Assembly: GCF_040412085.2 (NCBI RefSeq) | Contig: NZ_CP115920.1 | Location: 2,170,001-2,234,000 of the forward strand | Direction of reading: 5' to 3' | DNA: 64,000 nt | Origin: Vibrio sp. CB1-14 | GTDB lineage: Bacteria > Pseudomonadota > Gammaproteobacteria > Enterobacterales > Vibrionaceae | Part shown: positions 1 to 64,000 of the stretch, in pieces | How positions within the stretch are numbered: the stretch's first letter is position 1 | Layout of the letters: each line of letters starts with the position of its first letter | Translations under genes and position numbers: made by a program | The notes under the pieces: model-generated | Database searches by the model: none | Told to the model about the DNA's origin: nothing | What the model saw: the letters and a program-made list of their open reading frames with translations, nothing else

Positions 1-292
1 GGTGTGCGATGATAAACAAACAACGCGCCTTGAGCTTTAAAAAACCCGATTCAATATCGTCAACGATCTTATCGACTAACTCCATTGGCGCAGTCTCATC
101 ACCGTGGATCCCACAAGAGATGATGATGTGCTCACTGTCCTCGTCAAGCTCACAAGGTGTGATTTCCAATACACCACGATAGCGGTGATCGAACTTTACT
201 CCGTCGTCGGTAGTTTTTGATATTGCGGTGAATTCAGTTTCGGTTTCTAAAGTATCTTTTAGAAATGACTGGCGAAAAAACGATTTCGTCAT
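1..292 (-). CDS. astE: Succinylglutamate desuccinylase, N-terminal part (cut by window edge)
   Basis: Last step of the arginine succinyltransferase (AST) pathway: hydrolyses N-succinylglutamate to succinate and glutamate in the cytoplasm, using a Zn ion. Reading the minus strand from the ATG at 290-292 gives about 97 residues beginning MTKSFFRQSFLKDTLE. The motif CGIHGDETAP (about residues 60-69) carries the His and Glu that bind zinc in the AstE/AspA M14-like family. The remaining roughly 250 residues, including the catalytic Glu, lie beyond position 1. The family call is firm. The rest of the ast operon is not visible. Confidence 0.9.
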   Translation of the reverse strand, partial: MTKSFFRQSFLKDTLETETEFTAISKTTDDGVKFDHRYRGVLEITPCELDEDSEHIIISCGIHGDETAPMELVDKIVDDIESGFLKLKARCLFIIAH

Positions 293-436
293 GCGCTGCT
301 CCCTATCTAACAGCGGTATGGTAATGAAACAAGAGAGAAAATTATACGAATATGATCGCGTTTATCGAAGTAAGTCGCGTTACTTGGGGAGAAAAACTCC
401 AAACTGTTCAAAAAACAGGCCACCTAAAGCCAGTTT

Positions 437-474
437 GCCCCCACCAGCAGTAAAACCTTAATACTGGTGAGGGC
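437..474 (-). terminator. Hairpin downstream of the M3 peptidase gene
   Basis: Arms 437-447 and 464-474 pair over about 10 bp with one mismatch, around a 16-nt loop. It lies just past the stop of the peptidase gene on the minus strand. There is no good T-run, so it may be a Rho-dependent or weak terminator. Confidence 0.35.
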
Positions 475-486
475 TAAGCAGTGCTA

Positions 487-2283
487 TCAACCAACCTCGT
501 TGAGAAGTGCCTCAAACTCATCAACTTTCATCGATAAGCTTTGCATACTTTGTTCCCAAAACTCCGATTGCGTGAGATCTTTGTTCATGTGTTTAAACAC
601 CACATCTTCCGCAAGATGCGAACCAGTATCTCGAAGTAGCGCCACGTAATCAGGATAGAAAGACTCTCCTTTTTGCTCACGCTGCGCATACACCCCCTGA
701 CTAAACAAGTAGCCAAACAAGTACGGGTAGTTGTAGAAGCTCAGTTCAGAAATACTAAAGTGCAGTTTACTCGCCCAGAAGTAAGGGTCTGTGCCCTCCA
801 TCGAATCACCGTACCACTCTGACCATGTTGTCGACATCAGCTCGCATAGCTGATCCGCATCGACCTCACTCTCCTGACGCGCTTGATAGAACGCTTTTTC
901 AAACTCAAAACGAACCGGAATATTAATGGTAAGTGCATAAGCAGACGACAACTCTTCCCACAACATTTCCAGCTTTTCTTCACTGGTTTTTGCTTGCTCC
1001 AGCAAATAATCGCGCACGATATTTTCAGCAAAGATAGAGGCGGTTTCCGCCAGGGTCATTGGATAGCTAGTGCGACATAGCGGCAGGTCTCGCATCACCC
1101 AATTGTGGAATGCATGGCCTAGTTCGTGAGCAAGCGTCAGCAGATCAGAGCGGCTGCCACCCCAAGTCATGAACACAAGAGGTGTACGAGTGGCGGCCAA
1201 CTGCGTGCAGTAAGCGCCAAGGCGACGGTTTTCTGATGGCTGAGCATCTATCCAACCGTTATCGACCATAGTTTGTACAAACTCAGCCATCTCTGGATTC
1301 ACTTGCTCAAAGGCACATTTTATCACTTCAATGCCTTCTGGAAACTCGTAGACTTTGGCTTCGCCGTTGCCTAATGGCGGCATAGCAGCAAGGTGGTTCC
1401 ACGGCGTCATACTTGGCAAGCCATGGACTTTCGCCATCAACTTACCCGCTTTTTGACCGATAACACGATGGCTTTTTGCCACCGACATCATTGCTTCTAA
1501 GGTCTCACGTTGAATGCGATTCGCTCTGAGGCTTGGGTCGAGAAAGTGCTCTTCGCTATTCTGAGAGCGCTTTTTTCCCTCATTATGACGCCAGCCAGCA
1601 AGCGCATTCACGATGGCTGCAAAAGAAGTGTCGTTGGCCTTCATTGCCGCTTGAATCCCTTTCCAAGCCGCTTCTTGTTTTGCAAACTCGCCACCATACA
1701 AAAGGCTTGCTGCCGCTGAGAAGCCTAACGTTTCTTTGCCCTGCTCCGTTTCAATAGCGATGCTAAGTGAGCCAGTAATGTTGTCATAGAGGCGTCCCCA
1801 CGCGTCGCGGCCATCAACCTGCATTGCCGACAGCAACTGCTCTTCAGCAATGCTGAGTTGAGTCTGTGCCTTGCGCTGTAGAAGTTCGATTTGAAAACCT
1901 TGCCCCGCTACAGAAGGGTTATCATGATCGAGGACTTGCCGAATAAAGGATACGTCTGCAAACGCCAGAACATTTTCATAAGGGCTGAATGCTTGCTCCA
2001 ACTCCGAGCTCAATTGAGACAAACGACCAATCAACTGTTTAGCTTGCGTGTTTTGGGCATTGGTCGAGGCATGGCAGTTTGCCAGAGTGCTTACCGTATT
2101 GAGCAAGGTGCTCGCCGCTTCCATGGTCTGAATAGCGTTTTGCATCGCAACCACGTGCTGACGTTCTTCTTGATGATGAGTCAGTAATGAAATCGAGCGT
2201 TGAATCAGCTCAATGTCTTGTTCAACCTTGGGGTCATTCAATCCTTGATAGGCAATCGATAAATCCCAAACCGCGTTTTTCAT
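487..2283 (-). CDS. M3 family oligoendopeptidase (PepF-type)
   Basis: 598-residue cytoplasmic zinc metallopeptidase that cuts short peptides. HELGH (residues 386-390) is the HExxH zinc motif, and Glu413 in TLAETAS fits the third zinc ligand, the arrangement of family M3. The N-terminal ~350 residues are helical and match the PepF/M3B layout; length is normal (about 590-610). The ATG at 2283 has AGGGAA about 5-10 nt upstream. It lies 146 nt downstream of cobC on the same strand but has no obvious functional link to cobalamin synthesis, so it is probably a separate unit. The family is certain from the motif; substrate preference is not readable. Confidence 0.9.
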   Translation of the reverse strand: MKNAVWDLSIAYQGLNDPKVEQDIELIQRSISLLTHHQEERQHVVAMQNAIQTMEAASTLLNTVSTLANCHASTNAQNTQAKQLIGRLSQLSSELEQAFSPYENVLAFADVSFIRQVLDHDNPSVAGQGFQIELLQRKAQTQLSIAEEQLLSAMQVDGRDAWGRLYDNITGSLSIAIETEQGKETLGFSAAASLLYGGEFAKQEAAWKGIQAAMKANDTSFAAIVNALAGWRHNEGKKRSQNSEEHFLDPSLRANRIQRETLEAMMSVAKSHRVIGQKAGKLMAKVHGLPSMTPWNHLAAMPPLGNGEAKVYEFPEGIEVIKCAFEQVNPEMAEFVQTMVDNGWIDAQPSENRRLGAYCTQLAATRTPLVFMTWGGSRSDLLTLAHELGHAFHNWVMRDLPLCRTSYPMTLAETASIFAENIVRDYLLEQAKTSEEKLEMLWEELSSAYALTINIPVRFEFEKAFYQARQESEVDADQLCELMSTTWSEWYGDSMEGTDPYFWASKLHFSISELSFYNYPYLFGYLFSQGVYAQREQKGESFYPDYVALLRDTGSHLAEDVVFKHMNKDLTQSEFWEQSMQSLSMKVDEFEALLNEVG

Positions 2284-2429
2284 AAGCTTTCCCTAGTAGA
2301 TCGTTATGTGATTGTGCATATAGCAGTACAATACGAACTAATATGGAGACAGCATCATCAAGTTTCAATGCTTAATAATTTTCAATCAGTTAGGAAGATC
2401 GTGTGGTATTGGATAAGGTGGTTTCAGAT

Positions 2430-3053
2430 TCAACCCATCAACGTAAAAGAAGCGATAGGCTGCCCAATCACCTTAACATTGATCATCATCGGGTAGCGAG
2501 AGTCAAACTGCAGATGTGTCACGGTCGCATTGCCAATCGCAAGCGCCGCGTAAAGCTTAGGGTTGCGCCAATCAAGGCCGAGCACATCGGCTAGAATTTG
2601 GCGAATAACCCCGCCGTGACAGACAAGAAGGGTGTGTTGATTGGTTTGAATTAGCTGCTGCCAAGCCTTACTCACTCGAAGGTGAAAATCATCAAGCGTT
2701 TCTGCATTGGGTAACTGGCATGTTGCGGGTGTTGACCAGAACGGCTCTAACGTTTGCCACTCCTTTTTTGACATACGATCAAAAGGCACGCCATCGTAAT
2801 CACCAAAGTCCATTTCAGCGAATGCGGGTTCGATGCTAAGTTCGATGCCAGATTGTTCGCTGAATGGTTTTGCAAGGTTCATGCACCGCGACAGTGGTGA
2901 GCTAATGACTCGACTTACGTTAAGTGATTCACTCAATAAAGCTTGTAGCGCTTGGTTATTTTGCTCAGCCTTCACACCAACATCGGTATGGCCATAAAGG
3001 GCAGCGGCACCATCAACTTTTGCGTGACGCAGTAAAAACACGTTCACTTTCAT
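2430..3053 (-). CDS. cobC: Alpha-ribazole phosphatase-like histidine phosphatase
   Basis: 207 residues. The N-terminal LLRHAK (residues 8-13) is the phosphate-accepting RHG-type motif of the histidine phosphatase superfamily, and LVCHGGVIRQ near residue 145 carries the second catalytic His. CobC removes the 5'-phosphate from alpha-ribazole phosphate or adenosylcobalamin phosphate at the end of nucleotide-loop assembly. It is the last gene of a tight minus-strand cobT-cobS-cobU-cobC series, its ATG overlapping the cobU stop by 4 nt (ATGA). That coupling supports CobC over a generic phosphoglycerate mutase. Confidence 0.88.
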   Translation of the reverse strand: MKVNVFLLRHAKVDGAAALYGHTDVGVKAEQNNQALQALLSESLNVSRVISSPLSRCMNLAKPFSEQSGIELSIEPAFAEMDFGDYDGVPFDRMSKKEWQTLEPFWSTPATCQLPNAETLDDFHLRVSKAWQQLIQTNQHTLLVCHGGVIRQILADVLGLDWRNPKLYAALAIGNATVTHLQFDSRYPMMINVKVIGQPIASFTLMG

Positions 3054-3616
3054 TGAGCAGCCCCCTTTAACACCAAGGGCAATCCTGCCGCCACCAGAGT
3101 CACTTGCTGCGCAATAGCAGCGACGCGCTGATTCATTCTTCCGGCATTGTCGACAAACAAACGCGAAACTTCGCCTAACGGCACCACGCCAAGGCCAACT
3201 TCATTGGATACCAAAATAATGTAGGCTTCACAACGTTCTAGGCTTTCGACTAACGATGCAATAGCGCGCTCAATCTCTCGCTCTACATCACCCCCGTTCT
3301 GCTGTGCATAATAGATGACATTGTTGAGCCACAAGGTTAAGCATTCAACTAAAACTACATCACGACTAGACAACGCCATTAGTGTCGCTGATAGATCTAG
3401 AGGAACTTCCCACTCTGTCCACCCGTCACCGCGCTGCTGCTGATGATGAGCGATACGTTGCTGCATTTCCTCATCCAGCGGCTCAGAGGTTGCTAGATAA
3501 TGTTTGGTCATGCCACACTGACTACGACCACCCGACTCACATAACGAAAAGACTCTTTGCTCAGCAAAGCGCGACTTACCAGAACGGGCGCCGCCCAACA
3601 CTAACTCCACCGTCAT
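3050..3616 (-). CDS. cobU: Adenosylcobinamide kinase / adenosylcobinamide-phosphate guanylyltransferase
   Basis: 188-residue bifunctional enzyme that phosphorylates adenosylcobinamide and then transfers GMP to it. P-loop GGARSGKS lies at residues 8-15. IAHHQQQRGDGW (about residues 55-66) holds the His expected to carry the GMP intermediate. VLVECLTLWLNN and VSNEVGLGVVP are standard CobU/CobP blocks. Length matches E. coli CobU (181). It overlaps cobC by 4 nt and sits 10 nt after cobS, so the genes are co-translated in one operon. Confidence 0.95.
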   Translation of the reverse strand: MTVELVLGGARSGKSRFAEQRVFSLCESGGRSQCGMTKHYLATSEPLDEEMQQRIAHHQQQRGDGWTEWEVPLDLSATLMALSSRDVVLVECLTLWLNNVIYYAQQNGGDVEREIERAIASLVESLERCEAYIILVSNEVGLGVVPLGEVSRLFVDNAGRMNQRVAAIAQQVTLVAAGLPLVLKGAAQ

Positions 3617-3626
3617 CGCTATCTCA

Positions 3627-4409
3627 CTACACCATCAAAACCAATAACATGAGTACGTAGGTCATTAGCTCAACCAACTGTTGAGCTGCACCTAAGCAGT
3701 CACCGGTAAAACCACCTAAACGTGCCAGAAGCCATTTCGTAAATACCAATCGAAATACCAAGGCAAAAGCAATTAGAATTGCTGCCAACGTCATGTCGTA
3801 CATCAAGGCAGGTAACACGCCACACAGTGCCAAAAATACAAGTTCACCTGGAGTCTGTGTATTGGCAAGGGGTTTACTCTTACTCCCTTTCGGATCGGAC
3901 ACATAAGGCATCGCGGAAATAAGTGAAGCGGCAACGGCGCGACTAAACGCGTAACCGATAACGAAAACGGCAAATAGGTTAGCTTGTGTGAAAAGCTCTA
4001 CCAAAGTGGCATATTTCAAAAGCAGAGCCATGACTAGGGTCGACACGCCGTAAGTGCCAAGGCGACTGTCTTTCATGATCTCGAGGCGGCGCTCTTGCGT
4101 CATCCCTCCGCCAATACCGTCTGCCATGTCTGCGAGCCCATCTTCGTGAAACGCACCTGTGAGCAGCAGGCTAAACACCATGGTAAGGACTATCGCGATA
4201 CTGGCTGGCAAGAGCTCGCTAACAACCGTGAAAAACCCACCGCATAAGGCACCCAATAACACGCCAACCAAAGCAAAATAGCGCCCTGCTCTATTCATTC
4301 TTTCATTAGAATATGGGATGTTGGCTGGTATCGGCAGCCTTGAGAAAAAACTCAGTGCCAAACAGAACAGTTGCCACTGGTAGCGCCAAAACGATGCTCG
4401 CTCACTCAC
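3627..4409 (-). CDS. cobS: Adenosylcobinamide-GDP ribazoletransferase (cobalamin synthase)
   Basis: 260-residue polytopic inner-membrane enzyme joining adenosylcobinamide-GDP with alpha-ribazole. LSFFSRLPIP near residues 19-28 and GAFHEDGLADMADGIGGG near residues 85-102 are the hallmark blocks; the latter is the Asp/Glu-rich metal site of CobS. About six hydrophobic spans follow. The start overlaps the cobT stop by 4 nt, indicating translational coupling. The C-terminus (VLMLLVLMV) is very hydrophobic. Confidence 0.95.
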   Translation of the reverse strand: MSERASFWRYQWQLFCLALSFFSRLPIPANIPYSNERMNRAGRYFALVGVLLGALCGGFFTVVSELLPASIAIVLTMVFSLLLTGAFHEDGLADMADGIGGGMTQERRLEIMKDSRLGTYGVSTLVMALLLKYATLVELFTQANLFAVFVIGYAFSRAVAASLISAMPYVSDPKGSKSKPLANTQTPGELVFLALCGVLPALMYDMTLAAILIAFALVFRLVFTKWLLARLGGFTGDCLGAAQQLVELMTYVLMLLVLMV

Positions 4410-5443
4410 ACTGTTACCCCTGCACTCTCAAAGCTCACCATTTCATTGTAAAACTCAACCGCGCAACGAATGAGAGGTAGCGCCAAGGCTGCTCCCGTAC
4501 CCTCACCAAGACGCATGGACAAATCAAGTAGCGGAGAAGCGTTAAGCTCATCCAAAACAAAACGATGCGCACCTTCATTTGAGACATGAGAGAAAATCAG
4601 ATACTCGCGTACTGCTGGTTCAAGCTTGCACGCGGCTAACGCGGCAACTGATACAATAAAGCCATCGACAAGTACCGGAACCTGCTGCTCGCTCGCTTGC
4701 AAAAACGCGCCAACCATGTGAACAATTTCAAACCCACCTAACTGCGCTAGAACCGTCATCACATCTCGTTCATCAAAGCGAGATAACGCTTGTTCAACCA
4801 AAGCCGTCTTTCTCACCAGTTGCTCTGGATTGATACCGGTACCAAGACCTACACTTTCAGCCACCGAAAGATCGGTCAACGCAGAAAGCAGTGCTGATGC
4901 CGAACTTGTATTGCCTATCCCCATCTCACCAAAAATCAACAGATCAGCTCCATCCGCCACGCACTGACTCACCACCGTTCTTCCACCCTCTAAACCTTGC
5001 GCGAGTTGAGATGGACTCATTGAAGGCTGAGTAGAAAAGTCCTCGGTTCCACAGCCAAGACGACTTAGTATCAATTGAGAAGACGGCGTATCAGTAGCCG
5101 CTAGCATGCCACAGTCGACCACTTGAAAATCAATATTGTTCACTCGACAAAAACAATTGATCGCTGCACCACCGGCAAGAAAGTTTGTGACCATCTGCTG
5201 CGTTACCGCACTTGGCGCAATACTAACGCCCTGCTCTGCGATACCGTGATCGCCTGCGAACACCACCACCTTAGGGTTGGACAGGGCTATTTTATTTACA
5301 AACTGACCAGAAGAGTGACTTTGAATTTTGGCGAGCTGCGCGGCGACGTTCTCTAACTCACCAAGAGCACCAAGAGGTTTAGTTTTTTGATCGATATGAT
5401 TTTGAATCTGAGGGTCAAATTGATTGCTTAGCATTGTGTCCAT
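4406..5443 (-). CDS. cobT: Nicotinate-nucleotide-dimethylbenzimidazole phosphoribosyltransferase
   Basis: 345 residues, first gene of the cob operon. CobT makes alpha-ribazole 5'-phosphate from nicotinate mononucleotide and a lower-ligand base. Visible family blocks: IDQKTKPLGALGELE near residue 20, VVFAGDHGIAEQGVS near residue 80, FGEMGIGNTSSASAL near residue 175, and LGEGTGAALALPLI near the C-terminus with the catalytic Glu. Only the late steps of B12 assembly are here, as expected for a salvager of cobinamide rather than a de novo maker. I looked for a cobalamin riboswitch box upstream and did not recognise one. Confidence 0.95.
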   Translation of the reverse strand: MDTMLSNQFDPQIQNHIDQKTKPLGALGELENVAAQLAKIQSHSSGQFVNKIALSNPKVVVFAGDHGIAEQGVSIAPSAVTQQMVTNFLAGGAAINCFCRVNNIDFQVVDCGMLAATDTPSSQLILSRLGCGTEDFSTQPSMSPSQLAQGLEGGRTVVSQCVADGADLLIFGEMGIGNTSSASALLSALTDLSVAESVGLGTGINPEQLVRKTALVEQALSRFDERDVMTVLAQLGGFEIVHMVGAFLQASEQQVPVLVDGFIVSVAALAACKLEPAVREYLIFSHVSNEGAHRFVLDELNASPLLDLSMRLGEGTGAALALPLIRCAVEFYNEMVSFESAGVTV

Positions 5444-5724
5444 TTCGCTATATCTGTCTCAAGCCGGTTTGTCTCAAGCAAGTTTTGCTCTCGCCTGAAC
5501 CTTAATGGTTTTTTGCTAGTGTACGCGTGTCGGGCTTTCAAACCAAATGAAGTTATATCTGTAAGTGCATGAAAAGAAATCAATAGCAGAGAGACAGGAG
5601 TGGATTAAATAACGAGGTTAAAGAGTAAGCGACCAACAGCGGCGATTATCGAGAATCGATAGCAAGGCTAGATTGCTAGACGTTTGGGTTAGTAGCTTAC
5701 TCACATAAAACACTAAATCTAAAA

Positions 5725-6015
5725 CTAAACCGCTTCCTCTTCGCGTAACTCTGAAAACAAGATCGCCAAACCGTCATCAGAGACTCGAGGCTTTGCCAGA
5801 TTACACGTTTTACAGCACTCCTTATCCATTTTGCAGTGCTGCCCCATCAATAAGCTATCTAAATTACGAGTGCCCGCTTTGCAGTCCAACTCTAGTGACT
5901 TAAAAATACGACAATCATTGCTTTCTGGGGAATCAACAAGGCCAATAATTGAAACGCCTTGAGACTTAGCGAGCAACAATAACTCTTCGATCTTTTGTTT
6001 GAGTTCTGTATTCAT
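5725..6015 (-). CDS. Small Cys-rich protein of unknown function
   Basis: 96 residues from the ATG at 6015; an upstream in-frame TTG at 6033 would add six residues but has no good ribosome site. I do not recognise the family. The N-terminal half is helical (MNTELKQKIEELLLLAKSQG). The middle holds cysteines spaced DC-RIF, LDCKAG and then HCKMDKECCKTCNL, resembling a small metal-binding or disulfide cluster. No signal peptide or membrane segment is seen, so it is probably cytoplasmic. It is a single minus-strand gene between cobT and a sigma factor, with AT-rich flanks. Confidence 0.6.
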   Translation of the reverse strand: MNTELKQKIEELLLLAKSQGVSIIGLVDSPESNDCRIFKSLELDCKAGTRNLDSLLMGQHCKMDKECCKTCNLAKPRVSDDGLAILFSELREEEAV

Positions 6016-6742
6016 CCTGTTGTGTCCAAACAATTATTAATTATTCTTAACGCTAGCTTAGACTAAAGTTTAATGAAATGTGTTAATAGCACTCACTATT
6101 GTCTAAAAATGATAGAAGACTCGTACTTTCGATTTTGCAATAAATTTATAAATCACACCCTCACTGTAAAGTATTTGTAAAGATGCTAAGTAACAGGCTA
6201 TTTGTTACATTGATTTTTTGACTTAAAATCACACAAACAAACAATACTTTTAATTACAGTCAAAACCACTATCCATAACATTGCCATGACCTAATATCCG
6301 GATTAAATCAGGTAAATCAGTGGATTACTCTGATGAGTATCAAATATATAGTAGCCTCCCCTAAAGTACCATAAGCCAAGCACCCGTAAACTAATTTGAG
6401 AAACCTAAGTTTACAATGGCATCAATGATCTTCTTCTATCGCTCTCAAACGCAATTATCATATTTATAAATAGCCGAATAAGCTGTTATTTCAATATGAT
6501 ACAAATCAACGTTTTTATCAGTCAAAAATACAACCATTATAAGAACGATTCTTATTTTCTATAAGTAGCCAAATACTCACCCTAGGATGCGCCAAAATGT
6601 TACAAACATGTGCAATTACTTGATAGGCGTACGCTGTTCATTGTTACGTAGTTATAGTAATTTATAGTCTTGACGTGAGCATGTATTCACATCAATTATA
6701 AGACTAATAATAAACCAATGACGCAGTTGGTAAGGGGTTAAT
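6016..6742. other. AT-rich intergenic region upstream of the sigma-factor gene
   Basis: About 730 bases with no credible coding frame. It must contain the promoters of the divergent small Cys-rich gene and the sigma-factor gene. I could not pick a -35/-10 pair with normal spacing with confidence, and I see no recognisable structured RNA. The unusual length leaves room for an unannotated small RNA or several regulator sites. Confidence 0.5.
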
Positions 6743-7627
6743 TTGAAACTTGAAGGAAACCGTGCTCAACGAAGCTCCACACACAAGGACGACACTGCCA
6801 ATATTGGTACTAGCTACTTTAAACAGGTATCAAACCACAATCTGCTCACCGCCGAAGAAGAAAGGCTCATAGCACGTAAGGCTCGTACGGGCGATGATGA
6901 AGCAAGGCAGCGTTTGATTAACGCCAATTTACGCCTGGTCATCAAAACTGCAAAACGCTACGCCAATCGAGGACTCGACTTTTATGACCTCATTAACGAA
7001 GGCAACATTGGCCTCATTCAGGCTGTCGATAAATTTGACCCTGAACTTGGCTACCGCTTTTCAACCTACGCTGTTTGGTGGATCCAACAATCTATAGACC
7101 GCGCTATTATGAACCAAGGGCGCACTATCCGCGTTCCCGTTCATGTAACCAAACAAATTCGTGAATGCAGCAAGGCTGCCCATCAACTTCGAAGAGAAGG
7201 CAAACATGAACCTACCTTTGCAGAAATCGCGGAGAAAACCGGCCGCTCTGCAGGCGAGGTAAGTAAATTACTTAAGCTGTCAGAACAATCTCTATCTCTC
7301 GACAATGGTTGGGATGATGATGGTGACAAAAAAGATCACTTGCAGACTATCGATGACGATGACGTTTTTGAACTACCAGAACGTGACATTGTCACACAGA
7401 ACTTAAACAAAGAATTGGTTAGCCTAGTTGATGGTCTGCCAGATAAACATAAGACCATTCTATACCACCGTTTCGGCCTTCTTGATGATGAGCCTAAAAC
7501 ACTAGAAGAAGTGGGCAGTATTGTTGGCGTGACACGCGAACGAGTGCGACAAATTCAGAAAGTGGCAATGGAAACGCTTCGAGAGAAGTTAAGAAAACAG
7601 GATTTAACGGCGGCGGAAATCGATTAG
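6743..7627 (+). CDS. RpoS-family sigma-70 factor (RpoX/RpoQ-like paralogue)
   Basis: 294 residues. Region 1.2 is about residues 28-58. Region 2 (about 59-130) includes [18 protein letters not shown] and the -10 recognition stretch [14 protein letters not shown]. Region 3 is about 140-215, an acidic linker ([11 protein letters not shown]...IDDDD) follows, and region 4 near 230-285 has the helix-turn-helix [11 protein letters not shown]. Residues resemble RpoS, but the acidic N-terminal extension of Vibrio RpoS is missing and the protein is shorter, fitting the extra RpoS-like sigmas (RpoX, RpoQ) of vibrios. The start is TTG: the frame opens at a TAA (6731-6733), no ATG occurs before region 2, and AAGGGG (6732-6737) sits 5 nt before the TTG. 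Stress, biofilm or quorum roles are family knowledge only. Confidence 0.9.
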
Positions 7628-7678
7628 TTTCAGCTATATGTCTATGTAATCACAACACGTTAGCCAGATTTTGACTAT

Positions 7679-7712
7679 AGTCCCACTACATCTTGATGAG
7701 TGGGACTTTTTT
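7679..7712 (+). terminator. Rho-independent terminator of the sigma-factor gene
   Basis: Perfect 9-bp stem AGTCCCACT (7679-7687) / AGTGGGACT (7699-7707), an 11-nt loop and five T residues (7708-7712). It ends directly against the ATG of the next gene. Confidence 0.85.
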
Positions 7713-8396
7713 ATGCAGCACAGCTACAACGCGATTATTGCCGGAAGCTCAGGACTGGTTGGTAGTAAATTGCTTTCCTTACTTGAGGAAACGTCGCATA
7801 TCGATACTGTTTACGCACTGTGCCGCGCCCCGCTTGAAAGTACTCATCATAAAACACACCAAATCATGGACGGCGCGCTTAGGATCACCGATTGGGATGA
7901 TACCCATCCTACCCCAACCCTTGGCTTTATCTGTCTGGGTACCACCTTAAAAAAAGCTGGCAGTAAAGCCGCATTGGAAAAGATCGACCTCGACTTGGTC
8001 TGCGACGTTGCTCAAACCATGAAGATGGTTGGCGTTAAACGTATCGCTATCGTGTCGAGTTTAGGCGCTTCACCTCGCTCCCTGTCTCACTACTTAAAAT
8101 GCAAAGGCAAAGTGGAACAGCGCATCAATCAAATGGGCTTTGAGCATGTCGTCTTTGTCAGGCCAGGCCCACTGGCAGGGCGTGAAATCGACACTCGCAG
8201 CGACGAAGTATTGGTGCAAAAACTCTTCACGCTGATCTCCCCTATTATGATCGGCTCACTGCGCGCCTTCACTCCAATCCCTGCAGAGCTTGTTGCAAAA
8301 GCCATGCTATACAGTGTATTACAGCCTAACAATGCCAAATCCGTCGCATACAACTCAGCAAACATGCGCGATCTACTGAGCGAATACGCCAACTGA
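7713..8396 (+). CDS. NAD(P)-binding Rossmann-fold protein, nucleoside-diphosphate-sugar epimerase / HTATIP2-like
   Basis: 227 residues from the ATG at 7713. The glycine-rich motif AGSSGLVG (residues 10-17) after a beta strand marks an NAD(P)-binding Rossmann fold. ICLGTTLKKAGSK and RIAIVSSLGASPRSLSHYLKCKGKVEQ (S and YxxxK-like pieces) match atypical short-chain oxidoreductases of the TIP30/HTATIP2 type. An in-frame TTG at 7671 would make it longer, but that start lies upstream of the sigma-gene terminator and has no ribosome site, so I prefer the ATG. The ATG has only a weak Shine-Dalgarno, because the terminator T-run touches it. Substrate unknown. Confidence 0.8.
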   Translation: MQHSYNAIIAGSSGLVGSKLLSLLEETSHIDTVYALCRAPLESTHHKTHQIMDGALRITDWDDTHPTPTLGFICLGTTLKKAGSKAALEKIDLDLVCDVAQTMKMVGVKRIAIVSSLGASPRSLSHYLKCKGKVEQRINQMGFEHVVFVRPGPLAGREIDTRSDEVLVQKLFTLISPIMIGSLRAFTPIPAELVAKAMLYSVLQPNNAKSVAYNSANMRDLLSEYAN

Positions 8397-8442
8397 CTCG
8401 CAAAATATTTCTAACAATCTCGCTCTATATAACTTACACCTC

Positions 8443-8462
8443 TAAGTAATAACTTTTACTTA
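8443..8462. promoter_or_regulatory. Inverted repeat upstream of the cystine transporter
   Basis: Arms TAAGTAA (8443-8449) and TTACTTA (8456-8462) around a 6-nt spacer, about 100 nt before the tcyP start. Possible operator; the cognate regulator is unknown. Confidence 0.35.
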
Positions 8463-8563
8463 TTGTCATCTGTGCACTGCAAGCGTTACTTTAGCCATCC
8501 ACACTTCCATTTCCCACACCTTATGTGGGGACTTCGTCAGTTGAAAAAAAAAGGACTCTTTAT

Positions 8564-9931
8564 ATGTCAATTGCGGTTATCGCGTCGCTCGCGGTATTTT
8601 TAGGCATTCTTTATTTCTTATACGGACAGCAGCAAAAAAGCCACACACTCTCTCGCTTAGTTCTTTTCGGATTGGTTTTGGGTAGCGCATTTGGTCTTGG
8701 CCTACAGCTTCTGCTTGGTGAAGGTCATGCAGCTATTGGCGGTACTCTAGAGTGGGTCAATGTTGTCGGTCGCGGCTATGTTGGTCTTCTGAAGATGATC
8801 ATCATGCCACTTGTACTAGTCTCTATGATTGCAGCAGTAGTGAAGCTTGAAAAAGGCGGCTCACTAGGCAAAATCAGTGGTCTGACAATCTCCATTCTTC
8901 TGGCGACAACCGCTATCTCTGCACTCATTGGCATTGTTGTCACCCAAGCCTTTGGTTTAAGTGCCGAAGGACTGACTGAAGGCGCGCGTGAAACGGCTCG
9001 TATCGCTGTTCTTGAAAACCGTGTTGGTAGCGTGAGTGATCTAACCATCCCACAAATGCTGGTTAGCTTCATTCCAACGAATCCTTTTGCTGATCTGACG
9101 GGTTCACGCTCAACGTCTATTATCGCCGTTGTTATCTTCGGTGTTCTCACCGGCATCGCAGCACGTAAAGTGATGGCCGAAAAAGAAGAGCTAGAATCAC
9201 CAATTCGCACCTTTGTTGAAGCAACTCAGTCTATCGTTATGCGTCTGGTTAAGATGATCATGGCACTAACGCCATACGGCATCGCGGCTCTGATGGCAAA
9301 AGTAGTAGCAACATCAAGCGCTGGCGATATTCTTAACCTTCTAGGTTTCATCGTTGCATCTTACCTAGCTATCTTCTTAATGTTTGTTGTTCACGGCCTA
9401 CTGGTTTCACTTGTTGGTGTGAGCCCGAAAGAGTACTTCCAAAAAATCTGGCCTGTACTGACTTTCGCATTCTCATCTCGAAGCTCAGCGGCAACGATTC
9501 CTTTGAACGTGGAAGCTCAGGTGACAAAACTCAATGTGCCACCAGCGATTGCAAACCTTTCAGCTTCATTTGGTGCCACAATCGGCCAAAATGGCTGTGC
9601 AGGCATCTACCCTGCTATGCTAGCAGTCATGGTCGCGCCTTCGGTTGGTATCGATCCAATGGACTTTAACTTCATTCTTTCGTTGATTGCTATCATTACC
9701 ATCAGTTCATTTGGTATTGCAGGCGTTGGCGGCGGCGCAACCTTTGCTGCGCTCATCGTACTACCTGCTATGGGGCTTCCAGTTACGATTGCTGCTCTAT
9801 TGATTTCAATCGAGCCACTGATTGATATGGCACGTACGGCACTAAACGTATCAGGCGCCATGACAGCGGGTACCATTACCAGCCGTCTACTCAAGAAAAA
9901 ACAACCCTCGCTCGAGGAAGCCAACGCATAG
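8564..9931 (+). CDS. tcyP: L-cystine : cation symporter TcyP
   Basis: 455-residue inner-membrane carrier of the dicarboxylate/amino acid:cation symporter (DAACS) family. It matches E. coli TcyP (YdjN) block by block: YVGLLKMIIMPLVLVSMI, FIPTNPFADLTG, LTFAFSSRSSAATIPLNVEAQ, SFGATIGQNGCAGIYPAMLAVMVAP, GVGGGATFAALIVLPAMGLPVT and IEPLIDMARTALNVSGAMTAGT. The serine-rich SSRSSAAT hairpin and NxxGxxxT-type segments are the substrate/ion site. I start at the ATG at 8564, which has AAGGA 8 nt upstream, rather than the codon 13 residues earlier. It is a single gene with a strong terminator after it. Confidence 0.93.
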   Translation: MSIAVIASLAVFLGILYFLYGQQQKSHTLSRLVLFGLVLGSAFGLGLQLLLGEGHAAIGGTLEWVNVVGRGYVGLLKMIIMPLVLVSMIAAVVKLEKGGSLGKISGLTISILLATTAISALIGIVVTQAFGLSAEGLTEGARETARIAVLENRVGSVSDLTIPQMLVSFIPTNPFADLTGSRSTSIIAVVIFGVLTGIAARKVMAEKEELESPIRTFVEATQSIVMRLVKMIMALTPYGIAALMAKVVATSSAGDILNLLGFIVASYLAIFLMFVVHGLLVSLVGVSPKEYFQKIWPVLTFAFSSRSSAATIPLNVEAQVTKLNVPPAIANLSASFGATIGQNGCAGIYPAMLAVMVAPSVGIDPMDFNFILSLIAIITISSFGIAGVGGGATFAALIVLPAMGLPVTIAALLISIEPLIDMARTALNVSGAMTAGTITSRLLKKKQPSLEEANA

Positions 9932-9952
9932 TCTCACGACTCCTTCCAAACG

Positions 9953-9978
9953 AAACAGCGCCTTATGGCGCTGTTTTT
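9953..9978 (+). terminator. Rho-independent terminator of tcyP
   Basis: Stem AAACAGCGCC (9953-9962) / GGCGCTGTTT (9967-9976), a 4-nt loop and a T-run to 9978. Confidence 0.9.
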
Positions 9979-10028
9979 GTATGAATTCAATAAGTTAAAA
10001 TTTATTTCTAGTTTTATCGAAATAAAGC

Positions 10029-10056
10029 TTGATCTCAGCTCGGTTATTTCTATAAT
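10029..10056 (+). promoter_or_regulatory. Sigma-70 type promoter of the metal permease gene
   Basis: -35 TTGATC (10029-10034), 16-bp spacer, perfect -10 TATAAT (10051-10056). The start codon is at 10090, leaving a short leader. Confidence 0.7.
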
Positions 10057-10073
10057 TCGAAACATATCGAATT
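10054..10073. promoter_or_regulatory. Probable repressor operator overlapping the -10 box
   Basis: Perfect 7-bp arms AATTCGA (10054-10060) and TCGAATT (10067-10073) with a 6-nt spacer, covering the end of the -10 box and the expected transcription start. Position and form suit an ArsR/SmtB-type metal-sensing repressor; no such regulator gene lies nearby in the window. A second inverted repeat, TTTATTTC (10001-10008) / GAAATAAA (10019-10026), lies just upstream of the -35. Confidence 0.55.
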
Positions 10074-10089
10074 ATTCGGAGAAGCTAAT

Positions 10090-11229
10090 ATGAGCCCTGA
10101 ATTCCTTTCAATGGCCAAAGAAACCGCCAACATGTTCGCCTTCTTAGCGACCGAGTTAATTATTCTATTTTTGGCTATCAGCTACATTGTTGGTGTTCTG
10201 CAAGAGTTCCTAACACCAGAAAAGATCCAATCTATTCTTAGCTCAAAGAATGGTAGAGGTTACTTTGTCGCTGCACTACTTGGTTCCATCACTCCATTTT
10301 GCTCGTGCTCTACGATTCCTTTCTTGAAAGGGTTGCTGCGCGCTCGCGCTGGATTTGGACCTATGATGGTGTTCTTGTTCGCCAGCCCACTGCTAAATCC
10401 AGTAATCATTGGCCTGTTTGTCGTAACATTCGGCATTAAAGTCGCCGTTTTTTACTTCGCGATAGCCATGTTTGTGTCGGTTACTGCTGGCTATGTACTA
10501 GAGAAGTTAGGTTTCGAGCGCTATGTAAAATCTGAGGCGTACGAAGCACAAACTGCAAGCTCATGTGGTACCTCTTGTGGTGACACTAAACCAGCTGCGA
10601 CTCAAGAATCATCATGTGCAACGTCTACAAGCTGTGGCACTCCAAAGGTTGAGTCTTTGAAGCCAGCAGCAGCTAGCTGCGCGGCAGACAGCTCTTGCTC
10701 AACACCTGCACCGGCAACATCATGCTGTGGAGAAAAAGAGCCAGAACCAACTCTTGCTAGCATTAATGCAGACGGCAGCGCGTGTTGCGACACTACAGTA
10801 GCAACACCAAAAGAAGACAATCGTTGGGTTCGTATTTGGAAATCGACTTGGAAAGACTTTAAGCAAGTATTCCCATACCTAATGGTGGGCATTCTACTAG
10901 GGTCATTCATTTACGGCTTTATTCCAACAGACCTTATCGCACAATACGCTGGTGAAGGGGTTTGGTATGCGATTCCTATCGCGGCAGTCATTGGTATTCC
11001 ACTGTACATTCGTGCTGAAGCAGTGATTCCTTTGAGTGCCGCACTAGTGCAGAAAGGTATGGCGCTAGGCTCAGTGATGGCTCTGATTATTGGTAGTGCG
11101 GGGGCAAGCCTGACTGAAGTTATCTTGCTTAAATCTATCTTCAAAAACCAGATGATTGCAGCATTCTTGGTGGTAATTTTAGGTATGGCGGTGAGTGCAG
11201 GTTACCTGTATAGCTTTATGTTTGGTTAA
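10090..11229 (+). CDS. ArsP/DUF318-type permease with Cys-rich loop (SO_0444-like metal efflux)
   Basis: 379-residue inner-membrane protein. The N-terminal half (about residues 15-145) has four or five membrane spans including LLGSITPFCSCSTIPFLKGLLRARAG, the thiol motif of the permease family that holds ArsP and related exporters. A hydrophilic loop (about residues 155-240) is crowded with Cys-Gly or Cys-Cys pairs (SSCGTSCG, TSCGTP, SSCSTP, TSCCGE, SACCDT). The second half (about 255-379) repeats the permease fold. The loop suggests binding of a soft metal (Cu, Zn, As) before export. The annotation used for such Shewanella/Vibrio proteins is Cu/Zn efflux; the actual ion is not proven. SD GGAGAAG precedes the ATG. 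Confidence 0.85.
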   Translation: MSPEFLSMAKETANMFAFLATELIILFLAISYIVGVLQEFLTPEKIQSILSSKNGRGYFVAALLGSITPFCSCSTIPFLKGLLRARAGFGPMMVFLFASPLLNPVIIGLFVVTFGIKVAVFYFAIAMFVSVTAGYVLEKLGFERYVKSEAYEAQTASSCGTSCGDTKPAATQESSCATSTSCGTPKVESLKPAAASCAADSSCSTPAPATSCCGEKEPEPTLASINADGSACCDTTVATPKEDNRWVRIWKSTWKDFKQVFPYLMVGILLGSFIYGFIPTDLIAQYAGEGVWYAIPIAAVIGIPLYIRAEAVIPLSAALVQKGMALGSVMALIIGSAGASLTEVILLKSIFKNQMIAAFLVVILGMAVSAGYLYSFMFG

Positions 11230-11279
11230 TCGTACTAAAGATAAAAAAACTGCATGTAGCTGCAAAAGCTCTATTGCAA

Positions 11280-11305
11280 AAAAGACCTGTCTCGACAGGT
11301 CTTTT
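11280..11305. terminator. Bidirectional terminator between convergent genes
   Basis: Stem around GACCTGT (11284-11290) / ACAGGTC (11295-11301), extended by flanking A and T runs that give a T-tail on each strand. It separates the permease (plus) from the ABC operon (minus). Confidence 0.85.
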
Positions 11306-11326
11306 CGTTTACAAGCAATTACCGCA

Positions 11327-12160
11327 TTAACCTTTGACAGCACCGGCAGTCAGTCCATCGATCAATCGACGTGACGCCATGATGAATAGGAACAGCAAAG
11401 GCAGTACTGCTATCGTTGCACCGAGAGAAACCGCACCCCATGGGACTTGCCCAGCAGTACCCTGCAAAGCACGAAGTGCTAGAGGGATTGTGAACATCTT
11501 CATGTCGTTCATAACGACTAAGGGCCCCATAAAGTTGTTCCACGAGCCGATAAACGTTATCAAACCTAAGGTGCCAAACGCCGGTTTAATCAATGGCACA
11601 ATCACTCGATAGTAGATCTTAAACTCACCACAACCATCCATTCGCGCAGCTTCAACCAGCTCTTTAGGAATTGAGCTAGCAATAAACTGTCGCATCATGA
11701 AAATACCCATCGCACCGCACGCTGCTGGAACAATCAGTGCTTTCGGATCGTTCATCCAGCCGATAGTCGACATAATCATCGCGGTAGGAATCATACCTAG
11801 AAATGGGGGTAACAACATAGTGGCCATAATGCCGATAAACATTAGATTCTTAAACCGGAATTCAAACATGGCAAACGCATAGCCCGCCAACGAGCAAAAC
11901 AGCAAGTTGAGTACGGTAACAACAACCGCAATGTACAAGCTCAGCCCCAAGTTGTGCCAAAAGTACGGTAGAAAGTCGACCAGAACTCTTAAGTTGTCGA
12001 GCAAATGCTCTCCAAACCAAATTGGTGGTGGTACTGACAAAATGCCACTGTTTGATTGAGAAGAGAAAATAAACATGAAGTAGAATGGCGCTAACATTAT
12101 CAAGCCACCAAGTGCGACAATAATGTAAGCAATCAGTTTATCCTTTGACATATTCTTCAT
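11327..12160 (-). CDS. Sugar ABC transporter permease, MalG type (CUT1)
   Basis: 277-residue inner-membrane protein with six predicted spans. EAARMDGCGEFKIYYRVIVPLIKPAFGTLGL (about residues 175-205) is the EAA loop that docks the ATPase. FGEHLLDNL is the small periplasmic segment typical of MalG. The last gene of a five-gene minus-strand importer operon, its start shares one base with the MalF-type stop. With the SBP and two ATPases it probably imports an oligosaccharide. The position beside xylB suggests xylo-oligosaccharides, which is inference. Confidence 0.9.
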   Translation of the reverse strand: MKNMSKDKLIAYIIVALGGLIMLAPFYFMFIFSSQSNSGILSVPPPIWFGEHLLDNLRVLVDFLPYFWHNLGLSLYIAVVVTVLNLLFCSLAGYAFAMFEFRFKNLMFIGIMATMLLPPFLGMIPTAMIMSTIGWMNDPKALIVPAACGAMGIFMMRQFIASSIPKELVEAARMDGCGEFKIYYRVIVPLIKPAFGTLGLITFIGSWNNFMGPLVVMNDMKMFTIPLALRALQGTAGQVPWGAVSLGATIAVLPLLFLFIMASRRLIDGLTAGAVKG

Positions 12161-13140
12161 TATTGATTGTCTCCACCTAACAATTTGTTATTCACCCAAG
12201 TAAGTCCTGCGATCAACATAAACAGAATCCACGATATCGCTGACGCCGTACCAAAATCACTCTCTACGAACGCGGTTATATACATGTGCATAGCCGCTGT
12301 CTTACCCGCTTGATCGATGCCACCCGTACCTCCCGTAATAATGAACGGTTCTTCAAACAGTTGCAGGTTGCCGATGATAGTCAGCGTTACTGCAAAGAAA
12401 GCCATCGGCTTAAGCATCGGCAGCGTTATGTGCCAGAATTGCTGGTATCGACTTGCGCCGTCCACAGTAGCTGCTTCGTAAATGTCCTTTGGAATCGTTT
12501 GAAGCGCTGATAAGTAGAGCACTGTATTCCAACCAACAAAACGCCAGAACACCACAAATGAGATCATGTCTTTGGTGTATTCAGGACGATTCCAATCTAT
12601 GTTCTGTGTTGGGAACAACCAAGACAGGACTTTAATATCACCGATGGTAAAGTTACCCAAAGAGGTAAGAACTTGGTTTATCATCCCAAAATCACGAGAA
12701 AACAGAGTGGTAAAAACTAGAGAAATCGCGACCGTCGATGTGATATAGGGAACAAAGTACACCCCGATCACTGTGTTACGCATTCGACTGAAGCTCGTGT
12801 GAATAAAGTAAGCTAAAGGAAGTGCGATTGCGTGCTGTGGAATACCTGATTTCAACGCAATAATGAATGTGTTGTAGACCGATTTCTGGAACCAGTCATC
12901 TTCGAGGGCAAACACATAGTTTTCCCAACCCACCCACTCCATTGAGGCGAGCCCCATTGCAGGCTCCCAGTAATGGAAAGAAAGGTACAATGAAAAAAGC
13001 AGTGGAAACAGTCCAAAAACTCCAAAGACAATGAAGAATGGGCTGACAAAAAGGTAAGGCGCAATTTTATTGCCCTTTCGAAGCCAGAAGTTCCCATTTC
13101 GGGAGGTTCTAGCTTGGTTTGATTCAGCGATAGTACTCAT
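12160..13140 (-). CDS. Sugar ABC transporter permease, MalF type (CUT1)
   Basis: 326 residues. A first span near residues 30-52 (APYLFVSPFFIVFGVFGLFPLLFSLYLSF) is followed by a large periplasmic loop and five more spans. EAATVDGASRYQQFWHITLPMLKPMAFF is the EAA loop. EEPFIITGGTGGIDQAGKT is characteristic of CUT1 MalF-like proteins. Very similar in plan to the permease at 58650-59639, so the two importers are paralogous. Partner of the MalG-type subunit overlapping its stop. Confidence 0.9.
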   Translation of the reverse strand: MSTIAESNQARTSRNGNFWLRKGNKIAPYLFVSPFFIVFGVFGLFPLLFSLYLSFHYWEPAMGLASMEWVGWENYVFALEDDWFQKSVYNTFIIALKSGIPQHAIALPLAYFIHTSFSRMRNTVIGVYFVPYITSTVAISLVFTTLFSRDFGMINQVLTSLGNFTIGDIKVLSWLFPTQNIDWNRPEYTKDMISFVVFWRFVGWNTVLYLSALQTIPKDIYEAATVDGASRYQQFWHITLPMLKPMAFFAVTLTIIGNLQLFEEPFIITGGTGGIDQAGKTAAMHMYITAFVESDFGTASAISWILFMLIAGLTWVNNKLLGGDNQ

Positions 13141-13199
13141 TTTACTTATCCCAACTAACTATCGAGCCAGCGCCATATCGATGCTGGCTCTCATTACTC

Positions 13200-14453
13200 T
13201 TAACGGCGACGCGCGCGACGCTGAATTTGCTTCTCGGCTGCAGCTAACACTTCGTCGATGTCAGCATCGTGCTCAAGCACTCTTTCTAGGGCATCATCGA
13301 TAACCTGACGCGCAACTGGGTCATATCGGTCAACACCGACTGCCGGAATGAGTTCCGCCGATTCTCTCCAAACATGACGCGCCTGTTGATCACCTAGGTA
13401 CGCAAGTTTTTCATCGAAGAATGGGTTTTGGTGAGTCGACGTTAGTGCAGGGAATGCGTTTATTTCTTTGAACCCAATTAACTGAGCCTCTGGTGAAGTC
13501 GCCATAAACTCGATAAAGCGCCATGCTTCCTCTTTGTGTTTGGCTTTTTTAGGAATGCTGTAGAAAGAACCACCCCAACTTGCTAAGGCGTGATTTGGAA
13601 GCGCTGATGTACGCCATAAGCCTGACGCTTCGGGCGCAATGTAATCCTCTAGGTGACCGCCTAGCCAAGCCCCCATCATTTGCACCGTAATCGTGCCGCG
13701 GCGTAGACTCTCTGACCATTCATTCGACCAAGCACTTAACTCAGCATCAACACCCGCATCGCGTGCTTTTTTAGCTAAGCGAAATGCTTCTTTGAAGCGT
13801 TCTGAGTTAACCAGCACATTGTGGTCTGTATCAAAGTAGATCCCTTCTCCTGGTTTTAGGTCAGAACGAATATAGATATCTTTAATGTCATTGGCATTGG
13901 ATAGTAGGTAGCTGCCTGTTTTCTCTTTGATCTTCACACCCGACTCAATAAACGAGTCCCAGCTTTTAAGTAGGTCTTCTTCTGACACACCGGCTTTATC
14001 AAGAATGTCTTGGCGGAAGAAGGTGGCACCCGGACCGATATCAGTAGGAACTCCAGCTAACTCTCCCCTCGAATTTGTTACCTGTGCAACGGAATAAGGG
14101 ATGAGGTTTTGAGTAAACGTGCCTGCTTTGTAGTTATCGCTGTTTAAATCTTCAAGACCACCGGACTCGATAAAGCGTCCCACATACGCATTCTCGATAC
14201 CCATTACATCTGGTAGGTTCGCCCCAGTAGCAAGTGCTGTTGTCATCAAGTTATGGTGATCATTGTAAGAAAGCACCACCAGCTTTACCTTGATGTCCGG
14301 GTTTGCCTTTTCAAACACAGGGATGGCAGCCTCTGCGACTTGGTTAAAGTTCGGGAAAGACGCGACTGTAATCTCTACTGGCTCAGCAAATACACTGGTA
14401 GAAAAGACGGCAGCAATAGAGAGTGATACCGCCTTTAAACTTATATTCTTCAT
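13200..14453 (-). CDS. Extracellular sugar-binding protein of the ABC importer
   Basis: 417 residues with a clear Sec signal peptide (MKNISLKAVSLSIAAVFSTSVFA, cut near 23/24), placing it in the periplasm. The body is a family 1 solute-binding fold: GVPTDIGPGATFFRQDIL, WSNEWSESLRRGTITVQMMGAWLGGHLEDYIAPE and LASWGGSFYSIPK are shared with the second SBP at 59704-60945. The C-terminus is strongly basic (RRARRR). AAGGAA lies 8 nt before the ATG. Ligand unknown; the xylose neighbourhood suggests xylo-oligosaccharides. Confidence 0.9.
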   Translation of the reverse strand: MKNISLKAVSLSIAAVFSTSVFAEPVEITVASFPNFNQVAEAAIPVFEKANPDIKVKLVVLSYNDHHNLMTTALATGANLPDVMGIENAYVGRFIESGGLEDLNSDNYKAGTFTQNLIPYSVAQVTNSRGELAGVPTDIGPGATFFRQDILDKAGVSEEDLLKSWDSFIESGVKIKEKTGSYLLSNANDIKDIYIRSDLKPGEGIYFDTDHNVLVNSERFKEAFRLAKKARDAGVDAELSAWSNEWSESLRRGTITVQMMGAWLGGHLEDYIAPEASGLWRTSALPNHALASWGGSFYSIPKKAKHKEEAWRFIEFMATSPEAQLIGFKEINAFPALTSTHQNPFFDEKLAYLGDQQARHVWRESAELIPAVGVDRYDPVARQVIDDALERVLEHDADIDEVLAAAEKQIQRRARRR

Positions 14454-14467
14454 GGGGGAATTCCTTT

Positions 14468-15511
14468 TTACTGTAAGGTGGTTTGTTCTTTGGAATCAAA
14501 GTAATGAACGTTGCGTTTATCGAAGTAGAGCGTCTGCTCACCATTAATTGGGTCTTCGGAATATTTTGTTTCCGCAATAAATCGTTTGTCACCGAAGCTA
14601 CACCCGAGTTGAATCACGGAACCTAGTACCTCGTTTTCATTAACCTGGACTTTCATCTCAACACAATTGCTTTCGTCGATATCTGCTCGGTCTAGGCTAA
14701 AATCTTGAGCTCTGATACCCACCGATTTAACTGAGCTAGAGAGATCTGAAATACAGCTCTTGATATCGCTAGAATCTACATCGAATAAGTTGATCTCTGG
14801 GCTACCAATAAATCGAGCGACGAATTGGTTTTTTGGTGTTTTGAAGATCTCTTCCGGTGTACCTATCTGCTCAATGTGCCCGTTGTTCAATATCACCACG
14901 CGATCGGCAAGCGTCATCGCTTCGACTTGGTCATGAGTAACGTAGATAACGGTCGTTTTCACTTTTTCATGCAAGGCACGTATTTCTTTGCGCATTTGGC
15001 CACGCAGCTTAGCGTCAAGGTTGGAAAGTGGCTCATCAAACAGAAAGACTTTCGGGGTGCGCACCATCGCTCGTCCCATCGCCACTCGCTGCCTTTGTCC
15101 ACCAGACAGCTCTTTTGGCTTGCGTTCCAACAAAGGAGTGAGCTCTAAAGCCTCGGCAACATCTTGGATCATTTGCTGTCGCTCTTCTTTTGGTACCTTC
15201 ATGTTCTCTAAACTAAATCCGATGTTTTCACCCACCGTCATGTGGGGGTACAACGCATAGCTCTGAAACACCATTGCAATATTGCGCTCTATGGGGTGTA
15301 GTTCATTGACCAACAGCTCATCAATAAATACATCTCCATCCGTTATCTCTTCTAACCCCGCTAGCATTCTCAAAATGGTCGATTTACCACATCCTGATGG
15401 ACCCAAAAGCACTAAGAACTCACCGTGTTTAATATCAAGGTCTATATTTTTAACGACTTGAGTTTCACCATAGTCCTTTACTAAATTTCTAAAAGTTACC
15501 GATGCCATCAT
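14468..15511 (-). CDS. Sugar ABC transporter ATPase (MalK/UgpC type), copy 2
   Basis: 347 residues. Walker [10 protein letters not shown] (about residues 39-47), Q-loop [11 protein letters not shown], signature [36 protein letters not shown] and switch His in VIYVTHDQ are intact. The C-terminal ~100 residues form the OB-like regulatory domain ([11 protein letters not shown]). It follows the other ATPase by 112 nt and precedes the SBP by 14 nt. A second in-frame ATG immediately follows the first and has better SD spacing, so the protein may be one residue shorter. Confidence 0.92.
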
Positions 15512-15623
15512 GCCACCTAAATTAATTTGTTCATTTCAATATTCTTTACACATCAACAAAACCCTTCCTTACCATAGACATAGCCTTAGAAATAGATCGT
15601 TTTGTTTTTGCCATTCTGACAGG

Positions 15624-16706
15624 TTAGCCAATGGAAATATTGACACCTTGTTCATCGAATATATGTAGACGAGAATTGTCGATATACATTTCCACTCTTT
15701 CTCCCACAGTAATATCTGCACTGGAATCTAACTCTATTGTGATATCAATTCCATTTAGGCGACCATAGACTAGTTTGGTGGTTCCAAGTAGTTCGCTAGT
15801 TTCAACATCGATTTTAACCGACATTGAAGTGCTGGTCTTTTTTAGGCTAATGTCACTTGGTCTAATACCAAGCTTACCTTTCCCTGAAGTATTACCGACA
15901 TTATTCTTTCTAACATCGAAGACTTGATTATTCAGAAGAATTCGGATTTCATCGTCATCACATTCAAGGTTCACAGGAACCATGTTCATGGTTGGACTAC
16001 CAATAAAGCCCGCAACAAACTCATTTACTGGGTAGTGATAGATCTCTTTTGGCGTACCCACTTGCTCAATTAAACCATCACGTAAAATCACCACTTTGTC
16101 CGCTAGAGTCATCGCTTCAATTTGATCATGAGTCACATACACCGTGGTTTTTTTGTGTTTTCTGTGTAGCTGTTTTATCTCAGAACGCATGACGTTTCTG
16201 AGCTTTGCATCGAGGTTCGACAGGGGTTCATCGAACAGAAAAACCTCCGGCGTTCTTACCATCGCTCTACCCATAGCGACACGTTGACGCTGTCCACCGG
16301 ACAGGGCACGAGGTTTTCTTTTCAGCAAAGGGGTAAGTTGTAGCATGTCGGCTACGACCCTCACCTGCTTATTGATTGCCTCTTTACTTTGGCCTTCCAT
16401 CTTCAAGGAGAAACCAATATTGTCGAAAACCGTCATGTGCGGATACAAAGCATAGCTCTGAAACACCATGGCGATATTTCGCTCCTTTGGTGATAAATCA
16501 TTTACCACCGAGTCACCGATGAGTATTTCCCCGGCGGAGATCTCCTCTAGCCCGGATAACATGCGTAGAGTCGTTGATTTTCCGCATCCCGAGGGGCCTA
16601 GAAAAACAACGAACTCTCCATCCTCAATGTACAAATTGAATTTCTTTACAATGTGAGCATTTCCCGAGTAAATCTTATCTACATTTTTAAATTGAATCGT
16701 TGCCAT
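15624..16706 (-). CDS. Sugar ABC transporter ATPase (MalK/UgpC type), copy 1
   Basis: 360 residues, first gene of the importer operon. Complete nucleotide-binding domain: [78 protein letters not shown]-terminal regulatory domain with GIRPSDISL. About as similar to the glucan-operon ATPase at 55309-56403 as to its tandem neighbour. Two different intact ATPases in one CUT1 operon suggest a heterodimeric motor, as in the GlpS/GlpT glycerol importer, or a recent duplication. Confidence 0.92.
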   Translation of the reverse strand: MATIQFKNVDKIYSGNAHIVKKFNLYIEDGEFVVFLGPSGCGKSTTLRMLSGLEEISAGEILIGDSVVNDLSPKERNIAMVFQSYALYPHMTVFDNIGFSLKMEGQSKEAINKQVRVVADMLQLTPLLKRKPRALSGGQRQRVAMGRAMVRTPEVFLFDEPLSNLDAKLRNVMRSEIKQLHRKHKKTTVYVTHDQIEAMTLADKVVILRDGLIEQVGTPKEIYHYPVNEFVAGFIGSPTMNMVPVNLECDDDEIRILLNNQVFDVRKNNVGNTSGKGKLGIRPSDISLKKTSTSMSVKIDVETSELLGTTKLVYGRLNGIDITIELDSSADITVGERVEMYIDNSRLHIFDEQGVNISIG

Positions 16707-16816
16707 GGCCTACCCTGATATGTCAATCAAACACGCTTTGTTATCTTATATGTTCAATTTATACCCGCCTAAATACAATTATGTTTTTTACTTCTATTGT
16801 TAACGTATTTAACGAG

Positions 16817-16832
16817 TGAGAATTTGATCACG
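16817..16832. promoter_or_regulatory. CRP-like site
   Basis: TGAGA-N6-TCACG, matching the TGTGA-N6-TCACA consensus at 8 of 10 fixed positions, about 110 bp upstream of the first ABC gene. Fits catabolite control of a sugar importer. Judged by eye only. Confidence 0.4.
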
Positions 16833-16869
16833 ACTAATGCATCAGAGACATTATTGACTATAAAATTGG

Positions 16870-16885
16870 TGTGATCGGTGACACA
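16870..16885. promoter_or_regulatory. CRP-like site
   Basis: TGTGA-N6-ACACA, 9 of 10 consensus positions, about 165 bp upstream of the ABC operon. Judged by eye only. Confidence 0.42.
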
Positions 16886-17252
16886 CTTACAAAATAAAGA
16901 AATACCAAAGTTAAATATGATAACCGCAGAGTAATTACTCTTAAGTTCACTATGAAGATTTTATTTATTGTGATTAATCTTTTAGGTAATGTGACAATTC
17001 TTGATCTGATTCACATAAATATCTGACAAGAATTTTCTAACCAAGTGACATTTATTTGGTTAAAGAGTACAGGTACAGTAGTCGCATGCAAGATTGGTAG
17101 GCGTGACGAAGCATACCTCGCTATATACTCTCTTCAACTAAATCTGGTATTTAGCAGTCGAATATACAAGTTCGAAGTATTACTGAGGAAATATCATTAC
17201 TAATAAGGGCTTACACCGAATTGACCGGTCAAGCCCTCATATTATTCACTGA

Positions 17253-18704
17253 TTAAAACAAGTCCTTCAGCTGTTGATATAGCGCTTGATAGACCAAACG
17301 TTTCTTTTTGTATTGTTCTACCGCTACTGAGTTTGGCTCATGTCTTTCAACCAGCTTTGGTGTCGGACAAATGTCATGCAGTGTTGCCCCTTCTAACGTG
17401 CCCAGAATCGCCAGTCTAGCCGCTCCTAGGGCTGGGCCTACATCACCACCTTCACGATAAACTAGTGGCATGTCTACGATATTGGCAAGCATTTGACGCC
17501 AATACTGACTGCGGGCTCCACCACCAATCAATGATACTTCTTCCGGTATATTCTTAGTCACATGCAACGCATCAAAGCCATCAGCGAAAGCAAAGCCTAC
17601 CCCTTCCATTACGGCTTGCGCGAGCTCCAAACGAGTCGTTGTATGCGTCATTCCGAAGAATACACCTTTCGCATCTGGGTTGTTGTGCGGCGTTCTCTCG
17701 CCAGAAAGGTAAGGTAAAAATACGACTTCAGATTCCTTGTCCGCTGACTGCTCAACTTGCTCAATCATGTCACCGACATTGTCGAAGTTCGTGAGTTGGG
17801 CAACCCACTTCAGACACGATGCAGCGCTCAAAATGACTGACATTGTATGCCAGGTATTCGGCAAAGCATGACAAAAGCTGTGCAGCGCAGACTCAGGATT
17901 AGAAATAAAGCCATCACTCACAGCAAAATACACCCCTGATGTTCCAAGTGACAGCATGGCTTGTCCAGGCTGAGTTATCCCAACACCCACGGCTCCAGCA
18001 GCGTTGTCACCCCCACCCGCAATAACCGGAACTGACTGCATTCCCCACTGCTTGGCAATGGATTCTGATAAATAACCGGTGACGTCTTTACCTTCAAACA
18101 ACGCCGGCATTTGCGCTAATGTTAACCCAGTGGCCTCGAGCATTTCAGTACTCCACGCTCTTAACTCAACATCAACCCAACCCGTGCCAGCAGCATCAGA
18201 CAAATCGCTAGCAAAATCGCCCGTCATTTTAAATCGGAGATAATCCTTTGGAAGCAGCACCTTATCAACCTTTGCAAAAACCTCGGGCTCGTGATTTGCA
18301 ACCCACTTCAACTTTGGTGCAGTAAAGCCAGGCATCATAATGTTGCCTGTAATCGTTCTAGAATCCGGCACCAAAGATTCAAGTTCATTACACTCTGCAG
18401 CGCAGCGGCCATCATTCCAAAGGATAGCGGGTCTCAGTACACCTCCATTCTTGTCGACAAGCGTTGCGCCGTGCATCTGACCAGAAAGGCCAATCGCTTT
18501 CACTCGGCTCAAATCAACAAGATCTCGTAAACCTTCAATGGACTCACAAGTCGCTTTCCACCAGCTTTGCGGATCCTGCTCAGACCAGAGTGGCTTAGGT
18601 CGAGACACATCGATCTCCACCGTTGTCGTTGCGAGGATTTCTCCTGACACCGTCATCACAATAGACTTTACACCCGACGTTCCTAAGTCGATTCCAATAT
18701 ACAT
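17253..18704 (-). CDS. xylB: Xylulokinase
   Basis: 483-residue cytoplasmic FGGY kinase phosphorylating D-xylulose to xylulose 5-phosphate for the pentose phosphate pathway. MYIGIDLGTSGVKSI is the N-terminal ATP phosphate loop. GLSGQMHGATLVD and LWNDGRC are xylulokinase-specific. GGGDNAAGAVGVG carries the catalytic Asp near residue 233, and SLIGGGARSQYWRQMLANI is the FGGY C-terminal signature. Length equals E. coli XylB (484). Divergent from xylR with a 231-bp shared control region, so regulation by xylose-bound XylR is likely. Confidence 0.96.
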   Translation of the reverse strand: MYIGIDLGTSGVKSIVMTVSGEILATTTVEIDVSRPKPLWSEQDPQSWWKATCESIEGLRDLVDLSRVKAIGLSGQMHGATLVDKNGGVLRPAILWNDGRCAAECNELESLVPDSRTITGNIMMPGFTAPKLKWVANHEPEVFAKVDKVLLPKDYLRFKMTGDFASDLSDAAGTGWVDVELRAWSTEMLEATGLTLAQMPALFEGKDVTGYLSESIAKQWGMQSVPVIAGGGDNAAGAVGVGITQPGQAMLSLGTSGVYFAVSDGFISNPESALHSFCHALPNTWHTMSVILSAASCLKWVAQLTNFDNVGDMIEQVEQSADKESEVVFLPYLSGERTPHNNPDAKGVFFGMTHTTTRLELAQAVMEGVGFAFADGFDALHVTKNIPEEVSLIGGGARSQYWRQMLANIVDMPLVYREGGDVGPALGAARLAILGTLEGATLHDICPTPKLVERHEPNSVAVEQYKKKRLVYQALYQQLKDLF

Positions 18705-18935
18705 ACCCTCTCCCGCACTTTGTCATATTTGTTTGCAATAATTACGCTGCGCTCAGCGTCTGCCCTTGATACCCGGTAAACGCTATCAATCATAAGCTCA
18801 TGGTCTGTTCAGACAATTACGTTTTTTAGTAGCGTATTTCACGGATTTCACGACTGCGCCCGTGATCACACCGTTTGGTTATTTAGGCTGATAGAATCCC
18901 TCATGGTTTTGGCTAGCACATAAAAAGACACAAAC
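18705..18935. promoter_or_regulatory. Shared control region xylB / xylR
   Basis: 231 bp between divergent start codons, expected to hold both promoters. No XylR site was recognised with certainty. Confidence 0.4.
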
Positions 18936-20141
18936 ATGGATAAACATTTTCGAGTTACCCTACTTTTCAACGCCAACAAGGTTTACGACCGTGAAGTGAT
19001 TGAGGGGATTGGAGAGTATTTGCAAGCATCACAGTGTGATTGGGATATTTTCTTAGAAGAAGAGTTCACTACCAGCTTGGATAACTTCCATAACTGGCAA
19101 GGTGATGGGGTTATCGCTGACTTTGACGACCCTAAAATCGTTGAGCTTCTCAAAGATTCGGACATTCCAATTGTCGGCGTTGGAGGCTCTTACGAAAACG
19201 AAGACGACTACCCCAATGTACCCTACGTGGCGACGGATAACGAAGCTTTGGTAGAGCTGGCATTCCAACATCTCAAAGAAAAGGGACTTGAAAACTTCGC
19301 GTTTTACGGCAAGCCACTTGATGAGAATACCCGTTGGGCGCTTGAGCGTGAGAAGGCCTTCTCTAATATCGTCAGTCGTGAGGGCTATCCTTGCTCCATT
19401 TACCGCGGCAATGAAACCAATCCAAGTACTTGGCAATACGACATGAACCGCTTGGCCGACTGGCTTCAGCGCTTGCCTACGCCTACAGGGATCATTGCGG
19501 TAACGGACTCCAGAGCGAGACACTTACTACAAGTCTGCCAACATCTAAACATTATGGTGCCTGACAAGGTCTCGGTCATTGGTATTGATAATGAAGAGTT
19601 AGCACGATACCTAACCAGAGTGTCTCTAAGCTCTGTTGGTCAAGGTACCAAGGAAATGGGTTATCGCGCAGCAAAAATGCTCCACAAGCTGCTCGAGTCA
19701 AAGCAACAAGAACCGAGAAACAGCTCTGTATTGAAACATGCGCGTGTGATGGTACCACCAACTCAAGTATTTGAACGTCAAAGCACCGACTTCCAAGCAC
19801 TCAAAGACCCTTATGTTATTCAAGCGATGCACTTTATCCGCCACAACGCCTGTAAAGGCATCAAAGTCGACCAAGTGCTGAGCTACGTCGGGATTTCTCG
19901 CTCAAACATGGAAGCTCGATTTAAAGAAGAGTGCGGTCACTCCATTCACCAAGAGATTCATAACTCCAAGCTACGACGCGCTTCTAATCTATTGTCGAGC
20001 ACCTCCTTACCCATAGTCGAAATCGCAGAACTATGTGGCTACCCGTCGCTCCAATATATGTATACCGTGTTTAAGAAAAACCTATCCCAAACACCAAAAG
20101 AATATCGCGAATCAGGTGGCATACAACCTTGCCCTGCATAG
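18936..20141 (+). CDS. xylR: Xylose-responsive transcription activator XylR
   Basis: 401 residues, aligned by eye over its whole length to E. coli XylR. A periplasmic-binding-protein-like sensor domain (about residues 5-275: RVTLLFNANKVYDREVIEGIGEYLQ, GDGVIADFDD, GIIAVTDSRARHLLQVC, VIGIDNEE) is followed by an AraC-type DNA-binding domain (about 295-395) with helix-turn-helices around VDQVLSYVGISRSNMEARFKEE and IVEIAELCGYPSLQYMYTVFKK. It binds xylose and activates xyl genes. It is central to xylB, the ABC operon and xylA, its likely targets. Confidence 0.95.
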   Translation: MDKHFRVTLLFNANKVYDREVIEGIGEYLQASQCDWDIFLEEEFTTSLDNFHNWQGDGVIADFDDPKIVELLKDSDIPIVGVGGSYENEDDYPNVPYVATDNEALVELAFQHLKEKGLENFAFYGKPLDENTRWALEREKAFSNIVSREGYPCSIYRGNETNPSTWQYDMNRLADWLQRLPTPTGIIAVTDSRARHLLQVCQHLNIMVPDKVSVIGIDNEELARYLTRVSLSSVGQGTKEMGYRAAKMLHKLLESKQQEPRNSSVLKHARVMVPPTQVFERQSTDFQALKDPYVIQAMHFIRHNACKGIKVDQVLSYVGISRSNMEARFKEECGHSIHQEIHNSKLRRASNLLSSTSLPIVEIAELCGYPSLQYMYTVFKKNLSQTPKEYRESGGIQPCPA

Positions 20142-20170
20142 CCTGACTTAATAAGCTATATCAAAAAATT

Positions 20171-20199
20171 CCCCTTGCTAGCACCACACTAACAAGGGG
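20171..20199 (-). terminator. Terminator between xylR and the GH3 gene
   Basis: Stem CCCCTTG (20171-20177) / CAAGGGG (20193-20199). Read on the minus strand it ends in a T-run, so it mainly serves the GH3 gene; xylR converges on it. Confidence 0.7.
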
Positions 20200-20252
20200 G
20201 GATGTTTATTGAGTCATTTATTATTGTACGACCAAAAACTCAGCCACCAAGG

Positions 20253-22658
20253 CTAAGCCATGACCTCACTCTCTACCTGAGCAGAGCTCTCAACCTCGAT
20301 ATGGCCCTCACAAATCATTCTCCACGCCCTTGGTAAGACACGAGTTTCACCCTTCAGGGTGACGGTTTGCTTGAATAGAATGTCATCAGAAGATCGACCA
20401 ATCATAATGTCAAAATCACCGGCTTCAACAATACGATTATGCTTGCTGTCCGTGAAGTTGAGCATGTCAACCGGGAGCGCAAACGTAACTTTCTTTGACT
20501 CGCCTGCCTTCAAAGATACCTTGCTAAAGCCTTTTAACTCCCTCACCGGGCGAACGAGCGAGCTATAAACATCACGTACATATAATTGAACGACTTCTGT
20601 GCCGTCTCTATCGCCAGTGTTCGTTAGGGTTAATGACACATCGATAGTGTCTTCATGTTCCACTACTGCATTGGCTACATTGAAGTTTGAGTACGTGAAG
20701 TCGGTATAACTTAACCCAAAACCAAAGTTGTATTTTGACCCGAAGTGATAAGCGATCGGTGTACCACCGCTCTTGAGTTTATGATTGTAGTAATACGGCA
20801 CCGCACCAACAGACTTAGGAATCGATAGTGTTAGCTTGCCACTTGGGTTTACTGTACCAGTTAGTACATCAGCAATGGCATCTGCACCTTCTTGCCCAGG
20901 AGCCCAGCCGTAGACAATTGCCGCCGCTTCTTGCTCTGCGCGTCCTAGATTATATGGTCGTCCGCCAGTGACCAAAACGACCACTGGCTTGCCACTATCA
21001 AGCGCAGCGTCCACCAGAGATTGTTGAATGCCCGGCAGTGAAAGAGACTCTACATCGGAGCCTTCACCGACGGTTCCAGTTTGGAATAGACCCGCCAAAT
21101 CACCGACACACACCACAGCCACGTCAGACTGAGCAATTGCACTTGCGGCATCACCAATCAAGCTTTCGTCCATACTAATCGGTGAAGTCTGCGTTTGTGA
21201 TAGTGCCAAGTCAACATCACCGGGGAATACCGGAGCATTCGCGTGACGCTCCGTTAATATCTCACAGCCTTTTGCATAGAAAGTAGTGTTAAATCGCTCA
21301 GCGATTGCCTCACGAATGGTTTTTGCTACTTTTTCATCACTTTCCATACTCGACAGAATCAGGTGAACAGGGAAGCTGTACCCTCCCAAAAGAGCCAACT
21401 GGTCATCCGCGGTCGCACCGACAATCGCCACCTTTTTCTGTGTATCCAAAGGCAAAGTACCATCATTTTTTAGCAGAACAATTGACTCACTGGCCACTTG
21501 ATACGCAAGTGCTTTGGACTTGGAGTTACTTAGAGGCTCATCGGGTTCTTCGCAGTAAGGGTTTTCAAACAGCCCTAACTCAAATTTCTTAGTTAGAATT
21601 CTTGAAACAATTTCGTCTAGCTTCGCTTGAGAAATAAGACCTTTATCCAAAGCAGCCTGAAGACGTGAAGCGCAAGCATCATCTGGTAGCTCGATGTCTA
21701 AACCGGCGTTAAATGCCAGCGCTGCCGCTTCCTCTTCCGTTGAGGCTACAGCATGATGAGCACGCAGCAAGTCGATGCCACCGTAATCAGCAACAATCAG
21801 TCCGTCAAAGCCCCATTGGTTGCGTAGCACTTCTGTCAGTAGATATTCTGATGAATGACAAGGCTCGCCATCGATATCATGATACGCAGGCATCACCGAA
21901 CCTGCATTGGCAAGCTTTATTGCCATTTCGAATGGCAGCATAAAGGTGTCATTCAGTTCTTTTAAACCAAGATTAACCGGAGCATGATTGCGAGCACCCT
22001 CACTGAAGGAGTGACCAACGTAGTGTTTTAGCGTGGCTAGGACATCACGTTTTTCACCCTGAAGACCGCGCACATAGCTCGTTGCCATAACCCCCACGTG
22101 ATAAGGATCTTCACCTAAAGTTTCTTCGGTGCGACCCCAACGAACATCCCGTGACACGTCTAGTACCGGAGCCAAACCTTGCTGAGCACCCGCCGCTCGG
22201 ACTTGACGACCAATATCTTGCGCCATTTCCTCAATAAGCTTGTCATTCCATGTATGACCATAATTGAGCGACGATGGATAAAGTGTTGCCTCTTTCGACA
22301 TTAGACCTACCAAACACTCTTCGTGCGAAATAGCAGGGATCCCAAGACGAGTTTCTTCAACAAGATATTTCTGTAATTTGTTCAATGCTGCGACACCAGC
22401 CTGAGGCGAAGTCACGTGTGTACCTAATGGTCGAGTAATTTGTCCCAAACCATGTTTCAGACGCTCTTTTACTGGCACACGAGTCTGCTCACTCGCCATC
22501 TCTAGTTCGCGGTCTTGATGGTCGCCGTCCTCTTTGAGGATTAACCACTGCGCCCCAAGTTGGGCAAGTTTTTCTTCATTGGTCATGCGGCTAAGTAAAT
22601 CTTGGACGCGCTCAGTAACAGGCGCTGTACTCTCTTTATAGATCATCGGTGTCACCAT
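20253..22658 (-). CDS. GH3 beta-glycosidase (beta-xylosidase/beta-glucosidase)
   Basis: 801 residues, no signal peptide, so cytoplasmic. The GH3 N-terminal barrel (about 60-360) has KHYVGHS and the nucleophile Asp291 in GLIVADYGG. The GH3 C-terminal alpha/beta sandwich (about 395-630) has VCVGDLAGLFQTGTVGEGSDVESLSLPG and LVTGGRPYNL. A fibronectin-III-like domain follows (about 665-740: VQLYVRDVYSSLVRPVRELKGF). The layout suits a beta-xylosidase or broad beta-glycosidase; the xylose neighbourhood favours xylo-oligosaccharides. ATG at 22658, with a second ATG four codons later possible. A terminator for the upstream transporter lies between, so it probably has its own promoter. Confidence 0.9.
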   Translation of the reverse strand: MVTPMIYKESTAPVTERVQDLLSRMTNEEKLAQLGAQWLILKEDGDHQDRELEMASEQTRVPVKERLKHGLGQITRPLGTHVTSPQAGVAALNKLQKYLVEETRLGIPAISHEECLVGLMSKEATLYPSSLNYGHTWNDKLIEEMAQDIGRQVRAAGAQQGLAPVLDVSRDVRWGRTEETLGEDPYHVGVMATSYVRGLQGEKRDVLATLKHYVGHSFSEGARNHAPVNLGLKELNDTFMLPFEMAIKLANAGSVMPAYHDIDGEPCHSSEYLLTEVLRNQWGFDGLIVADYGGIDLLRAHHAVASTEEEAAALAFNAGLDIELPDDACASRLQAALDKGLISQAKLDEIVSRILTKKFELGLFENPYCEEPDEPLSNSKSKALAYQVASESIVLLKNDGTLPLDTQKKVAIVGATADDQLALLGGYSFPVHLILSSMESDEKVAKTIREAIAERFNTTFYAKGCEILTERHANAPVFPGDVDLALSQTQTSPISMDESLIGDAASAIAQSDVAVVCVGDLAGLFQTGTVGEGSDVESLSLPGIQQSLVDAALDSGKPVVVLVTGGRPYNLGRAEQEAAAIVYGWAPGQEGADAIADVLTGTVNPSGKLTLSIPKSVGAVPYYYNHKLKSGGTPIAYHFGSKYNFGFGLSYTDFTYSNFNVANAVVEHEDTIDVSLTLTNTGDRDGTEVVQLYVRDVYSSLVRPVRELKGFSKVSLKAGESKKVTFALPVDMLNFTDSKHNRIVEAGDFDIMIGRSSDDILFKQTVTLKGETRVLPRAWRMICEGHIEVESSAQVESEVMA

Positions 22659-22739
22659 TTTTTCTTAATCAGAGCAAGCTCGCTCTATATTCTTAGGTTC
22701 TTGTCGCCTTACAATTTGTCGCAAGGCGTTAATTCGGAG

Positions 22740-22763
22740 AAAAAGCCCCGCTTCAGCAGGGCT
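22740..22763 (-). terminator. Rho-independent terminator of the GPH symporter gene
   Basis: Stem 22744-22751 / 22756-22763 (8 bp, one G-U) with a 4-nt loop; on the minus strand it is followed by a T-run. Lies between the symporter and GH3 genes. Confidence 0.8.
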
Positions 22764-22806
22764 AAAACACTTCGTCAGGAGCGACATAGCGTTTTGGGGG
22801 TTCGTT

Positions 22807-24195
22807 TTAACCAAGTTCAGCATTGTGTGAAGCAGGCTTAACCTGTTCTTTTTGCTTAGCATCGAGCGTCAGCATCGCTTTGATTTGATCAAGTTTTGCA
22901 TTGTCTAACTTGTAGAACATCATGAAGATGGCAACCGACGCATAGAACACTCCAGGGATAACCGTAAACAGTAAGTTGATAGCCATTACCGCACTCTCGG
23001 TCTGAGTCTCAGCGCCGCCAACATAACCCGAAGCCGCAAGCAACCAACCTACTGATGCTCCGCCCAGTGCAATACCGAGCTTGATAGCAAACAAATTCGT
23101 CGAAAACACCATGCCGCTGAGCGAACGATTACTTCTGGTTTTCTCATAATCGACGATATCTGACATCATGCTCCATAAGATCGGAGTTGTACTCATCTGT
23201 ACCACACCCAATATGATGACCAATGCAAACACCATAAACACGTTTTGAGGATCAACTAAGAACAACACAGCAGATAGGAATCCTGACGCAACAATTAGCA
23301 CGCGATAAATTTTAGGCTTATCTAAGTGGCCAAGTAGTGGAGCTGAAATCATGGCACCCGCAATGTTGGCTAGCATGCCTGCGACCATAAACATTGTTGC
23401 TAGATCAGGTCGACCCATCACAGTGTTGACGTAGTACATGGTAGACGCCCCTTTTAGCACCACACCGGTAAGGAGAATCACATTGACGATGAAAAGAATG
23501 CGCCATTGATTGTTCTTCATTAGAAGCTTAAGGTCATGAAGTACCGATTGCTGAGCCTCTTGGCTTGGAACGTAACGCTCTTTCGTATTAGCAAAGCTAA
23601 AAAAGAAAAGTCCAATTGCACCTAAGCCCATGATAGCCATTGCACCAAGGTAGCCCTTTTGCACGTCTCCTTGCCCAATGACATCGACCAGTGGTAACGC
23701 CAACATAGCAACAACCAAGCCACCTGCCGTACTCAATGCAAAACGATAAGACTGAAGTGACGTTCTCTCTTTAGGATCATTGCTTAATGCATTTGCCATT
23801 GCGCAATAAGGAACATTGATTGCGGTATACATGAGCGTGAGGAAAATATAGGACACGTAGGCATAAACTACCTTGCCTGTAGGTCCAAAATCAGGGGTAA
23901 AGAATGCTGCCATACAAGCGAGTCCAAATGGGATAGCCATCCACAATAGATATGGTCGATAGCGACCATGCTTTGAGCGGGTTCTATCCACAATTGAGCC
24001 CATAATTGGGTCGGTTACCGCATCAATAAAACGGACAAGAAGAAACATGGTTCCCATGTGTGCCGGTGATAGACCATAAATATCTGTATAAAAATAAGCC
24101 AAAAACAACATTACGGTCTGCCAAACAAAATTACATCCCGTATCGCCTAATCCATAAGCCACTTTTTCCCTTACGGACAACCTAACTGCGTTCAT
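22807..24195 (-). CDS. GPH-family sugar:cation symporter (xyloside/xylose transporter)
   Basis: 462 residues, 12 predicted membrane spans (MFS_2/GPH group: MelB, XynP, XylP). REKVAYGLGDTGCNFVWQTVM is the standard N-terminal block. DAVTDPIMGSIVDRTRSKHGRYRPYLLW is the GPH loop 2-3 signature with the Asp cation ligand. ALSNDPKERTSLQSYRF and MSDIVDYEKTRSNRSLSGMVFS are further family blocks. I choose the ATG at 24195, with GGAG 7 nt upstream, over the TTG five codons earlier. Divergent from xylA and probably co-regulated with it. Strongly similar to the second GPH protein at 32143-33531. Confidence 0.9.
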   Translation of the reverse strand: MNAVRLSVREKVAYGLGDTGCNFVWQTVMLFLAYFYTDIYGLSPAHMGTMFLLVRFIDAVTDPIMGSIVDRTRSKHGRYRPYLLWMAIPFGLACMAAFFTPDFGPTGKVVYAYVSYIFLTLMYTAINVPYCAMANALSNDPKERTSLQSYRFALSTAGGLVVAMLALPLVDVIGQGDVQKGYLGAMAIMGLGAIGLFFFSFANTKERYVPSQEAQQSVLHDLKLLMKNNQWRILFIVNVILLTGVVLKGASTMYYVNTVMGRPDLATMFMVAGMLANIAGAMISAPLLGHLDKPKIYRVLIVASGFLSAVLFLVDPQNVFMVFALVIILGVVQMSTTPILWSMMSDIVDYEKTRSNRSLSGMVFSTNLFAIKLGIALGGASVGWLLAASGYVGGAETQTESAVMAINLLFTVIPGVFYASVAIFMMFYKLDNAKLDQIKAMLTLDAKQKEQVKPASHNAELG

Positions 24196-24525
24196 ATTTA
24201 ACTCCACCAAATTTCGCTTGGAAATTATTCTTCATGGTTAGAGGCGCTTAATCAACTTACCCTATTTGGTTATCAAATTACGATATTTCCCATCTGTGAT
24301 GCTTATCTACAACCGCGACACCCGTGTAATTTTTAATTATTAATAATCAACAAGTTAAGTTCATTACGCATTTTCAACTCTATTTAATTAACGTCAATTT
24401 TGAGAACTAGAGCACATTTAATAAATAGGTGAATTTTGGTATCAAAAATCGTAATTGATGACCCTCTTGAAAAATAACAAGATGAATGCGAACAAAGTCC
24501 ACAACCACGATTTGGAAATTAGGCT
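24196..24525. promoter_or_regulatory. Shared control region GPH symporter / xylA
   Basis: 330-bp AT-rich divergent promoter region. Two related elements stand out: around 24266-24286 (TTTGGTTATCAAATTACGAT) and around 24436-24462 (TTTTGGTATCAAAAATCG, then TGATGACC). Both share GGT(T)ATCAAA-N3-CG in the same orientation and could be XylR sites. Confidence 0.4.
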
Positions 24526-25845
24526 ATGAGTGAATATTTCAAGAACATTAAGAAAATCAATTTTGAAGGTAAGGATACAACAAACCCTTTAGCATTCCGT
24601 CACTATGACCCGGATCGTATGATTCTGGGCAAGTCGATGAAAGACCACCTGAGGTTTGCAGCGTGCTATTGGCACAACTTCCGCTGGCCAGGTGCTGACA
24701 TCTTTGGTGATGGTACTTTCAATCATGAGTGGTTAAAGGCTTCGGATCCAATGGAACAAGCTCGCATGAAAGCGGACGCAGCATTCGAGTTTTATACCAA
24801 GCTGAATGTGCCTTATTACTGCTTCCACGACACGGATATTGCGCCAGAGGGCAACTCACTAAAAGAGTACGTTAATAACTTCCAAACAATGGTTGACGTA
24901 TTTGAGCAAAAGCAAGTAGAAACAGGCATGAAGCTACTTTGGGGTACGGCAAATGCGTTCTCTAATCCTCGTTACATGGCTGGTGCAGCAACGAACCCAG
25001 ATCCTAAGGTATTCGCTTACGCTGCAACACAGATTTTCAATGCAATGAATGCAACTCATCGTCTGGGTGGTGAAAACTATGTATTGTGGGGCGGCCGTGA
25101 AGGCTACGAAACTCTGCTAAATACAGACCTTCGCCAAGAACGTGAGCAACTTGGCCGTCTAATGCAGATGGTCGTTGAGCATAAACACAAGATCGGTTTC
25201 AAAGGCGCAATTCTGATTGAACCAAAACCTCAAGAGCCGACGAAGCACCAATACGACTATGACACAGCAACAGTGTACGGCTTCCTAAAACAGTTTGGTC
25301 TAGAGAACGAGATCAAAGTAAATATCGAAGCAAACCACGCGACTCTAGCAGGTCATAGCTTCCACCACGAAGTGGCAACGGCTACGTCTTTAGGTCTGTT
25401 CGGCTCTATTGATGCGAACCGCGGTGATGCACAACTTGGGTGGGATACAGACCAGTTCCCTAACAGTGTTGAAGAAAACACATTGGTTATGTACGAAATC
25501 CTGAAAGCAGGTGGCTTCACTACCGGTGGCTTCAACTTCGATGCTCGCGTACGTCGTCCATCTACTGACCTAGAAGATTTCTTCCACGGCCATATTGGCG
25601 GTATGGATACGATGGCGCTAGCGCTAGAGCGCGCAGCAGACATGATTGAAAACGATGTGCTTTCTAAAAATATCGCGCAGCGTTACGCAAGCTGGAATGA
25701 AGACCTAGGCAAGAGAATCCTTGGTGGTGACCTAAATCTTGAACAGCTAGCGACACTTTCAGTTGAGAAAAACATCTCACCGGTTAAGGAGTCAGGTCGT
25801 CAAGAGTACCTAGAGAACATCGTTAACGGTTTCATCTATAAGTAG
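24526..25845 (+). CDS. xylA: Xylose isomerase
   Basis: 439-residue cytoplasmic enzyme interconverting D-xylose and D-xylulose. The catalytic pair His101/Asp104 falls in [11 protein letters not shown] at the same numbers as E. coli Xyl[41 protein letters not shown] and [17 protein letters not shown] contain the two-metal site ligands. Length equals E. coli (440). A terminator follows before the GH43 genes. Confidence 0.97.
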
Positions 25846-25871
25846 TCTCTCGTTATTGTTACTTCTCATTT

Positions 25872-25905
25872 GCCTAAGTTAATCGTCGATTAGCTTAGGC
25901 TTTTT
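25872..25905 (+). terminator. Terminator or attenuator after xylA
   Basis: GCCTAAG (25872-25878) pairs with CTTAGGC (25894-25900), with further internal pairing, then five T residues. Downstream GH43 genes follow on the same strand, so it may tune their level relative to xylA. Confidence 0.8.
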
Positions 25906-25923
25906 AGCTCACTGATTTGGAAT

Positions 25924-27540
25924 ATGACTATGCATCAAATTAATAATCCGGTTTTACGAGGCTTCAACCCTGATCCATCCATATTGCGTGTTGGTGACGA
26001 CTACTACATCGCGACTTCGACCTTTGAGTGGTTTCCGGGTATCCAAATACACCACTCAAAGGATCTTGTGAACTGGAGTCTGGCCGGCCATGTTCTCACC
26101 CGAAAGTCACAATTAGACATGACGGGTATGGATAACTCTGAAGGGGTCTATGCGCCAACTCTGAGCTACTCTGATGGTAAGTTTTGGGTCTGTTATGCCA
26201 ATGTACATTCTTGTAAGGGCGGTACTTGGATGGCAACACCAAGCTTTGTGGTCACAGCCGAAAGCATCGAGGGACCATGGAGTGAACCTATGTCGATTGG
26301 CAACTATGGCTTCGACCCCTCTTTGTTCCATGACGATGATGGCAAAAAATACATGCTAAATATGGTCTGGGATGGGCGTTCAAACACTAACTTCTTTGGT
26401 GGCATAGTCCTGCAAGAGTTCGATGCAGAGGAAGAAAAGTTAATAGGGTCGGTGCACAACATTTTCCCCGGCACACATTTGGGCTGTACGGAAGGCCCAC
26501 AGATGCTAAAACGCAATGGCTACTACTATCTTATCACTGCAGAAGGTGGTACCGAACGCAATCATGCAGTCACTGTATGTCGCTCAAAAAACCTATTAGG
26601 TCCATACGAAGTGCATCCTAAGAACCCGATTCTAACGAGTCGCTTTCAAGAAGATGCCGAGTTATCGCGAGCGGGTCATGGCTTCCTAGTAGAGACACAA
26701 AACGGTGAATGGTACTTGAGCCATCTTTGTAGTCGACGAATCCAGAACCCAGAGGGTTATCAGTTCATCCCTAAATATGACAATGGCTTCTCTATTCTAG
26801 GAAGAGAAACAGCACTGCAAAAAGCCCACTGGCTGGACGACTGGCCATATGTCACATCTGGCAAGACACCTCTGATTACAGTAAAGGCGCCGGAATTGAC
26901 GCCTTCCCTTTGGCCAGTCGAGCAAGAGAAAGACGACTTTGACGATAGTCAGTTAAACATTAACTTCCAAACACTCAGAGAGCCCCTAGATGAATCTTGG
27001 GGATCATTAACCGAGCGTCCAGGTTTTTTAAGATTGAAAGGTCGTCAATACCTCTATTCTCGTTATCAAAACAGCCTTATTGCGCGCCGCTTCCAAAGCC
27101 ACTACGCACTGATTGAAACTAAGATGGAATTCGCTCCTACGTCCCCCTATCAGATGGCCGGGCTATGTGCTTACTACGCGAGAAACGGCCACTACTTTTT
27201 GAAAATGACCAAAGATGATATGGGGCAAAACGTACTACAGGTCGTTGGGAACATTAACGATCAGTATCAAGAATATGGTGAGCCTCTATCCATTAAAGAT
27301 ACCGACACCGTATACATGCGGCTAAGCCTCGAAAAACAATGGTATCAGTTCAGCTACTCCCTCGACGGCGAACGCTGGTCAAATCTCGGCGCCGCTTTGA
27401 ACAGCACTCCGCTATCCGATGAAGGCGGCCCAGATATCTTCCGATTTACTGGAAGCTTTGCTGCACTATTTGCCTGTGATATCACCGGCCAAAATGCACC
27501 TGCCGACTTCGATTACTTTATTTATCGTGAGCTTGATTAA
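25924..27540 (+). CDS. GH43 beta-xylosidase (subfamily 11-like), with C-terminal beta-sandwich
   Basis: 538 residues, no signal peptide, so cytoplasmic. The five-bladed propeller occupies about residues 6-320 with the catalytic triad Asp17 (FNPDPS), Asp131 (GFDPSLF) and Glu190 (CTEGPQM), spaced as in the Selenomonas xylosidase SXA (14/127/186). The C-terminal ~200 residues form the DUF1349/GH43_C2-like jelly roll (LIARRFQSHYALIETKMEF). Releases xylose, and often arabinose, from non-reducing ends of short xylosides. Two in-frame ATGs lie at the start. Paralogue of the GH43 at 30522-32132. Confidence 0.93.
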   Translation: MTMHQINNPVLRGFNPDPSILRVGDDYYIATSTFEWFPGIQIHHSKDLVNWSLAGHVLTRKSQLDMTGMDNSEGVYAPTLSYSDGKFWVCYANVHSCKGGTWMATPSFVVTAESIEGPWSEPMSIGNYGFDPSLFHDDDGKKYMLNMVWDGRSNTNFFGGIVLQEFDAEEEKLIGSVHNIFPGTHLGCTEGPQMLKRNGYYYLITAEGGTERNHAVTVCRSKNLLGPYEVHPKNPILTSRFQEDAELSRAGHGFLVETQNGEWYLSHLCSRRIQNPEGYQFIPKYDNGFSILGRETALQKAHWLDDWPYVTSGKTPLITVKAPELTPSLWPVEQEKDDFDDSQLNINFQTLREPLDESWGSLTERPGFLRLKGRQYLYSRYQNSLIARRFQSHYALIETKMEFAPTSPYQMAGLCAYYARNGHYFLKMTKDDMGQNVLQVVGNINDQYQEYGEPLSIKDTDTVYMRLSLEKQWYQFSYSLDGERWSNLGAALNSTPLSDEGGPDIFRFTGSFAALFACDITGQNAPADFDYFIYRELD

Positions 27541-27603
27541 AGGTCTCGAAGAGAGTCTACAAGCACCGTAACTTTTTAAATTCATACCAATAGAGATAAC
27601 GTT

Positions 27604-28608
27604 ATGACCCATGCTACCGCTGAAAAAAAACCGACAAAAGCAATATCAGAGCCACTGGTAACGCATATCTATACTGCTGACCCTTCGGCGCATGTCTTTA
27701 ACAATAAAATCTACATCTATCCTTCCCACGATGTAGAGAGCGAGATGCCGCAAAACGACGCAGGGGATCACTTTGATATGCGTGATTACCATGTCATTTC
27801 ACTTGATGACGTGGGTGGAATCACCACAGACCATGGTAATGCCCTCGACATCAATGATGTTAAATGGGCTGAACGACAAATGTGGGCACCTGATGCTGCG
27901 CAAAAAGACGGCAAATACTACCTCTATTTTCCTGCTAAAAACTATCAAGGCGTGTTCCACATTGGTGTAGCGGTTAGTGATAGTCCAACCGGGCCATTCA
28001 TCCCTGAAGATACCCATATCGAAGGCACCTTTAGTATTGATCCAGCCGTTTTCCAAGATGATGATGACCAATACTATATCTACTTTGGCGGGATCTCTGG
28101 CGGGCAACTTCAAAACTGGACTGAAGGTAAGTTTGGCGACGAGCAATACCCTTCACATGATCAAACAGCGCTTTGTCCATTAGTTGCTAAACTTGCTGGT
28201 TCAATGGTTGATTTGACAGAAACGCCTAGGGATCTGGTGATCATCGACGAAAATGGTGAACCTTTGTTAGCTGGTGATAACGAGCGTCGCTACTTCGAAG
28301 GCCCGTGGATGCATAAACACAATGGCAAGTACTACTTCTCATACTCAACTGGTGACACTCACAAAATCGTCTATGCGACCAGTGACTCGCCTTATGGTCC
28401 CTTCACCTATCAAGGCGTTATCCTAGAGCCAGTCGTCGGTTGGACTACACATCATTCCGTAGCCCAGTATCAAGGCAAATGGTATTTGTTTTATCACGAT
28501 AGTTCGCTGTCAGGTGGTCAAACACATTTGCGCTGCATCAAGATGACAGAGCTTGTTCATGATGAAAATGGTCGCATTCAAACGATCTCACCTTACAAAG
28601 ACCTCTAG
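27604..28608 (+). CDS. GH43 glycosidase (single-domain, xylosidase/arabinofuranosidase type)
   Basis: 334 residues without signal peptide. Propeller fold with likely catalytic residues Asp26 (YTADPSAHVF), Asp146 (FSIDPAVF) and Glu232 (YFEGPWMH). The plan YPSHD...MWAPDAAQKDGKYYLYFPA is typical of compact GH43 members (perhaps subfamily 1) acting on arabinoxylan fragments. It lies 63 nt after the previous GH43 and is probably co-transcribed. Subfamily and exact specificity are inference. Confidence 0.87.
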   Translation: MTHATAEKKPTKAISEPLVTHIYTADPSAHVFNNKIYIYPSHDVESEMPQNDAGDHFDMRDYHVISLDDVGGITTDHGNALDINDVKWAERQMWAPDAAQKDGKYYLYFPAKNYQGVFHIGVAVSDSPTGPFIPEDTHIEGTFSIDPAVFQDDDDQYYIYFGGISGGQLQNWTEGKFGDEQYPSHDQTALCPLVAKLAGSMVDLTETPRDLVIIDENGEPLLAGDNERRYFEGPWMHKHNGKYYFSYSTGDTHKIVYATSDSPYGPFTYQGVILEPVVGWTTHHSVAQYQGKWYLFYHDSSLSGGQTHLRCIKMTELVHDENGRIQTISPYKDL

Positions 28609-28688
28609 TCGTTAATAAAAAGTGATAACGATTAAGCGGCGCCGCTTTTTTTGGTTTCGTTAACACTGGTCGTTTCGCTAAAATAAAA

Positions 28689-28715
28689 AAGCGCGTGAAA
28701 CTCATTCACGCGCTT
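28689..28715 (-). terminator. Terminator of the xylonate operon
   Basis: Perfect 11-bp stem AAGCGCGTGAA (28689-28699) / TTCACGCGCTT (28705-28715) with a 5-nt loop; on the minus strand followed by TTTTTTATTT. A smaller GC palindrome with T-run just before it (about 28635-28654) serves the plus-strand GH43 genes. Confidence 0.9.
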
Positions 28716-28744
28716 GTTCACTGTATTAGAGCTAACACAATACT

Positions 28745-30535
28745 CTAGTGATTGTGTCTTGGAAGCGTCTTAGACAACCTATCAAATTTAAGAGCACTAT
28801 CGAACACCGCACCTTCATCCATTTGTGTTACCGATTGACGATAAATCTCTTGCCAAGGGGTCTGACTTGCAGGCACTGATGGTAGACCTCGTGATGCTTT
28901 TCTCTGCTGCCACTCTTGCTCAGAAACTAAGACGTTGCACCGGCCTTTATTGAGGTCAACTTGAATCCTATCCCCAGTATCAAGATAGGCTAATCCACCA
29001 CCCGCTGCGCTTTCCGGAGACGCATGCAGAATCGAAGGGCTGTCTGAGGTACCAGATTGCCTGCCATCCCCCAAAGTCGGTAGGCTTTGAATACCACGCT
29101 CTAACAGATGCTTGGGTGGTTGCATGTTGACGACTTCAGCAGAGCCAGGCCAGCCAAGAGGTCCGCAGCCGCGAATGACCAATATGCAATTTTCATCGAT
29201 ATTCAGACTCGGATCATCGATACGTCTATGGTAGTCCTCGGAACCATCGAAGACGATGGCTCTCGCCTCAAACACGCCTTCCTTGCCAGGGACTTGCAGA
29301 TACTTTTGTCTGAATTCATCCGTGATTACACTGGTTTTCATAATCGCGAAGTCAAACAAGTTGCCCTTCATTACGATAAAGCCAGCGTTGTGTTTCAGTG
29401 GCTCAGAATATGGATAAATCACCTTACGGTCATTCGTTTCTCGACCCTCAAGGTTTTGGCTGATCGTCCTGCCCGTAACCGTCAGCGCATTTCCATCAAG
29501 CTGGTCGTTTTGCAACAGCTCCCACATCACCGCAGGAACACCTCCTGCTCGATGAAACGCTTCACACAAATATTCCCCCGAAGGTTGCACGTTGGCGAGT
29601 AGCGGAATTTTATGTGAGTATTGTTCCCAATCCTCTGCGGTTATCTCAATTTGAGCATGTTTCGCCATCGCGACCAAATGCGGCTGAGCATTAGTAGAAC
29701 CACCAATCGCAGAGTTCACTCGAATCGCATTCAAAAAGGCGGGTTTGGTCAAAATCTTCGACGGTCTTAAATCCTGATACGCCATCTCTACAATCTGCTT
29801 CCCAGTGTAATAGGCCATCTGTCCCCTTTCCCTATAAGCAGCAGGTATAGCTGCACTGCCGGGTAAAGTAAGACCTAGAGCTTCCGCCATCGCGTTCATC
29901 GTTGAGGCCGTGCCCATGGTATTGCAGTGACCAACTGAAGGCGCAGACTTCATAGCAAGATCCATAAACTGCTGCTCATCAATCTCCCCAGCAGCAAGCT
30001 TTCTACGCGATTGCCAAATGACTGTTCCCGAGCCTACTAACTTATCCTCATGGTGGCCATCTAGCATGGGACCACCGGAGAACACGATAGCGGGAATGTC
30101 TACCGTCGATGCTGCCATCACCGCTGAAGGCGTGGTTTTGTCACAGCCCGTGGTTAGCACGACTGCATCGATTGGGTAACCGTAAAGGATCTCCACTAAT
30201 GAAAGATAAGCTAAGTTACGGTCAAGCGCTGCCGTTGGGCGCTTGCAGTTTTCAAATAGTGGATGTGTTGGGAATTCCAAAGGAATTCCCCCCGCCTCTC
30301 GAATGCCATCTTTAATGCGAGATGACAGCTCTAGCAACACGCGATTGCAAGGCGACATATCACTCCCTGATTGAGCAATACCTATGATGGGTTTACCCGA
30401 ATGCAGCTCCTCAGGGGTCAATCCCGAGTTCATAAATCGCTCAGAGTAGAGCGCTGCTAAGTCAATGTGTTCTTCGTTGCAAAACCAATCTTGCGAACGA
30501 AAGCGCACATTGGGGCGATCGTTATTTCGGCTCAT
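28745..30535 (-). CDS. xylD: D-xylonate dehydratase (IlvD/Edd family, Caulobacter XylD type)
   Basis: 596 residues. Dehydrates D-xylonate to 2-keto-3-deoxy-D-xylonate with an Fe-S cluster and Mg. Cys63 (SPCNR), Cys131 (TTGCDKTTPSA) and Cys204 (GHCNTMGTASTMN) match the [2Fe-2S] ligands of Caulobacter crescentus XylD (60/128/201). The whole protein reads as a close homologue (RFRSQDWF, ALYSERFMN, SLPTLGDGRQSGTSDSPSIL, TLPRHNH C-terminus). I start at the ATG at 30535 with GAGGAA upstream; it overlaps the preceding GH43 by 14 nt, showing translational coupling. Some relatives act on L-arabinonate, so xylonate is very likely but not proven. Confidence 0.9.
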   Translation of the reverse strand: MSRNNDRPNVRFRSQDWFCNEEHIDLAALYSERFMNSGLTPEELHSGKPIIGIAQSGSDMSPCNRVLLELSSRIKDGIREAGGIPLEFPTHPLFENCKRPTAALDRNLAYLSLVEILYGYPIDAVVLTTGCDKTTPSAVMAASTVDIPAIVFSGGPMLDGHHEDKLVGSGTVIWQSRRKLAAGEIDEQQFMDLAMKSAPSVGHCNTMGTASTMNAMAEALGLTLPGSAAIPAAYRERGQMAYYTGKQIVEMAYQDLRPSKILTKPAFLNAIRVNSAIGGSTNAQPHLVAMAKHAQIEITAEDWEQYSHKIPLLANVQPSGEYLCEAFHRAGGVPAVMWELLQNDQLDGNALTVTGRTISQNLEGRETNDRKVIYPYSEPLKHNAGFIVMKGNLFDFAIMKTSVITDEFRQKYLQVPGKEGVFEARAIVFDGSEDYHRRIDDPSLNIDENCILVIRGCGPLGWPGSAEVVNMQPPKHLLERGIQSLPTLGDGRQSGTSDSPSILHASPESAAGGGLAYLDTGDRIQVDLNKGRCNVLVSEQEWQQRKASRGLPSVPASQTPWQEIYRQSVTQMDEGAVFDSALKFDRLSKTLPRHNH

Positions 30536-32132
30536 AGCTAAATTCCTCAAAATCAGCATGGCAGCCAAAGCCACTGATATCCGCGCAATGCAAACCGACA
30601 AAGGCGCCGGTAAAGAAGCCACGACCATCAATGTAATCATCAGATAGACGCCAAGCATCAAACACTACTGGCACGTCATGCCAATTTGTTCCGTCGAAAG
30701 AGTAGCTGTACTGATACGTCAATCCATTGACATTGACTCGCATCCAAATTGACGTCGTATCATGCTGTACGATAATTGGCTCATCGTACATATGGAAGCT
30801 CGCCGCTTGCTTGTCTACCTGCATAACACGAATACAGTTCTTCTTGAGTTCTTCGTCAAATTCAACCGCAAGGTAAGTCCAGTTGCTGGTGTTGTAGTAG
30901 CAACAAAGGCCTGCTGATTGCTGGAAGTTGGTAGAGTTAAACTCTAGCTTGGTAGAAGCGACAAACTCATGGTGTCGCCAACGAGTTGCCACCGTTGACT
31001 GCTCAAACAGAGATAACAGACTGTCGTTACCACGCAAACGCAGGTAGCCTTCGCGTTCATTTAGGCTGCCCAGTTTATCGCTAAACGGAATACGCAGCGT
31101 TTGCCAATGACCTTGTAGCGACTCACTGCTAAAGTCATCATAAATCGCTTCACTTTCAGCTTCGCTTGTAACGCCGAAGTCGGCTTCTGGTATCTCAAGT
31201 TTTGCAAAGTTACCACCGACCACCATCGGCCAGCCATCTTTCCACTCCAAACGGTCAATGCCCGTCTCACGTCCCATAGAACATGCTCCGCGCCCCCATC
31301 TTGCAAGTCTTGGACGGCCAGGGAACTTAAGTGGGCGACTCACTAGATAGGTGATATACCATTCGCCATCAGGAGTCTCTACCAATGACCCGTGACCTGC
31401 TTTTTGCAGTGGGTTGTTTGGTGTGTGCCACGTAGACATAAGGGCACCATGCGGAGACAGCTCATAAGATCCATAGATGTCTTTAGAGCGAGCAACTGTT
31501 ACATGATGTTCAAAGCTCGTGCCACCCTCTGCAGTGATGAGATAGAAATAATCATCCTTTTTGTAGATGTGTGGTGCTTCCGTGTACTTGAGATCGGTGC
31601 CATCAAAGATTGAGCGTCGGTCTGTGACAAACTTATGTGTCTCTGGATCGTACTCTTGAATCACGATCTCGTTGATTGGGTCGCTGTGATTTCGTGGCCC
31701 CCAAGTTCGATAAACGTAGTACTTCTTACCATCTTCACCGTGGTGTAACGAAGGGTCAAAGCCACCATTACCCATCGGGATCGGGTCACTCCAAGGACCT
31801 TCGATATTGTCCGCGGTTACTAGATAGTTACGACCATTTTTCCATGGTGCATCGATGACTTTTACATCGGTATACAGTAGCCAGAATTTACCGTCAGCAT
31901 AGCTAAGTGCCGGTGCCCAGATGCCGCCTGAATCAGGGTTACCTTTCATGTCCAACTTTTCTACCGTATCGAGCGGCATCGACGCCAGTTTCCAGTTTTT
32001 CAGATCCTTAGAGTGGAAAATACGCACGCCCGGAAACCACTCAAACGTTGATGTTGCGATGTAGTAGTCATCCCCTGCTCGGCAAATACATGGGTCTGGG
32101 TGAAAGCCTTTAAGAATTGGATTATTGATCAT
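30522..32132 (-). CDS. GH43 beta-xylosidase (subfamily 11-like), second copy
   Basis: 536 residues, cytoplasmic. Catalytic residues read as Asp13 (FHPDPC), Asp126 (GFDPSLH) and Glu185 (YTEAPHI). Propeller (about 1-310) plus C-terminal beta-sandwich (about 345-536: VATRWRHHEFVASTKLEFN). The acid Glu motif is TEAP instead of the TEGP of the first copy. ATG at 32132 with AAGGAA 7 nt upstream. Third gene of the aldolase-GPH-GH43-dehydratase operon, 10 nt behind the transporter gene. Confidence 0.93.
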   Translation of the reverse strand: MINNPILKGFHPDPCICRAGDDYYIATSTFEWFPGVRIFHSKDLKNWKLASMPLDTVEKLDMKGNPDSGGIWAPALSYADGKFWLLYTDVKVIDAPWKNGRNYLVTADNIEGPWSDPIPMGNGGFDPSLHHGEDGKKYYVYRTWGPRNHSDPINEIVIQEYDPETHKFVTDRRSIFDGTDLKYTEAPHIYKKDDYFYLITAEGGTSFEHHVTVARSKDIYGSYELSPHGALMSTWHTPNNPLQKAGHGSLVETPDGEWYITYLVSRPLKFPGRPRLARWGRGACSMGRETGIDRLEWKDGWPMVVGGNFAKLEIPEADFGVTSEAESEAIYDDFSSESLQGHWQTLRIPFSDKLGSLNEREGYLRLRGNDSLLSLFEQSTVATRWRHHEFVASTKLEFNSTNFQQSAGLCCYYNTSNWTYLAVEFDEELKKNCIRVMQVDKQAASFHMYDEPIIVQHDTTSIWMRVNVNGLTYQYSYSFDGTNWHDVPVVFDAWRLSDDYIDGRGFFTGAFVGLHCADISGFGCHADFEEFSYEPK

Positions 32133-32142
32133 TGTGGGTTCC

Positions 32143-33531
32143 TTACTTAGCAACTGCAGGTGTGAGTTCTTCTTGGTCATTGTCTGTCGTCTGATTCTTG
32201 CGTTTCGCTTCAAGAGTCGCAGCGACCTCGTTAATTGTTTTGGTATCTAGTCTGTATATGGACAGCATGTAGTACATACCCGCGTAGAGAATTACTGGCG
32301 CGACACAGAACAAGAACTTAATAGTTTGTAGAATATTGTCTGGTTGAACATCGAGTGAGGCGTCATAACTCATCCATGCGAGAACCCAGCCGATTAACGC
32401 ACCACCGATTGCCAATCCCATTTTTAGGCTGAACAGGTATGTCGCGAAGACCAGCCCATCTAGTCGACGGCCACTTCTTACTTCTTCATAGTCAATCACG
32501 TCAGAGGCCATTAGCCATTGCACCGGTGTTGTTGTGTTGAAGATAAATAGGTAAACAATGTTGATAGCAAACAGCATTACCGTGTATTCCGCTGGTGCAA
32601 AGTACAGTGCCAAGCTCAGAATTGAGTAAACGATGATAATGATCTTGAACGATTGGATTCGGTCATACTTAGCGAGTAAATGTGCCGATAGAAGCGATCC
32701 CAGCATCGCAGCAATACTTCCGTACAACAGGAACTGACTGGTCAGCTCTGGGCGCTCCATTACGTACTTAACAAAGTACAGCGTCACACCACCACGAATA
32801 ACGTTTGAACACGTTGCCATGGATTTAAACAGACACATGATGCGCCATTCACGGTTAGCAAACAGTAACTTAAAGTCCTTAGAAACGTTAACTGAGCTTT
32901 CTTCATCAAACACGTTTCTTTCGCGTGTCGTCTTAAAGCTAATTGTCAGTAGGATGGCGCCAACGACACCCAAAATACACATTGCGCCAAAATAGCCTCG
33001 TTGTGCATCACCCTGACCGATAATGTCTACTAACGGTAGCGCAACACCGGAAATAACAAGGCCACCAGCCGCTGCACAGAAGAATCTAACTGATTGTAAC
33101 GAGTGACGTTCTTGTGGATCATTGGTGATCGCTCCTGGCATCGCACAATATGGAACGTTGATAAAGGTATACACCAGCGTCAACGAGATATAGGTGATGC
33201 TGGCGTAGATAATCTTACCTATCTCAGAGAAGTCCGGCGTATAGAAGGTCGCCATACTCGTAAGTGCAAACGGTATGGCACCCCACAATAGGAAAGGACG
33301 GAAGCGTCCAAACCTGGTGCGAGTTCTATCGACCAACGATCCCATTAGAGGGTCTGTAATCGCATCCAGAATACGAGAGACAAGAAACAATGTCCCCATT
33401 ATCCCAGCAGGTATGCCGAAAACATCAGTGTAAAAGAACGCAAGAAGTATCATGGTTGCGTTCCAGATAAATCCACAAGCCGTATCACCCAAGCCGTAGC
33501 CGATTTTTTCTTTGAGGGAGATCTTTTCCAT
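32143..33531 (-). CDS. GPH-family sugar:cation symporter, second copy
   Basis: 462 residues, 12 predicted spans. LKEKIGYGLGDTACGFIWNATMILLAFFYTD, DAITDPLMGSLVDRTRTRFGRFRPFLLWG and MASDVIDYEEVRSGRRLDGLVFATYLFS are the GPH signatures. Similar throughout to the xylA-linked symporter. ATG at 33531, 3 nt after the aldolase stop, so it is translationally linked. It sits with a GH43 xylosidase and sugar-acid enzymes and probably brings in xylosides (or an aldonate-capped xyloside). Confidence 0.9.
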   Translation of the reverse strand: MEKISLKEKIGYGLGDTACGFIWNATMILLAFFYTDVFGIPAGIMGTLFLVSRILDAITDPLMGSLVDRTRTRFGRFRPFLLWGAIPFALTSMATFYTPDFSEIGKIIYASITYISLTLVYTFINVPYCAMPGAITNDPQERHSLQSVRFFCAAAGGLVISGVALPLVDIIGQGDAQRGYFGAMCILGVVGAILLTISFKTTRERNVFDEESSVNVSKDFKLLFANREWRIMCLFKSMATCSNVIRGGVTLYFVKYVMERPELTSQFLLYGSIAAMLGSLLSAHLLAKYDRIQSFKIIIIVYSILSLALYFAPAEYTVMLFAINIVYLFIFNTTTPVQWLMASDVIDYEEVRSGRRLDGLVFATYLFSLKMGLAIGGALIGWVLAWMSYDASLDVQPDNILQTIKFLFCVAPVILYAGMYYMLSIYRLDTKTINEVAATLEAKRKNQTTDNDQEELTPAVAK

Positions 33532-33534
33532 TTT

Positions 33535-34449
33535 TTACCCTTTGATGATGTTGGTGGTTTGCAATAGTTCACGAATGCGAACGGCAGCGCTGTCAGAGAT
33601 TGAATCGCAAGGAGCCATCGTGCCTTGACTGAACTCGACCCCAACTAAGTTGATCGCTGCTTTGACGACTGGAAAGAATGGCGCCTGAATCTGGTACATC
33701 TCACTAAGCTCAGACACTCGACGATGCTGGTTCATAAACGTGTCCCAGTCTCCCTTTTGGAAGGCTTGATACACACCGCACGTCAGACTTGGCGCGAAAT
33801 TGGAGGAAGAAGGAATCGCGCCGTCACCACCAATGAGCAAATTGTTAGCCAAATGCTCATCAAACCCAGACAAGATACGGAAGTTAGGATGTTTCGCCTT
33901 TACCTTCATCACATAGTTACGTGTGCTTACAATCTCATCAACGGTATCTTTGATGCCGATGATGTTCTCGACATCGTTCGCAAGGCGCTCAACAAGTTCT
34001 ACCGATAGAAATTGAGATGTTAGCTTAGGGAAGTTATACAGAAATACTGGTGCATGTATCGACTCAGCGACGGAGCGGTAATAAAGGTAAAGCCCTTCAT
34101 CACTGTATTTCACATATGACGGATTGACGACGATGACCGCATCTGCACCAGCCTCTTCCGCATGCTGTGCGAGTTCAATCGTTTCAGCAATCGAGTGAGC
34201 AGCCACACCAATCATGACGGGTTTACGCTTATTGGTATGTTGAATACAAAATTCAGCAATTTGCTTTCTCTGTTCCTTTGGCATCGCGCTAAACTCGCCA
34301 ATGGTACCGAGAAATAGCATCCCGTTTACCTCAGACTCCACTATGTGATCGATTAATATAGCCATGTCTTTCGGTACAAACTGTCCCGTCGCATCGATGG
34401 CCGTTGGAACTGGAGGAATAACTCCTTCCCAGCTATTTTCCATTGTCAT
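33535..34449 (-). CDS. 2-dehydro-3-deoxy-D-pentonate aldolase (YagE/YjhH-like, DapA superfamily)
   Basis: 304-residue (beta/alpha)8 aldolase. Schiff-base Lys167 lies in NIIGIKDTVDE and the partner Tyr138 in VFLYNFPKLTSQ. GIIPPV-like start (EGVIPPVPT), FLGTIGEFSAM and ILSGFDEHLANNLLIGGDGAIPSSSNFAP follow E. coli YagE closely. YagE/YjhH split 2-keto-3-deoxy-xylonate into pyruvate and glycolaldehyde, the step after the xylonate dehydratase encoded in the same operon. First gene of the operon. A dihydrodipicolinate synthase role is unlikely given the context and the YagE-like residues. Confidence 0.87.
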   Translation of the reverse strand: MTMENSWEGVIPPVPTAIDATGQFVPKDMAILIDHIVESEVNGMLFLGTIGEFSAMPKEQRKQIAEFCIQHTNKRKPVMIGVAAHSIAETIELAQHAEEAGADAVIVVNPSYVKYSDEGLYLYYRSVAESIHAPVFLYNFPKLTSQFLSVELVERLANDVENIIGIKDTVDEIVSTRNYVMKVKAKHPNFRILSGFDEHLANNLLIGGDGAIPSSSNFAPSLTCGVYQAFQKGDWDTFMNQHRRVSELSEMYQIQAPFFPVVKAAINLVGVEFSQGTMAPCDSISDSAAVRIRELLQTTNIIKG

Positions 34450-34484
34450 GTTTGACTCCGTGATTCACTTTACTTTTACAGTTA

Positions 34485-34552
34485 GTGACCAAACAAACGA
34501 TTTTCTCAACATCGAAAACTAGACCTAGAGCTTGATATTAATCGTTGGTCAC
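34485..34552. promoter_or_regulatory. Widely spaced inverted repeat upstream of the xylonate operon
   Basis: GTGACCAA (34485-34492) and TTGGTCAC (34545-34552) are exact inverse copies; ACGATT follows the first and AATCGT precedes the second, so the similarity extends. Possible pair of regulator half-sites flanking the promoter. Confidence 0.4.
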
Positions 34553-34558
34553 AGGGTG

Positions 34559-34570
34559 GTTACCGGTAAC
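34559..34570. promoter_or_regulatory. GntR/IdnR-like operator GTTACCGGTAAC
   Basis: A perfect 12-bp palindrome about 110 bp upstream of the aldolase start. It resembles the E. coli gluconate repressor operator core (TGTTACCGGTAACA), a LacI-family site for sugar-acid genes. The regulator itself is not in the window. Confidence 0.55.
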
Positions 34571-34905
34571 ATCTGGAGCTACTATATTGATAATTTGCTC
34601 GGAGTAATGAGATTCGAATTTGATAAGCAAAAAAAAGAAAAGGCCAAACAAAAAAACGGTATGTGCAGACATACATTGTCGTTTTTCGGCTCACTTTAAG
34701 TGTTCAAATAAATTTCTATTCGTAGAAAGAGAGGTGCTGTCGATATGGAAGGGATACAGGTGCCTAGTAGTAATAGCGAGTTGTGAAGGCAAGGTAGTAA
34801 GGCAACGCTCACTTCTCTTCCCTAGCTCTAATGCTCCTCTTATCAGCTAATCTCTGAATTAACAGTTACGCCAAATTAAAGTTCAATGGAAGTAAATTAC
34901 GGACA

Positions 34906-34934
34906 TTGATCACACTTTTGTTTCATAGTATAGT
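34906..34934 (+). promoter_or_regulatory. Sigma-70 promoter of the 67-residue gene
   Basis: -35 TTGATC (34906-34911), 17-bp spacer, -10 TATAGT (34929-34934), about 40 nt before the start codon. Confidence 0.6.
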
Positions 34935-34975
34935 TAATCCACTAACTTTGGTAACAAATTACAAGAAATGTTAAT

Positions 34976-35179
34976 ATGTTGTCAGTGATTAAAAATTTAT
35001 TTGTACCAACTAAAGACTATGCGGGTCGTAACATTGATTCAGTCATTGAAAGACTAGCAGCACAAACTCATACCGATATCCATGCTTGGTCATACCTTAA
35101 TGAATCGGCCGTGTATGAAAATACAAGAACGGGTATGCGCGTTTATCGTCACGAGGTATCGAAACGTGCCGCGCAATAG
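34976..35179 (+). CDS. Small protein of unknown function (67 aa)
   Basis: Not recognised. 67 residues, soluble, mildly basic, with a C-terminal half rich in aromatic residues (HAWSYLNESAVYENTRTGMRVYRHEV). Support for a real gene: a well-spaced promoter upstream and a strong terminator downstream (35229-35254), with nothing else between. The ribosome site is weak (AAGAAAT). No membrane segment or signal peptide. Confidence 0.6.
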   Translation: MLSVIKNLFVPTKDYAGRNIDSVIERLAAQTHTDIHAWSYLNESAVYENTRTGMRVYRHEVSKRAAQ

Positions 35180-35497
35180 CAAAGCAGTGACTTCATGTCA
35201 TCTAGCTTTTATAGCAACACATATAACTAAGCCCGCTCAACATGAAGCGGGCTTTTAGAATTTGAGTTAACTTGAACGACTCACATTAACGCGCTATTTA
35301 ACATGGTCGATCCCCCTCTCTCACCACCCACTTACCGTCAGAGGTACGCTTCACATCACTTGAACATTGCCATGAATGTCACGAATCGCTGACAAGAAAT
35401 CTGGCAAGTTCAGACTTGAACTCATCCAACTTCGTTTGCGACCTTAAACCAAAAAAGTACAAACGCGAGATGTATCAGTACTCGCGAATTCTTTCTG
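35180..35497. other. Intergenic stretch after the 67-aa gene
   Basis: 318 bases containing the terminator at 35229-35254 and otherwise nothing recognised. Confidence 0.5.
35229..35254 (+). terminator. Rho-independent terminator of the 67-aa gene
   Basis: Perfect 9-bp stem AAGCCCGCT (35229-35237) / AGCGGGCTT (35246-35254), an 8-nt loop, short T-run. Confidence 0.85.
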
Positions 35498-35719
35498 CTA
35501 TTGATGCGCTCTCTTGCTCACTGGCTTTAAACATCTCATAACCAACGACTGCTTCCACATACCAACACCTGTCAAAGCAAGCGCTGGGATGAACCCCCAT
35601 AGCGTCGCGGCCACATATGCTTCATTACTTGCTAACGGCGAGTAGAACGCAGCACCAACCAGTAGTGCTAATGCTATATGTGTCCATCTCAATACGATTC
35701 TTATGTTCTTACCATTCAT
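35498..35719 (-). CDS. Small two-span membrane protein of unknown function
   Basis: 73 residues from the ATG at 35719, which has AAGGAAAG about 6 nt upstream; a longer frame to 35755 lacks this. Two hydrophobic segments (about residues 12-28, THIALALLVGAAFYSPL, and 35-53, AYVAATLWGFIPALALTGV) with a basic C-terminus suggest a hairpin in the inner membrane. No family recognised with confidence. Stands alone. Confidence 0.55.
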   Translation of the reverse strand: MNGKNIRIVLRWTHIALALLVGAAFYSPLASNEAYVAATLWGFIPALALTGVGMWKQSLVMRCLKPVSKRAHQ

Positions 35720-36052
35720 AACGCTTTCCTTCGGCTCTGAGTTTCTAAGCACCAAGATAAAGTGATTATCTCGACGGCTCTTATACGTGCGACAAACGGT
35801 ATTGACAGGTCGTGAGTTGCTCTACCAGAGGATAAATAGTGAATGGGAGTAATCAGAATAAAGAGATCAGGTTATTGGAAGTGGGTAGAAATGCCACACG
35901 GCTTTGTTGTTGATATCGGCCAAAGTGCATGCGCTAGTCAGCTGCTTTGTAGCGAGACTTCAGCATGACATCAAAATTAGTGAACGAATATCATGAAACT
36001 GATCGTAAGATTCTGATTTAGTTAATTATGCTTCGGAAACAAAGCCTGCTGG
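35720..36052. other. Intergenic stretch without recognised features
   Basis: 333 bases between two minus-strand genes. I see no credible coding frame or hairpin with a T-run in it. Confidence 0.5.
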
Positions 36053-36952
36053 TTAATTAGAGCTCCCTAACTTATCAAGGACTAATCTGACATTCTCAAT
36101 AAACAATCGAGACTTTTTAGGCAAGTACTCTCTACTGGGATAAATAGCGTAGATAGCAAATGAAAACTGTTGTGGCTCGATACACGCAAGAGCGAGCTTT
36201 CCTTGCTTTACTAGTTCTTCAGCTAGAAATTTGGGTAACCTAGCAATACCATGATTTGAAAGTGCGAGCTCTAAAGCAAGTTCAGGGCTGCCAACGTTGT
36301 ACCTGGGCTTAAGTTCAATGATTTTAACTTCTCCTCCAATGGTAAGCTTCCAATTTTTTGTTGCATCCGGATCCGCCGAGGAGTAAATAATGCCCAGTCG
36401 ATCGATATCGTCGGTGGTGCCAATTCTCCCGTTTTGCGCGAGGTACATTGGGCTAGCATAAAAATCCAACTCTACATCTCCAAGATATTGGCCAATCATC
36501 TCGCAGTCATTCGGCGTATCAATATGCAGCATGACATCATAGACTACTCTATTTAACTGAGCCTGCCTTCCTTCGCTTAACACCCAATTAACCGTCATTT
36601 GCGGAGCATTTTTCGATAGATCATTGATAACTGGCATAACCAACTTTGCCATTCCAAGCGAGGAAAATACCGTAAGCTCACCCGAGAATTCTGATTGATG
36701 ACTGCGAATTTCTCGTGTCGCCTGTCCAATTTTGTTCACAATAGCTTGCGCATGTTTAAGAAACAACTCACCGCTTTGCGTCAATGTGATACCGTGCGAA
36801 TCACGAATCAATAATTGAGATTGCAGCGACTTTTCCAGCGATTGAATTCGGCGACTTAAAGCCGAGGGGGATAAGCTTAGGTGGGTCGATGCTCGTGTAT
36901 AACTTTTGTACTCTACGACGGTAACAAAGGCTTCTATATCATTGGTGTTCAT
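36053..36952 (-). CDS. LysR-family transcriptional regulator
   Basis: 299 residues. The N-terminal winged helix-turn-helix (residues 1-60: DIEAFVTVVEYKSYTRASTHLSLSPSALSRRIQSLEKSLQSQLL) is standard LysR. The effector-binding domain (about 90-295) resembles the CrgA/DsdC-like PBP2 group (SLGMAKLVMPVI, NHGIARLPKFLAEELV, YPSREYLPKKSRLFIE). Usually it acts on a neighbouring or divergent gene; here the nearest upstream gene is the DoxX-like protein on the same strand, 94 nt away. Target not evident. Confidence 0.9.
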   Translation of the reverse strand: MNTNDIEAFVTVVEYKSYTRASTHLSLSPSALSRRIQSLEKSLQSQLLIRDSHGITLTQSGELFLKHAQAIVNKIGQATREIRSHQSEFSGELTVFSSLGMAKLVMPVINDLSKNAPQMTVNWVLSEGRQAQLNRVVYDVMLHIDTPNDCEMIGQYLGDVELDFYASPMYLAQNGRIGTTDDIDRLGIIYSSADPDATKNWKLTIGGEVKIIELKPRYNVGSPELALELALSNHGIARLPKFLAEELVKQGKLALACIEPQQFSFAIYAIYPSREYLPKKSRLFIENVRLVLDKLGSSN

Positions 36953-37046
36953 TACAACCTCCCTGTTTATCTCTGCAGATTATCACAGTTTGGTTGCAAG
37001 CAAACTCACAGCACCGACCTATTAACGATTTGAAATATATTACCTT

Positions 37047-37559
37047 TTACTGATGAATTAAAGTTTGTTCACGACGCCAAATGAGGTAGTTATCTAAGCT
37101 TATTTCGTGTGCATTTTTTGAGTATGCAATGAGCAGTTGAAAGAAAACAAAATGTATACCAGGCCAAACGACGCCTGACATTATAAAAGTGAAGTTTAGA
37201 AAACAGGCAACATAGCAAATCAACACGCGATAATAACCAATGATCAGCAAAATACCGATGAACACTTCTAATACTGGGATAAGGATATTGAGCATCGGCG
37301 CTAGCGGTATAAACAAGCTTTCAACAAACCAAAGCCAGATGGATGCGCCCCACTCCCCTTTTGCGGCTTGAAATTGCACGATGCTGTGTTCGCTAAGCAC
37401 AAAGTAATTGAAAAAGCCTACGATACTGAAATCAGAAGTTAGTTTATTGTAACCAGCGATAAACCATAGATATCCGTAGTAAACTCTAATCAAAGAAAAG
37501 ACATAACCAATCGTCCGGTTATTGGTCAAATTTTGGTTTAGGGTGTCTATGTGTGCCAT
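37047..37559 (-). CDS. DoxX-like inner-membrane protein
   Basis: 170 residues from the ATG at 37559, supported by GGAG 5 nt upstream; an open frame extends 42 codons further but reads as non-coding and reaches the AraC gene. Four hydrophobic spans. IRVYYGYLWFIAGYNKLTSDFSIVGFF matches the start of DoxX/DoxD proteins, and LNILIPVLEVFIGILLIIG follows. DoxX members are linked to quinone or thiol redox chemistry, but the role here is unknown. It lies 118 nt downstream of the AraC regulator, possibly in one transcript. Confidence 0.7.
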   Translation of the reverse strand: MAHIDTLNQNLTNNRTIGYVFSLIRVYYGYLWFIAGYNKLTSDFSIVGFFNYFVLSEHSIVQFQAAKGEWGASIWLWFVESLFIPLAPMLNILIPVLEVFIGILLIIGYYRVLICYVACFLNFTFIMSGVVWPGIHFVFFQLLIAYSKNAHEISLDNYLIWRREQTLIHQ

Positions 37560-37677
37560 ACATTCTCCATTGTCACACGATTTTGCAGTGACATCGATTA
37601 TCACTAATCGCCGAATGTAGGAGAACAGAAAGTGATGCAACCTTGAATTGCGAATCCTGCAACCAAGCACCAAATCA

Positions 37678-38676
37678 TCATTCAATTTGACCTAAAAACT
37701 GTTTCGGTGTTAACCCCCTTTGATTCTTAAACATTCTATTGAAACTCGCTACATTGTCATAGCCAATGGATTCAGCAACAAATTTGGGGGGATGACCCAA
37801 CAACATTTGCTCGATAGCAAAATGACTTAAAACGTGACCGCTTAGCACTCTATAGCTCAAATCTCTCTTAGTTAGCTCCCTTTGTAGTTGCTGTATCGAA
37901 CACCCTGCAAGCGTCGATACCCTAGAAATAGTAGGGAATCCATAGTGGCGACTGTACTTGATTAACTCTGATATCGTTTTGATACTGTCATCTGGGTTGG
38001 GCATATCAAGCAGGTTATCTAAATCGCTATAGGTCATTGCGAGATTAGAGCTCAGCCTCGATTGAGTTTGAAAGGGAAGAAATCGATAATGTGAAGGAAA
38101 CCAAATCTCCGATTGAGCACTGCCCCATGTGACATCACAGCCGAAAATATCCTCATAGACAGCGCTGTTGTCACGATATCCGCAAAGAAACACCCTATGC
38201 GGTTTGTAATCTTCACCGAGGTAATATTGCATGATTTTGAGCAGAAAAAGGCCGTGACGAATGCTGTCATGAATCTGAGCAATATTGCTTAATGATGTGG
38301 TCGTGTATGTCCACTTTACGATGTTCCCCACGATTGCAGTACTCAAGTTCGCCCCCGAGTTGGTGCAAGGCATACCATTGCTTAAACGACGCAAACACAT
38401 AGCGAAGTCAGTCGCGGAAAGTACCCACCTTCCCAGTGAACCCAATCTGTTTATCGGTAAATCAGCCATGGTATTGATGACAAAGTCATGGTCAGGCACA
38501 AGTGCGTCAAGCTCCTCATACAGCTTAGAAAGTTCGTTCAAAGGCACCAGTGACATTGAGTCTTTAAAAACTTGAGGCGGAATTGACAGTTGTTCTGGGG
38601 CAAGCCGATAACGATTTAGCACCTGTTTATAGAAATCGATAAAATCAAACGCTCTTACAAAGCACACCCTATTCAT
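37678..38676 (-). CDS. AraC-family transcriptional regulator (arabinose-binding-like N-terminal domain)
   Basis: 332 residues. The N-terminal ~190 residues resemble the Arabinose_bd/OruR-type domain (PF12625: NELSKLYEELDALVPDHDF, LGSLGRWVLSATDFAMCLRRL). The C-terminal AraC helix-turn-helix domain (about 235-330) has SRVSTLAGCSIQQLQRELTKRDLSYR and FVAESIGYDNVASFNRMFKNQRGLTPKQF. Divergent from the YiaW/YiaV-like pair, with a 109-bp gap, so it probably controls that pair and maybe the DoxX-like gene. Effector unknown. Confidence 0.9.
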   Translation of the reverse strand: MNRVCFVRAFDFIDFYKQVLNRYRLAPEQLSIPPQVFKDSMSLVPLNELSKLYEELDALVPDHDFVINTMADLPINRLGSLGRWVLSATDFAMCLRRLSNGMPCTNSGANLSTAIVGNIVKWTYTTTSLSNIAQIHDSIRHGLFLLKIMQYYLGEDYKPHRVFLCGYRDNSAVYEDIFGCDVTWGSAQSEIWFPSHYRFLPFQTQSRLSSNLAMTYSDLDNLLDMPNPDDSIKTISELIKYSRHYGFPTISRVSTLAGCSIQQLQRELTKRDLSYRVLSGHVLSHFAIEQMLLGHPPKFVAESIGYDNVASFNRMFKNQRGLTPKQFLGQIE

Positions 38677-38785
38677 AACACTTTACATCAACATCTGTAT
38701 ACAATGAACATAAAATGTCACTAATCATTTATTGATGCAAGTATCAAAGCAGAATTCGCTCAAATTCATGACAAGAGGTAAAACC

Positions 38786-39112
38786 ATGGTTTTACAGCAA
38801 AGTCCTTTATTCGTAGGAACCAGTGCTGACTTCGCTATACACATTGTGGCATTGGTTGCATTGCTTGCGTCTGTCGGAGCGGGTTTATATGGTTTTTGGC
38901 GAGTCCACGAACTCCCTATCGACAAAGCCCACCGACAAAATCACAACCAAGTGGGTCTTATCACAGTACTAACATGGATTGGGTTTATATGGCATTGGGT
39001 CTGGGTAGTCGCGGTTTTCCTCGCATTTATTGATCTAGAAAAAGCCGTAATTTCTATAAGAGATACGTGGCACGGAGCGTCAGACAACAAGTTGAACGAT
39101 CGAGAGGTATAA
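38786..39112 (+). CDS. Small inner-membrane protein, YiaW/DUF3302-like
   Basis: 108 residues from the ATG at 38786, with AGAGG 7 nt upstream; an ATG 18 codons earlier is less likely. Two hydrophobic spans (about residues 17-38 and 60-82) with a conserved-looking cytoplasmic loop HELPIDKAHRQNHNQ. This matches the plan of E. coli YiaW, which also precedes or pairs with a HlyD-like protein (YiaV). One base separates it from the next gene. Assignment is by layout and weak sequence likeness. Confidence 0.7.
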   Translation: MVLQQSPLFVGTSADFAIHIVALVALLASVGAGLYGFWRVHELPIDKAHRQNHNQVGLITVLTWIGFIWHWVWVVAVFLAFIDLEKAVISIRDTWHGASDNKLNDREV

Positions 39113-39113
39113 T

Positions 39114-40337
39114 ATGTTAGAAGGTTTAGCTGTTTGGGCTCTATTCATCTATCTTTTGCGTTGGGCTGGCATGCCTTGGAATCGCTTTACTAAAGTTTTC
39201 GCTTATCTTGGCGGTACAAGCTGGTTAATGTTTGTCTGGGTTGGTTTACTTAACTACGCTCCAATGGATTTATCGGGAGGTGCGTTGGTTCAATCTCCTC
39301 ATATCCAACTTCGACCAGATTCAACCAATGTGACAGGAAAAGTAACCTCAATAGAGGTCAAACCCAATCAAATAGTGAGCAAAGGTCAGTTGGTTTACAC
39401 AATCGATGACACCTTGTATAAGTCGAAGCTGACTCATGCTGTGGCGGTCACGGAAGCGGCAAAATTAGCCGTTGAGCAAGCGTATAAAGATACTGATATA
39501 GCCCACGCATCCTATGGGACTGCCCAGCAGAAGATAATTACAGCCAGGGCACGAATAGATGGAGCTACAACCGATCTTGATTATCAAACCGCTATGCTGT
39601 CTCGCTACAAAAAGCAGAACAAAGCATCTAGTAATTCAATCACGCAAAGCGATATTGATAAGCAAGCTAGTCTAACCAAATACTCTGAGTTAGCTCTAGA
39701 GGCATATGAGGCTGAGCTGGCCGCTTTAGAAATCGAGAAATCTAAAGCACGCTTTAGTGTCGAAAAGGCACAATCCACTATTGAGGTGCGACTTGCCGAA
39801 CTTGATAAATCGATTGAACTTCAAGACCAAGCCGCTTGGGATCTGAAAAGCACAAAAGTGCGAGCCCCGACCGATGGTTTTGTCACTAACTTTATTCTAC
39901 GAGAAGGGCAACGGGTCTCGGTCTTACCCCGAATTCAAATGTACACGGATGAAAAGTATGTTTTGATGAGAGTGAATCATCAAGCTATTCGAAATATTGC
40001 TTTCGGCGCGCCAGCAGAGTTCTCTTCCTCAGTGTATCCAGGGAAAATATTCGCAGCGGAAGTAGAAGGGATTGTTGAGGCAACAGGTGAAGCGCAAAGC
40101 AATTTGTTTGGTTGGGATCAAAATGTAAACAATGTGGCACAGAAAAACCTTCATAACAAAACACATTTCGTCCGTTTAAAGATCGTCGAACCTGAAGGTT
40201 ATGACATACCGGTGGGTTCCGTGGGGCATGCGTGGGTTAGTGGGCGTAAACCCGTCGCATTAATGAGTTTTTTAGATATGATTAGGGCAATCATAATTCG
40301 CATGAACTCACAGCTCTATTATTTTTACTCGGTTTGA
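39114..40337 (+). CDS. HlyD/EmrA-type membrane fusion protein (YiaV-like)
   Basis: 407 residues. N-terminal membrane segments (about 3-50) are followed by a biotinyl-lipoyl half (SPHIQLRPDSTNVTGKVTSIEVKPNQIVSKGQLVYTIDDTLY, about 60-102), a long coiled coil (about 105-245), the second lipoyl half (STKVRAPTDGFVTNFILREGQRV) and a beta-barrel. The C-terminus IIIRMNSQLYYFYS resembles that of E. coli YiaV. It would work as the periplasmic adaptor of an efflux system; no pump gene is adjacent. Co-transcribed with the small YiaW-like protein. Confidence 0.85.
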   Translation: MLEGLAVWALFIYLLRWAGMPWNRFTKVFAYLGGTSWLMFVWVGLLNYAPMDLSGGALVQSPHIQLRPDSTNVTGKVTSIEVKPNQIVSKGQLVYTIDDTLYKSKLTHAVAVTEAAKLAVEQAYKDTDIAHASYGTAQQKIITARARIDGATTDLDYQTAMLSRYKKQNKASSNSITQSDIDKQASLTKYSELALEAYEAELAALEIEKSKARFSVEKAQSTIEVRLAELDKSIELQDQAAWDLKSTKVRAPTDGFVTNFILREGQRVSVLPRIQMYTDEKYVLMRVNHQAIRNIAFGAPAEFSSSVYPGKIFAAEVEGIVEATGEAQSNLFGWDQNVNNVAQKNLHNKTHFVRLKIVEPEGYDIPVGSVGHAWVSGRKPVALMSFLDMIRAIIIRMNSQLYYFYSV

Positions 40338-40909
40338 AAAACTCACACCCCCTGACAAGCTAGTATCGACTTACCTGCTAGTGGCGATAAGCACATCTTT
40401 TGGCAATGGTGCGTACGACACAAGGAATTGCCATGATGCCATACGAATTAAGCGAGCTATACTCTTTGTGGAATCATTATATAATTTTCAATGAAGACTA
40501 TTAATTAACGCATACCGTCACCCAAACCATGAAAATAAAATCTCATATAACCTCACTCACAAGATCATCATTTGATAATGATCATGATATATATTTCATA
40601 TATTACATGATTTTGAAACCTTTCATAACCATCATCATTTAACACATAGCATCAATTTAAAAACCTGTGATTGGTCGCTTTCTAATCCATGAAACGAAAC
40701 CGCATTCAAAAACATCCTCAACTTTTTATATGATAAATTACCACAATAAAATCAACAGGTTATGGTCAAATCTCGAAAATCAATTTGTTTCATAGATTAA
40801 TTACCCCTAATTAGATGTGAAGCCAATCTATATTTTCATTCATTTCATTCCTTAAGATTATTGATAACAAAAACAACCAAGTATCAAAATAAACTTATAA
40901 GGAAATAGT
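40338..40909. other. AT-rich intergenic region upstream of the porin gene
   Basis: About 570 bases, no coding frame. It contains a long imperfect inverted repeat at 40581-40611 and many TTTCAT/ATGAAA elements (for example about 40692, 40785). Expected to hold the porin promoter and operators. Confidence 0.5.
40581..40611. promoter_or_regulatory. Long AT-rich inverted repeat upstream of the porin
   Basis: Arms 40581-40594 and 40598-40611 match at 12 of 14 positions with a 3-nt spacer, with outer CATGAT/ATCATG blocks perfect. About 300 bp upstream of the porin gene. Possible operator; regulator unknown. Confidence 0.35.
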
Positions 40910-42190
40910 ATGTACCATCTTAGAAAACTTCCTGTTGCCGTAGCAGTGGCTGCATCTCTGGTCTCTTTTTCATCTTTTTCAGAAACTGAAAGTAACAATT
41001 CGGCTCAAATTGAAGAGCTTACAAAACGTATTCAAGAGCTGGAAACTAAAGTTCAAGAAACGGATTATATTTATGACCAACAGCCAGCCGTTCTCACTCC
41101 GGATTTTGAGCCACCTCAAGGCCTTATTTTCTCTGGTTATGCTCGTTATGGCATGCACTATTCAGATAGCGACTCAGCTTATATTGATGTCGGTAGTTCT
41201 GGTCGCTCAGTGGGTCGTCTTGGTAACGAAGCAAACGGTGGTGAAATCCAGTTTGCGTACGCTAAAAAAGCAGATAACGGCGCGGTATGGGACATTGTTG
41301 CCATGTTTGACCAATGGGGCAACCGCGCCTGGGGCTCAGAAGGTGGTGTGAACCTTAAGAAAATGTACGCAGGCGTAACTAATGTCTTCGAAAGCCAACC
41401 AGAGCTATACATGTGGGCTGGTCGTGACTTCCACCAACGTCCTCAACAGGGGCTAAACGACTACTTCTGGATGTCACATGATGGTCAAGGTGGTGGTTTC
41501 AACAACTTAAATCTTGGTGGTGTCAAACTTGATATGGGTATAGTGGGTCAGGTCGATTCTGAAACGGGCGCACTAGGCAACGACAACGGCAAGTACGCAC
41601 TAACGTCAAAACTACACGGCATTGACTTAGGGATTGGCGCTCTGGATCTCTATGCTAACTACGGCTTTGCATCGAAGCAGGCGGATGTATCTGTTCAAGA
41701 CAATAATTCTTGGCAACTGGGTGCGACGTTGGGTCTTGGTGCATCAAACAAGTTCGTTTTTAAGTATGCGGACAACTCAGACAACAGCGCTTTCGATTTG
41801 AACGATGATCTTAAAGTCATCTACGCGAGTTTAGAAGGTGGTATTAGCCCGACGGATGCATTTAAAGTGGATTACCTAGCCTCTTTTAAACAACTAAACG
41901 GTGAAGACACGTCGGATCGCAATGAATACTCTGTTATTGCTCGTCCTATGTACCAATGGGATGACGTTCATTCTACCTGGTTAGAAGCGGGTTATGCGAT
42001 GGAAGATCACGATGACAACACTGAGAAAAAAGGTTGGAAAGTGACGCTCTCTCAAAACGTATCACTTGGTGGTTTGCCATGGAGCCGTCCAATGCTGCGC
42101 TTCTACGTAACAGCAGGCGACGTTAAAGCAACTGACGTTGAGAAAGTTGATACGTTAGCAGCTGGCGCAATGTTTGAAGCATGGTGGTAA
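40910..42190 (+). CDS. LamB-type carbohydrate porin
   Basis: 426 residues. Sec signal peptide (about 1-24), then a short coiled coil (about 30-50: QIEELTKRIQELETKVQE) as in ScrY-like porins, then an outer-membrane beta-barrel. GYARYGMHYS, GRLGNEANGGEIQFAYAKK, YMWAGRDFHQRP, LNDYFWMSHDGQGGGF and the terminal AMFEAWW are LamB-family landmarks. A trimeric channel for oligosaccharides. Located at the edge of the beta-glucan locus with its own strong terminator, it probably admits cello- or other beta-gluco-oligosaccharides. Confidence 0.9.
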   Translation: MYHLRKLPVAVAVAASLVSFSSFSETESNNSAQIEELTKRIQELETKVQETDYIYDQQPAVLTPDFEPPQGLIFSGYARYGMHYSDSDSAYIDVGSSGRSVGRLGNEANGGEIQFAYAKKADNGAVWDIVAMFDQWGNRAWGSEGGVNLKKMYAGVTNVFESQPELYMWAGRDFHQRPQQGLNDYFWMSHDGQGGGFNNLNLGGVKLDMGIVGQVDSETGALGNDNGKYALTSKLHGIDLGIGALDLYANYGFASKQADVSVQDNNSWQLGATLGLGASNKFVFKYADNSDNSAFDLNDDLKVIYASLEGGISPTDAFKVDYLASFKQLNGEDTSDRNEYSVIARPMYQWDDVHSTWLEAGYAMEDHDDNTEKKGWKVTLSQNVSLGGLPWSRPMLRFYVTAGDVKATDVEKVDTLAAGAMFEAWW

Positions 42191-42215
42191 TTAACAACTA
42201 GGGTTCCCACTGTTT

Positions 42216-42241
42216 GGGCCTGACAAGTCAGGCCCTTTTTT
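42216..42241 (+). terminator. Rho-independent terminator of the porin gene
   Basis: Perfect 9-bp stem GGGCCTGAC / GTCAGGCCC with a 2-nt AA spacer and six T residues. Confidence 0.92.
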
Positions 42242-42310
42242 CCCACTATTTGTCTGCACTACGAACTCCACATTCACACCATTTGTATTGACCACCTAGG
42301 AGTTTATTCG

Positions 42311-44344
42311 ATGAAACTGTCATCAATCGTCACTCGAATTTACATTAGCTTCTTTATTCTTATCGCCATTATGATGGCTTCATCTTGGTATGCGATTCAG
42401 TCTACTTCGAAAATGACTGATCGAATTGAATCCATCACTCATGAATCAACACCACTTATGATGCACACATCGGCGTTGACCATAGCTTTCCTTGATATTA
42501 ATCGAAGCCTTACCCGCTACTTGGCCGCAATGTACATCGATGAGCTTGAACCTTTAGCCACGGACATTAAAACAAAAAATGCCTACTATCACACCGAGGA
42601 GCAATGGATATCACAACACTTAGAGTTCAATACAAGCACCCAAGAAACACTCTCTATTATTAAGTCTGGTAGTGCTGAAGTGCTGAAACAAATCGCGAAT
42701 GTAACCGACTTGTATGAACAATTCCTCGACCTCAAGGATCAAGATGACTTCCAGCAATCAAAGTTTCAGCCGATTGTTAATCAACTGACTTCTGATCTCG
42801 TCAGTGGATTATCCAATGCAAGCAATTCGAATGAGCGCGCTGCTATCCAAGGTCTACTATCACAACTGAGTGTGCTCAGCGTGGATGCCAACAAAGCCTT
42901 TTCGATGCAAGATATTGTCGAGCTCAATGCATCAAAGCGCAACTTCTCCTCTCGCCAAGAGCGCTTTCAACAAGCCGTCGATGTGTTGCGAACCGCTTCC
43001 CCTGCTCTTTCTCGCTCTACTGAACAAGCAACTAAACTATTCTCAACTCATCTATTTAGTAAATCTGGTGCAATGAGCCTGCATATTAAGGCTTACGACC
43101 TATTCGACCAACTATCGACACAAAGAGCACACTTAACTACATTAATCGACACTCACCTAACAGCCATTCAACAGCTCTCTGACTATGCAGACTCGAGCAC
43201 AAAAACCGTAGAAACGGAGGCGATAACCAGTGCTCACCACGTGGTTTCTGTCTTGATTGGCGTGCTTATTTCGTCAATCCTCATTGCTCTTGTTATTGCC
43301 ATTCGCCTTGCTACCTCAGTTAGGAGGCCAAGCAAACAAGTACAAAATGCACTAGAACACCTAGCACAAAAAGATCTCTCGGCAAAAGTAGAATGTCAGA
43401 GCCGCAACGAGTTTGGAAGCATTGCCAACAAAGTGAACCTGGTTTTGGAGCACTTATCTGATGTAATATTCCAATTGCGCAGCTCTGCAGATCAACTTAA
43501 TCAAGCATCTATTGAGAACCAACAAACCAGTGACCAACTTACCGAAGACATAACGCGTCAGACGATGCAAACCACTCAAGTTGCGACCGCAATGAAGCAG
43601 ATTGAATGTGCTGTCAAGGAAATTGCTCAATCTGCCAACGATACGCTTTCTACTGTAACAGAAGCAGTTGACCTATCTTCTCAAGGACAAAGTGCGATTA
43701 ATGCCAATGCTAATCTGCTAGGCACTCTGTCCTCTCGACTTTCGGAGTCAACGGCGACGATAGAAGAGTTGGAACAAGAAGTTGCAAGTATCGAAACAAT
43801 TTTGGAAGTCATCTCAGGGATTTCAGAGCAAACAAACCTACTGGCACTCAATGCCGCCATTGAAGCCGCTCGTGCGGGCGAACAAGGAAGAGGATTTTCA
43901 GTTGTGGCTGATGAAGTACGAGTACTGGCTGCAAAAACCACCAACTCGACCTTTGAAATTAAGCAGAAAATAGAGCAGCTACAAACCAGTACTGAATTTG
44001 CGGTCTCACAAATCAACCTCTGTGCTCATGATATGAACCAATGTATCACTCAAGCAGGTAGTGTCGAACAGAATCTAAAGGGCATACACCTTCTACTTAA
44101 CGACATTGAAAATCGCAGTACCAACATCGCTTCAGCAACAACGGAACATCAATCGGTTGCCAGTGAGGTAACAAGCAGTGTCAATGATATTTTCAAGCTA
44201 TCAGAATCGAGTGCTGACAAATTTAAATCCCTCACTCAACATGGGCTTAGTTTAGAACAAATGGCAGAAAAACAGTTAACACTCACCGCTAATTTCAAGC
44301 TTCCGCTAGATAAAAGATTAGTACCATTACCAGAATTGAAATAG
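42311..44344 (+). CDS. Methyl-accepting chemotaxis protein
   Basis: 677 residues. TM1 is about 10-29; a large, mostly helical periplasmic sensor domain (about 30-308, two helical bundles in length) follows; TM2 is about 310-335. HAMP lies about 336-390 ([15 protein letters not shown]...[11 protein letters not shown]). The signalling domain has the invariant tip [42 protein letters not shown]. The size and helical look of the sensor domain recall HBM-type receptors. Between a sugar porin and a LacI regulator, so it may sense oligosaccharides or organic acids; the ligand cannot be read from sequence. Confidence 0.92.
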
Positions 44345-44458
44345 TCAAGGAAAATACGAAAATACAGCGAGAAAGAATGAAACAAAAAACTGCCAATAGT
44401 TAGGATTAGTTACACAGCTTACATTCACTACACTTATGAAAGATCCATATGCTGGGTA

Positions 44459-44495
44459 TATCAAGCTATCTTCATAAACACGAAATAGCTTGATA
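44459..44495. repeat. Perfect 11-bp inverted repeat between the chemoreceptor and LacI genes
   Basis: TATCAAGCTAT (44459-44469) and ATAGCTTGATA (44485-44495) with a 15-nt loop; no T-run, so not an ordinary terminator. About 95 bp upstream of the LacI start; could be an operator or an mRNA hairpin. Confidence 0.5.
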
Positions 44496-44588
44496 CTCCG
44501 CACAAATCGAGTAAATCAAACTAACTAAAAATTGGGTAATAATATTAATATCACTTTATACCTTCGCTATGCTGCTTAAGCCATAATA

Positions 44589-45608
44589 ATGAAAAAGAAA
44601 AAAAAATCCGCCACGGTTTACGATGTGGCTAAACTCGCCGGTGTGTCACCCAGTACTGTCTCACGCTTTCTTAACCGTACCACCTACGTATCAGATGAGA
44701 AAAGTGAACGCATTGAGGATGCGGTTAAAAAGACCGGATACAAGCCTAGTTTCCAAATGCAACAGGATTTGAGTCGACGTTCAATGACTATCGGCGTGTT
44801 AGTACAACACCCAGATAGCCCTTATACCTCTACTATCGTCAACGATATGGAGAAGACGCTGATAAGCAAAGGCTACTCTTTAGTTATGGCCTCTGGACAC
44901 TGGCAAAACAAGCTGGAAAATCATGCGCTTGACTACTTAATTAAAAGCAATGTTGACGGCATAATTATTGTTACTGGGAACTTAGACAACCAAAAAATAA
45001 TCTCGACAGCGAAGTCGATTCCTGTTGTTACGGTTGGTTACGATATTAAGGGAGACAGCATTTGTTCGCTTAACCTTGATAATGTCATGGGTGGTTACAT
45101 CGCTACTCTTCATTTACTCCAGCAAGGCCACAAAAATATTGCTCATATCAAGGGATTATCATCACAACCTGATGCATCTGCACGTTTTGAAGGTTATAAA
45201 CAGGCACTTAGTGAAGCCAGCATCCCGGTCAACTCCAAACTGGTCAAAAGAGGCGATTTTGGTATGGATTTGGGCTACAGTGCAACAAAAGAGTTAATCG
45301 ACTCCAACATCTATTTTTCCGCAATTTTTGCAGCCAATGACCTTACCGCCTATGGTGCTATCAAGGCACTGCATGACAACGGCCTTAAGGTTCCTCAAGA
45401 TGTTTCCGTGGTTGGTTTTGATGACTTACCGACTTCAAAATACTTTACGCCCGCTCTCACCACGCTAAGGCAGCCGATTGAAGAGATAGGAACTGTATGT
45501 GCAAACTCTATTCTGAGTATGGTTTTAAAAGGCCAATATGAAGCTAGAATGCCACCTATAGATTTAATAATTCGTCAGTCAACAAGCTCTATATTTAATA
45601 AAGGCTAG
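44589..45608 (+). CDS. LacI-family transcriptional regulator
   Basis: 339 residues. The helix-turn-helix TVYDVAKLAGVSPSTVSRFLN (about residues 8-28) follows a very basic N-terminus (MKKKKKS). The sugar-binding core (about 65-335) has IGVLVQHPDSPYTSTI, FAANDLTAYGAIKALHDNG and VVGFDDLPTSKYFTPALTTLRQP. Upstream of the GH5 gene on the same strand with a terminator between; probable control of the porin, GH5 or GH116 genes, not assigned. Confidence 0.92.
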   Translation: MKKKKKSATVYDVAKLAGVSPSTVSRFLNRTTYVSDEKSERIEDAVKKTGYKPSFQMQQDLSRRSMTIGVLVQHPDSPYTSTIVNDMEKTLISKGYSLVMASGHWQNKLENHALDYLIKSNVDGIIIVTGNLDNQKIISTAKSIPVVTVGYDIKGDSICSLNLDNVMGGYIATLHLLQQGHKNIAHIKGLSSQPDASARFEGYKQALSEASIPVNSKLVKRGDFGMDLGYSATKELIDSNIYFSAIFAANDLTAYGAIKALHDNGLKVPQDVSVVGFDDLPTSKYFTPALTTLRQPIEEIGTVCANSILSMVLKGQYEARMPPIDLIIRQSTSSIFNKG

Positions 45609-45622
45609 CTTATAAAACCAGA

Positions 45623-45660
45623 ATAAAAGCCCACGTAACCATACGTTGGCTTTTATTTTT
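45623..45660 (+). terminator. Terminator of the LacI gene
   Basis: A 12-bp stem with one mismatch (about 45625-45637 / 45642-45654), loop ACCA, then ATTTTT. Confidence 0.85.
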
Positions 45661-45872
45661 AAACCAACTATTACTAGCGTGCGTGATCTAAATCAAATAA
45701 TAAAGTCAGATACATTCAACTAACGGTTCAAGCTCTCCAATACACATCCACACAAGTTCACAAAATTCCTACAAACGCATATTTATCATCTATTACAAAC
45801 TTTAACCCTCTTCTTACCATTGCTATTTTTATTATTGAAAGAAACGCATCATTAATAAGGAAATCATTGGTT

Positions 45873-47387
45873 ATGAAACGCACTAAATTATGTAATTTAT
45901 CGATAGGAAAAAGAGTTCTTTCCTTGACGTTACTGGCAGCTTCCACTCAGTTGGCATATGCCGTTGAACCGCTCACTGTTTCTGGCAACCAGGTGTTAGC
46001 TGGGGGCGTCGCTCAGAGCTTTGCTGGCTCAAGTTTATTCTGGAGCAACACCAATTGGGGTGCAGAGCGATTCTACACTGCCGCGGATGTTAAAGCTGCG
46101 AAGACAGAACTCGGGGCAACGTTAATCCGCGCTGCAATAGGCCATGGCGCAACCGGGGGTCTAGAAGATGACTGGAGTGGTAACATGGCAAGGCTCGAAA
46201 CCGTTATCGAAGCCGCTATTGCTGAAGATATGTATGTCATCGTTGATTTCCACAGTCACTATGCTCATAACGACTGGGCTCGTGCTGAAGCGTTTTTTAC
46301 CCACGTAGCAACCAAATATGGCCACCATGACAATATCATTTATGAGGTCTACAACGAGCCACTCCAAGTCAGCTGGAGCAATGATATTAAGCCATATGCC
46401 GAGTTCATCATCGACAAGATTCGAGCTATTGACCCTACGGGAATCATCGTCGTCGGCACGCCTAACTGGTCTCAAGATGTGGACATTGCCTCTTACGACC
46501 CTATTAATCGCCCTAACATTGCTTATACCATCCACTTTTACGCGGGCACCCACGGTCAATCTCTGAGAAACAAAGTGCTCACCGCCTTAAACAATGGCAT
46601 TGCCCTATTTGCTACTGAGTGGGGCACCGTTAACGCAGATGGTGATGGTGCGGTCAATCAAGGTGAAACAGATGCCTGGATGGAGCTGTTCAAGACATAC
46701 AACATTAGCCATGCGAACTGGTCGGTCAATGACAAAGCAGAAGGCGCATCTATGTTCACTCCTGGTGGTAGTTGGGGCAACTACACGGAATCGGGTTTGA
46801 AGGTAAAAGAGATCATTTCTAACTGGCCAACGAGTGCTGGAGGCGGTGGTGGCGAAAGCGATCTCACGGGTCCTTGTAGCGTAACTGCCCTTCCGGGTCG
46901 CATTGATGCGGAAAGTTTTTGCTATGCGAAAGGGTTAAAATTTGAAGATACAACCGACGCAGGTGGAGGCCAAAACCTTGGCTTTACCGATGACGGTGAT
47001 TGGATAACATTTGACATTGATGCTCCTAAGGCAGGCAAGTACGAAATCACTTACCGAGTCGCTTCTGAGCACGCAAATGCTGGTGTGATTCAGATAGAGC
47101 AAGGCGGTGGAAACGTAACGTATGGTGAAATTACGGTAAGTGGTACCGGTGGATGGCAAAGCTGGCAAAACATCACTCATACCATTTCACTGCCGGATTC
47201 AGGTCAACATACCGTGGCGCTATTCGTTAAAACTGGTGGTTGGAACTTAAATTGGTTCGAAATGAAACCAGTTGATGGAGACGTTACTCCTCCTACCGGA
47301 TCTTGTGACAACGTCACTACTCATCCAAACTGGCTTCACGCTGACTACGAAGGCGGTCCAAATACGCACTTGCTTGAAGGTTTATGA
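45873..47387 (+). CDS. Secreted GH5 endoglucanase with CBM6, C-terminal CBM cut by a frameshift
   Basis: 504 residues in this frame. Signal peptide about 1-30 (ending AASTQLAYA). GH5 barrel (about 31-330) with acid/base Glu162 (YEVYNEP) and nucleophile Glu249 (FATEWGT); subfamily 2-like. A Gly linker (AGGGGGES) leads to a CBM6-like beta-sandwich (about 345-470: [13 protein letters not shown]...[13 protein letters not shown]), then [26 protein letters not shown], the start of a second module, and a premature stop. The next frame continues that module to 47472. An upstream TTG at 45867 with closer AGGA is an alternative start. It should still be an active cellulase; the missing tail would alter binding. 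Confidence 0.9.
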
Positions 47388-47472
47388 AGGCAGTAAGTAT
47401 CGAGCCAATTGGTATACCAGTTCGATTCTAGGAAGCGACGCCTCTTGGTCACTGATTGGAAGCTGCCAATAA
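47377..47472 (+). pseudogene. Out-of-frame CBM5/12-like tail of the GH5 gene
   Basis: Reading frame +1 relative to the GH5 gene gives [16 protein letters not shown] and then SDASWSLIGSC, typical of a CBM5/12 chitin/cellulose-binding module (YRAxWYT...WxLIG). The first half of the module ([10 protein letters not shown]) is in the GH5 frame. The change of frame lies between about 47350 and 47385. True mutation or a one-base sequencing error cannot be told apart here. Confidence 0.8.
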
Positions 47473-47494
47473 CTAAACTGCGTTTTTAATTACA

Positions 47495-47519
47495 TGAGCT
47501 GGCTCGGGTAGCCAGCTCA
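47495..47519 (+). terminator. Hairpin after the GH5 gene
   Basis: Perfect 10-bp stem TGAGCTGGCT (47495-47504) / AGCCAGCTCA (47510-47519) with a 5-nt loop; T-rich sequence follows after a few bases. Confidence 0.7.
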
Positions 47520-47598
47520 AATTACTTTTTGTGAGCCATCCCCTTTTTAAACATCGATAACGTGCTAGTTTATTGTTTTAATTGATTTTATAAGTTGA

Positions 47599-48642
47599 AT
47601 GCCAAGCTCAAAACCTACCCTCAATGACATTGCGCTAGCCGCATCTGTCTCTATATCGACTTTGAATCGCTATATTCATCAGCGTGGCTTCGTGAGCCGT
47701 GATAAACAGCTAAAAATACAGAAAGCCATGGCCACTCTAGGCTATCAGCCGAAGCCAACAAAATACAAAGTGACAGACAAATTAAATTATCTGGTTGGCG
47801 TGCTTTCTCCGTACGCACTTTGTCCACACAGCAATGCCATTTTGTCAGGTCTTGAGGGTGAGCTAGGCAAATATCAGCTCTCCCCTGTTGTCATGATAGG
47901 TAACTGGAACAATGCACAAGAACTAACACGCGTTAAGCAACTAATTCACCAAGGGGTGGATGCTCTTGTCGTAATTGGCAGCAGCTTAACCGCCCCACAG
48001 CTTACCGATATCGCCCTACAACTTCCTATCATTACGATTGGTGGCCACGATATCAAACACCCAAACATTCACTGCATTAGCAATAGTGGATTAGTCGGGG
48101 GGTACATGGCGACAAACCACCTGTTAAGGCTCGGTCATACCGACATCGTCTACCTTTCAGGCTTAGTCTTTCACCCAGATTCTCAGCAGCGACTTCTCGG
48201 CTACAAGCAGGCACTTGATAAAGCCGGTATTGATTATTGCCCCGAGCGAGTCGTCAATGGGAAGTTCGATGTAGCCAGTGGACGCGATGCAGTGCGCAAG
48301 CTCCTTTGCCAAGGCGTGCAATTTACCGCCATTTTTGCTGCCAATGATCAAATGGCCTTTGGAGCGATCAGTGCGCTCAAAGAGGCCGGTATACAGATAC
48401 CGCATCAAGTTTCCGTTGTCGGATTCGATGATCATGAAGTGTCTGCGGTATTTACCCCGGCGTTAACCACCCTTCGCCAACCGTCCCTCCAGTCCGGTCG
48501 ACTTGCGGCTACACAAGTTGCTAGCGCTCTTGGCCTCTTCGTTGAAGAAGAATATCAAACCAGCGAGGATGACTTTGTTCGCTTGATCATCCGCGACTCC
48601 TGCGATGAAAACAATAAAATTAAAGACGAAAAAAAGGGTTAG
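47599..48642 (+). CDS. LacI-family transcriptional regulator with unusual DNA-binding helix
   Basis: 347 residues. The core sugar-binding domain is ordinary (GVLSPYALCPHSNAILSGLEGELG, FAANDQMAFGAISALKEAG, VVGFDDHEVSAVFTPALTTLRQP). The DNA-binding part TLNDIALAASVSISTLNRYIHQRGFVS departs from the usual VSxxTVSRVLN: Thr-Leu-Asn-Arg-Tyr replaces Thr-Val-Ser-Arg-Val. The hinge after LGYQP (KPTKYKVTDKL) lacks the normal Leu-rich helix. Convergent with the GH116 gene, sharing a terminator with it. Target unknown. Confidence 0.9.
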   Translation: MPSSKPTLNDIALAASVSISTLNRYIHQRGFVSRDKQLKIQKAMATLGYQPKPTKYKVTDKLNYLVGVLSPYALCPHSNAILSGLEGELGKYQLSPVVMIGNWNNAQELTRVKQLIHQGVDALVVIGSSLTAPQLTDIALQLPIITIGGHDIKHPNIHCISNSGLVGGYMATNHLLRLGHTDIVYLSGLVFHPDSQQRLLGYKQALDKAGIDYCPERVVNGKFDVASGRDAVRKLLCQGVQFTAIFAANDQMAFGAISALKEAGIQIPHQVSVVGFDDHEVSAVFTPALTTLRQPSLQSGRLAATQVASALGLFVEEEYQTSEDDFVRLIIRDSCDENNKIKDEKKG

Positions 48643-48661
48643 GATATCCTCCTAACCCTTT
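48633..48661. terminator. Shared bidirectional terminator between LacI and GH116 genes
   Basis: Perfect 12-bp stem AAAGGGTTAGGA (48633-48644) / TCCTAACCCTTT (48650-48661), loop 5 nt. The left arm contains the LacI stop codon. On the minus strand a seven-T run follows, so it is strongest for GH116. Confidence 0.9.
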
Positions 48662-48699
48662 GTATCAATCTATTGATATCTTTTCTCTGCTTTCTGCAA

Positions 48700-51600
48700 T
48701 TAGTATAAATAAGAGAAAATCATACCCGGTCTGAAGTAGCGCCCAGCGGTGTATTTGAGCCCTGTATTGAGCAACCAAGTATGTAGCTTGACCGCCTGTT
48801 CGTCAGCCATAGCTTCTGTAAACACGCTACGAAACTCAGCAAAGTCCGACGTCAAATCTGGATTTACTCTGCCATCAGTCAAAATACAATTTGTTGCTTT
48901 CAGACTTTGCAGCCATTGTTCAGCCGTGGATTCCGCTACGCCAAATTGCTCGACTAAATCAGACTGAGAAACAGCCACTGAGCAGTTAAACCCTTCTGGT
49001 GCGGCGAATGGGATCTTCGCGTAGTGGTAGAGCGCTGTATAGACAGAATCAATCAAAGCCTCAGCTTGCTGCTGTTTTCCTGCAAGTTTTAGCGCCGTTG
49101 CAGTACTGAACTGCACACCAATCCAAACGTCTTGTGCCTGAAACGCATCATGGGGTGCGCCATCGCATAGGGTCATGTTAGCCACACCCAACTTCGGACT
49201 ATTCTCTCTGAAGTTTGTACGGTAGATGTAATCAAGGGTACGAGCGACTTTGTCATCTTCAAACAGCCCTTTATCACCAATCAGTTTCAAATAACTGTCA
49301 GCAAGCAAGGCATCGCCAAAGCTGTTATCTGAGTCAAGTAAGATGTCCTTGTACGCAGTGGTAAATACATCCGGGGCAAGCTCTAGCAAACGATGCTTTT
49401 TAGATACTCGCTGCTCGAACATGCTCAGCTCAGACTCAAGGTCAACACTATCTAAGTAAGCGTTGATTGCCTTTTTATCTTCAGTTTTATCGCCAGTTAG
49501 TGTTAGGCCTAATGACTGTAGAGAGTCATTCGTTTGACCCGTTAAATGCTTGGCTTGGACTGGCGTTGCGAAGAAGTGGTAGTAGCCATTTCTTTCATCC
49601 CACAATGCGCGCTCCAACGTGTCTAACGCAGCAGACGAGCGTTGTTGATACCAATCTGCTAAGTCGTTTTCTTCCATCAATTTAGCCAGTTTACTGGCGG
49701 CTTTGAGTCCGGCAGACCACAAGCTAGCACAGTAAATGGAGATACCATGAGAGGCCAAGTTATCGAAGGTATCATCCGTACCACGCGTCAGCGGCAGTGT
49801 GTCACCCTCTTCAATGAGCGCCGTCAAATACTCAACGCTTTCCACAATGGCAGGCCAGCAGGCTTGAACGACCGACAAATCGTTAGAATGCACATAGTGA
49901 CGGTAAACCATTAGAATGTATTTGGGTGCAAGATCTTTCCACTCTTTCACGTTATGCCAATCATAGGCGTCTGGCTGAATGTCGTAAGGACTACCTAAGT
50001 CATGGATAACCGCACCTTTGATCGCTCGCACGCCTTCATACTTGGTATCACATAACTCTGCGTTTGGCTTTTCGGCGTACTCCCAATAGCGACGCTTGGT
50101 TGGATCGGATGCCATAATTGCGTCAGCAAACTCGCGCATGACAACACCATCAAGCTCAGGCAGTAGATAAAGCAGAGAGAATGAGCCATAGAAATACACA
50201 TCAAGAGAGTTAAAGAACGGATAGTCCACGCACTCTTTCACCAAAAACTTATCCTGACAATCCCACACTGTCGATTCTGCTAGAAACGACAGTGTATTCA
50301 TTGCCATTGTAGTAAAGCGGGCTGCGCTCTCACTGCTTTCAAAGTTCGCTTGAGCTTCTTGGTAAAATGCCTCCTGCTGAGAGACAATTCGATGCTCGAT
50401 ATCGCTTAGTTTTGGCAGAGTATCTTTAAGTATTGACTGTGCAGGGTGTGATTCTTGGTAGAATTGAGCGTACGATTTTCTCGATTCCCATCCATCAAGG
50501 GAGATTTTGCTGTGATCCATGACCTGAACGAAACGAAGATCGACCGTTTGACCTGGCTCAAGCTCCACTTGAACACAAACCAGACCCTGTAAGCATTCAC
50601 GGCCACTGTATATGCCTTTGTCGAACAACTGATTGGTTCGGCCAGTTTTTAAGCTGGTTTCCAGCGCTTTTTGGGATTGTGTGATATAGAGCGACGGTTT
50701 TATGGAGACGGTGACTTTGCCGCTTTTAAGTAAATCCGAGTCCGATTGAACACCAAAGCAAACTTCTCCCTCAATATCAGACGCATAAGGTGACTGACTT
50801 GTCTGTGCCACGCCCTTAAATACCGAATTATCCGTTGTAATGGTGACAGGACGGTGCGACTGATCGATTGGGTTTTGCGTAAGAGTACAAAATGAATCTT
50901 GCACACCATCGCGGCCTTTGCGGTAGGTAGAGCCAATAAGATTAGTGAGTGGCTGAACAATCGTCACTACTTTTGTTTCATTACTGCTGTTTTCTACTGA
51001 GAACAGATTCCAGTGCATCGGCAACGAGCACAGTGTTTTGTCACCCTTAACAATAGGTGACACTACATTTCGAGTCAGTTTGATATCTTCAAACGACGAA
51101 TACTGATACTGCGCAATGGGATACATGGCTTGGTAATGAATGTCTTCACGAGCCACACTTTCGATCGCCGACTGGCCAACCGCATTTAACGAGCGAAGCT
51201 GGGCTGTATTGTTGACCAAATGTCCATCAAAAAAATCAACAGCAACTCGCACCTGTGTCGAGACACTATTTGCATCAAGCTCCAAGTTATGCAGTGTTTT
51301 ATCAGAGAACTCAACGTTCCATTTTAAAAAACCATCTTTATTTTCACTATAAAACGTAGCATCAATCAGAGAACGTTTAATTTCACTCTCTATATCTTTT
51401 CTTGAAATATCGGTCGCTATCTTTCCATTCAGCACAACCGGGTAATATTTAAGATATTGAATCAAACCATCCAAATCAGTTATTGCTAAATTTTCAACCG
51501 TCGGAATATCCATAACTGAAACGTGGAAATCGTTAAAGTTTAATTCCTCAGATTCAACATCGATAAAAATCCCCGGAACAAAGCTAAAGTTTGGTGTAGA

Positions 51601-51774
51601 ACCAAGCGGCGTCAGCGTGAATGCGCTGCCAATCCCACCTACTGCCATTCCTGTGTTGTCTGGGGTTGTTGAGATAGGCACGTACCACGGTTGAATAAAT
51701 TCAACCGCATTTCCCTTAGCACACAGTTCATTCACTGTGCCCTTGTAAGTAGTATTTTCTATATTAAGAATCAT
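48700..51774 (-). CDS. GH116 beta-glycosidase (GBA2-like)
   Basis: 1024 residues, no signal peptide, so cytoplasmic. The N-terminal ~430 residues form the GH116 beta-sandwich (GGIGSAFTLTPLGSTPNFSFVPGIFI). The C-terminal ~530 are the (alpha/alpha)6 catalytic barrel. Likely nucleophile Glu514 lies in VKECVDYPFFNSLDVYFYGSF. AVIHDLGSPYDIQPDAYDWHNVKEWKDLAPKYILMVYRHY is a very typical GH116 block. The acid is expected in GTDDTFD (Asp667/668). Bacterial members split beta-glucosides or beta-xylosides. Divergent from the epimerase with a 61-bp gap. Confidence 0.85.
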   Translation of the reverse strand: MILNIENTTYKGTVNELCAKGNAVEFIQPWYVPISTTPDNTGMAVGGIGSAFTLTPLGSTPNFSFVPGIFIDVESEELNFNDFHVSVMDIPTVENLAITDLDGLIQYLKYYPVVLNGKIATDISRKDIESEIKRSLIDATFYSENKDGFLKWNVEFSDKTLHNLELDANSVSTQVRVAVDFFDGHLVNNTAQLRSLNAVGQSAIESVAREDIHYQAMYPIAQYQYSSFEDIKLTRNVVSPIVKGDKTLCSLPMHWNLFSVENSSNETKVVTIVQPLTNLIGSTYRKGRDGVQDSFCTLTQNPIDQSHRPVTITTDNSVFKGVAQTSQSPYASDIEGEVCFGVQSDSDLLKSGKVTVSIKPSLYITQSQKALETSLKTGRTNQLFDKGIYSGRECLQGLVCVQVELEPGQTVDLRFVQVMDHSKISLDGWESRKSYAQFYQESHPAQSILKDTLPKLSDIEHRIVSQQEAFYQEAQANFESSESAARFTTMAMNTLSFLAESTVWDCQDKFLVKECVDYPFFNSLDVYFYGSFSLLYLLPELDGVVMREFADAIMASDPTKRRYWEYAEKPNAELCDTKYEGVRAIKGAVIHDLGSPYDIQPDAYDWHNVKEWKDLAPKYILMVYRHYVHSNDLSVVQACWPAIVESVEYLTALIEEGDTLPLTRGTDDTFDNLASHGISIYCASLWSAGLKAASKLAKLMEENDLADWYQQRSSAALDTLERALWDERNGYYHFFATPVQAKHLTGQTNDSLQSLGLTLTGDKTEDKKAINAYLDSVDLESELSMFEQRVSKKHRLLELAPDVFTTAYKDILLDSDNSFGDALLADSYLKLIGDKGLFEDDKVARTLDYIYRTNFRENSPKLGVANMTLCDGAPHDAFQAQDVWIGVQFSTATALKLAGKQQQAEALIDSVYTALYHYAKIPFAAPEGFNCSVAVSQSDLVEQFGVAESTAEQWLQSLKATNCILTDGRVNPDLTSDFAEFRSVFTEAMADEQAVKLHTWLLNTGLKYTAGRYFRPGMIFSYLY

Positions 51775-51835
51775 AACAATCCCTTATTGAATATCTTTTT
51801 TATTGTGATAGCATCAAATAAAAATGGAGTCGAAA

Positions 51836-52780
51836 ATGTTTAAAATAACCCAAGATAAATTTGGCCACTTTGGTTCATTGCAAATTAAAAACTCAAAATG
51901 CGGTATAATATTGGAAATCATCCAAGACTTTGGCGCAGTAATAAATAAACTCATTATCAACAACAGTCCTTTCTCATTTATTCAGGGCTATCAGAGTGCG
52001 GAAGAATTAACCAAAACTCATCCGTTCTTTTCTCGTAGCGCCAAACTGTTTCCATTCCCAAACCGCCTAGAAAAGGGGCAATACTTATTCCAACAGCAAA
52101 CATTTACCCTACCCGCTAACTTCCCTTGGTCTCAAGATGCTGTTCACGGGTTACTTTACAATCAACCATTCTCAATCCTTCATACCGATGCCAATGTTGA
52201 CTATGCCGAAGTGACCCTTCGCTACAACACCGAGCACCTTTGTGCTGGTTTCCCACACAGCTTTCTATTAGATGTCATCTACCGTATCGATATTGATGGT
52301 GTCTTAACTTGCACCACCGAAATCACGAATACCGGCGTTAACTCTCTGCCCTATGGTGATGCATGGCACCCATATTTCTCTTTAGGCTGCGAGCGTGACC
52401 AAGTAAAACTAAACATGCCGTCTAGCCAAGAACTCGTTTCAGAATCGGGCCTTCCTACTGGTTCATTCAAACCATTTGACCAGTTTGCCCATGGCGCTTG
52501 GTTAGGCGACGCGGAGCTGAATCACTGTTTTCAGTTCGAGCTGTCACGCCCTATCGCTTTGTCTCTTGAGCGAGCAGATCAACGAGCCTCTATTCGTTAC
52601 CAGCAAGACGCAAGCTACCCATTCATCCAACTCTATACACCCAACTCAGAGCCCACGTTGGCTATTGAACCCATGACTTGCCCGGCGAATGCGTTTAATA
52701 ATCAAATCGGTCTTAAAGAGCTAAGTCCCAACCAGCTGGAGCGTTTTACTTGGCAATGTCAGATTAGCTATCAAGCCTAA
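51836..52780 (+). CDS. Aldose 1-epimerase family protein (GalM-like)
   Basis: 314 residues. QDAVHGLLYNQPF holds the first His, GDAWHPYFSLG the second (active-site HPYF), and LAIEPMTCPANAFN the catalytic Glu, the pattern of GalM/YeaD-type mutarotases. It would interconvert alpha and beta anomers of glucose or released sugar, useful beside beta-glycosidases and a phosphorylase. I use the ATG at 51836, with GGAG 6 nt upstream, rather than one four codons earlier. Possibly contains the YeaD-like hexose-6-phosphate variant; substrate not determined. Confidence 0.87.
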   Translation: MFKITQDKFGHFGSLQIKNSKCGIILEIIQDFGAVINKLIINNSPFSFIQGYQSAEELTKTHPFFSRSAKLFPFPNRLEKGQYLFQQQTFTLPANFPWSQDAVHGLLYNQPFSILHTDANVDYAEVTLRYNTEHLCAGFPHSFLLDVIYRIDIDGVLTCTTEITNTGVNSLPYGDAWHPYFSLGCERDQVKLNMPSSQELVSESGLPTGSFKPFDQFAHGAWLGDAELNHCFQFELSRPIALSLERADQRASIRYQQDASYPFIQLYTPNSEPTLAIEPMTCPANAFNNQIGLKELSPNQLERFTWQCQISYQA

Positions 52781-52796
52781 ACCACCATACCGTCAT

Positions 52797-52822
52797 AAGG
52801 GGCGCTAAGCGCCCCTTTTTTT
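52797..52822 (+). terminator. Rho-independent terminator of the epimerase gene
   Basis: Stem AAGGGGCGC / GCGCCCCTT with a TAA loop and a seven-T run; sits between convergent galM-like and GH94 genes. Confidence 0.92.
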
Positions 52823-52824
52823 AT

Positions 52825-55236
52825 TTAACCGAGTGTCACTTCGATTTGGTGTTCACCTTCTGCAAGCACCGGGATCTTGTTACCGTCAATCAGTTCGCCA
52901 TTAACCTTCACTTTCGTAACCCCTTTCGAAACATGCTCTGGGTTAGTCACTTCAATGCAGTAAGTTGCTCCGCGGAACTGACGTTTCACTTTGAATCCAG
53001 GCCAGGCTTTCGGAATACATGGGTCGATGATTAGGCCATCGACATCTGGTCGAACGCCTAAAATCCACTGTGTACCCGCCACATAAGTCCAAGACGACGT
53101 ACCCGACAACCAAGCATTTCTTCCTAAGCCAAATTGCTCATGCTCATCCCCTAAAATGTTCTGCGGATAGCAGTAGGGTTCAGATTCAAACACATCAATG
53201 TGATCGTTTTTCGATGCAGGGTTAATTTGACGATAGTATTCATAAGCTCTATCACCATTGCCCATTTTCGCTTCAGCGATCATGACCCATGGGTTAGAGT
53301 GCAAGAATATACCGCCATTCTCTTTCGCGCCCGGAGGATAAGTGGATACACCGCCCAATTTTGGATCAAACCCGTTGTAGCCCGGTGTCGACAACTTAAT
53401 ACCATTACGTGTATTGAGTTTTTGATACACGGAATCTAACGCTTGAGTCGCACGCTCTTCAGTAGCAAAACCTGAAATAACCGGCCAGCTTTGGCCATTA
53501 GTGTATATCTGCCCTTGCTGATTCACATGTGAGCCGATCGGCTCGCCTTTCTCATCAAAGTAACGAATGTACCAATGCCCATCCCAACCAAAGTCATTGA
53601 CGATACGCTGCATCTCTTTATAGTACTCTTCAAAGCGCTGCTCTAACGCACTATCCGTACGCAGTTTGCAGAGGTCGAGCATATCCAGTAGCGCCTTACC
53701 GTACATATTGGCGATCATCATAGACTCAGCGCCCGTCGGCAAGTTCACCGTATCATTCCAGTCCGCAAAACCTAACAGCGGCAAACCATGCTGGCCACGA
53801 TTGCTGTAAGTAAACTCAATCGCGCGACACAAGTGATTCCAAATGCTCGCCGACTCAATAGGGTTGCCGTGTTTATCTTTTTGATAATAAGGTAGCACCT
53901 TATCTAGGAACGCGGCATTACCGGTCTCTTTTACGTACTGAGTGACCGCAAAGATAATCCAGAGGTGATCATCACCGTAATAATCTGGACGGTCTTCTTC
54001 CTCCCGTGAGTCACCTGCATTCGCTTCCATGGTTGACGGGAAAAACTGGTGCATAGCCGAACCATCGGTGTTTTGTACTGTTAGCAATCGCTCAATCAAC
54101 TCGCGAGCTTCTTCTGGCATATGTGAAATAACACCCAAGGTATCTTGAGAAGAATCCCTAAAGCCAATACCGCGCGCACCATAGCCCAGTTGATACAGCG
54201 ACAAGTAACGCGACCAGTTTTTCGTGGTGTGACACTGACGCGGGTTGTGCACATTTAACATTGAGTTCATTGCCGGATCAGGCGTGTCGACGTGCAGTGT
54301 TGCTAAATACTGCTCCCAATGAGAAACCAACGCGTTAAACGCCTCATCGACCGTTTGGTGATCGCGATATTTAGCAAGCAGATCGGTCGCTTGTTCTAAA
54401 CTTTCCATCTGAGTTAGCTGCACCACAGTGCGCTCTTGCTGTTCTGGCTCTAGCCAGCCTAATCTTAGGTTCAGTGCACCAATGTTGTCACCACGCAGAC
54501 ATTCAGAATTGTTCAGCTCTTGGTGATTTAACGCTTGCGGTGCTGCCCAACTTCCATAGCTCATATTGCCAAGAAATTGCTGACGATCACCATCAAATGA
54601 AGTCGCGATTCTGTCTGCCGTCATTAGGTTTACGGCAAAATCTCGCTTCATAAAGGCGTATTGTTCCAGCACAGTATGACCGCTCTGTTGCTTGTGCGCT
54701 TTCAGCGTCATGGTTTGTGGTACCCAGTCAGCATTAAGGAGCTGCTTTAAAGCATCAAAGTGAGTGAACTCATACACTGGAATCACATCTACATGCAGTG
54801 GTTTGTCAGAGATGTTGGTAACTTTAATATCCTGTAGCAAAACGGGATCGTTGTGCGGTACAAAGAACGTCGCTTCACAACGCACCCCATACCCTTCCGA
54901 TACGATGGTGGTGTACGACAAGCCTGTATGGTTTTCATAACGCTCCAGAGGCTTGAGTGTCGGCGTGTAGAAAGGCGAGAAAATTTCTACATTACCATCA
55001 GCGTCTTGAACCTTAATATAGGTCGTAGACCCTTTAAAATCGGAGTTTGGCAGCTGGGCGATGTATTTGGTGACCCTGTTGAGTGCTGGGTCCCCCTTAC
55101 ACAGCAGCACTCCACCATTACTATCCACCAAGCCGCCAAAATTGAGCGTGCCCACATAATTACACCATTTAATCGGTGTGCACGGTGTCGTGGCGACATA
55201 TTCCTTTGCTGCGTCATCAAAATATCCAAATTTCAT
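52825..55236 (-). CDS. GH94 phosphorylase (cellobiose-phosphorylase type)
   Basis: 803 residues, cytoplasmic. MKFGYFDDAAKEYVATTP is the GH94 start. An N-terminal beta-sandwich (about 1-280) and linker lead into the (alpha/alpha)6 barrel with GFRDSSQDTLG (phosphate/sugar site) and the general acid Asp492 in FADWNDTVNLPTG, equal to Asp490 of Cellvibrio gilvus cellobiose phosphorylase. GTSSWTYVAGTQWILG and SKGVTKVKVNG close it. It would split an imported beta-glucobiose with phosphate into glucose 1-phosphate. Cellobiose is likely from the GH1/GH5/GH9 context, but laminaribiose, cellodextrin or cellobionate specificity cannot be excluded. Last gene of the LacI-led operon; AGGGAA precedes the ATG at 55236. 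Confidence 0.88.
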   Translation of the reverse strand: MKFGYFDDAAKEYVATTPCTPIKWCNYVGTLNFGGLVDSNGGVLLCKGDPALNRVTKYIAQLPNSDFKGSTTYIKVQDADGNVEIFSPFYTPTLKPLERYENHTGLSYTTIVSEGYGVRCEATFFVPHNDPVLLQDIKVTNISDKPLHVDVIPVYEFTHFDALKQLLNADWVPQTMTLKAHKQQSGHTVLEQYAFMKRDFAVNLMTADRIATSFDGDRQQFLGNMSYGSWAAPQALNHQELNNSECLRGDNIGALNLRLGWLEPEQQERTVVQLTQMESLEQATDLLAKYRDHQTVDEAFNALVSHWEQYLATLHVDTPDPAMNSMLNVHNPRQCHTTKNWSRYLSLYQLGYGARGIGFRDSSQDTLGVISHMPEEARELIERLLTVQNTDGSAMHQFFPSTMEANAGDSREEEDRPDYYGDDHLWIIFAVTQYVKETGNAAFLDKVLPYYQKDKHGNPIESASIWNHLCRAIEFTYSNRGQHGLPLLGFADWNDTVNLPTGAESMMIANMYGKALLDMLDLCKLRTDSALEQRFEEYYKEMQRIVNDFGWDGHWYIRYFDEKGEPIGSHVNQQGQIYTNGQSWPVISGFATEERATQALDSVYQKLNTRNGIKLSTPGYNGFDPKLGGVSTYPPGAKENGGIFLHSNPWVMIAEAKMGNGDRAYEYYRQINPASKNDHIDVFESEPYCYPQNILGDEHEQFGLGRNAWLSGTSSWTYVAGTQWILGVRPDVDGLIIDPCIPKAWPGFKVKRQFRGATYCIEVTNPEHVSKGVTKVKVNGELIDGNKIPVLAEGEHQIEVTLG

Positions 55237-55308
55237 CGTCGTGTTCCCTAACCCCTTAACTCTCAAAGGGGTTTATTCAAAGTTAAATTAAAATCGTTCG
55301 CTTGCGGA

Positions 55309-56403
55309 CTAGTCGATGGCGAGTGAGTTTTCGCTTAAGGCATCGAACAAGTGGATTGCATCTAAATCCAGATAAAGAATGAGATCGTCAACGTCGACTT
55401 CTGCCGCTTGCGTTTCAACTACAAATGGCTGACCAGCCACTTCGGTCTTCAACAGGATGCTCGCGCCAAGTAGTTCCTTGTCTTTGATTGATACAGGGAT
55501 TGGGAGCACACGGTCATGGTCGACTTGCTCAGGGCGAAGATAAAGATCTGTTGGACGTACACCAAAGTGCAGAGCAACATTTTTTGAAGCGTGCGCTTTA
55601 AAGCGTTCTGGCAGTGGAATATGTACATCACCAAGCTCAACGAAAAATTCGCCATCGATGTCGACAAGCTGTGCGTCGAGCATGTTCATTGATGGGTTCC
55701 CAATAAACTGAGCAACAAACTTGTTGGCTGGACGTTTAAAGACATCCGTTGGTGTGCCAACCTGTGCAACGTAGCCATCCTTCAGAATGACGATGCGATC
55801 AGCGAGCGTCATGGCTTCGATCTGGTCGTGAGTCACGTAAATGGTTGTGGTCTGTAGTTTACGATGCAGTTCTTTGATTTCTTCTCGCATTGTGCCGCGC
55901 AATTTGGCATCCAAGTTCGACAATGGCTCATCAAACAAAAATACCTTCGGTGTGCGTACCATCGCACGCCCCATCGCGACACGTTGACGTTGGCCGCCAG
56001 ACAGTTCTTTCGGCTTACGATCGAGCAGTGGCGTTAGCTCTAGCATGGTCGCGGCTTTGCGAACTTCAACATCGATATCACGCTTAGCCATGCCCTTTAG
56101 TTTGAGAGCAAAAGCAATGTTTTCATACACTGTCATGTGGGGGTACAAAGCATAACTTTGGAACACCATCGCCAAGTCTCTGTCTTTTGCGTCCACTTTG
56201 TTCATGCGCTTGTCGCCCACAAAGATATCACCTGATGTGATGTCTTCTAAGCCAGCCAGCATTCTTAAAGTTGTTGATTTTCCGCAACCCGAAGGGCCAA
56301 GAAACACCACGAACTCACCGTCCTGGACGGTAAAGTCGAACTCTTTTACGACTTCTACGTCGCCGAATGATTTTTTGATATTACGAAATTCTACTTTAGC
56401 CAT
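55309..56403 (-). CDS. Sugar ABC transporter ATPase (MalK/UgpC type)
   Basis: 364 residues. [78 protein letters not shown] and [16 protein letters not shown] are complete. The C-terminal regulatory domain starts at about residue 240 ([14 protein letters not shown]). It overlaps the GH1 gene by 8 nt and powers the two permeases encoded upstream. Confidence 0.93.
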
Positions 56404-57754
56404 TTTTGTTCTCCTCAGAGCGCGCTAGAAGCATATTGCGATAGGCAATCGCACTCTGTTTCAGTGTTCTTTTTTGTGTTTGATAGTCGACATGTACAAT
56501 GCCGAATCGCTGGACGTAACCGAACGCCCATTCAAAGTTGTCCATTAAGCTCCAAGCGAAGTAACCGTGGACGTTAACGCCGCTTTCTATCGCCTTATCT
56601 AGAGCAAGCAAGTGCTGTTGCAGGTAGCGTTGACGCTGTTCGTCATCCACCTTTCCTTCAATACACTCATCATTGCCTGCGGCGCCATTTTCAGTAATGT
56701 AGATCGGTGGCAGGTTTGGATAGCGTGACTTGATTCGAACTAACAGATCGGTCAGTCCCTGCGGGTAAATTTCCCAACCGATATCGGTGTGCTCTGATTC
56801 GGATTGAGGAACTGATTCGATATCGCCATTTTCATCAAAACGCACTACGCCACGTGAGTAGTAGTTAATACCGATGTAATCTACCGGTGCAGAAATAATC
56901 TCTAGATCCCCTTCTAGCACCATAGGTTTGTGGGCGTACTCGCGCTCTAGTACTAATTCGGGATAACTTCCCTTAAGCACCGGATCCATAAACCAGTGAT
57001 AATTCGCGGCGTCTTTGTACATAGCCGCACCTTCGTCCTTTTCGCTTTCTGGATAGAACGGTGTGGCGTTGTAAACAATCCCATGCAATGAATCAGGCGC
57101 GTTTTCACGCAGTACTGGCATTGCTAGACCATGTGCCAGTAATAGGTGATGCGACGCTAAAAGCCCTTCAGACTCCCCGACTACGCCAGGTGCATGCATC
57201 CCCCAGCGATAACCAAGGAAAGCGGATACAAACGGTTCGTTTAGCGTGGTGTAGACATCGATCTTATTACCAAAGTAGCGACTTACTACCTCAGCATAGT
57301 GAGCAAACTTATACGCCGTTTCACGATTAAGCCATCCACCTCGGTCTTCTAAATATTGAGGCAAATCCCAGTGGTAAAGCGTGACGTAGACTTTCATACC
57401 GAGAGCATGACACTTGTCGATAATGCGCTCATAAAACGCTAAGCCTTGAACGTTGACCGCGTCTTCTTCAGGCAGGATACGCGGCCATGCAATTGACAGC
57501 CTGTAGGCGTCGACACCAAGAGAATGAATCATCTCGATATCTTGTTCCCACAGGTGGTAATGGTCACAAGCAATATCGCCATTGTCACCGTTGTCTACCT
57601 TGCCCGGTTGTCGGCAAAACGTGTCCCAAATCGAATCGCAGCGCCCGCCTTCTTTCGTCGCGCCCTCAATTTGATAAGAGGAGGTAGCAACACCAAAGAC
57701 AAACTGTGGGTCACGCATTTTTGAGCCAAGTGGCAATTGAAACTGTGGCATCAT
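56396..57754 (-). CDS. GH1 beta-glucosidase
   Basis: 452 residues, cytoplasmic. [15 protein letters not shown] start, acid/base Glu173 ([14 protein letters not shown]) and nucleophile Glu355 ([10 protein letters not shown]) are the classical GH1 pair; [31 protein letters not shown] is the aglycone-site end block. Hydrolyses cellobiose or short beta-glucosides to glucose. It sits inside the transport operon between the MalG-type permease (stop abutting the ATG) and the ATPase (8-nt overlap), so its product is made together with the importer. Confidence 0.93.
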
Positions 57755-58648
57755 TTACCCCTTAACTGCGCCAGATGTTAAGCCGCTAATCATCTGTTTA
57801 GAGGCAAACAGATAAGTCACAACCAGTGGAAGAATTGAGATAGTGGTACCAAGCATTACTGCGCCCCATGGGGTATTTGGTATGCCCTGCACACTTCTTA
57901 GTGCCTGAGTAATCACGTAGTTTTCAGGTGAGTTCAGAACTACCAAAGGCTGCATGAACATGTTCCAGAAGAAAACGAACTGAACAATCGCAAGTGTGGC
58001 AAGCGCGGGTTTCATCAGCGGTAGTACCACGCTCCAGTAAGTACGCAGTTCACCAGCACCATCTAGTTTGGCCGCTTCAAGAAGCTCACGTGGAATCGAG
58101 GCCACCACGTGCTGACGCATCAGGAAAATACCAAACGGCGTCGTGGTAAATGGAAGCCATACCGCAACATGGTTATCGAGCAATCCTAGAAACTTCACGA
58201 TCATAAAGTAAGGAATCAAGCTCAATACTGGTGGAATCATCATCGAGCCTACCAGCATGCCAAATAAGATGTTCTTACCCTTGAACTTGTGAACCGCAAA
58301 AGCGTAACCACCCATGCTACAGAACAGCAGGGAAATGGTGGTACCTACAAAGGCCACGTAGACAGAGTTAAACATCGCCTGCCAGAAAGGCATGATTTCT
58401 TGTAGCTTCGCGTAGTTAATCGCCAAGCTATCTCCGATGGCAAAACTGATACCAGTTCCAAAGATTTCGCTGCGGTCACGTGTCGACAGTAGTGCCGACC
58501 AAATAAACGGGAACACGGTAATAATTGCAGAGACGATAAGTATCGCTGCAAGCAGCACCATTAACGCTTTCACCAGCAGCTCTACAGTGCGATCGCTCGG
58601 TTTTAGTTTTGCCATTACGGCATTCGAGTTATGCGTTAGAGTCGTCAT
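57755..58648 (-). CDS. Sugar ABC transporter permease, MalG type
   Basis: 297 residues, six spans. ELLEAAKLDGAGELRTYWSVVLPLMKPALATLAI is the EAA loop; LLFCSMGGYAFAVHKFKGKNILFG and IPPVLSLIPYFMI are typical. Ends SGLTSGAVKG, like its paralogue at 11327-12160 (DGLTAGAVKG). One base separates it from the MalF-type gene. Confidence 0.9.
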   Translation of the reverse strand: MTTLTHNSNAVMAKLKPSDRTVELLVKALMVLLAAILIVSAIITVFPFIWSALLSTRDRSEIFGTGISFAIGDSLAINYAKLQEIMPFWQAMFNSVYVAFVGTTISLLFCSMGGYAFAVHKFKGKNILFGMLVGSMMIPPVLSLIPYFMIVKFLGLLDNHVAVWLPFTTTPFGIFLMRQHVVASIPRELLEAAKLDGAGELRTYWSVVLPLMKPALATLAIVQFVFFWNMFMQPLVVLNSPENYVITQALRSVQGIPNTPWGAVMLGTTISILPLVVTYLFASKQMISGLTSGAVKG

Positions 58649-58649
58649 A

Positions 58650-59639
58650 TTAGTGCTCCCCTAAACCTTTCTTACCAAAGAATAAAAATTGAATTGTTGT
58701 ACATCCGGCGATGAGCGCGAACAGTAGCCATGAAATTGCAGATGCTGTGCCCATTTCTAGCCATTCCCAACCCACTTTGTACAAGTACATAGAGATGGTT
58801 AGACCCGCCTGACCAGTACCGCCGCCACCGCGAGTCAGTACGAAAGGTTCTTCGAACAACTGCAAGTTACCGATGATGGTCATGGTGACAGCAAAAAAGA
58901 CAAAAGGACGAATCATGGGTAGTGAAACATGCCAGAAGCGACGAAGCGCGTTAGCACCATCCATTCGTGCAGCTTCTAAGATATCTTTAGGGATCGTCAT
59001 TAAACCTGTGGTGTAAAGAACGATGTTAAAACCGGTGTATTTCCAAAAAACCATGATGGCAATCGATGGTTTGATTAGCGTTGCATCGTCAAGCCAGCGG
59101 ATAGGTTGATAGTCATTGACCCACGCAAATGCCCAACCAAGAACCGTGGTATCAGCCAAGTAAATCAACGTTTGGTTGATGATGCCTGAGCTTGGCGAAT
59201 ACATATTGAAGAAGATAAGTGACGCGGCGACTGTTGATGTGATGAAAGGCAAAAAGTACGCAGACGTCAGCCAATGGCGAAGTCTGTCGCCAAGGGAGAC
59301 CAAAATATAAGCCACTGGAATCGCGACTAAGTGCTGCGCCACACCAGAAGTGATTGCTAGCCAAAATGTGTTCTTAAGGGAGCGCCACAACCACGGGTCG
59401 GTAAGCGCAATGTGGTAGTTTTCTAGTCCCACGAAGTTCATCGCGCCAAGACCTTCTACTGGGTTCCATTCGTGAAAAGAAAGGAACACTGAAAATAGAA
59501 GTGGAAAAATACCAAATACAGAAAAAATAATTAGGAACGGCAACAAAAACCCATAGGGGGCTAATGCCTTGGCATTAATACGAGCAATAATACTCTGCCT
59601 TGATGTTGCTTCCATGACGTTGCTCGCTGAATGACTCAT
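58650..59639 (-). CDS. Sugar ABC transporter permease, MalF type
   Basis: 329 residues. APYGFLLPFLIIFSVFGIFPLLFSVFLSFHEWNP (first span), EAARMDGANALRRFWHVSLPMIRPFVFF (EAA loop) and EEPFVLTRGGGGTGQAGLT are CUT1 features. Paralogue of 12160-13140. Follows the SBP gene by 64 nt in the same operon. Confidence 0.9.
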   Translation of the reverse strand: MSHSASNVMEATSRQSIIARINAKALAPYGFLLPFLIIFSVFGIFPLLFSVFLSFHEWNPVEGLGAMNFVGLENYHIALTDPWLWRSLKNTFWLAITSGVAQHLVAIPVAYILVSLGDRLRHWLTSAYFLPFITSTVAASLIFFNMYSPSSGIINQTLIYLADTTVLGWAFAWVNDYQPIRWLDDATLIKPSIAIMVFWKYTGFNIVLYTTGLMTIPKDILEAARMDGANALRRFWHVSLPMIRPFVFFAVTMTIIGNLQLFEEPFVLTRGGGGTGQAGLTISMYLYKVGWEWLEMGTASAISWLLFALIAGCTTIQFLFFGKKGLGEH

Positions 59640-59703
59640 AGTAACGACCTCTTAAAGAAGGAAGCGCGCTAGCACGCTTCCTTAAATCAAACTCAAAAAC
59701 GGA

Positions 59704-60945
59704 TTAAAGGTTACGCGTTCTGCGTTTAATTAGGCGCTCAGCCTCGGCCAATGCAGTTTTGATGTCTTTATCTTCATCCAATACTTCCATCAGTGCATTT
59801 TCTAGAACAATTGAGCGAGCAACGTGGTCACCTTTCGCTGGTGCAACCGGTTTGATGTTGTTCGCTACTTCAGCAAATAGCTGACGCGCTTTTTGACCAC
59901 CAAGGAACTCAACTTCTTGGTCAAACAGTTTGTCGTCGTAAGTCGTTACGTTAGCTGGGAACGCAGCAATCGTCTCAAAGTGCTTAAGCTGTGAGTCACG
60001 ATCTGCTGTCATGAATTCGATCAGCTTCCAAGCTTCATCTTGGTGCTGTGACTGAGTAGGGATAGAAAGGAAAGAGCCGCCCCAGCTGCCGTAGATGCCA
60101 TCAGGTAGATTTGATACTGCCCACTTACCTTTTGTTTCTGGTGCAATCCAGTTATTCAAGTGACCAAGCAGCCATGCACCCGACTGTTGAGTCGCAAACG
60201 TGCCATTTCTAAAACCTTCATACCACTCGTTTGACCATGCCAAAATGCGGCCATCTAGACCTTTTTCACGAATTTTCTTCGCGACTTCAAAAGCGTGTAC
60301 AAAACGCTCAGAGGTAACGACTGGCTGACCGTCTTTATCGAAGTAAAGACCTTCGCCTTCAGGTACTGTGGTGTAGATGATTGCTTGTGCAACATCCGCT
60401 GCAGAGGCGATCAGTTGAACGTTTTGTTGCTTCAGTTTTTCACCTGCAGCAATGTAAGAGTCCCAATCTTTGATGGCATCTTTCACGTCGATACCCGCTT
60501 TTTCAAATAGATCTGTACGGTAATACATAACGCCAGGGCCTAGATCCACTGGAATGCCGTACATGTTGCCATCAGAGCCCTTACCTTGCGCCCATGCGTA
60601 GGGAGCAAAACGCTCAGCGTATTTATCTGCACCGTATTTTTCAGAAAGGTTGACCAAACCACCAGACGCTACAAATGGACCAATTTTCTCTACATCAACA
60701 ACGATGACGTCACCCGCACCTGAGCCCGTCGCTAGGTTAGTTGTCAGTTTAGTGTGATGGTCACCATGGTTGTTCATCAAGTAATCAACCTTGATGTCAT
60801 TTTCCTTTTCAAACTCAGGTAGCAGAACTTTCAAGCTGCTGTCAAAATCTGGAAAACCATCAAAACGAATCGCTTCTTCTGCATTAACAGCGGTAATTGT
60901 TCCAAGCGAAATCGCACTATAAAGTACTAAACTCTTTAATTTCAT
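59704..60945 (-). CDS. Periplasmic sugar-binding protein of the beta-glucan importer
   Basis: 413 residues with signal peptide (about 1-22, cut after NAEA/VNA). Family 1 SBP: GDVIVVDVEKIGPFV, GIPVDLGPGVMYYRTDLFEKAG, LAWSNEWYEGFRNGTFATQQSGAWLLGHLNNWIAPE and YGSWGGSFLSIPTQ. The C-terminus is basic (LIKRRTRNL), as in the paralogue at 13200-14453. It starts 18 nt after the LacI gene stop, so regulator and importer are one transcript. Ligand probably a short beta-glucan. Confidence 0.92.
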   Translation of the reverse strand: MKLKSLVLYSAISLGTITAVNAEEAIRFDGFPDFDSSLKVLLPEFEKENDIKVDYLMNNHGDHHTKLTTNLATGSGAGDVIVVDVEKIGPFVASGGLVNLSEKYGADKYAERFAPYAWAQGKGSDGNMYGIPVDLGPGVMYYRTDLFEKAGIDVKDAIKDWDSYIAAGEKLKQQNVQLIASAADVAQAIIYTTVPEGEGLYFDKDGQPVVTSERFVHAFEVAKKIREKGLDGRILAWSNEWYEGFRNGTFATQQSGAWLLGHLNNWIAPETKGKWAVSNLPDGIYGSWGGSFLSIPTQSQHQDEAWKLIEFMTADRDSQLKHFETIAAFPANVTTYDDKLFDQEVEFLGGQKARQLFAEVANNIKPVAPAKGDHVARSIVLENALMEVLDEDKDIKTALAEAERLIKRRTRNL

Positions 60946-60963
60946 GTTATATCCTTAATAGAA

Positions 60964-61971
60964 TTATAGGGTAGTAAGTAGATCCTTAACTGAATTTCTA
61001 ACCACTAGTGAAGGGAGTAGTTTAAAATTAACGTCGCACTTATTATTCCCCAATTTTTGAATAACAAGCTGTACAGCTTCCAAACTCATTTGTTCAATTG
61101 GGAAGTTCATTGTCGTTAATTTTGGCGTTAAATAACGAGCGAACAAAATGTCATCAAATCCAATGAGTGACACTTGTTCTGGCACTGAATATCCTTGCTC
61201 TGCCAGCACCTCATACGCACCTAAAGCCATATGATCATTAGTAGCAAATACTGCGGTAAAGTGGCATTTCCTCCTTATTATTTTTTCCATTGCACTGGCA
61301 CCACTTTCTTCGGTAAATGACGCTTCGGCAACAAGCACTTCATCATATTCAATACCTGCGTCAAACAGTGCATTTCTATAACCTTGCAGACGTCCTCTAG
61401 CATCGGATTTATCTAAAGGACCTGTAATACAAACAATATCCGTGTGACCCATTTTAAGGAGATATTGTGTTGCTATTTTTCCACCAAGTTCATTGTCGAT
61501 GGTGATACAACTTGATTTCATTTCCGGAATGAATCGATTGATAATCACAAGCGGAATACCTGACTCTTCAATTTGAATTAAGTAGTCATCGGGAACATTT
61601 TGCGCATGAACAATCAACGCATCGACTCGGCGGCTAATTAAAAACTCAATCGACTCTTTTTGACTCGCTTCCGTATTCGAACCCGCACTGACGACGACAT
61701 GATAGCCAAAGCGTCTAAGGTGCTCTTCCATGTTGTGAAGTATCCCAGAATAAAACGGGCCGCCTAGTTCCGGTACCATGATACCGACACTTCCGGTGCG
61801 ACTAAACGCAAGCGCTTGGGCGATTGAGTTGGGTTTATAAGCCAGCTCTTTAATGGCTTTTTCAACCTTCAGCTTTTTGTCGTGACTCACTCGGCTGGTA
61901 CCGTTGATGACTCGTGATACTGTCGCCTGAGATACACCTGCTAACTCTGAAACATCTTTGATAGTCGCCAA
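60964..61971 (-). CDS. LacI-family regulator leading the beta-glucan operon
   Basis: 335 residues. I place the start at a TTG (61971): it gives MATIKDVSELAGVSQATVSRVING, the normal LacI N-terminus, with GAGG 5 nt upstream. An upstream ATG at 62055 would add 28 residues that look non-coding and contain an operator-like palindrome. Hinge YKPNSIAQALAFSRTGSVGIMVPEL and core FATNDHMALGAYEVLAEQG, LIGFDDILFARYLTPKLTTMNFP are canonical. As first gene of the operon with a palindrome just upstream, it is probably autoregulated and represses the importer, GH1 and GH94 genes. Confidence 0.92.
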   Translation of the reverse strand: MATIKDVSELAGVSQATVSRVINGTSRVSHDKKLKVEKAIKELAYKPNSIAQALAFSRTGSVGIMVPELGGPFYSGILHNMEEHLRRFGYHVVVSAGSNTEASQKESIEFLISRRVDALIVHAQNVPDDYLIQIEESGIPLVIINRFIPEMKSSCITIDNELGGKIATQYLLKMGHTDIVCITGPLDKSDARGRLQGYRNALFDAGIEYDEVLVAEASFTEESGASAMEKIIRRKCHFTAVFATNDHMALGAYEVLAEQGYSVPEQVSLIGFDDILFARYLTPKLTTMNFPIEQMSLEAVQLVIQKLGNNKCDVNFKLLPSLVVRNSVKDLLTTL

Positions 61972-61995
61972 AATAACCTCGATACGCCCCTGCAT

Positions 61996-62007
61996 GAAAC
62001 CGTTTTC
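61996..62007. promoter_or_regulatory. LacI-type operator GAAACCGTTTTC
   Basis: Near-palindrome with central CG, 24 nt upstream of the LacI TTG start. It matches at 11 of 12 positions the perfect palindrome at 62556-62567. Likely autoregulatory operator. Confidence 0.6.
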
Positions 62008-62112
62008 AAGCTGAGTATTTCTTATATGAGGTCCGTTAAGCGTGATATAACTCACATGGAATTGAAGGGAAATTTTTGAAATTGCTGAATATTGAGTGCA
62101 ATGGCAAGTTTT

Positions 62113-62140
62113 TCATTGGCCATGAAACTCTTTCATGAAA
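62113..62140. promoter_or_regulatory. TTTCATGAAA palindromes upstream of the LacI gene
   Basis: An inverted pair TTTCAT-N5-ATGAAA (about 62112-62128) is followed by a perfect palindrome TTTCATGAAA (62131-62140). The same word recurs at 62738-62749. Cognate regulator unknown. Confidence 0.4.
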
Positions 62141-62233
62141 TCAAATTTGGAAATAGTGACCTAAGTAGTAAAGATGCCCATGCAAACACCAAAGAAGCGT
62201 GTGCATGGGCTGTAATGATAAGAATGATCTTGT

Positions 62234-62506
62234 CTATAATCCTAGCTTTTGTCGAGCCACCTGATACTCATCTTCAATAGTATCAATGACATACTGACTT
62301 GGCGCTCTGTCAGAGACGTATCTCGCGCGTACTTCTATGTTCTCAAGTTGTGCGCTCCGCCAGTTTTCTAGCGCCTGTTCTATATCGCTTTTTGACATAC
62401 TACTTTTGATCGATTGTATGGTCATATAATCCAGCGCATCCTGGCTAGTGGCTGTAAATGAAACCGCTGATGCAATAATGGTCAACGTAATTAACTTTGC
62501 TCTCAT
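62234..62506 (-). CDS. Small secreted protein of unknown function
   Basis: 90 residues from the ATG at 62506, which has AAGGA 8 nt upstream. A signal peptide is clear (MRAKLITLTIIASAVSFTATS), giving a mature protein of about 70 residues, largely helical and charged (SKSDIEQALENWRSAQLENIEVRARYV). No family recognised. Its leader contains the perfect operator GAAACCGGTTTC about 50 nt before the start, suggesting control by the neighbouring LacI regulator and a link to glucan use. Confidence 0.72.
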   Translation of the reverse strand: MRAKLITLTIIASAVSFTATSQDALDYMTIQSIKSSMSKSDIEQALENWRSAQLENIEVRARYVSDRAPSQYVIDTIEDEYQVARQKLGL

Positions 62507-62555
62507 AACAATATTCCTTAACCTTATAAAAGACGAATAAGACACGTTGAAACAC

Positions 62556-62567
62556 GAAACCGGTTTC
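62556..62567. promoter_or_regulatory. Perfect LacI-type operator GAAACCGGTTTC
   Basis: A 12-bp perfect palindrome with central CG, the usual LacI-family form, 50 nt upstream of the small secreted protein and about 320 nt upstream of GH9. Related site before the LacI gene at 61996-62007. Confidence 0.65.
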
Positions 62568-62737
62568 AAGAAAATATGCCCTAACATCGACATTAACTAA
62601 TAAGAAAATGTCAATACAATAGTAGTACAGAACTGTGAAATATCCATTTTCGTGACGATGTTCACGTTAATTTCTTATGAGTAATTGTTTAGGCTAACCT
62701 TGCTAGGTCGAGATGCGCTTTCATGGCTACATAAATA

Positions 62738-62749
62738 TTTTCATGAAAA
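62738..62749. promoter_or_regulatory. Palindrome TTTTCATGAAAA upstream of GH9
   Basis: A perfect 12-bp palindrome about 138 nt upstream of the GH9 start; shares its 10-bp core with 62131-62140. Confidence 0.45.
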
Positions 62750-62886
62750 CAATTCACCAGCACGATAGCCGTTGTATATTTGTTCACAGTTATAATGCTA
62801 AGCATTTATTTAAATTCAATTTTCCACCAATCTTCCTTGCCTTAAGCACTACCCAATATATGGTTAGACAAAATAATGGAGGACAT

Positions 62887-64000
62887 ATGACAAAACTAAA
62901 CAAGATAAGTGCTGTTATTCTTTGTGCCGCATTTCATTCTTCAGCCGCGCTGAGTGATGAGATGATTCGTAATGGTAATTTTAGTAGTGCTCTCGACGGT
63001 TGGTGGACCGCAGGTGCAAGCGCAACGCCAAAGGATGGCTTCGCTTGCATGGATATAAAGAGTACAGGTAGTGACGCTTGGAGCGTGATCTTAGGTCACG
63101 CCGGAGTGGGTTTGGAACAGGGCGAGAAGTACTCCATTCGCTTTGATGCCTACGCTAGTGTCGATACCCAAATGAAAACCCTGATACAACATGAAGGTCC
63201 TCCTTATACTCATTACTTCCTCACAGAAACCGTACTTTCCACCAAACCGGAGTCGTATCAGTATGAGTTTACACATCAGCTTGATAGTGATGCTGGAGGC
63301 GAATTCCAATTCCAAATGGGCGCACAGAAAACAGGCTCTGTGTGTGTGGCCAATGTCTCAATCGAAGGAAAGCCCTATTTTGAGGTGTCTAAGACCTCGC
63401 CCATCCGCACTAATCAAGTCGGCTTTTATCCTCAAGCGGATAAGCTTATCTTTATCACTTCTGACTCCAAGCAACCTTTACGCTGGACGCTTAAAAATGC
63501 TCAAGGCATCAACATCGATCTCGGTCGAACATCAGTCTTTGGTTTAAACCCAGCCTCTGGTGAGCATCTTCATCAAATCGACCTATCAAACCTAACCACT
63601 GAACAAACCGGACTGACGATCTCGGTTGATGGCGAAGACAGCTATCCATTTAGCATCCAAAAGAACCTTTACCAGTCGCTTAAACACGATGCTTTCTCCT
63701 ACTTCTATCAAAACCGAAGTGGTATTGAGATCCAAAAAGAATATGTTCAAAGAGCCGATTTAGCGAGGCCAGCGGGGCATACTAACGACCGCGTAACCTG
63801 CTTTGATAAAGAGGATGCGTGGGGAAATCAGTGGCCAGGTTGTGAGCTTTCTATCGACGTGACCGGAGGTTGGTATGATGCGGGCGATCACGGAAAATAT
63901 ACGGTTAATGGCGGAATCACTACATGGACACTACTCAACCTATATGAACGCGGGTTATGGCTCGACAATGCCAAGCTTCCGTTTAGCGGCGAAGAGGTAA
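62887..64000 (+). CDS. Secreted GH9 endoglucanase, N-terminal part (cut by window edge)
   Basis: 371 residues visible, open to the edge. ATG at 62887 with GGAGG 5 nt upstream. Signal peptide about 1-22. A CBM4-like beta-sandwich (about 23-160: NGNFSSALDGWWTAGAS...SVCVANVSIEG) is followed by the GH9 Ig-like domain CelD_N (about 165-258: IRTNQVGFYPQADKLIF) and the start of the (alpha/alpha)6 barrel (from about 262). The catalytic Asp region is GGWYDAGDHGKYTV (Asp331/Asp334). Cuts cellulose or mixed-linkage glucan outside the cell. The proton-donor Glu lies beyond position 64000. Confidence 0.92.
   Translation, partial: MTKLNKISAVILCAAFHSSAALSDEMIRNGNFSSALDGWWTAGASATPKDGFACMDIKSTGSDAWSVILGHAGVGLEQGEKYSIRFDAYASVDTQMKTLIQHEGPPYTHYFLTETVLSTKPESYQYEFTHQLDSDAGGEFQFQMGAQKTGSVCVANVSIEGKPYFEVSKTSPIRTNQVGFYPQADKLIFITSDSKQPLRWTLKNAQGINIDLGRTSVFGLNPASGEHLHQIDLSNLTTEQTGLTISVDGEDSYPFSIQKNLYQSLKHDAFSYFYQNRSGIEIQKEYVQRADLARPAGHTNDRVTCFDKEDAWGNQWPGCELSIDVTGGWYDAGDHGKYTVNGGITTWTLLNLYERGLWLDNAKLPFSGEEV

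Follow-up and report, generated by a model that had tools for sequence, protein, structure and literature searches.

Which sugar acid does a Vibrio degrade with an operon that joins an aldolase, a symporter, a glycosidase and a dehydratase on one strand, running toward a xylose isomerase cluster? A sequence-only reading of this DNA had proposed a tightly packed four-gene minus-strand operon for xylonate breakdown, next to genes for XylA, XylB and XylR. Domain and model searches confirm all four enzyme families and the three neighbors, and the operon (minus strand, 34449-28745) is as compact as proposed: 3 bp separate the aldolase and GPH symporter genes, 10 bp separate the symporter and GH43 genes, and the GH43 and dehydratase genes overlap by 14 bp. 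The likely start codons are ATG 32132 for the GH43 protein (536 aa) rather than TTG 32213, and ATG 30535 for the dehydratase (596 aa) rather than TTG 30661. By "the window" we mean the whole 64-kb stretch of DNA analyzed, part of a 3.5-Mb contig; the genome (G000) totals 5.54 Mb in three contigs. The operon runs from the aldolase through the GPH symporter and the GH43 protein to the IlvD/Edd dehydratase, and is convergent with a cluster comprising xylA, two GH43 genes, a second GPH symporter, a GH3 gene, xylR and xylB:

34559..34570, no strand: perfect palindrome GTTACCGGTAAC, a candidate operator of GntR type that precedes the aldolase ATG by 109 bp
33535..34449, minus strand: YagE-type 2-keto-3-deoxy-xylonate (KDX) aldolase, 304 aa, first gene (DHDPS family; best PDB match YagE)
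32143..33531, minus strand: GPH-family symporter of YagG type, 462 aa (MFS_2/GPH; NF007237, 695 bits against a cut-off of 610)
30522..32132, minus strand: GH43 beta-xylosidase-like protein of YagH type, 536 aa (GH43 and GH43_C2 domains)
28745..30535, minus strand: IlvD/Edd dehydratase of the C. crescentus XylD clade, 596 aa (ILVD_EDD_N and ILV_EDD_C domains)
28689..28715, minus strand: terminator-like hairpin at the operon end (11 pairs, then a T-rich tail; the region has 8 hairpins of this sort, not clearly more than the shuffled mean of 5.6, sd 2.3)
27604..28608, plus strand: third GH43-family protein, convergent on the operon (domain match)
25924..27540, plus strand: second protein with GH43 and GH43_C2 domains, xylA cluster (domain match)
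24526..25845, plus strand: xylA, xylose isomerase, in the convergent neighbor cluster (TIGR02630, 700 bits against a cut-off of 533)
22807..24210, minus strand: second GPH symporter, YagG subfamily, xylA cluster (NF007237, 733 bits)
20253..22658, minus strand: GH3 family glycosidase (domain match)
18936..20141, plus strand: xylR (PBP1_XylR, 165 bits, and AraC domains)
17253..18704, minus strand: xylB, xylulokinase (TIGR01312, 591 bits against a cut-off of 380)

Three of the four proteins have counterparts in the E. coli yagEFGH locus. The aldolase is 44% identical to YagE over 289 aligned positions, finds YagE as its best PDB match (268.8 bits, against 132.5 for the best non-YagE chain), and retains the stretches IGIKDT and YNFP, which we take to be catalytic. 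The symporter is 67% identical to YagG over 447 aligned positions and passes the NF007237 model, "putative symporter YagG", while the GH43 protein is 62% identical to YagH over 533 aligned positions. The GH43 family includes xylosidases as well as arabinosidases. We looked to plasmids for independent gene context of the symporter and GH43 genes and gained none: among the matches listed (for GH43, the best 25 of 40 records), relatives of at least 60% identity were the same six E. coli records, all carrying the yagG/yagH locus. The available text of PMC13279387 describes E. coli as having no xylose dehydrogenase, with yagEFGH and yjhIGHF supplying the remaining steps of xylonate use; there, the xylonate dehydratases are the products of yagF and of the matching gene in the second operon, YagE and YjhH cleave KDX, and YagG and YjhF are the assumed routes of xylonate uptake. 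The sequence-only reading had missed this yagEFGH counterpart, but its xylonate pathway is borne out by homology for both the dehydratase and the aldolase.

The dehydratase is not of the YjhG/YagF type. It scores 161.5 bits with the TIGR03432 yjhG_yagF model, far under the cut-off of 808, and is 33.5% identical to YagF over 439 positions. Among solved structures it comes closest to the D-xylonate dehydratase of C. crescentus, 5OYN (980 bits; 71.4% identity over 584 positions). Cysteines 63, 131 and 204, already matched to Caulobacter XylD in the earlier reading, align with the XylD cluster cysteines Cys60, Cys128 and a third, numbered 200 in the available text of PMC5770437 and 201 by our count. 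The window dehydratase retains 15 of 15 checked residues named in the available text of that paper, including the [2Fe-2S] cysteines, the Mg ligands, the base Ser490, the C-terminal His and the recognition-helix residues Leu26, Glu29 and Arg30; these residues also occur in 69 to 72 of 72 non-clade rows of our alignment, and therefore do not discriminate the XylD clade. A further 15 columns, selected for exactly the contrast between clade and non-clade rows, are invariant in all 19 XylD-clade rows and are shared by at most 10 of the 72 others. The window dehydratase matches every one of them; they include F91, N93 and C94, which surround the Mg ligand E92, as well as W458 and D494.

Phylogeny and gene context point the same way. 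A draw of 398 genomes across the phylum yielded 114 with an NF009560 match at E <=1e-190, with at most three candidates scored per genome. In a quick tree of 96 rows (95 plus 5OYN), the window dehydratase falls with 5OYN in a 19-row clade (SH-aLRT 99) made up of 5OYN, three Vibrio rows and 15 other loci; the tree warns of locus L006 among its long branches, which leaves the XylD clade unaffected. A careful tree of 43 of these 96 rows, hand-picked for spread (the 19 clade rows, 24 of the 72 others and none of the five outgroup rows), recovers the same clade with support of 100/100, so that the phylogenetic check suggested by the sequence-only reading places the enzyme with C. crescentus XylD. 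We then sought neighboring genes by tblastn within about 9 kb of all 85 listed loci scoring at least 972 bits, excluding the window's own and noting that some stretches end at contig ends. An XylX-like (FAA-hydrolase family) gene lies nearby in 13 of the 15 non-Vibrio clade loci, compared to 9 of 70 outside the clade, and a xylose dehydrogenase of at least 50% identity in 10 of 15 compared to 1 of 70; near two of these clade loci, neither gene is present. These counts include the source loci of the queries, one outside the clade (L116, XylX-like) and one inside it (L141, xylose dehydrogenase). The dehydrogenase query exceeds the NCBIfam XylB cut-off (431 against 400), and the XylX-like query, a weak Pfam match at 31.9 bits, is presumably a KDX dehydratase. 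Dehydratases of the wider family adjoin several other gene sets.

With gene identity, order, clade membership, catalytic residues and the operator-like match described below established at the sequence level, the homology to yagE, yagG and yagH together with membership in the XylD clade argues for a D-xylonate operon of Dahms type whose dehydratase is non-orthologous. We consider it likely that the four genes serve D-xylonate catabolism by the Dahms route, as an operon of the same kind as yagEFGH, with plausible repression by GntR. We infer the substrate, transport, GntR binding and fate of glycolaldehyde as follows. The YagG-type symporter would import xylonate or xylosyl-xylonate, and the GH43 enzyme would remove any xylose from the imported substrate. 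The XylD-type [2Fe-2S] dehydratase would convert xylonate to KDX, which the YagE-type aldolase would cleave to pyruvate and glycolaldehyde. Released xylose would enter the adjacent XylA/XylB route, and the gluconate repressor GntR would act through the palindrome 109 bp upstream. The earlier idea of xylonate-capped oligosaccharides released by oxidative enzymes has so far found no support; the presence of the GH43 gene in the operon transcript may leave room for it.

The palindrome GTTACCGGTAAC came from a comparison of aldolase upstream regions, and the GntR-type motif was recognized after that comparison, not sought beforehand. It occurs exactly once in the window, and in G162, one of the two other Vibrio genomes with an XylD-type dehydratase (the second is G130), its single exact copy lies 110 bp before the aldolase ATG (locus L004). 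In G000 the exact palindrome is found in two places, upstream of the aldolase and at C1:1021634 upstream of gntK-edd-gntR (Edd, 839 bits against a cut-off of 708; GntK/IdnK-type kinase, 179 against 114; GntR, 417, slightly below its cut-off of 433). No exact copy was found in the G130 genome, where the best site before the aldolase has four mismatches. The available text of PMC10450161 gives the GntR consensus as ATGTTACCCGTAACAT, and two sites at E. coli gntK each differ from GTTACCGGTAAC by one mismatch. The Vibrio and E. coli GntR proteins have identical residues at 186 of 331 positions, and 42 of the first 62 residues agree. In none of the three genomes did a looser pattern, GTTACCNGTAAC, outnumber its reversed control (forward/reverse counts of 3/2 vs 3/5 in G000, 3/4 vs 5/4 in G162 and 0/1 vs 2/3 in G130), so the case for an operator depends on the location of the matches. 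Read by eye, four of the five non-palindromic GTTACCNGTAAC places in G162 are by gntK- or gntR-like genes and one is by a GH1-like gene, the single place in G130 adjoins a gntK-like gene, and the third place in G000 is inside a chemoreceptor-like gene. The aldolase upstream regions have an exact stretch of at least 13 bp in common, as did 1 of 500 dinucleotide shuffles; the longest such stretch is a 14-bp T-rich block rather than GTTACCGGTAAC, and we set this T-run aside as low complexity. Because the palindrome resembles the GntR gluconate operator, GntR control of the operon is plausible, and judging from the site its expression is probably repressed by GntR through this candidate operator. 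The finding of GTTACCGGTAAC upstream of the operon is new here. No convincing XylR or CRP box was common to the upstream regions of the operon and of xylA/xylB.

How xylonate arises and where glycolaldehyde goes were addressed by genome-wide searches. No XylB-type xylose dehydrogenase exceeds the cut-off in the three operon-bearing genomes (best in G000, 144 bits against 400); of nine SDR matches in G000 the best, read by eye, is FabG-like and sits beside a FabD-like gene. None of the three genomes has a membrane PQQ glucose dehydrogenase. The lack of a XylB-type enzyme over the cut-off suggests xylonate uptake, rather than xylose oxidation, as the likely entry, and xylonate is probably imported. 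A lactonase search in G000 found one SGL gene (C2:431602-432321), with a FucO-like gene (476 bits against a cut-off of 523) about 3 kb away at C2:435544; we did not adopt it as a xylonolactonase, as no xylose or sugar-acid gene was recognized by eye around the two. No FucO exceeded the cut-off of 523 (best in G000, 495 bits). The glycolaldehyde dehydrogenase called for by the earlier reading was recovered in one genome of three: two AldA matches exceed the cut-off of 500 in G162 (544.6 and 516.1), while the best in G000 (392 bits) and G130 (394) fall below it. The G000 AldA matches at C2:408 kb and 413 kb were discarded, lying by eye among putrescine/agmatine-type genes. We infer that a broad dehydrogenase or reductase handles glycolaldehyde. 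An AA10 (LPMO_10) oxygenase was likewise dismissed as a source of xylonate ends, since the sole G000 gene is GbpA-like, with GbpA domains, and G162 and G130 have none. There are papers on the oxidation of xylan and xylo-oligosaccharides by fungi (PMC8612270, PMC9730589), so xylobionate may be a natural substrate. A literature search combining Vibrio and xylonate returned no title or abstract opening on xylonate breakdown in Vibrio.

The chemistry of this pathway is known; the gene combination is unusual and rare. XylD-type genes (at least 977 bits, NF009560) occur in 3 of 227 genus genomes (G000, G162 and G130), three more exceed the NF009560 family cut-off at 738-746 bits, and an order-wide draw of 394 genomes gave a match at E <=1e-280 in G000 and G162 only. 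All three Vibrio genomes with the XylD-type gene have the identical order of aldolase, GPH symporter, GH43 and XylD. A scan of the genome collection likewise found three loci with the dehydratase, the nearest in Vibrio sp. 10N.286.49.B1 (89%), which its coordinates identify as G162. Among the best 120 of 172 aldolase relatives (E <=1e-60), identities are 90%, 78% (Vibrio rhizosphaerae) and 75% (Vibrio sp. 10N.286.49.C2), and at most 52% for the others. Among the best 120 of 7851 protein-database matches of the dehydratase, identity drops from 96% directly to 74%; the Vibrio copies at 89-90% are absent, so this listing is incomplete. Another relative, at 73%, is a dehydratase of Gallibacterium salpingitidis, and plasmid-borne dehydratase relatives reach 72.8% (Sinorhizobium). 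The convergent xylA cluster is also present in G162, and xylA was not found in the 20 kb around the operon in G130.

The exact palindrome is shared in G000 with gntK-edd-gntR alone, the RefSeq name of YagE is 2-dehydro-3-deoxygluconate aldolase, and C. crescentus XylD also takes hexonates whose C2/C3 configuration is the same (available text of PMC5770437). The operon might then serve gluconate, as a non-phosphorylative side branch of the Entner-Doudoroff route in which the dehydratase yields 2-keto-3-deoxy-gluconate and the aldolase splits it into pyruvate and glyceraldehyde; a GntR-type operator would then be explained. We judge this improbable: the dehydratase clade mostly adjoins xylose-oxidation genes, the GH43 and YagG-type partners indicate xylosides, and G000 already has phosphorylative gluconate genes (gntK, edd). 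Given the hexonate use of XylD-type enzymes and a site hinting at a gluconate signal, the substrate range in vivo could extend beyond xylonate.

The breadth of the GH43 family, spanning xylosidases and arabinosidases, and the several different gene sets beside wider-family dehydratases would also fit a different sugar acid derived from the polymers of plants or algae, such as L-arabinonate, with the GH43 protein as an arabinosidase. This too seems quite improbable for a dehydratase that matches all 15 XylD-clade columns, chosen though they were for contrast, and scores 533 with the L-arabinonate dehydratase model, under the cut-off of 882. Rarity raises a different prospect, that the cassette is a silent, horizontally acquired assembly, the E. 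coli counterpart being part of a cryptic prophage; it is found in 3 of 227 genus genomes, and the genes upstream differ in the other two Vibrio loci, L004 and L079. Yet none of the four frames is interrupted in any of the three genomes, despite protein differences of 9-25% from the window's; this speaks for selection and makes a silent cassette highly improbable. D-xylonate breakdown through the Dahms branch remains our preferred reading.

The xylonate reading can be carried further, tentatively and with considerable doubt. Xylonate catabolism may be wired into the GntR regulon, one sugar-acid signal opening both routes, with the YagG- and YagH-type proteins importing and trimming xylosyl-xylonate (xylobionate), its xylose passing to XylAB and its xylonate to XylD and YagE. 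If so, this would suggest a substrate for E. coli yagG and yagH. In two lineages, genes of YagG and YagH type neighbor xylonate dehydratases of two different kinds, which is comparative evidence that the symporter and the glycosidase are part of xylonate metabolism. The aldolase is also common to both lineages, so the YagG/YagH assembly is not fully independent. The candidate operator match makes control of the operon a one-gel question, and pathway builders gain a XylD dehydratase and a YagE-type aldolase that already occur together in nature.

Compared to known systems, the Vibrio operon combines parts of three. Like E. coli K-12 yagEFGH/xynR, in the CP4-6 prophage, it keeps homologous aldolase, symporter and GH43 genes together, and both G000 (no XylB-type gene over the cut-off) and E. 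coli (available text of PMC13279387) are without xylose dehydrogenase. Unlike yagEFGH, it has a XylD-type dehydratase in the stead of YagF, in the order aldolase, GPH symporter, GH43, XylD; the 64-kb window holds no XynR or YjhI homolog by tblastn (XynR, E 0.69; YjhI, none at E 1); and the GntR-type palindrome has no match under five mismatches upstream of E. coli yagE or yjhI. With the Weimberg operon xylXABCD of Caulobacter crescentus it shares a dehydratase 71% identical to XylD, with the named catalytic residues in common. In contrast to that operon, no XylX, KGSADH, XDH or SGL-lactonase relative was detected in the window (tblastn, E 1e-12), and a YagE-type aldolase of the Dahms branch stands instead. 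Finally, the perfect core palindrome of the gluconate regulon of GntR (LacI family) is also found at the Vibrio operon, where the presumed target, in contrast to the gluconate genes, is a pentonate operon.

Five genomes of the genus (G117, G116, G175, G180 and G107; loci L013-L017) carry NF009560-like dehydratases of another sort, sharing only 38-40% identity with the window dehydratase. Outside the genus, two fetched loci (L114 in G473 and L115 in G269) encode close XylD relatives (72-73%); we looked for XylX and xylose dehydrogenase genes near them and found neither, and the neighbouring genes read by eye as purA, RND efflux and a sensor kinase. At ten further loci (L089-L097 and L101), SDRs accompany a 59-61% dehydratase, together with an NAD-epimerase-like gene and a gene of the KDPG-aldolase family; this set is a conserved sugar-acid cluster of a different kind.

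In G130, one of the three Vibrio genomes with the operon, the adjoining stretch (L079:15661-19901) holds an amidohydrolase-like gene with a weak match to 4-sulfomuconolactone hydrolase, a HutC/PhnF-like regulator of the GntR superfamily and a TRAP transporter. This group is perhaps G130's own sugar-acid uptake.

Further genes in the window lie left of the xyl genes and right of the operon:

13200-16706, solute-binding-like protein and two consecutive ABC ATPases
14468-15511, ABC ATPase, scores as UgpC
15624-16706, second ABC ATPase
40910-42190, LamB-family porin, right of the operon
45867-47387, GH5 cellulase with CBM6/CBM35-like modules, right of the operon

The solute-binding-like protein was assigned by eye and had no NCBIfam match at 1e-40; no permease was read among the three genes of this stretch. 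The porin and the cellulase are additional polysaccharide genes.

The window also contains two adjoining sets of a GPH symporter and a GH43 gene, one in the xylA cluster (22807-24210 with 25924-27540) and one in the operon (32143-33531 with 30522-32132). Between the two sets the identity is 46% and 43%, and the operon pair is nearer to E. coli YagG and YagH than the xylA-cluster pair is.
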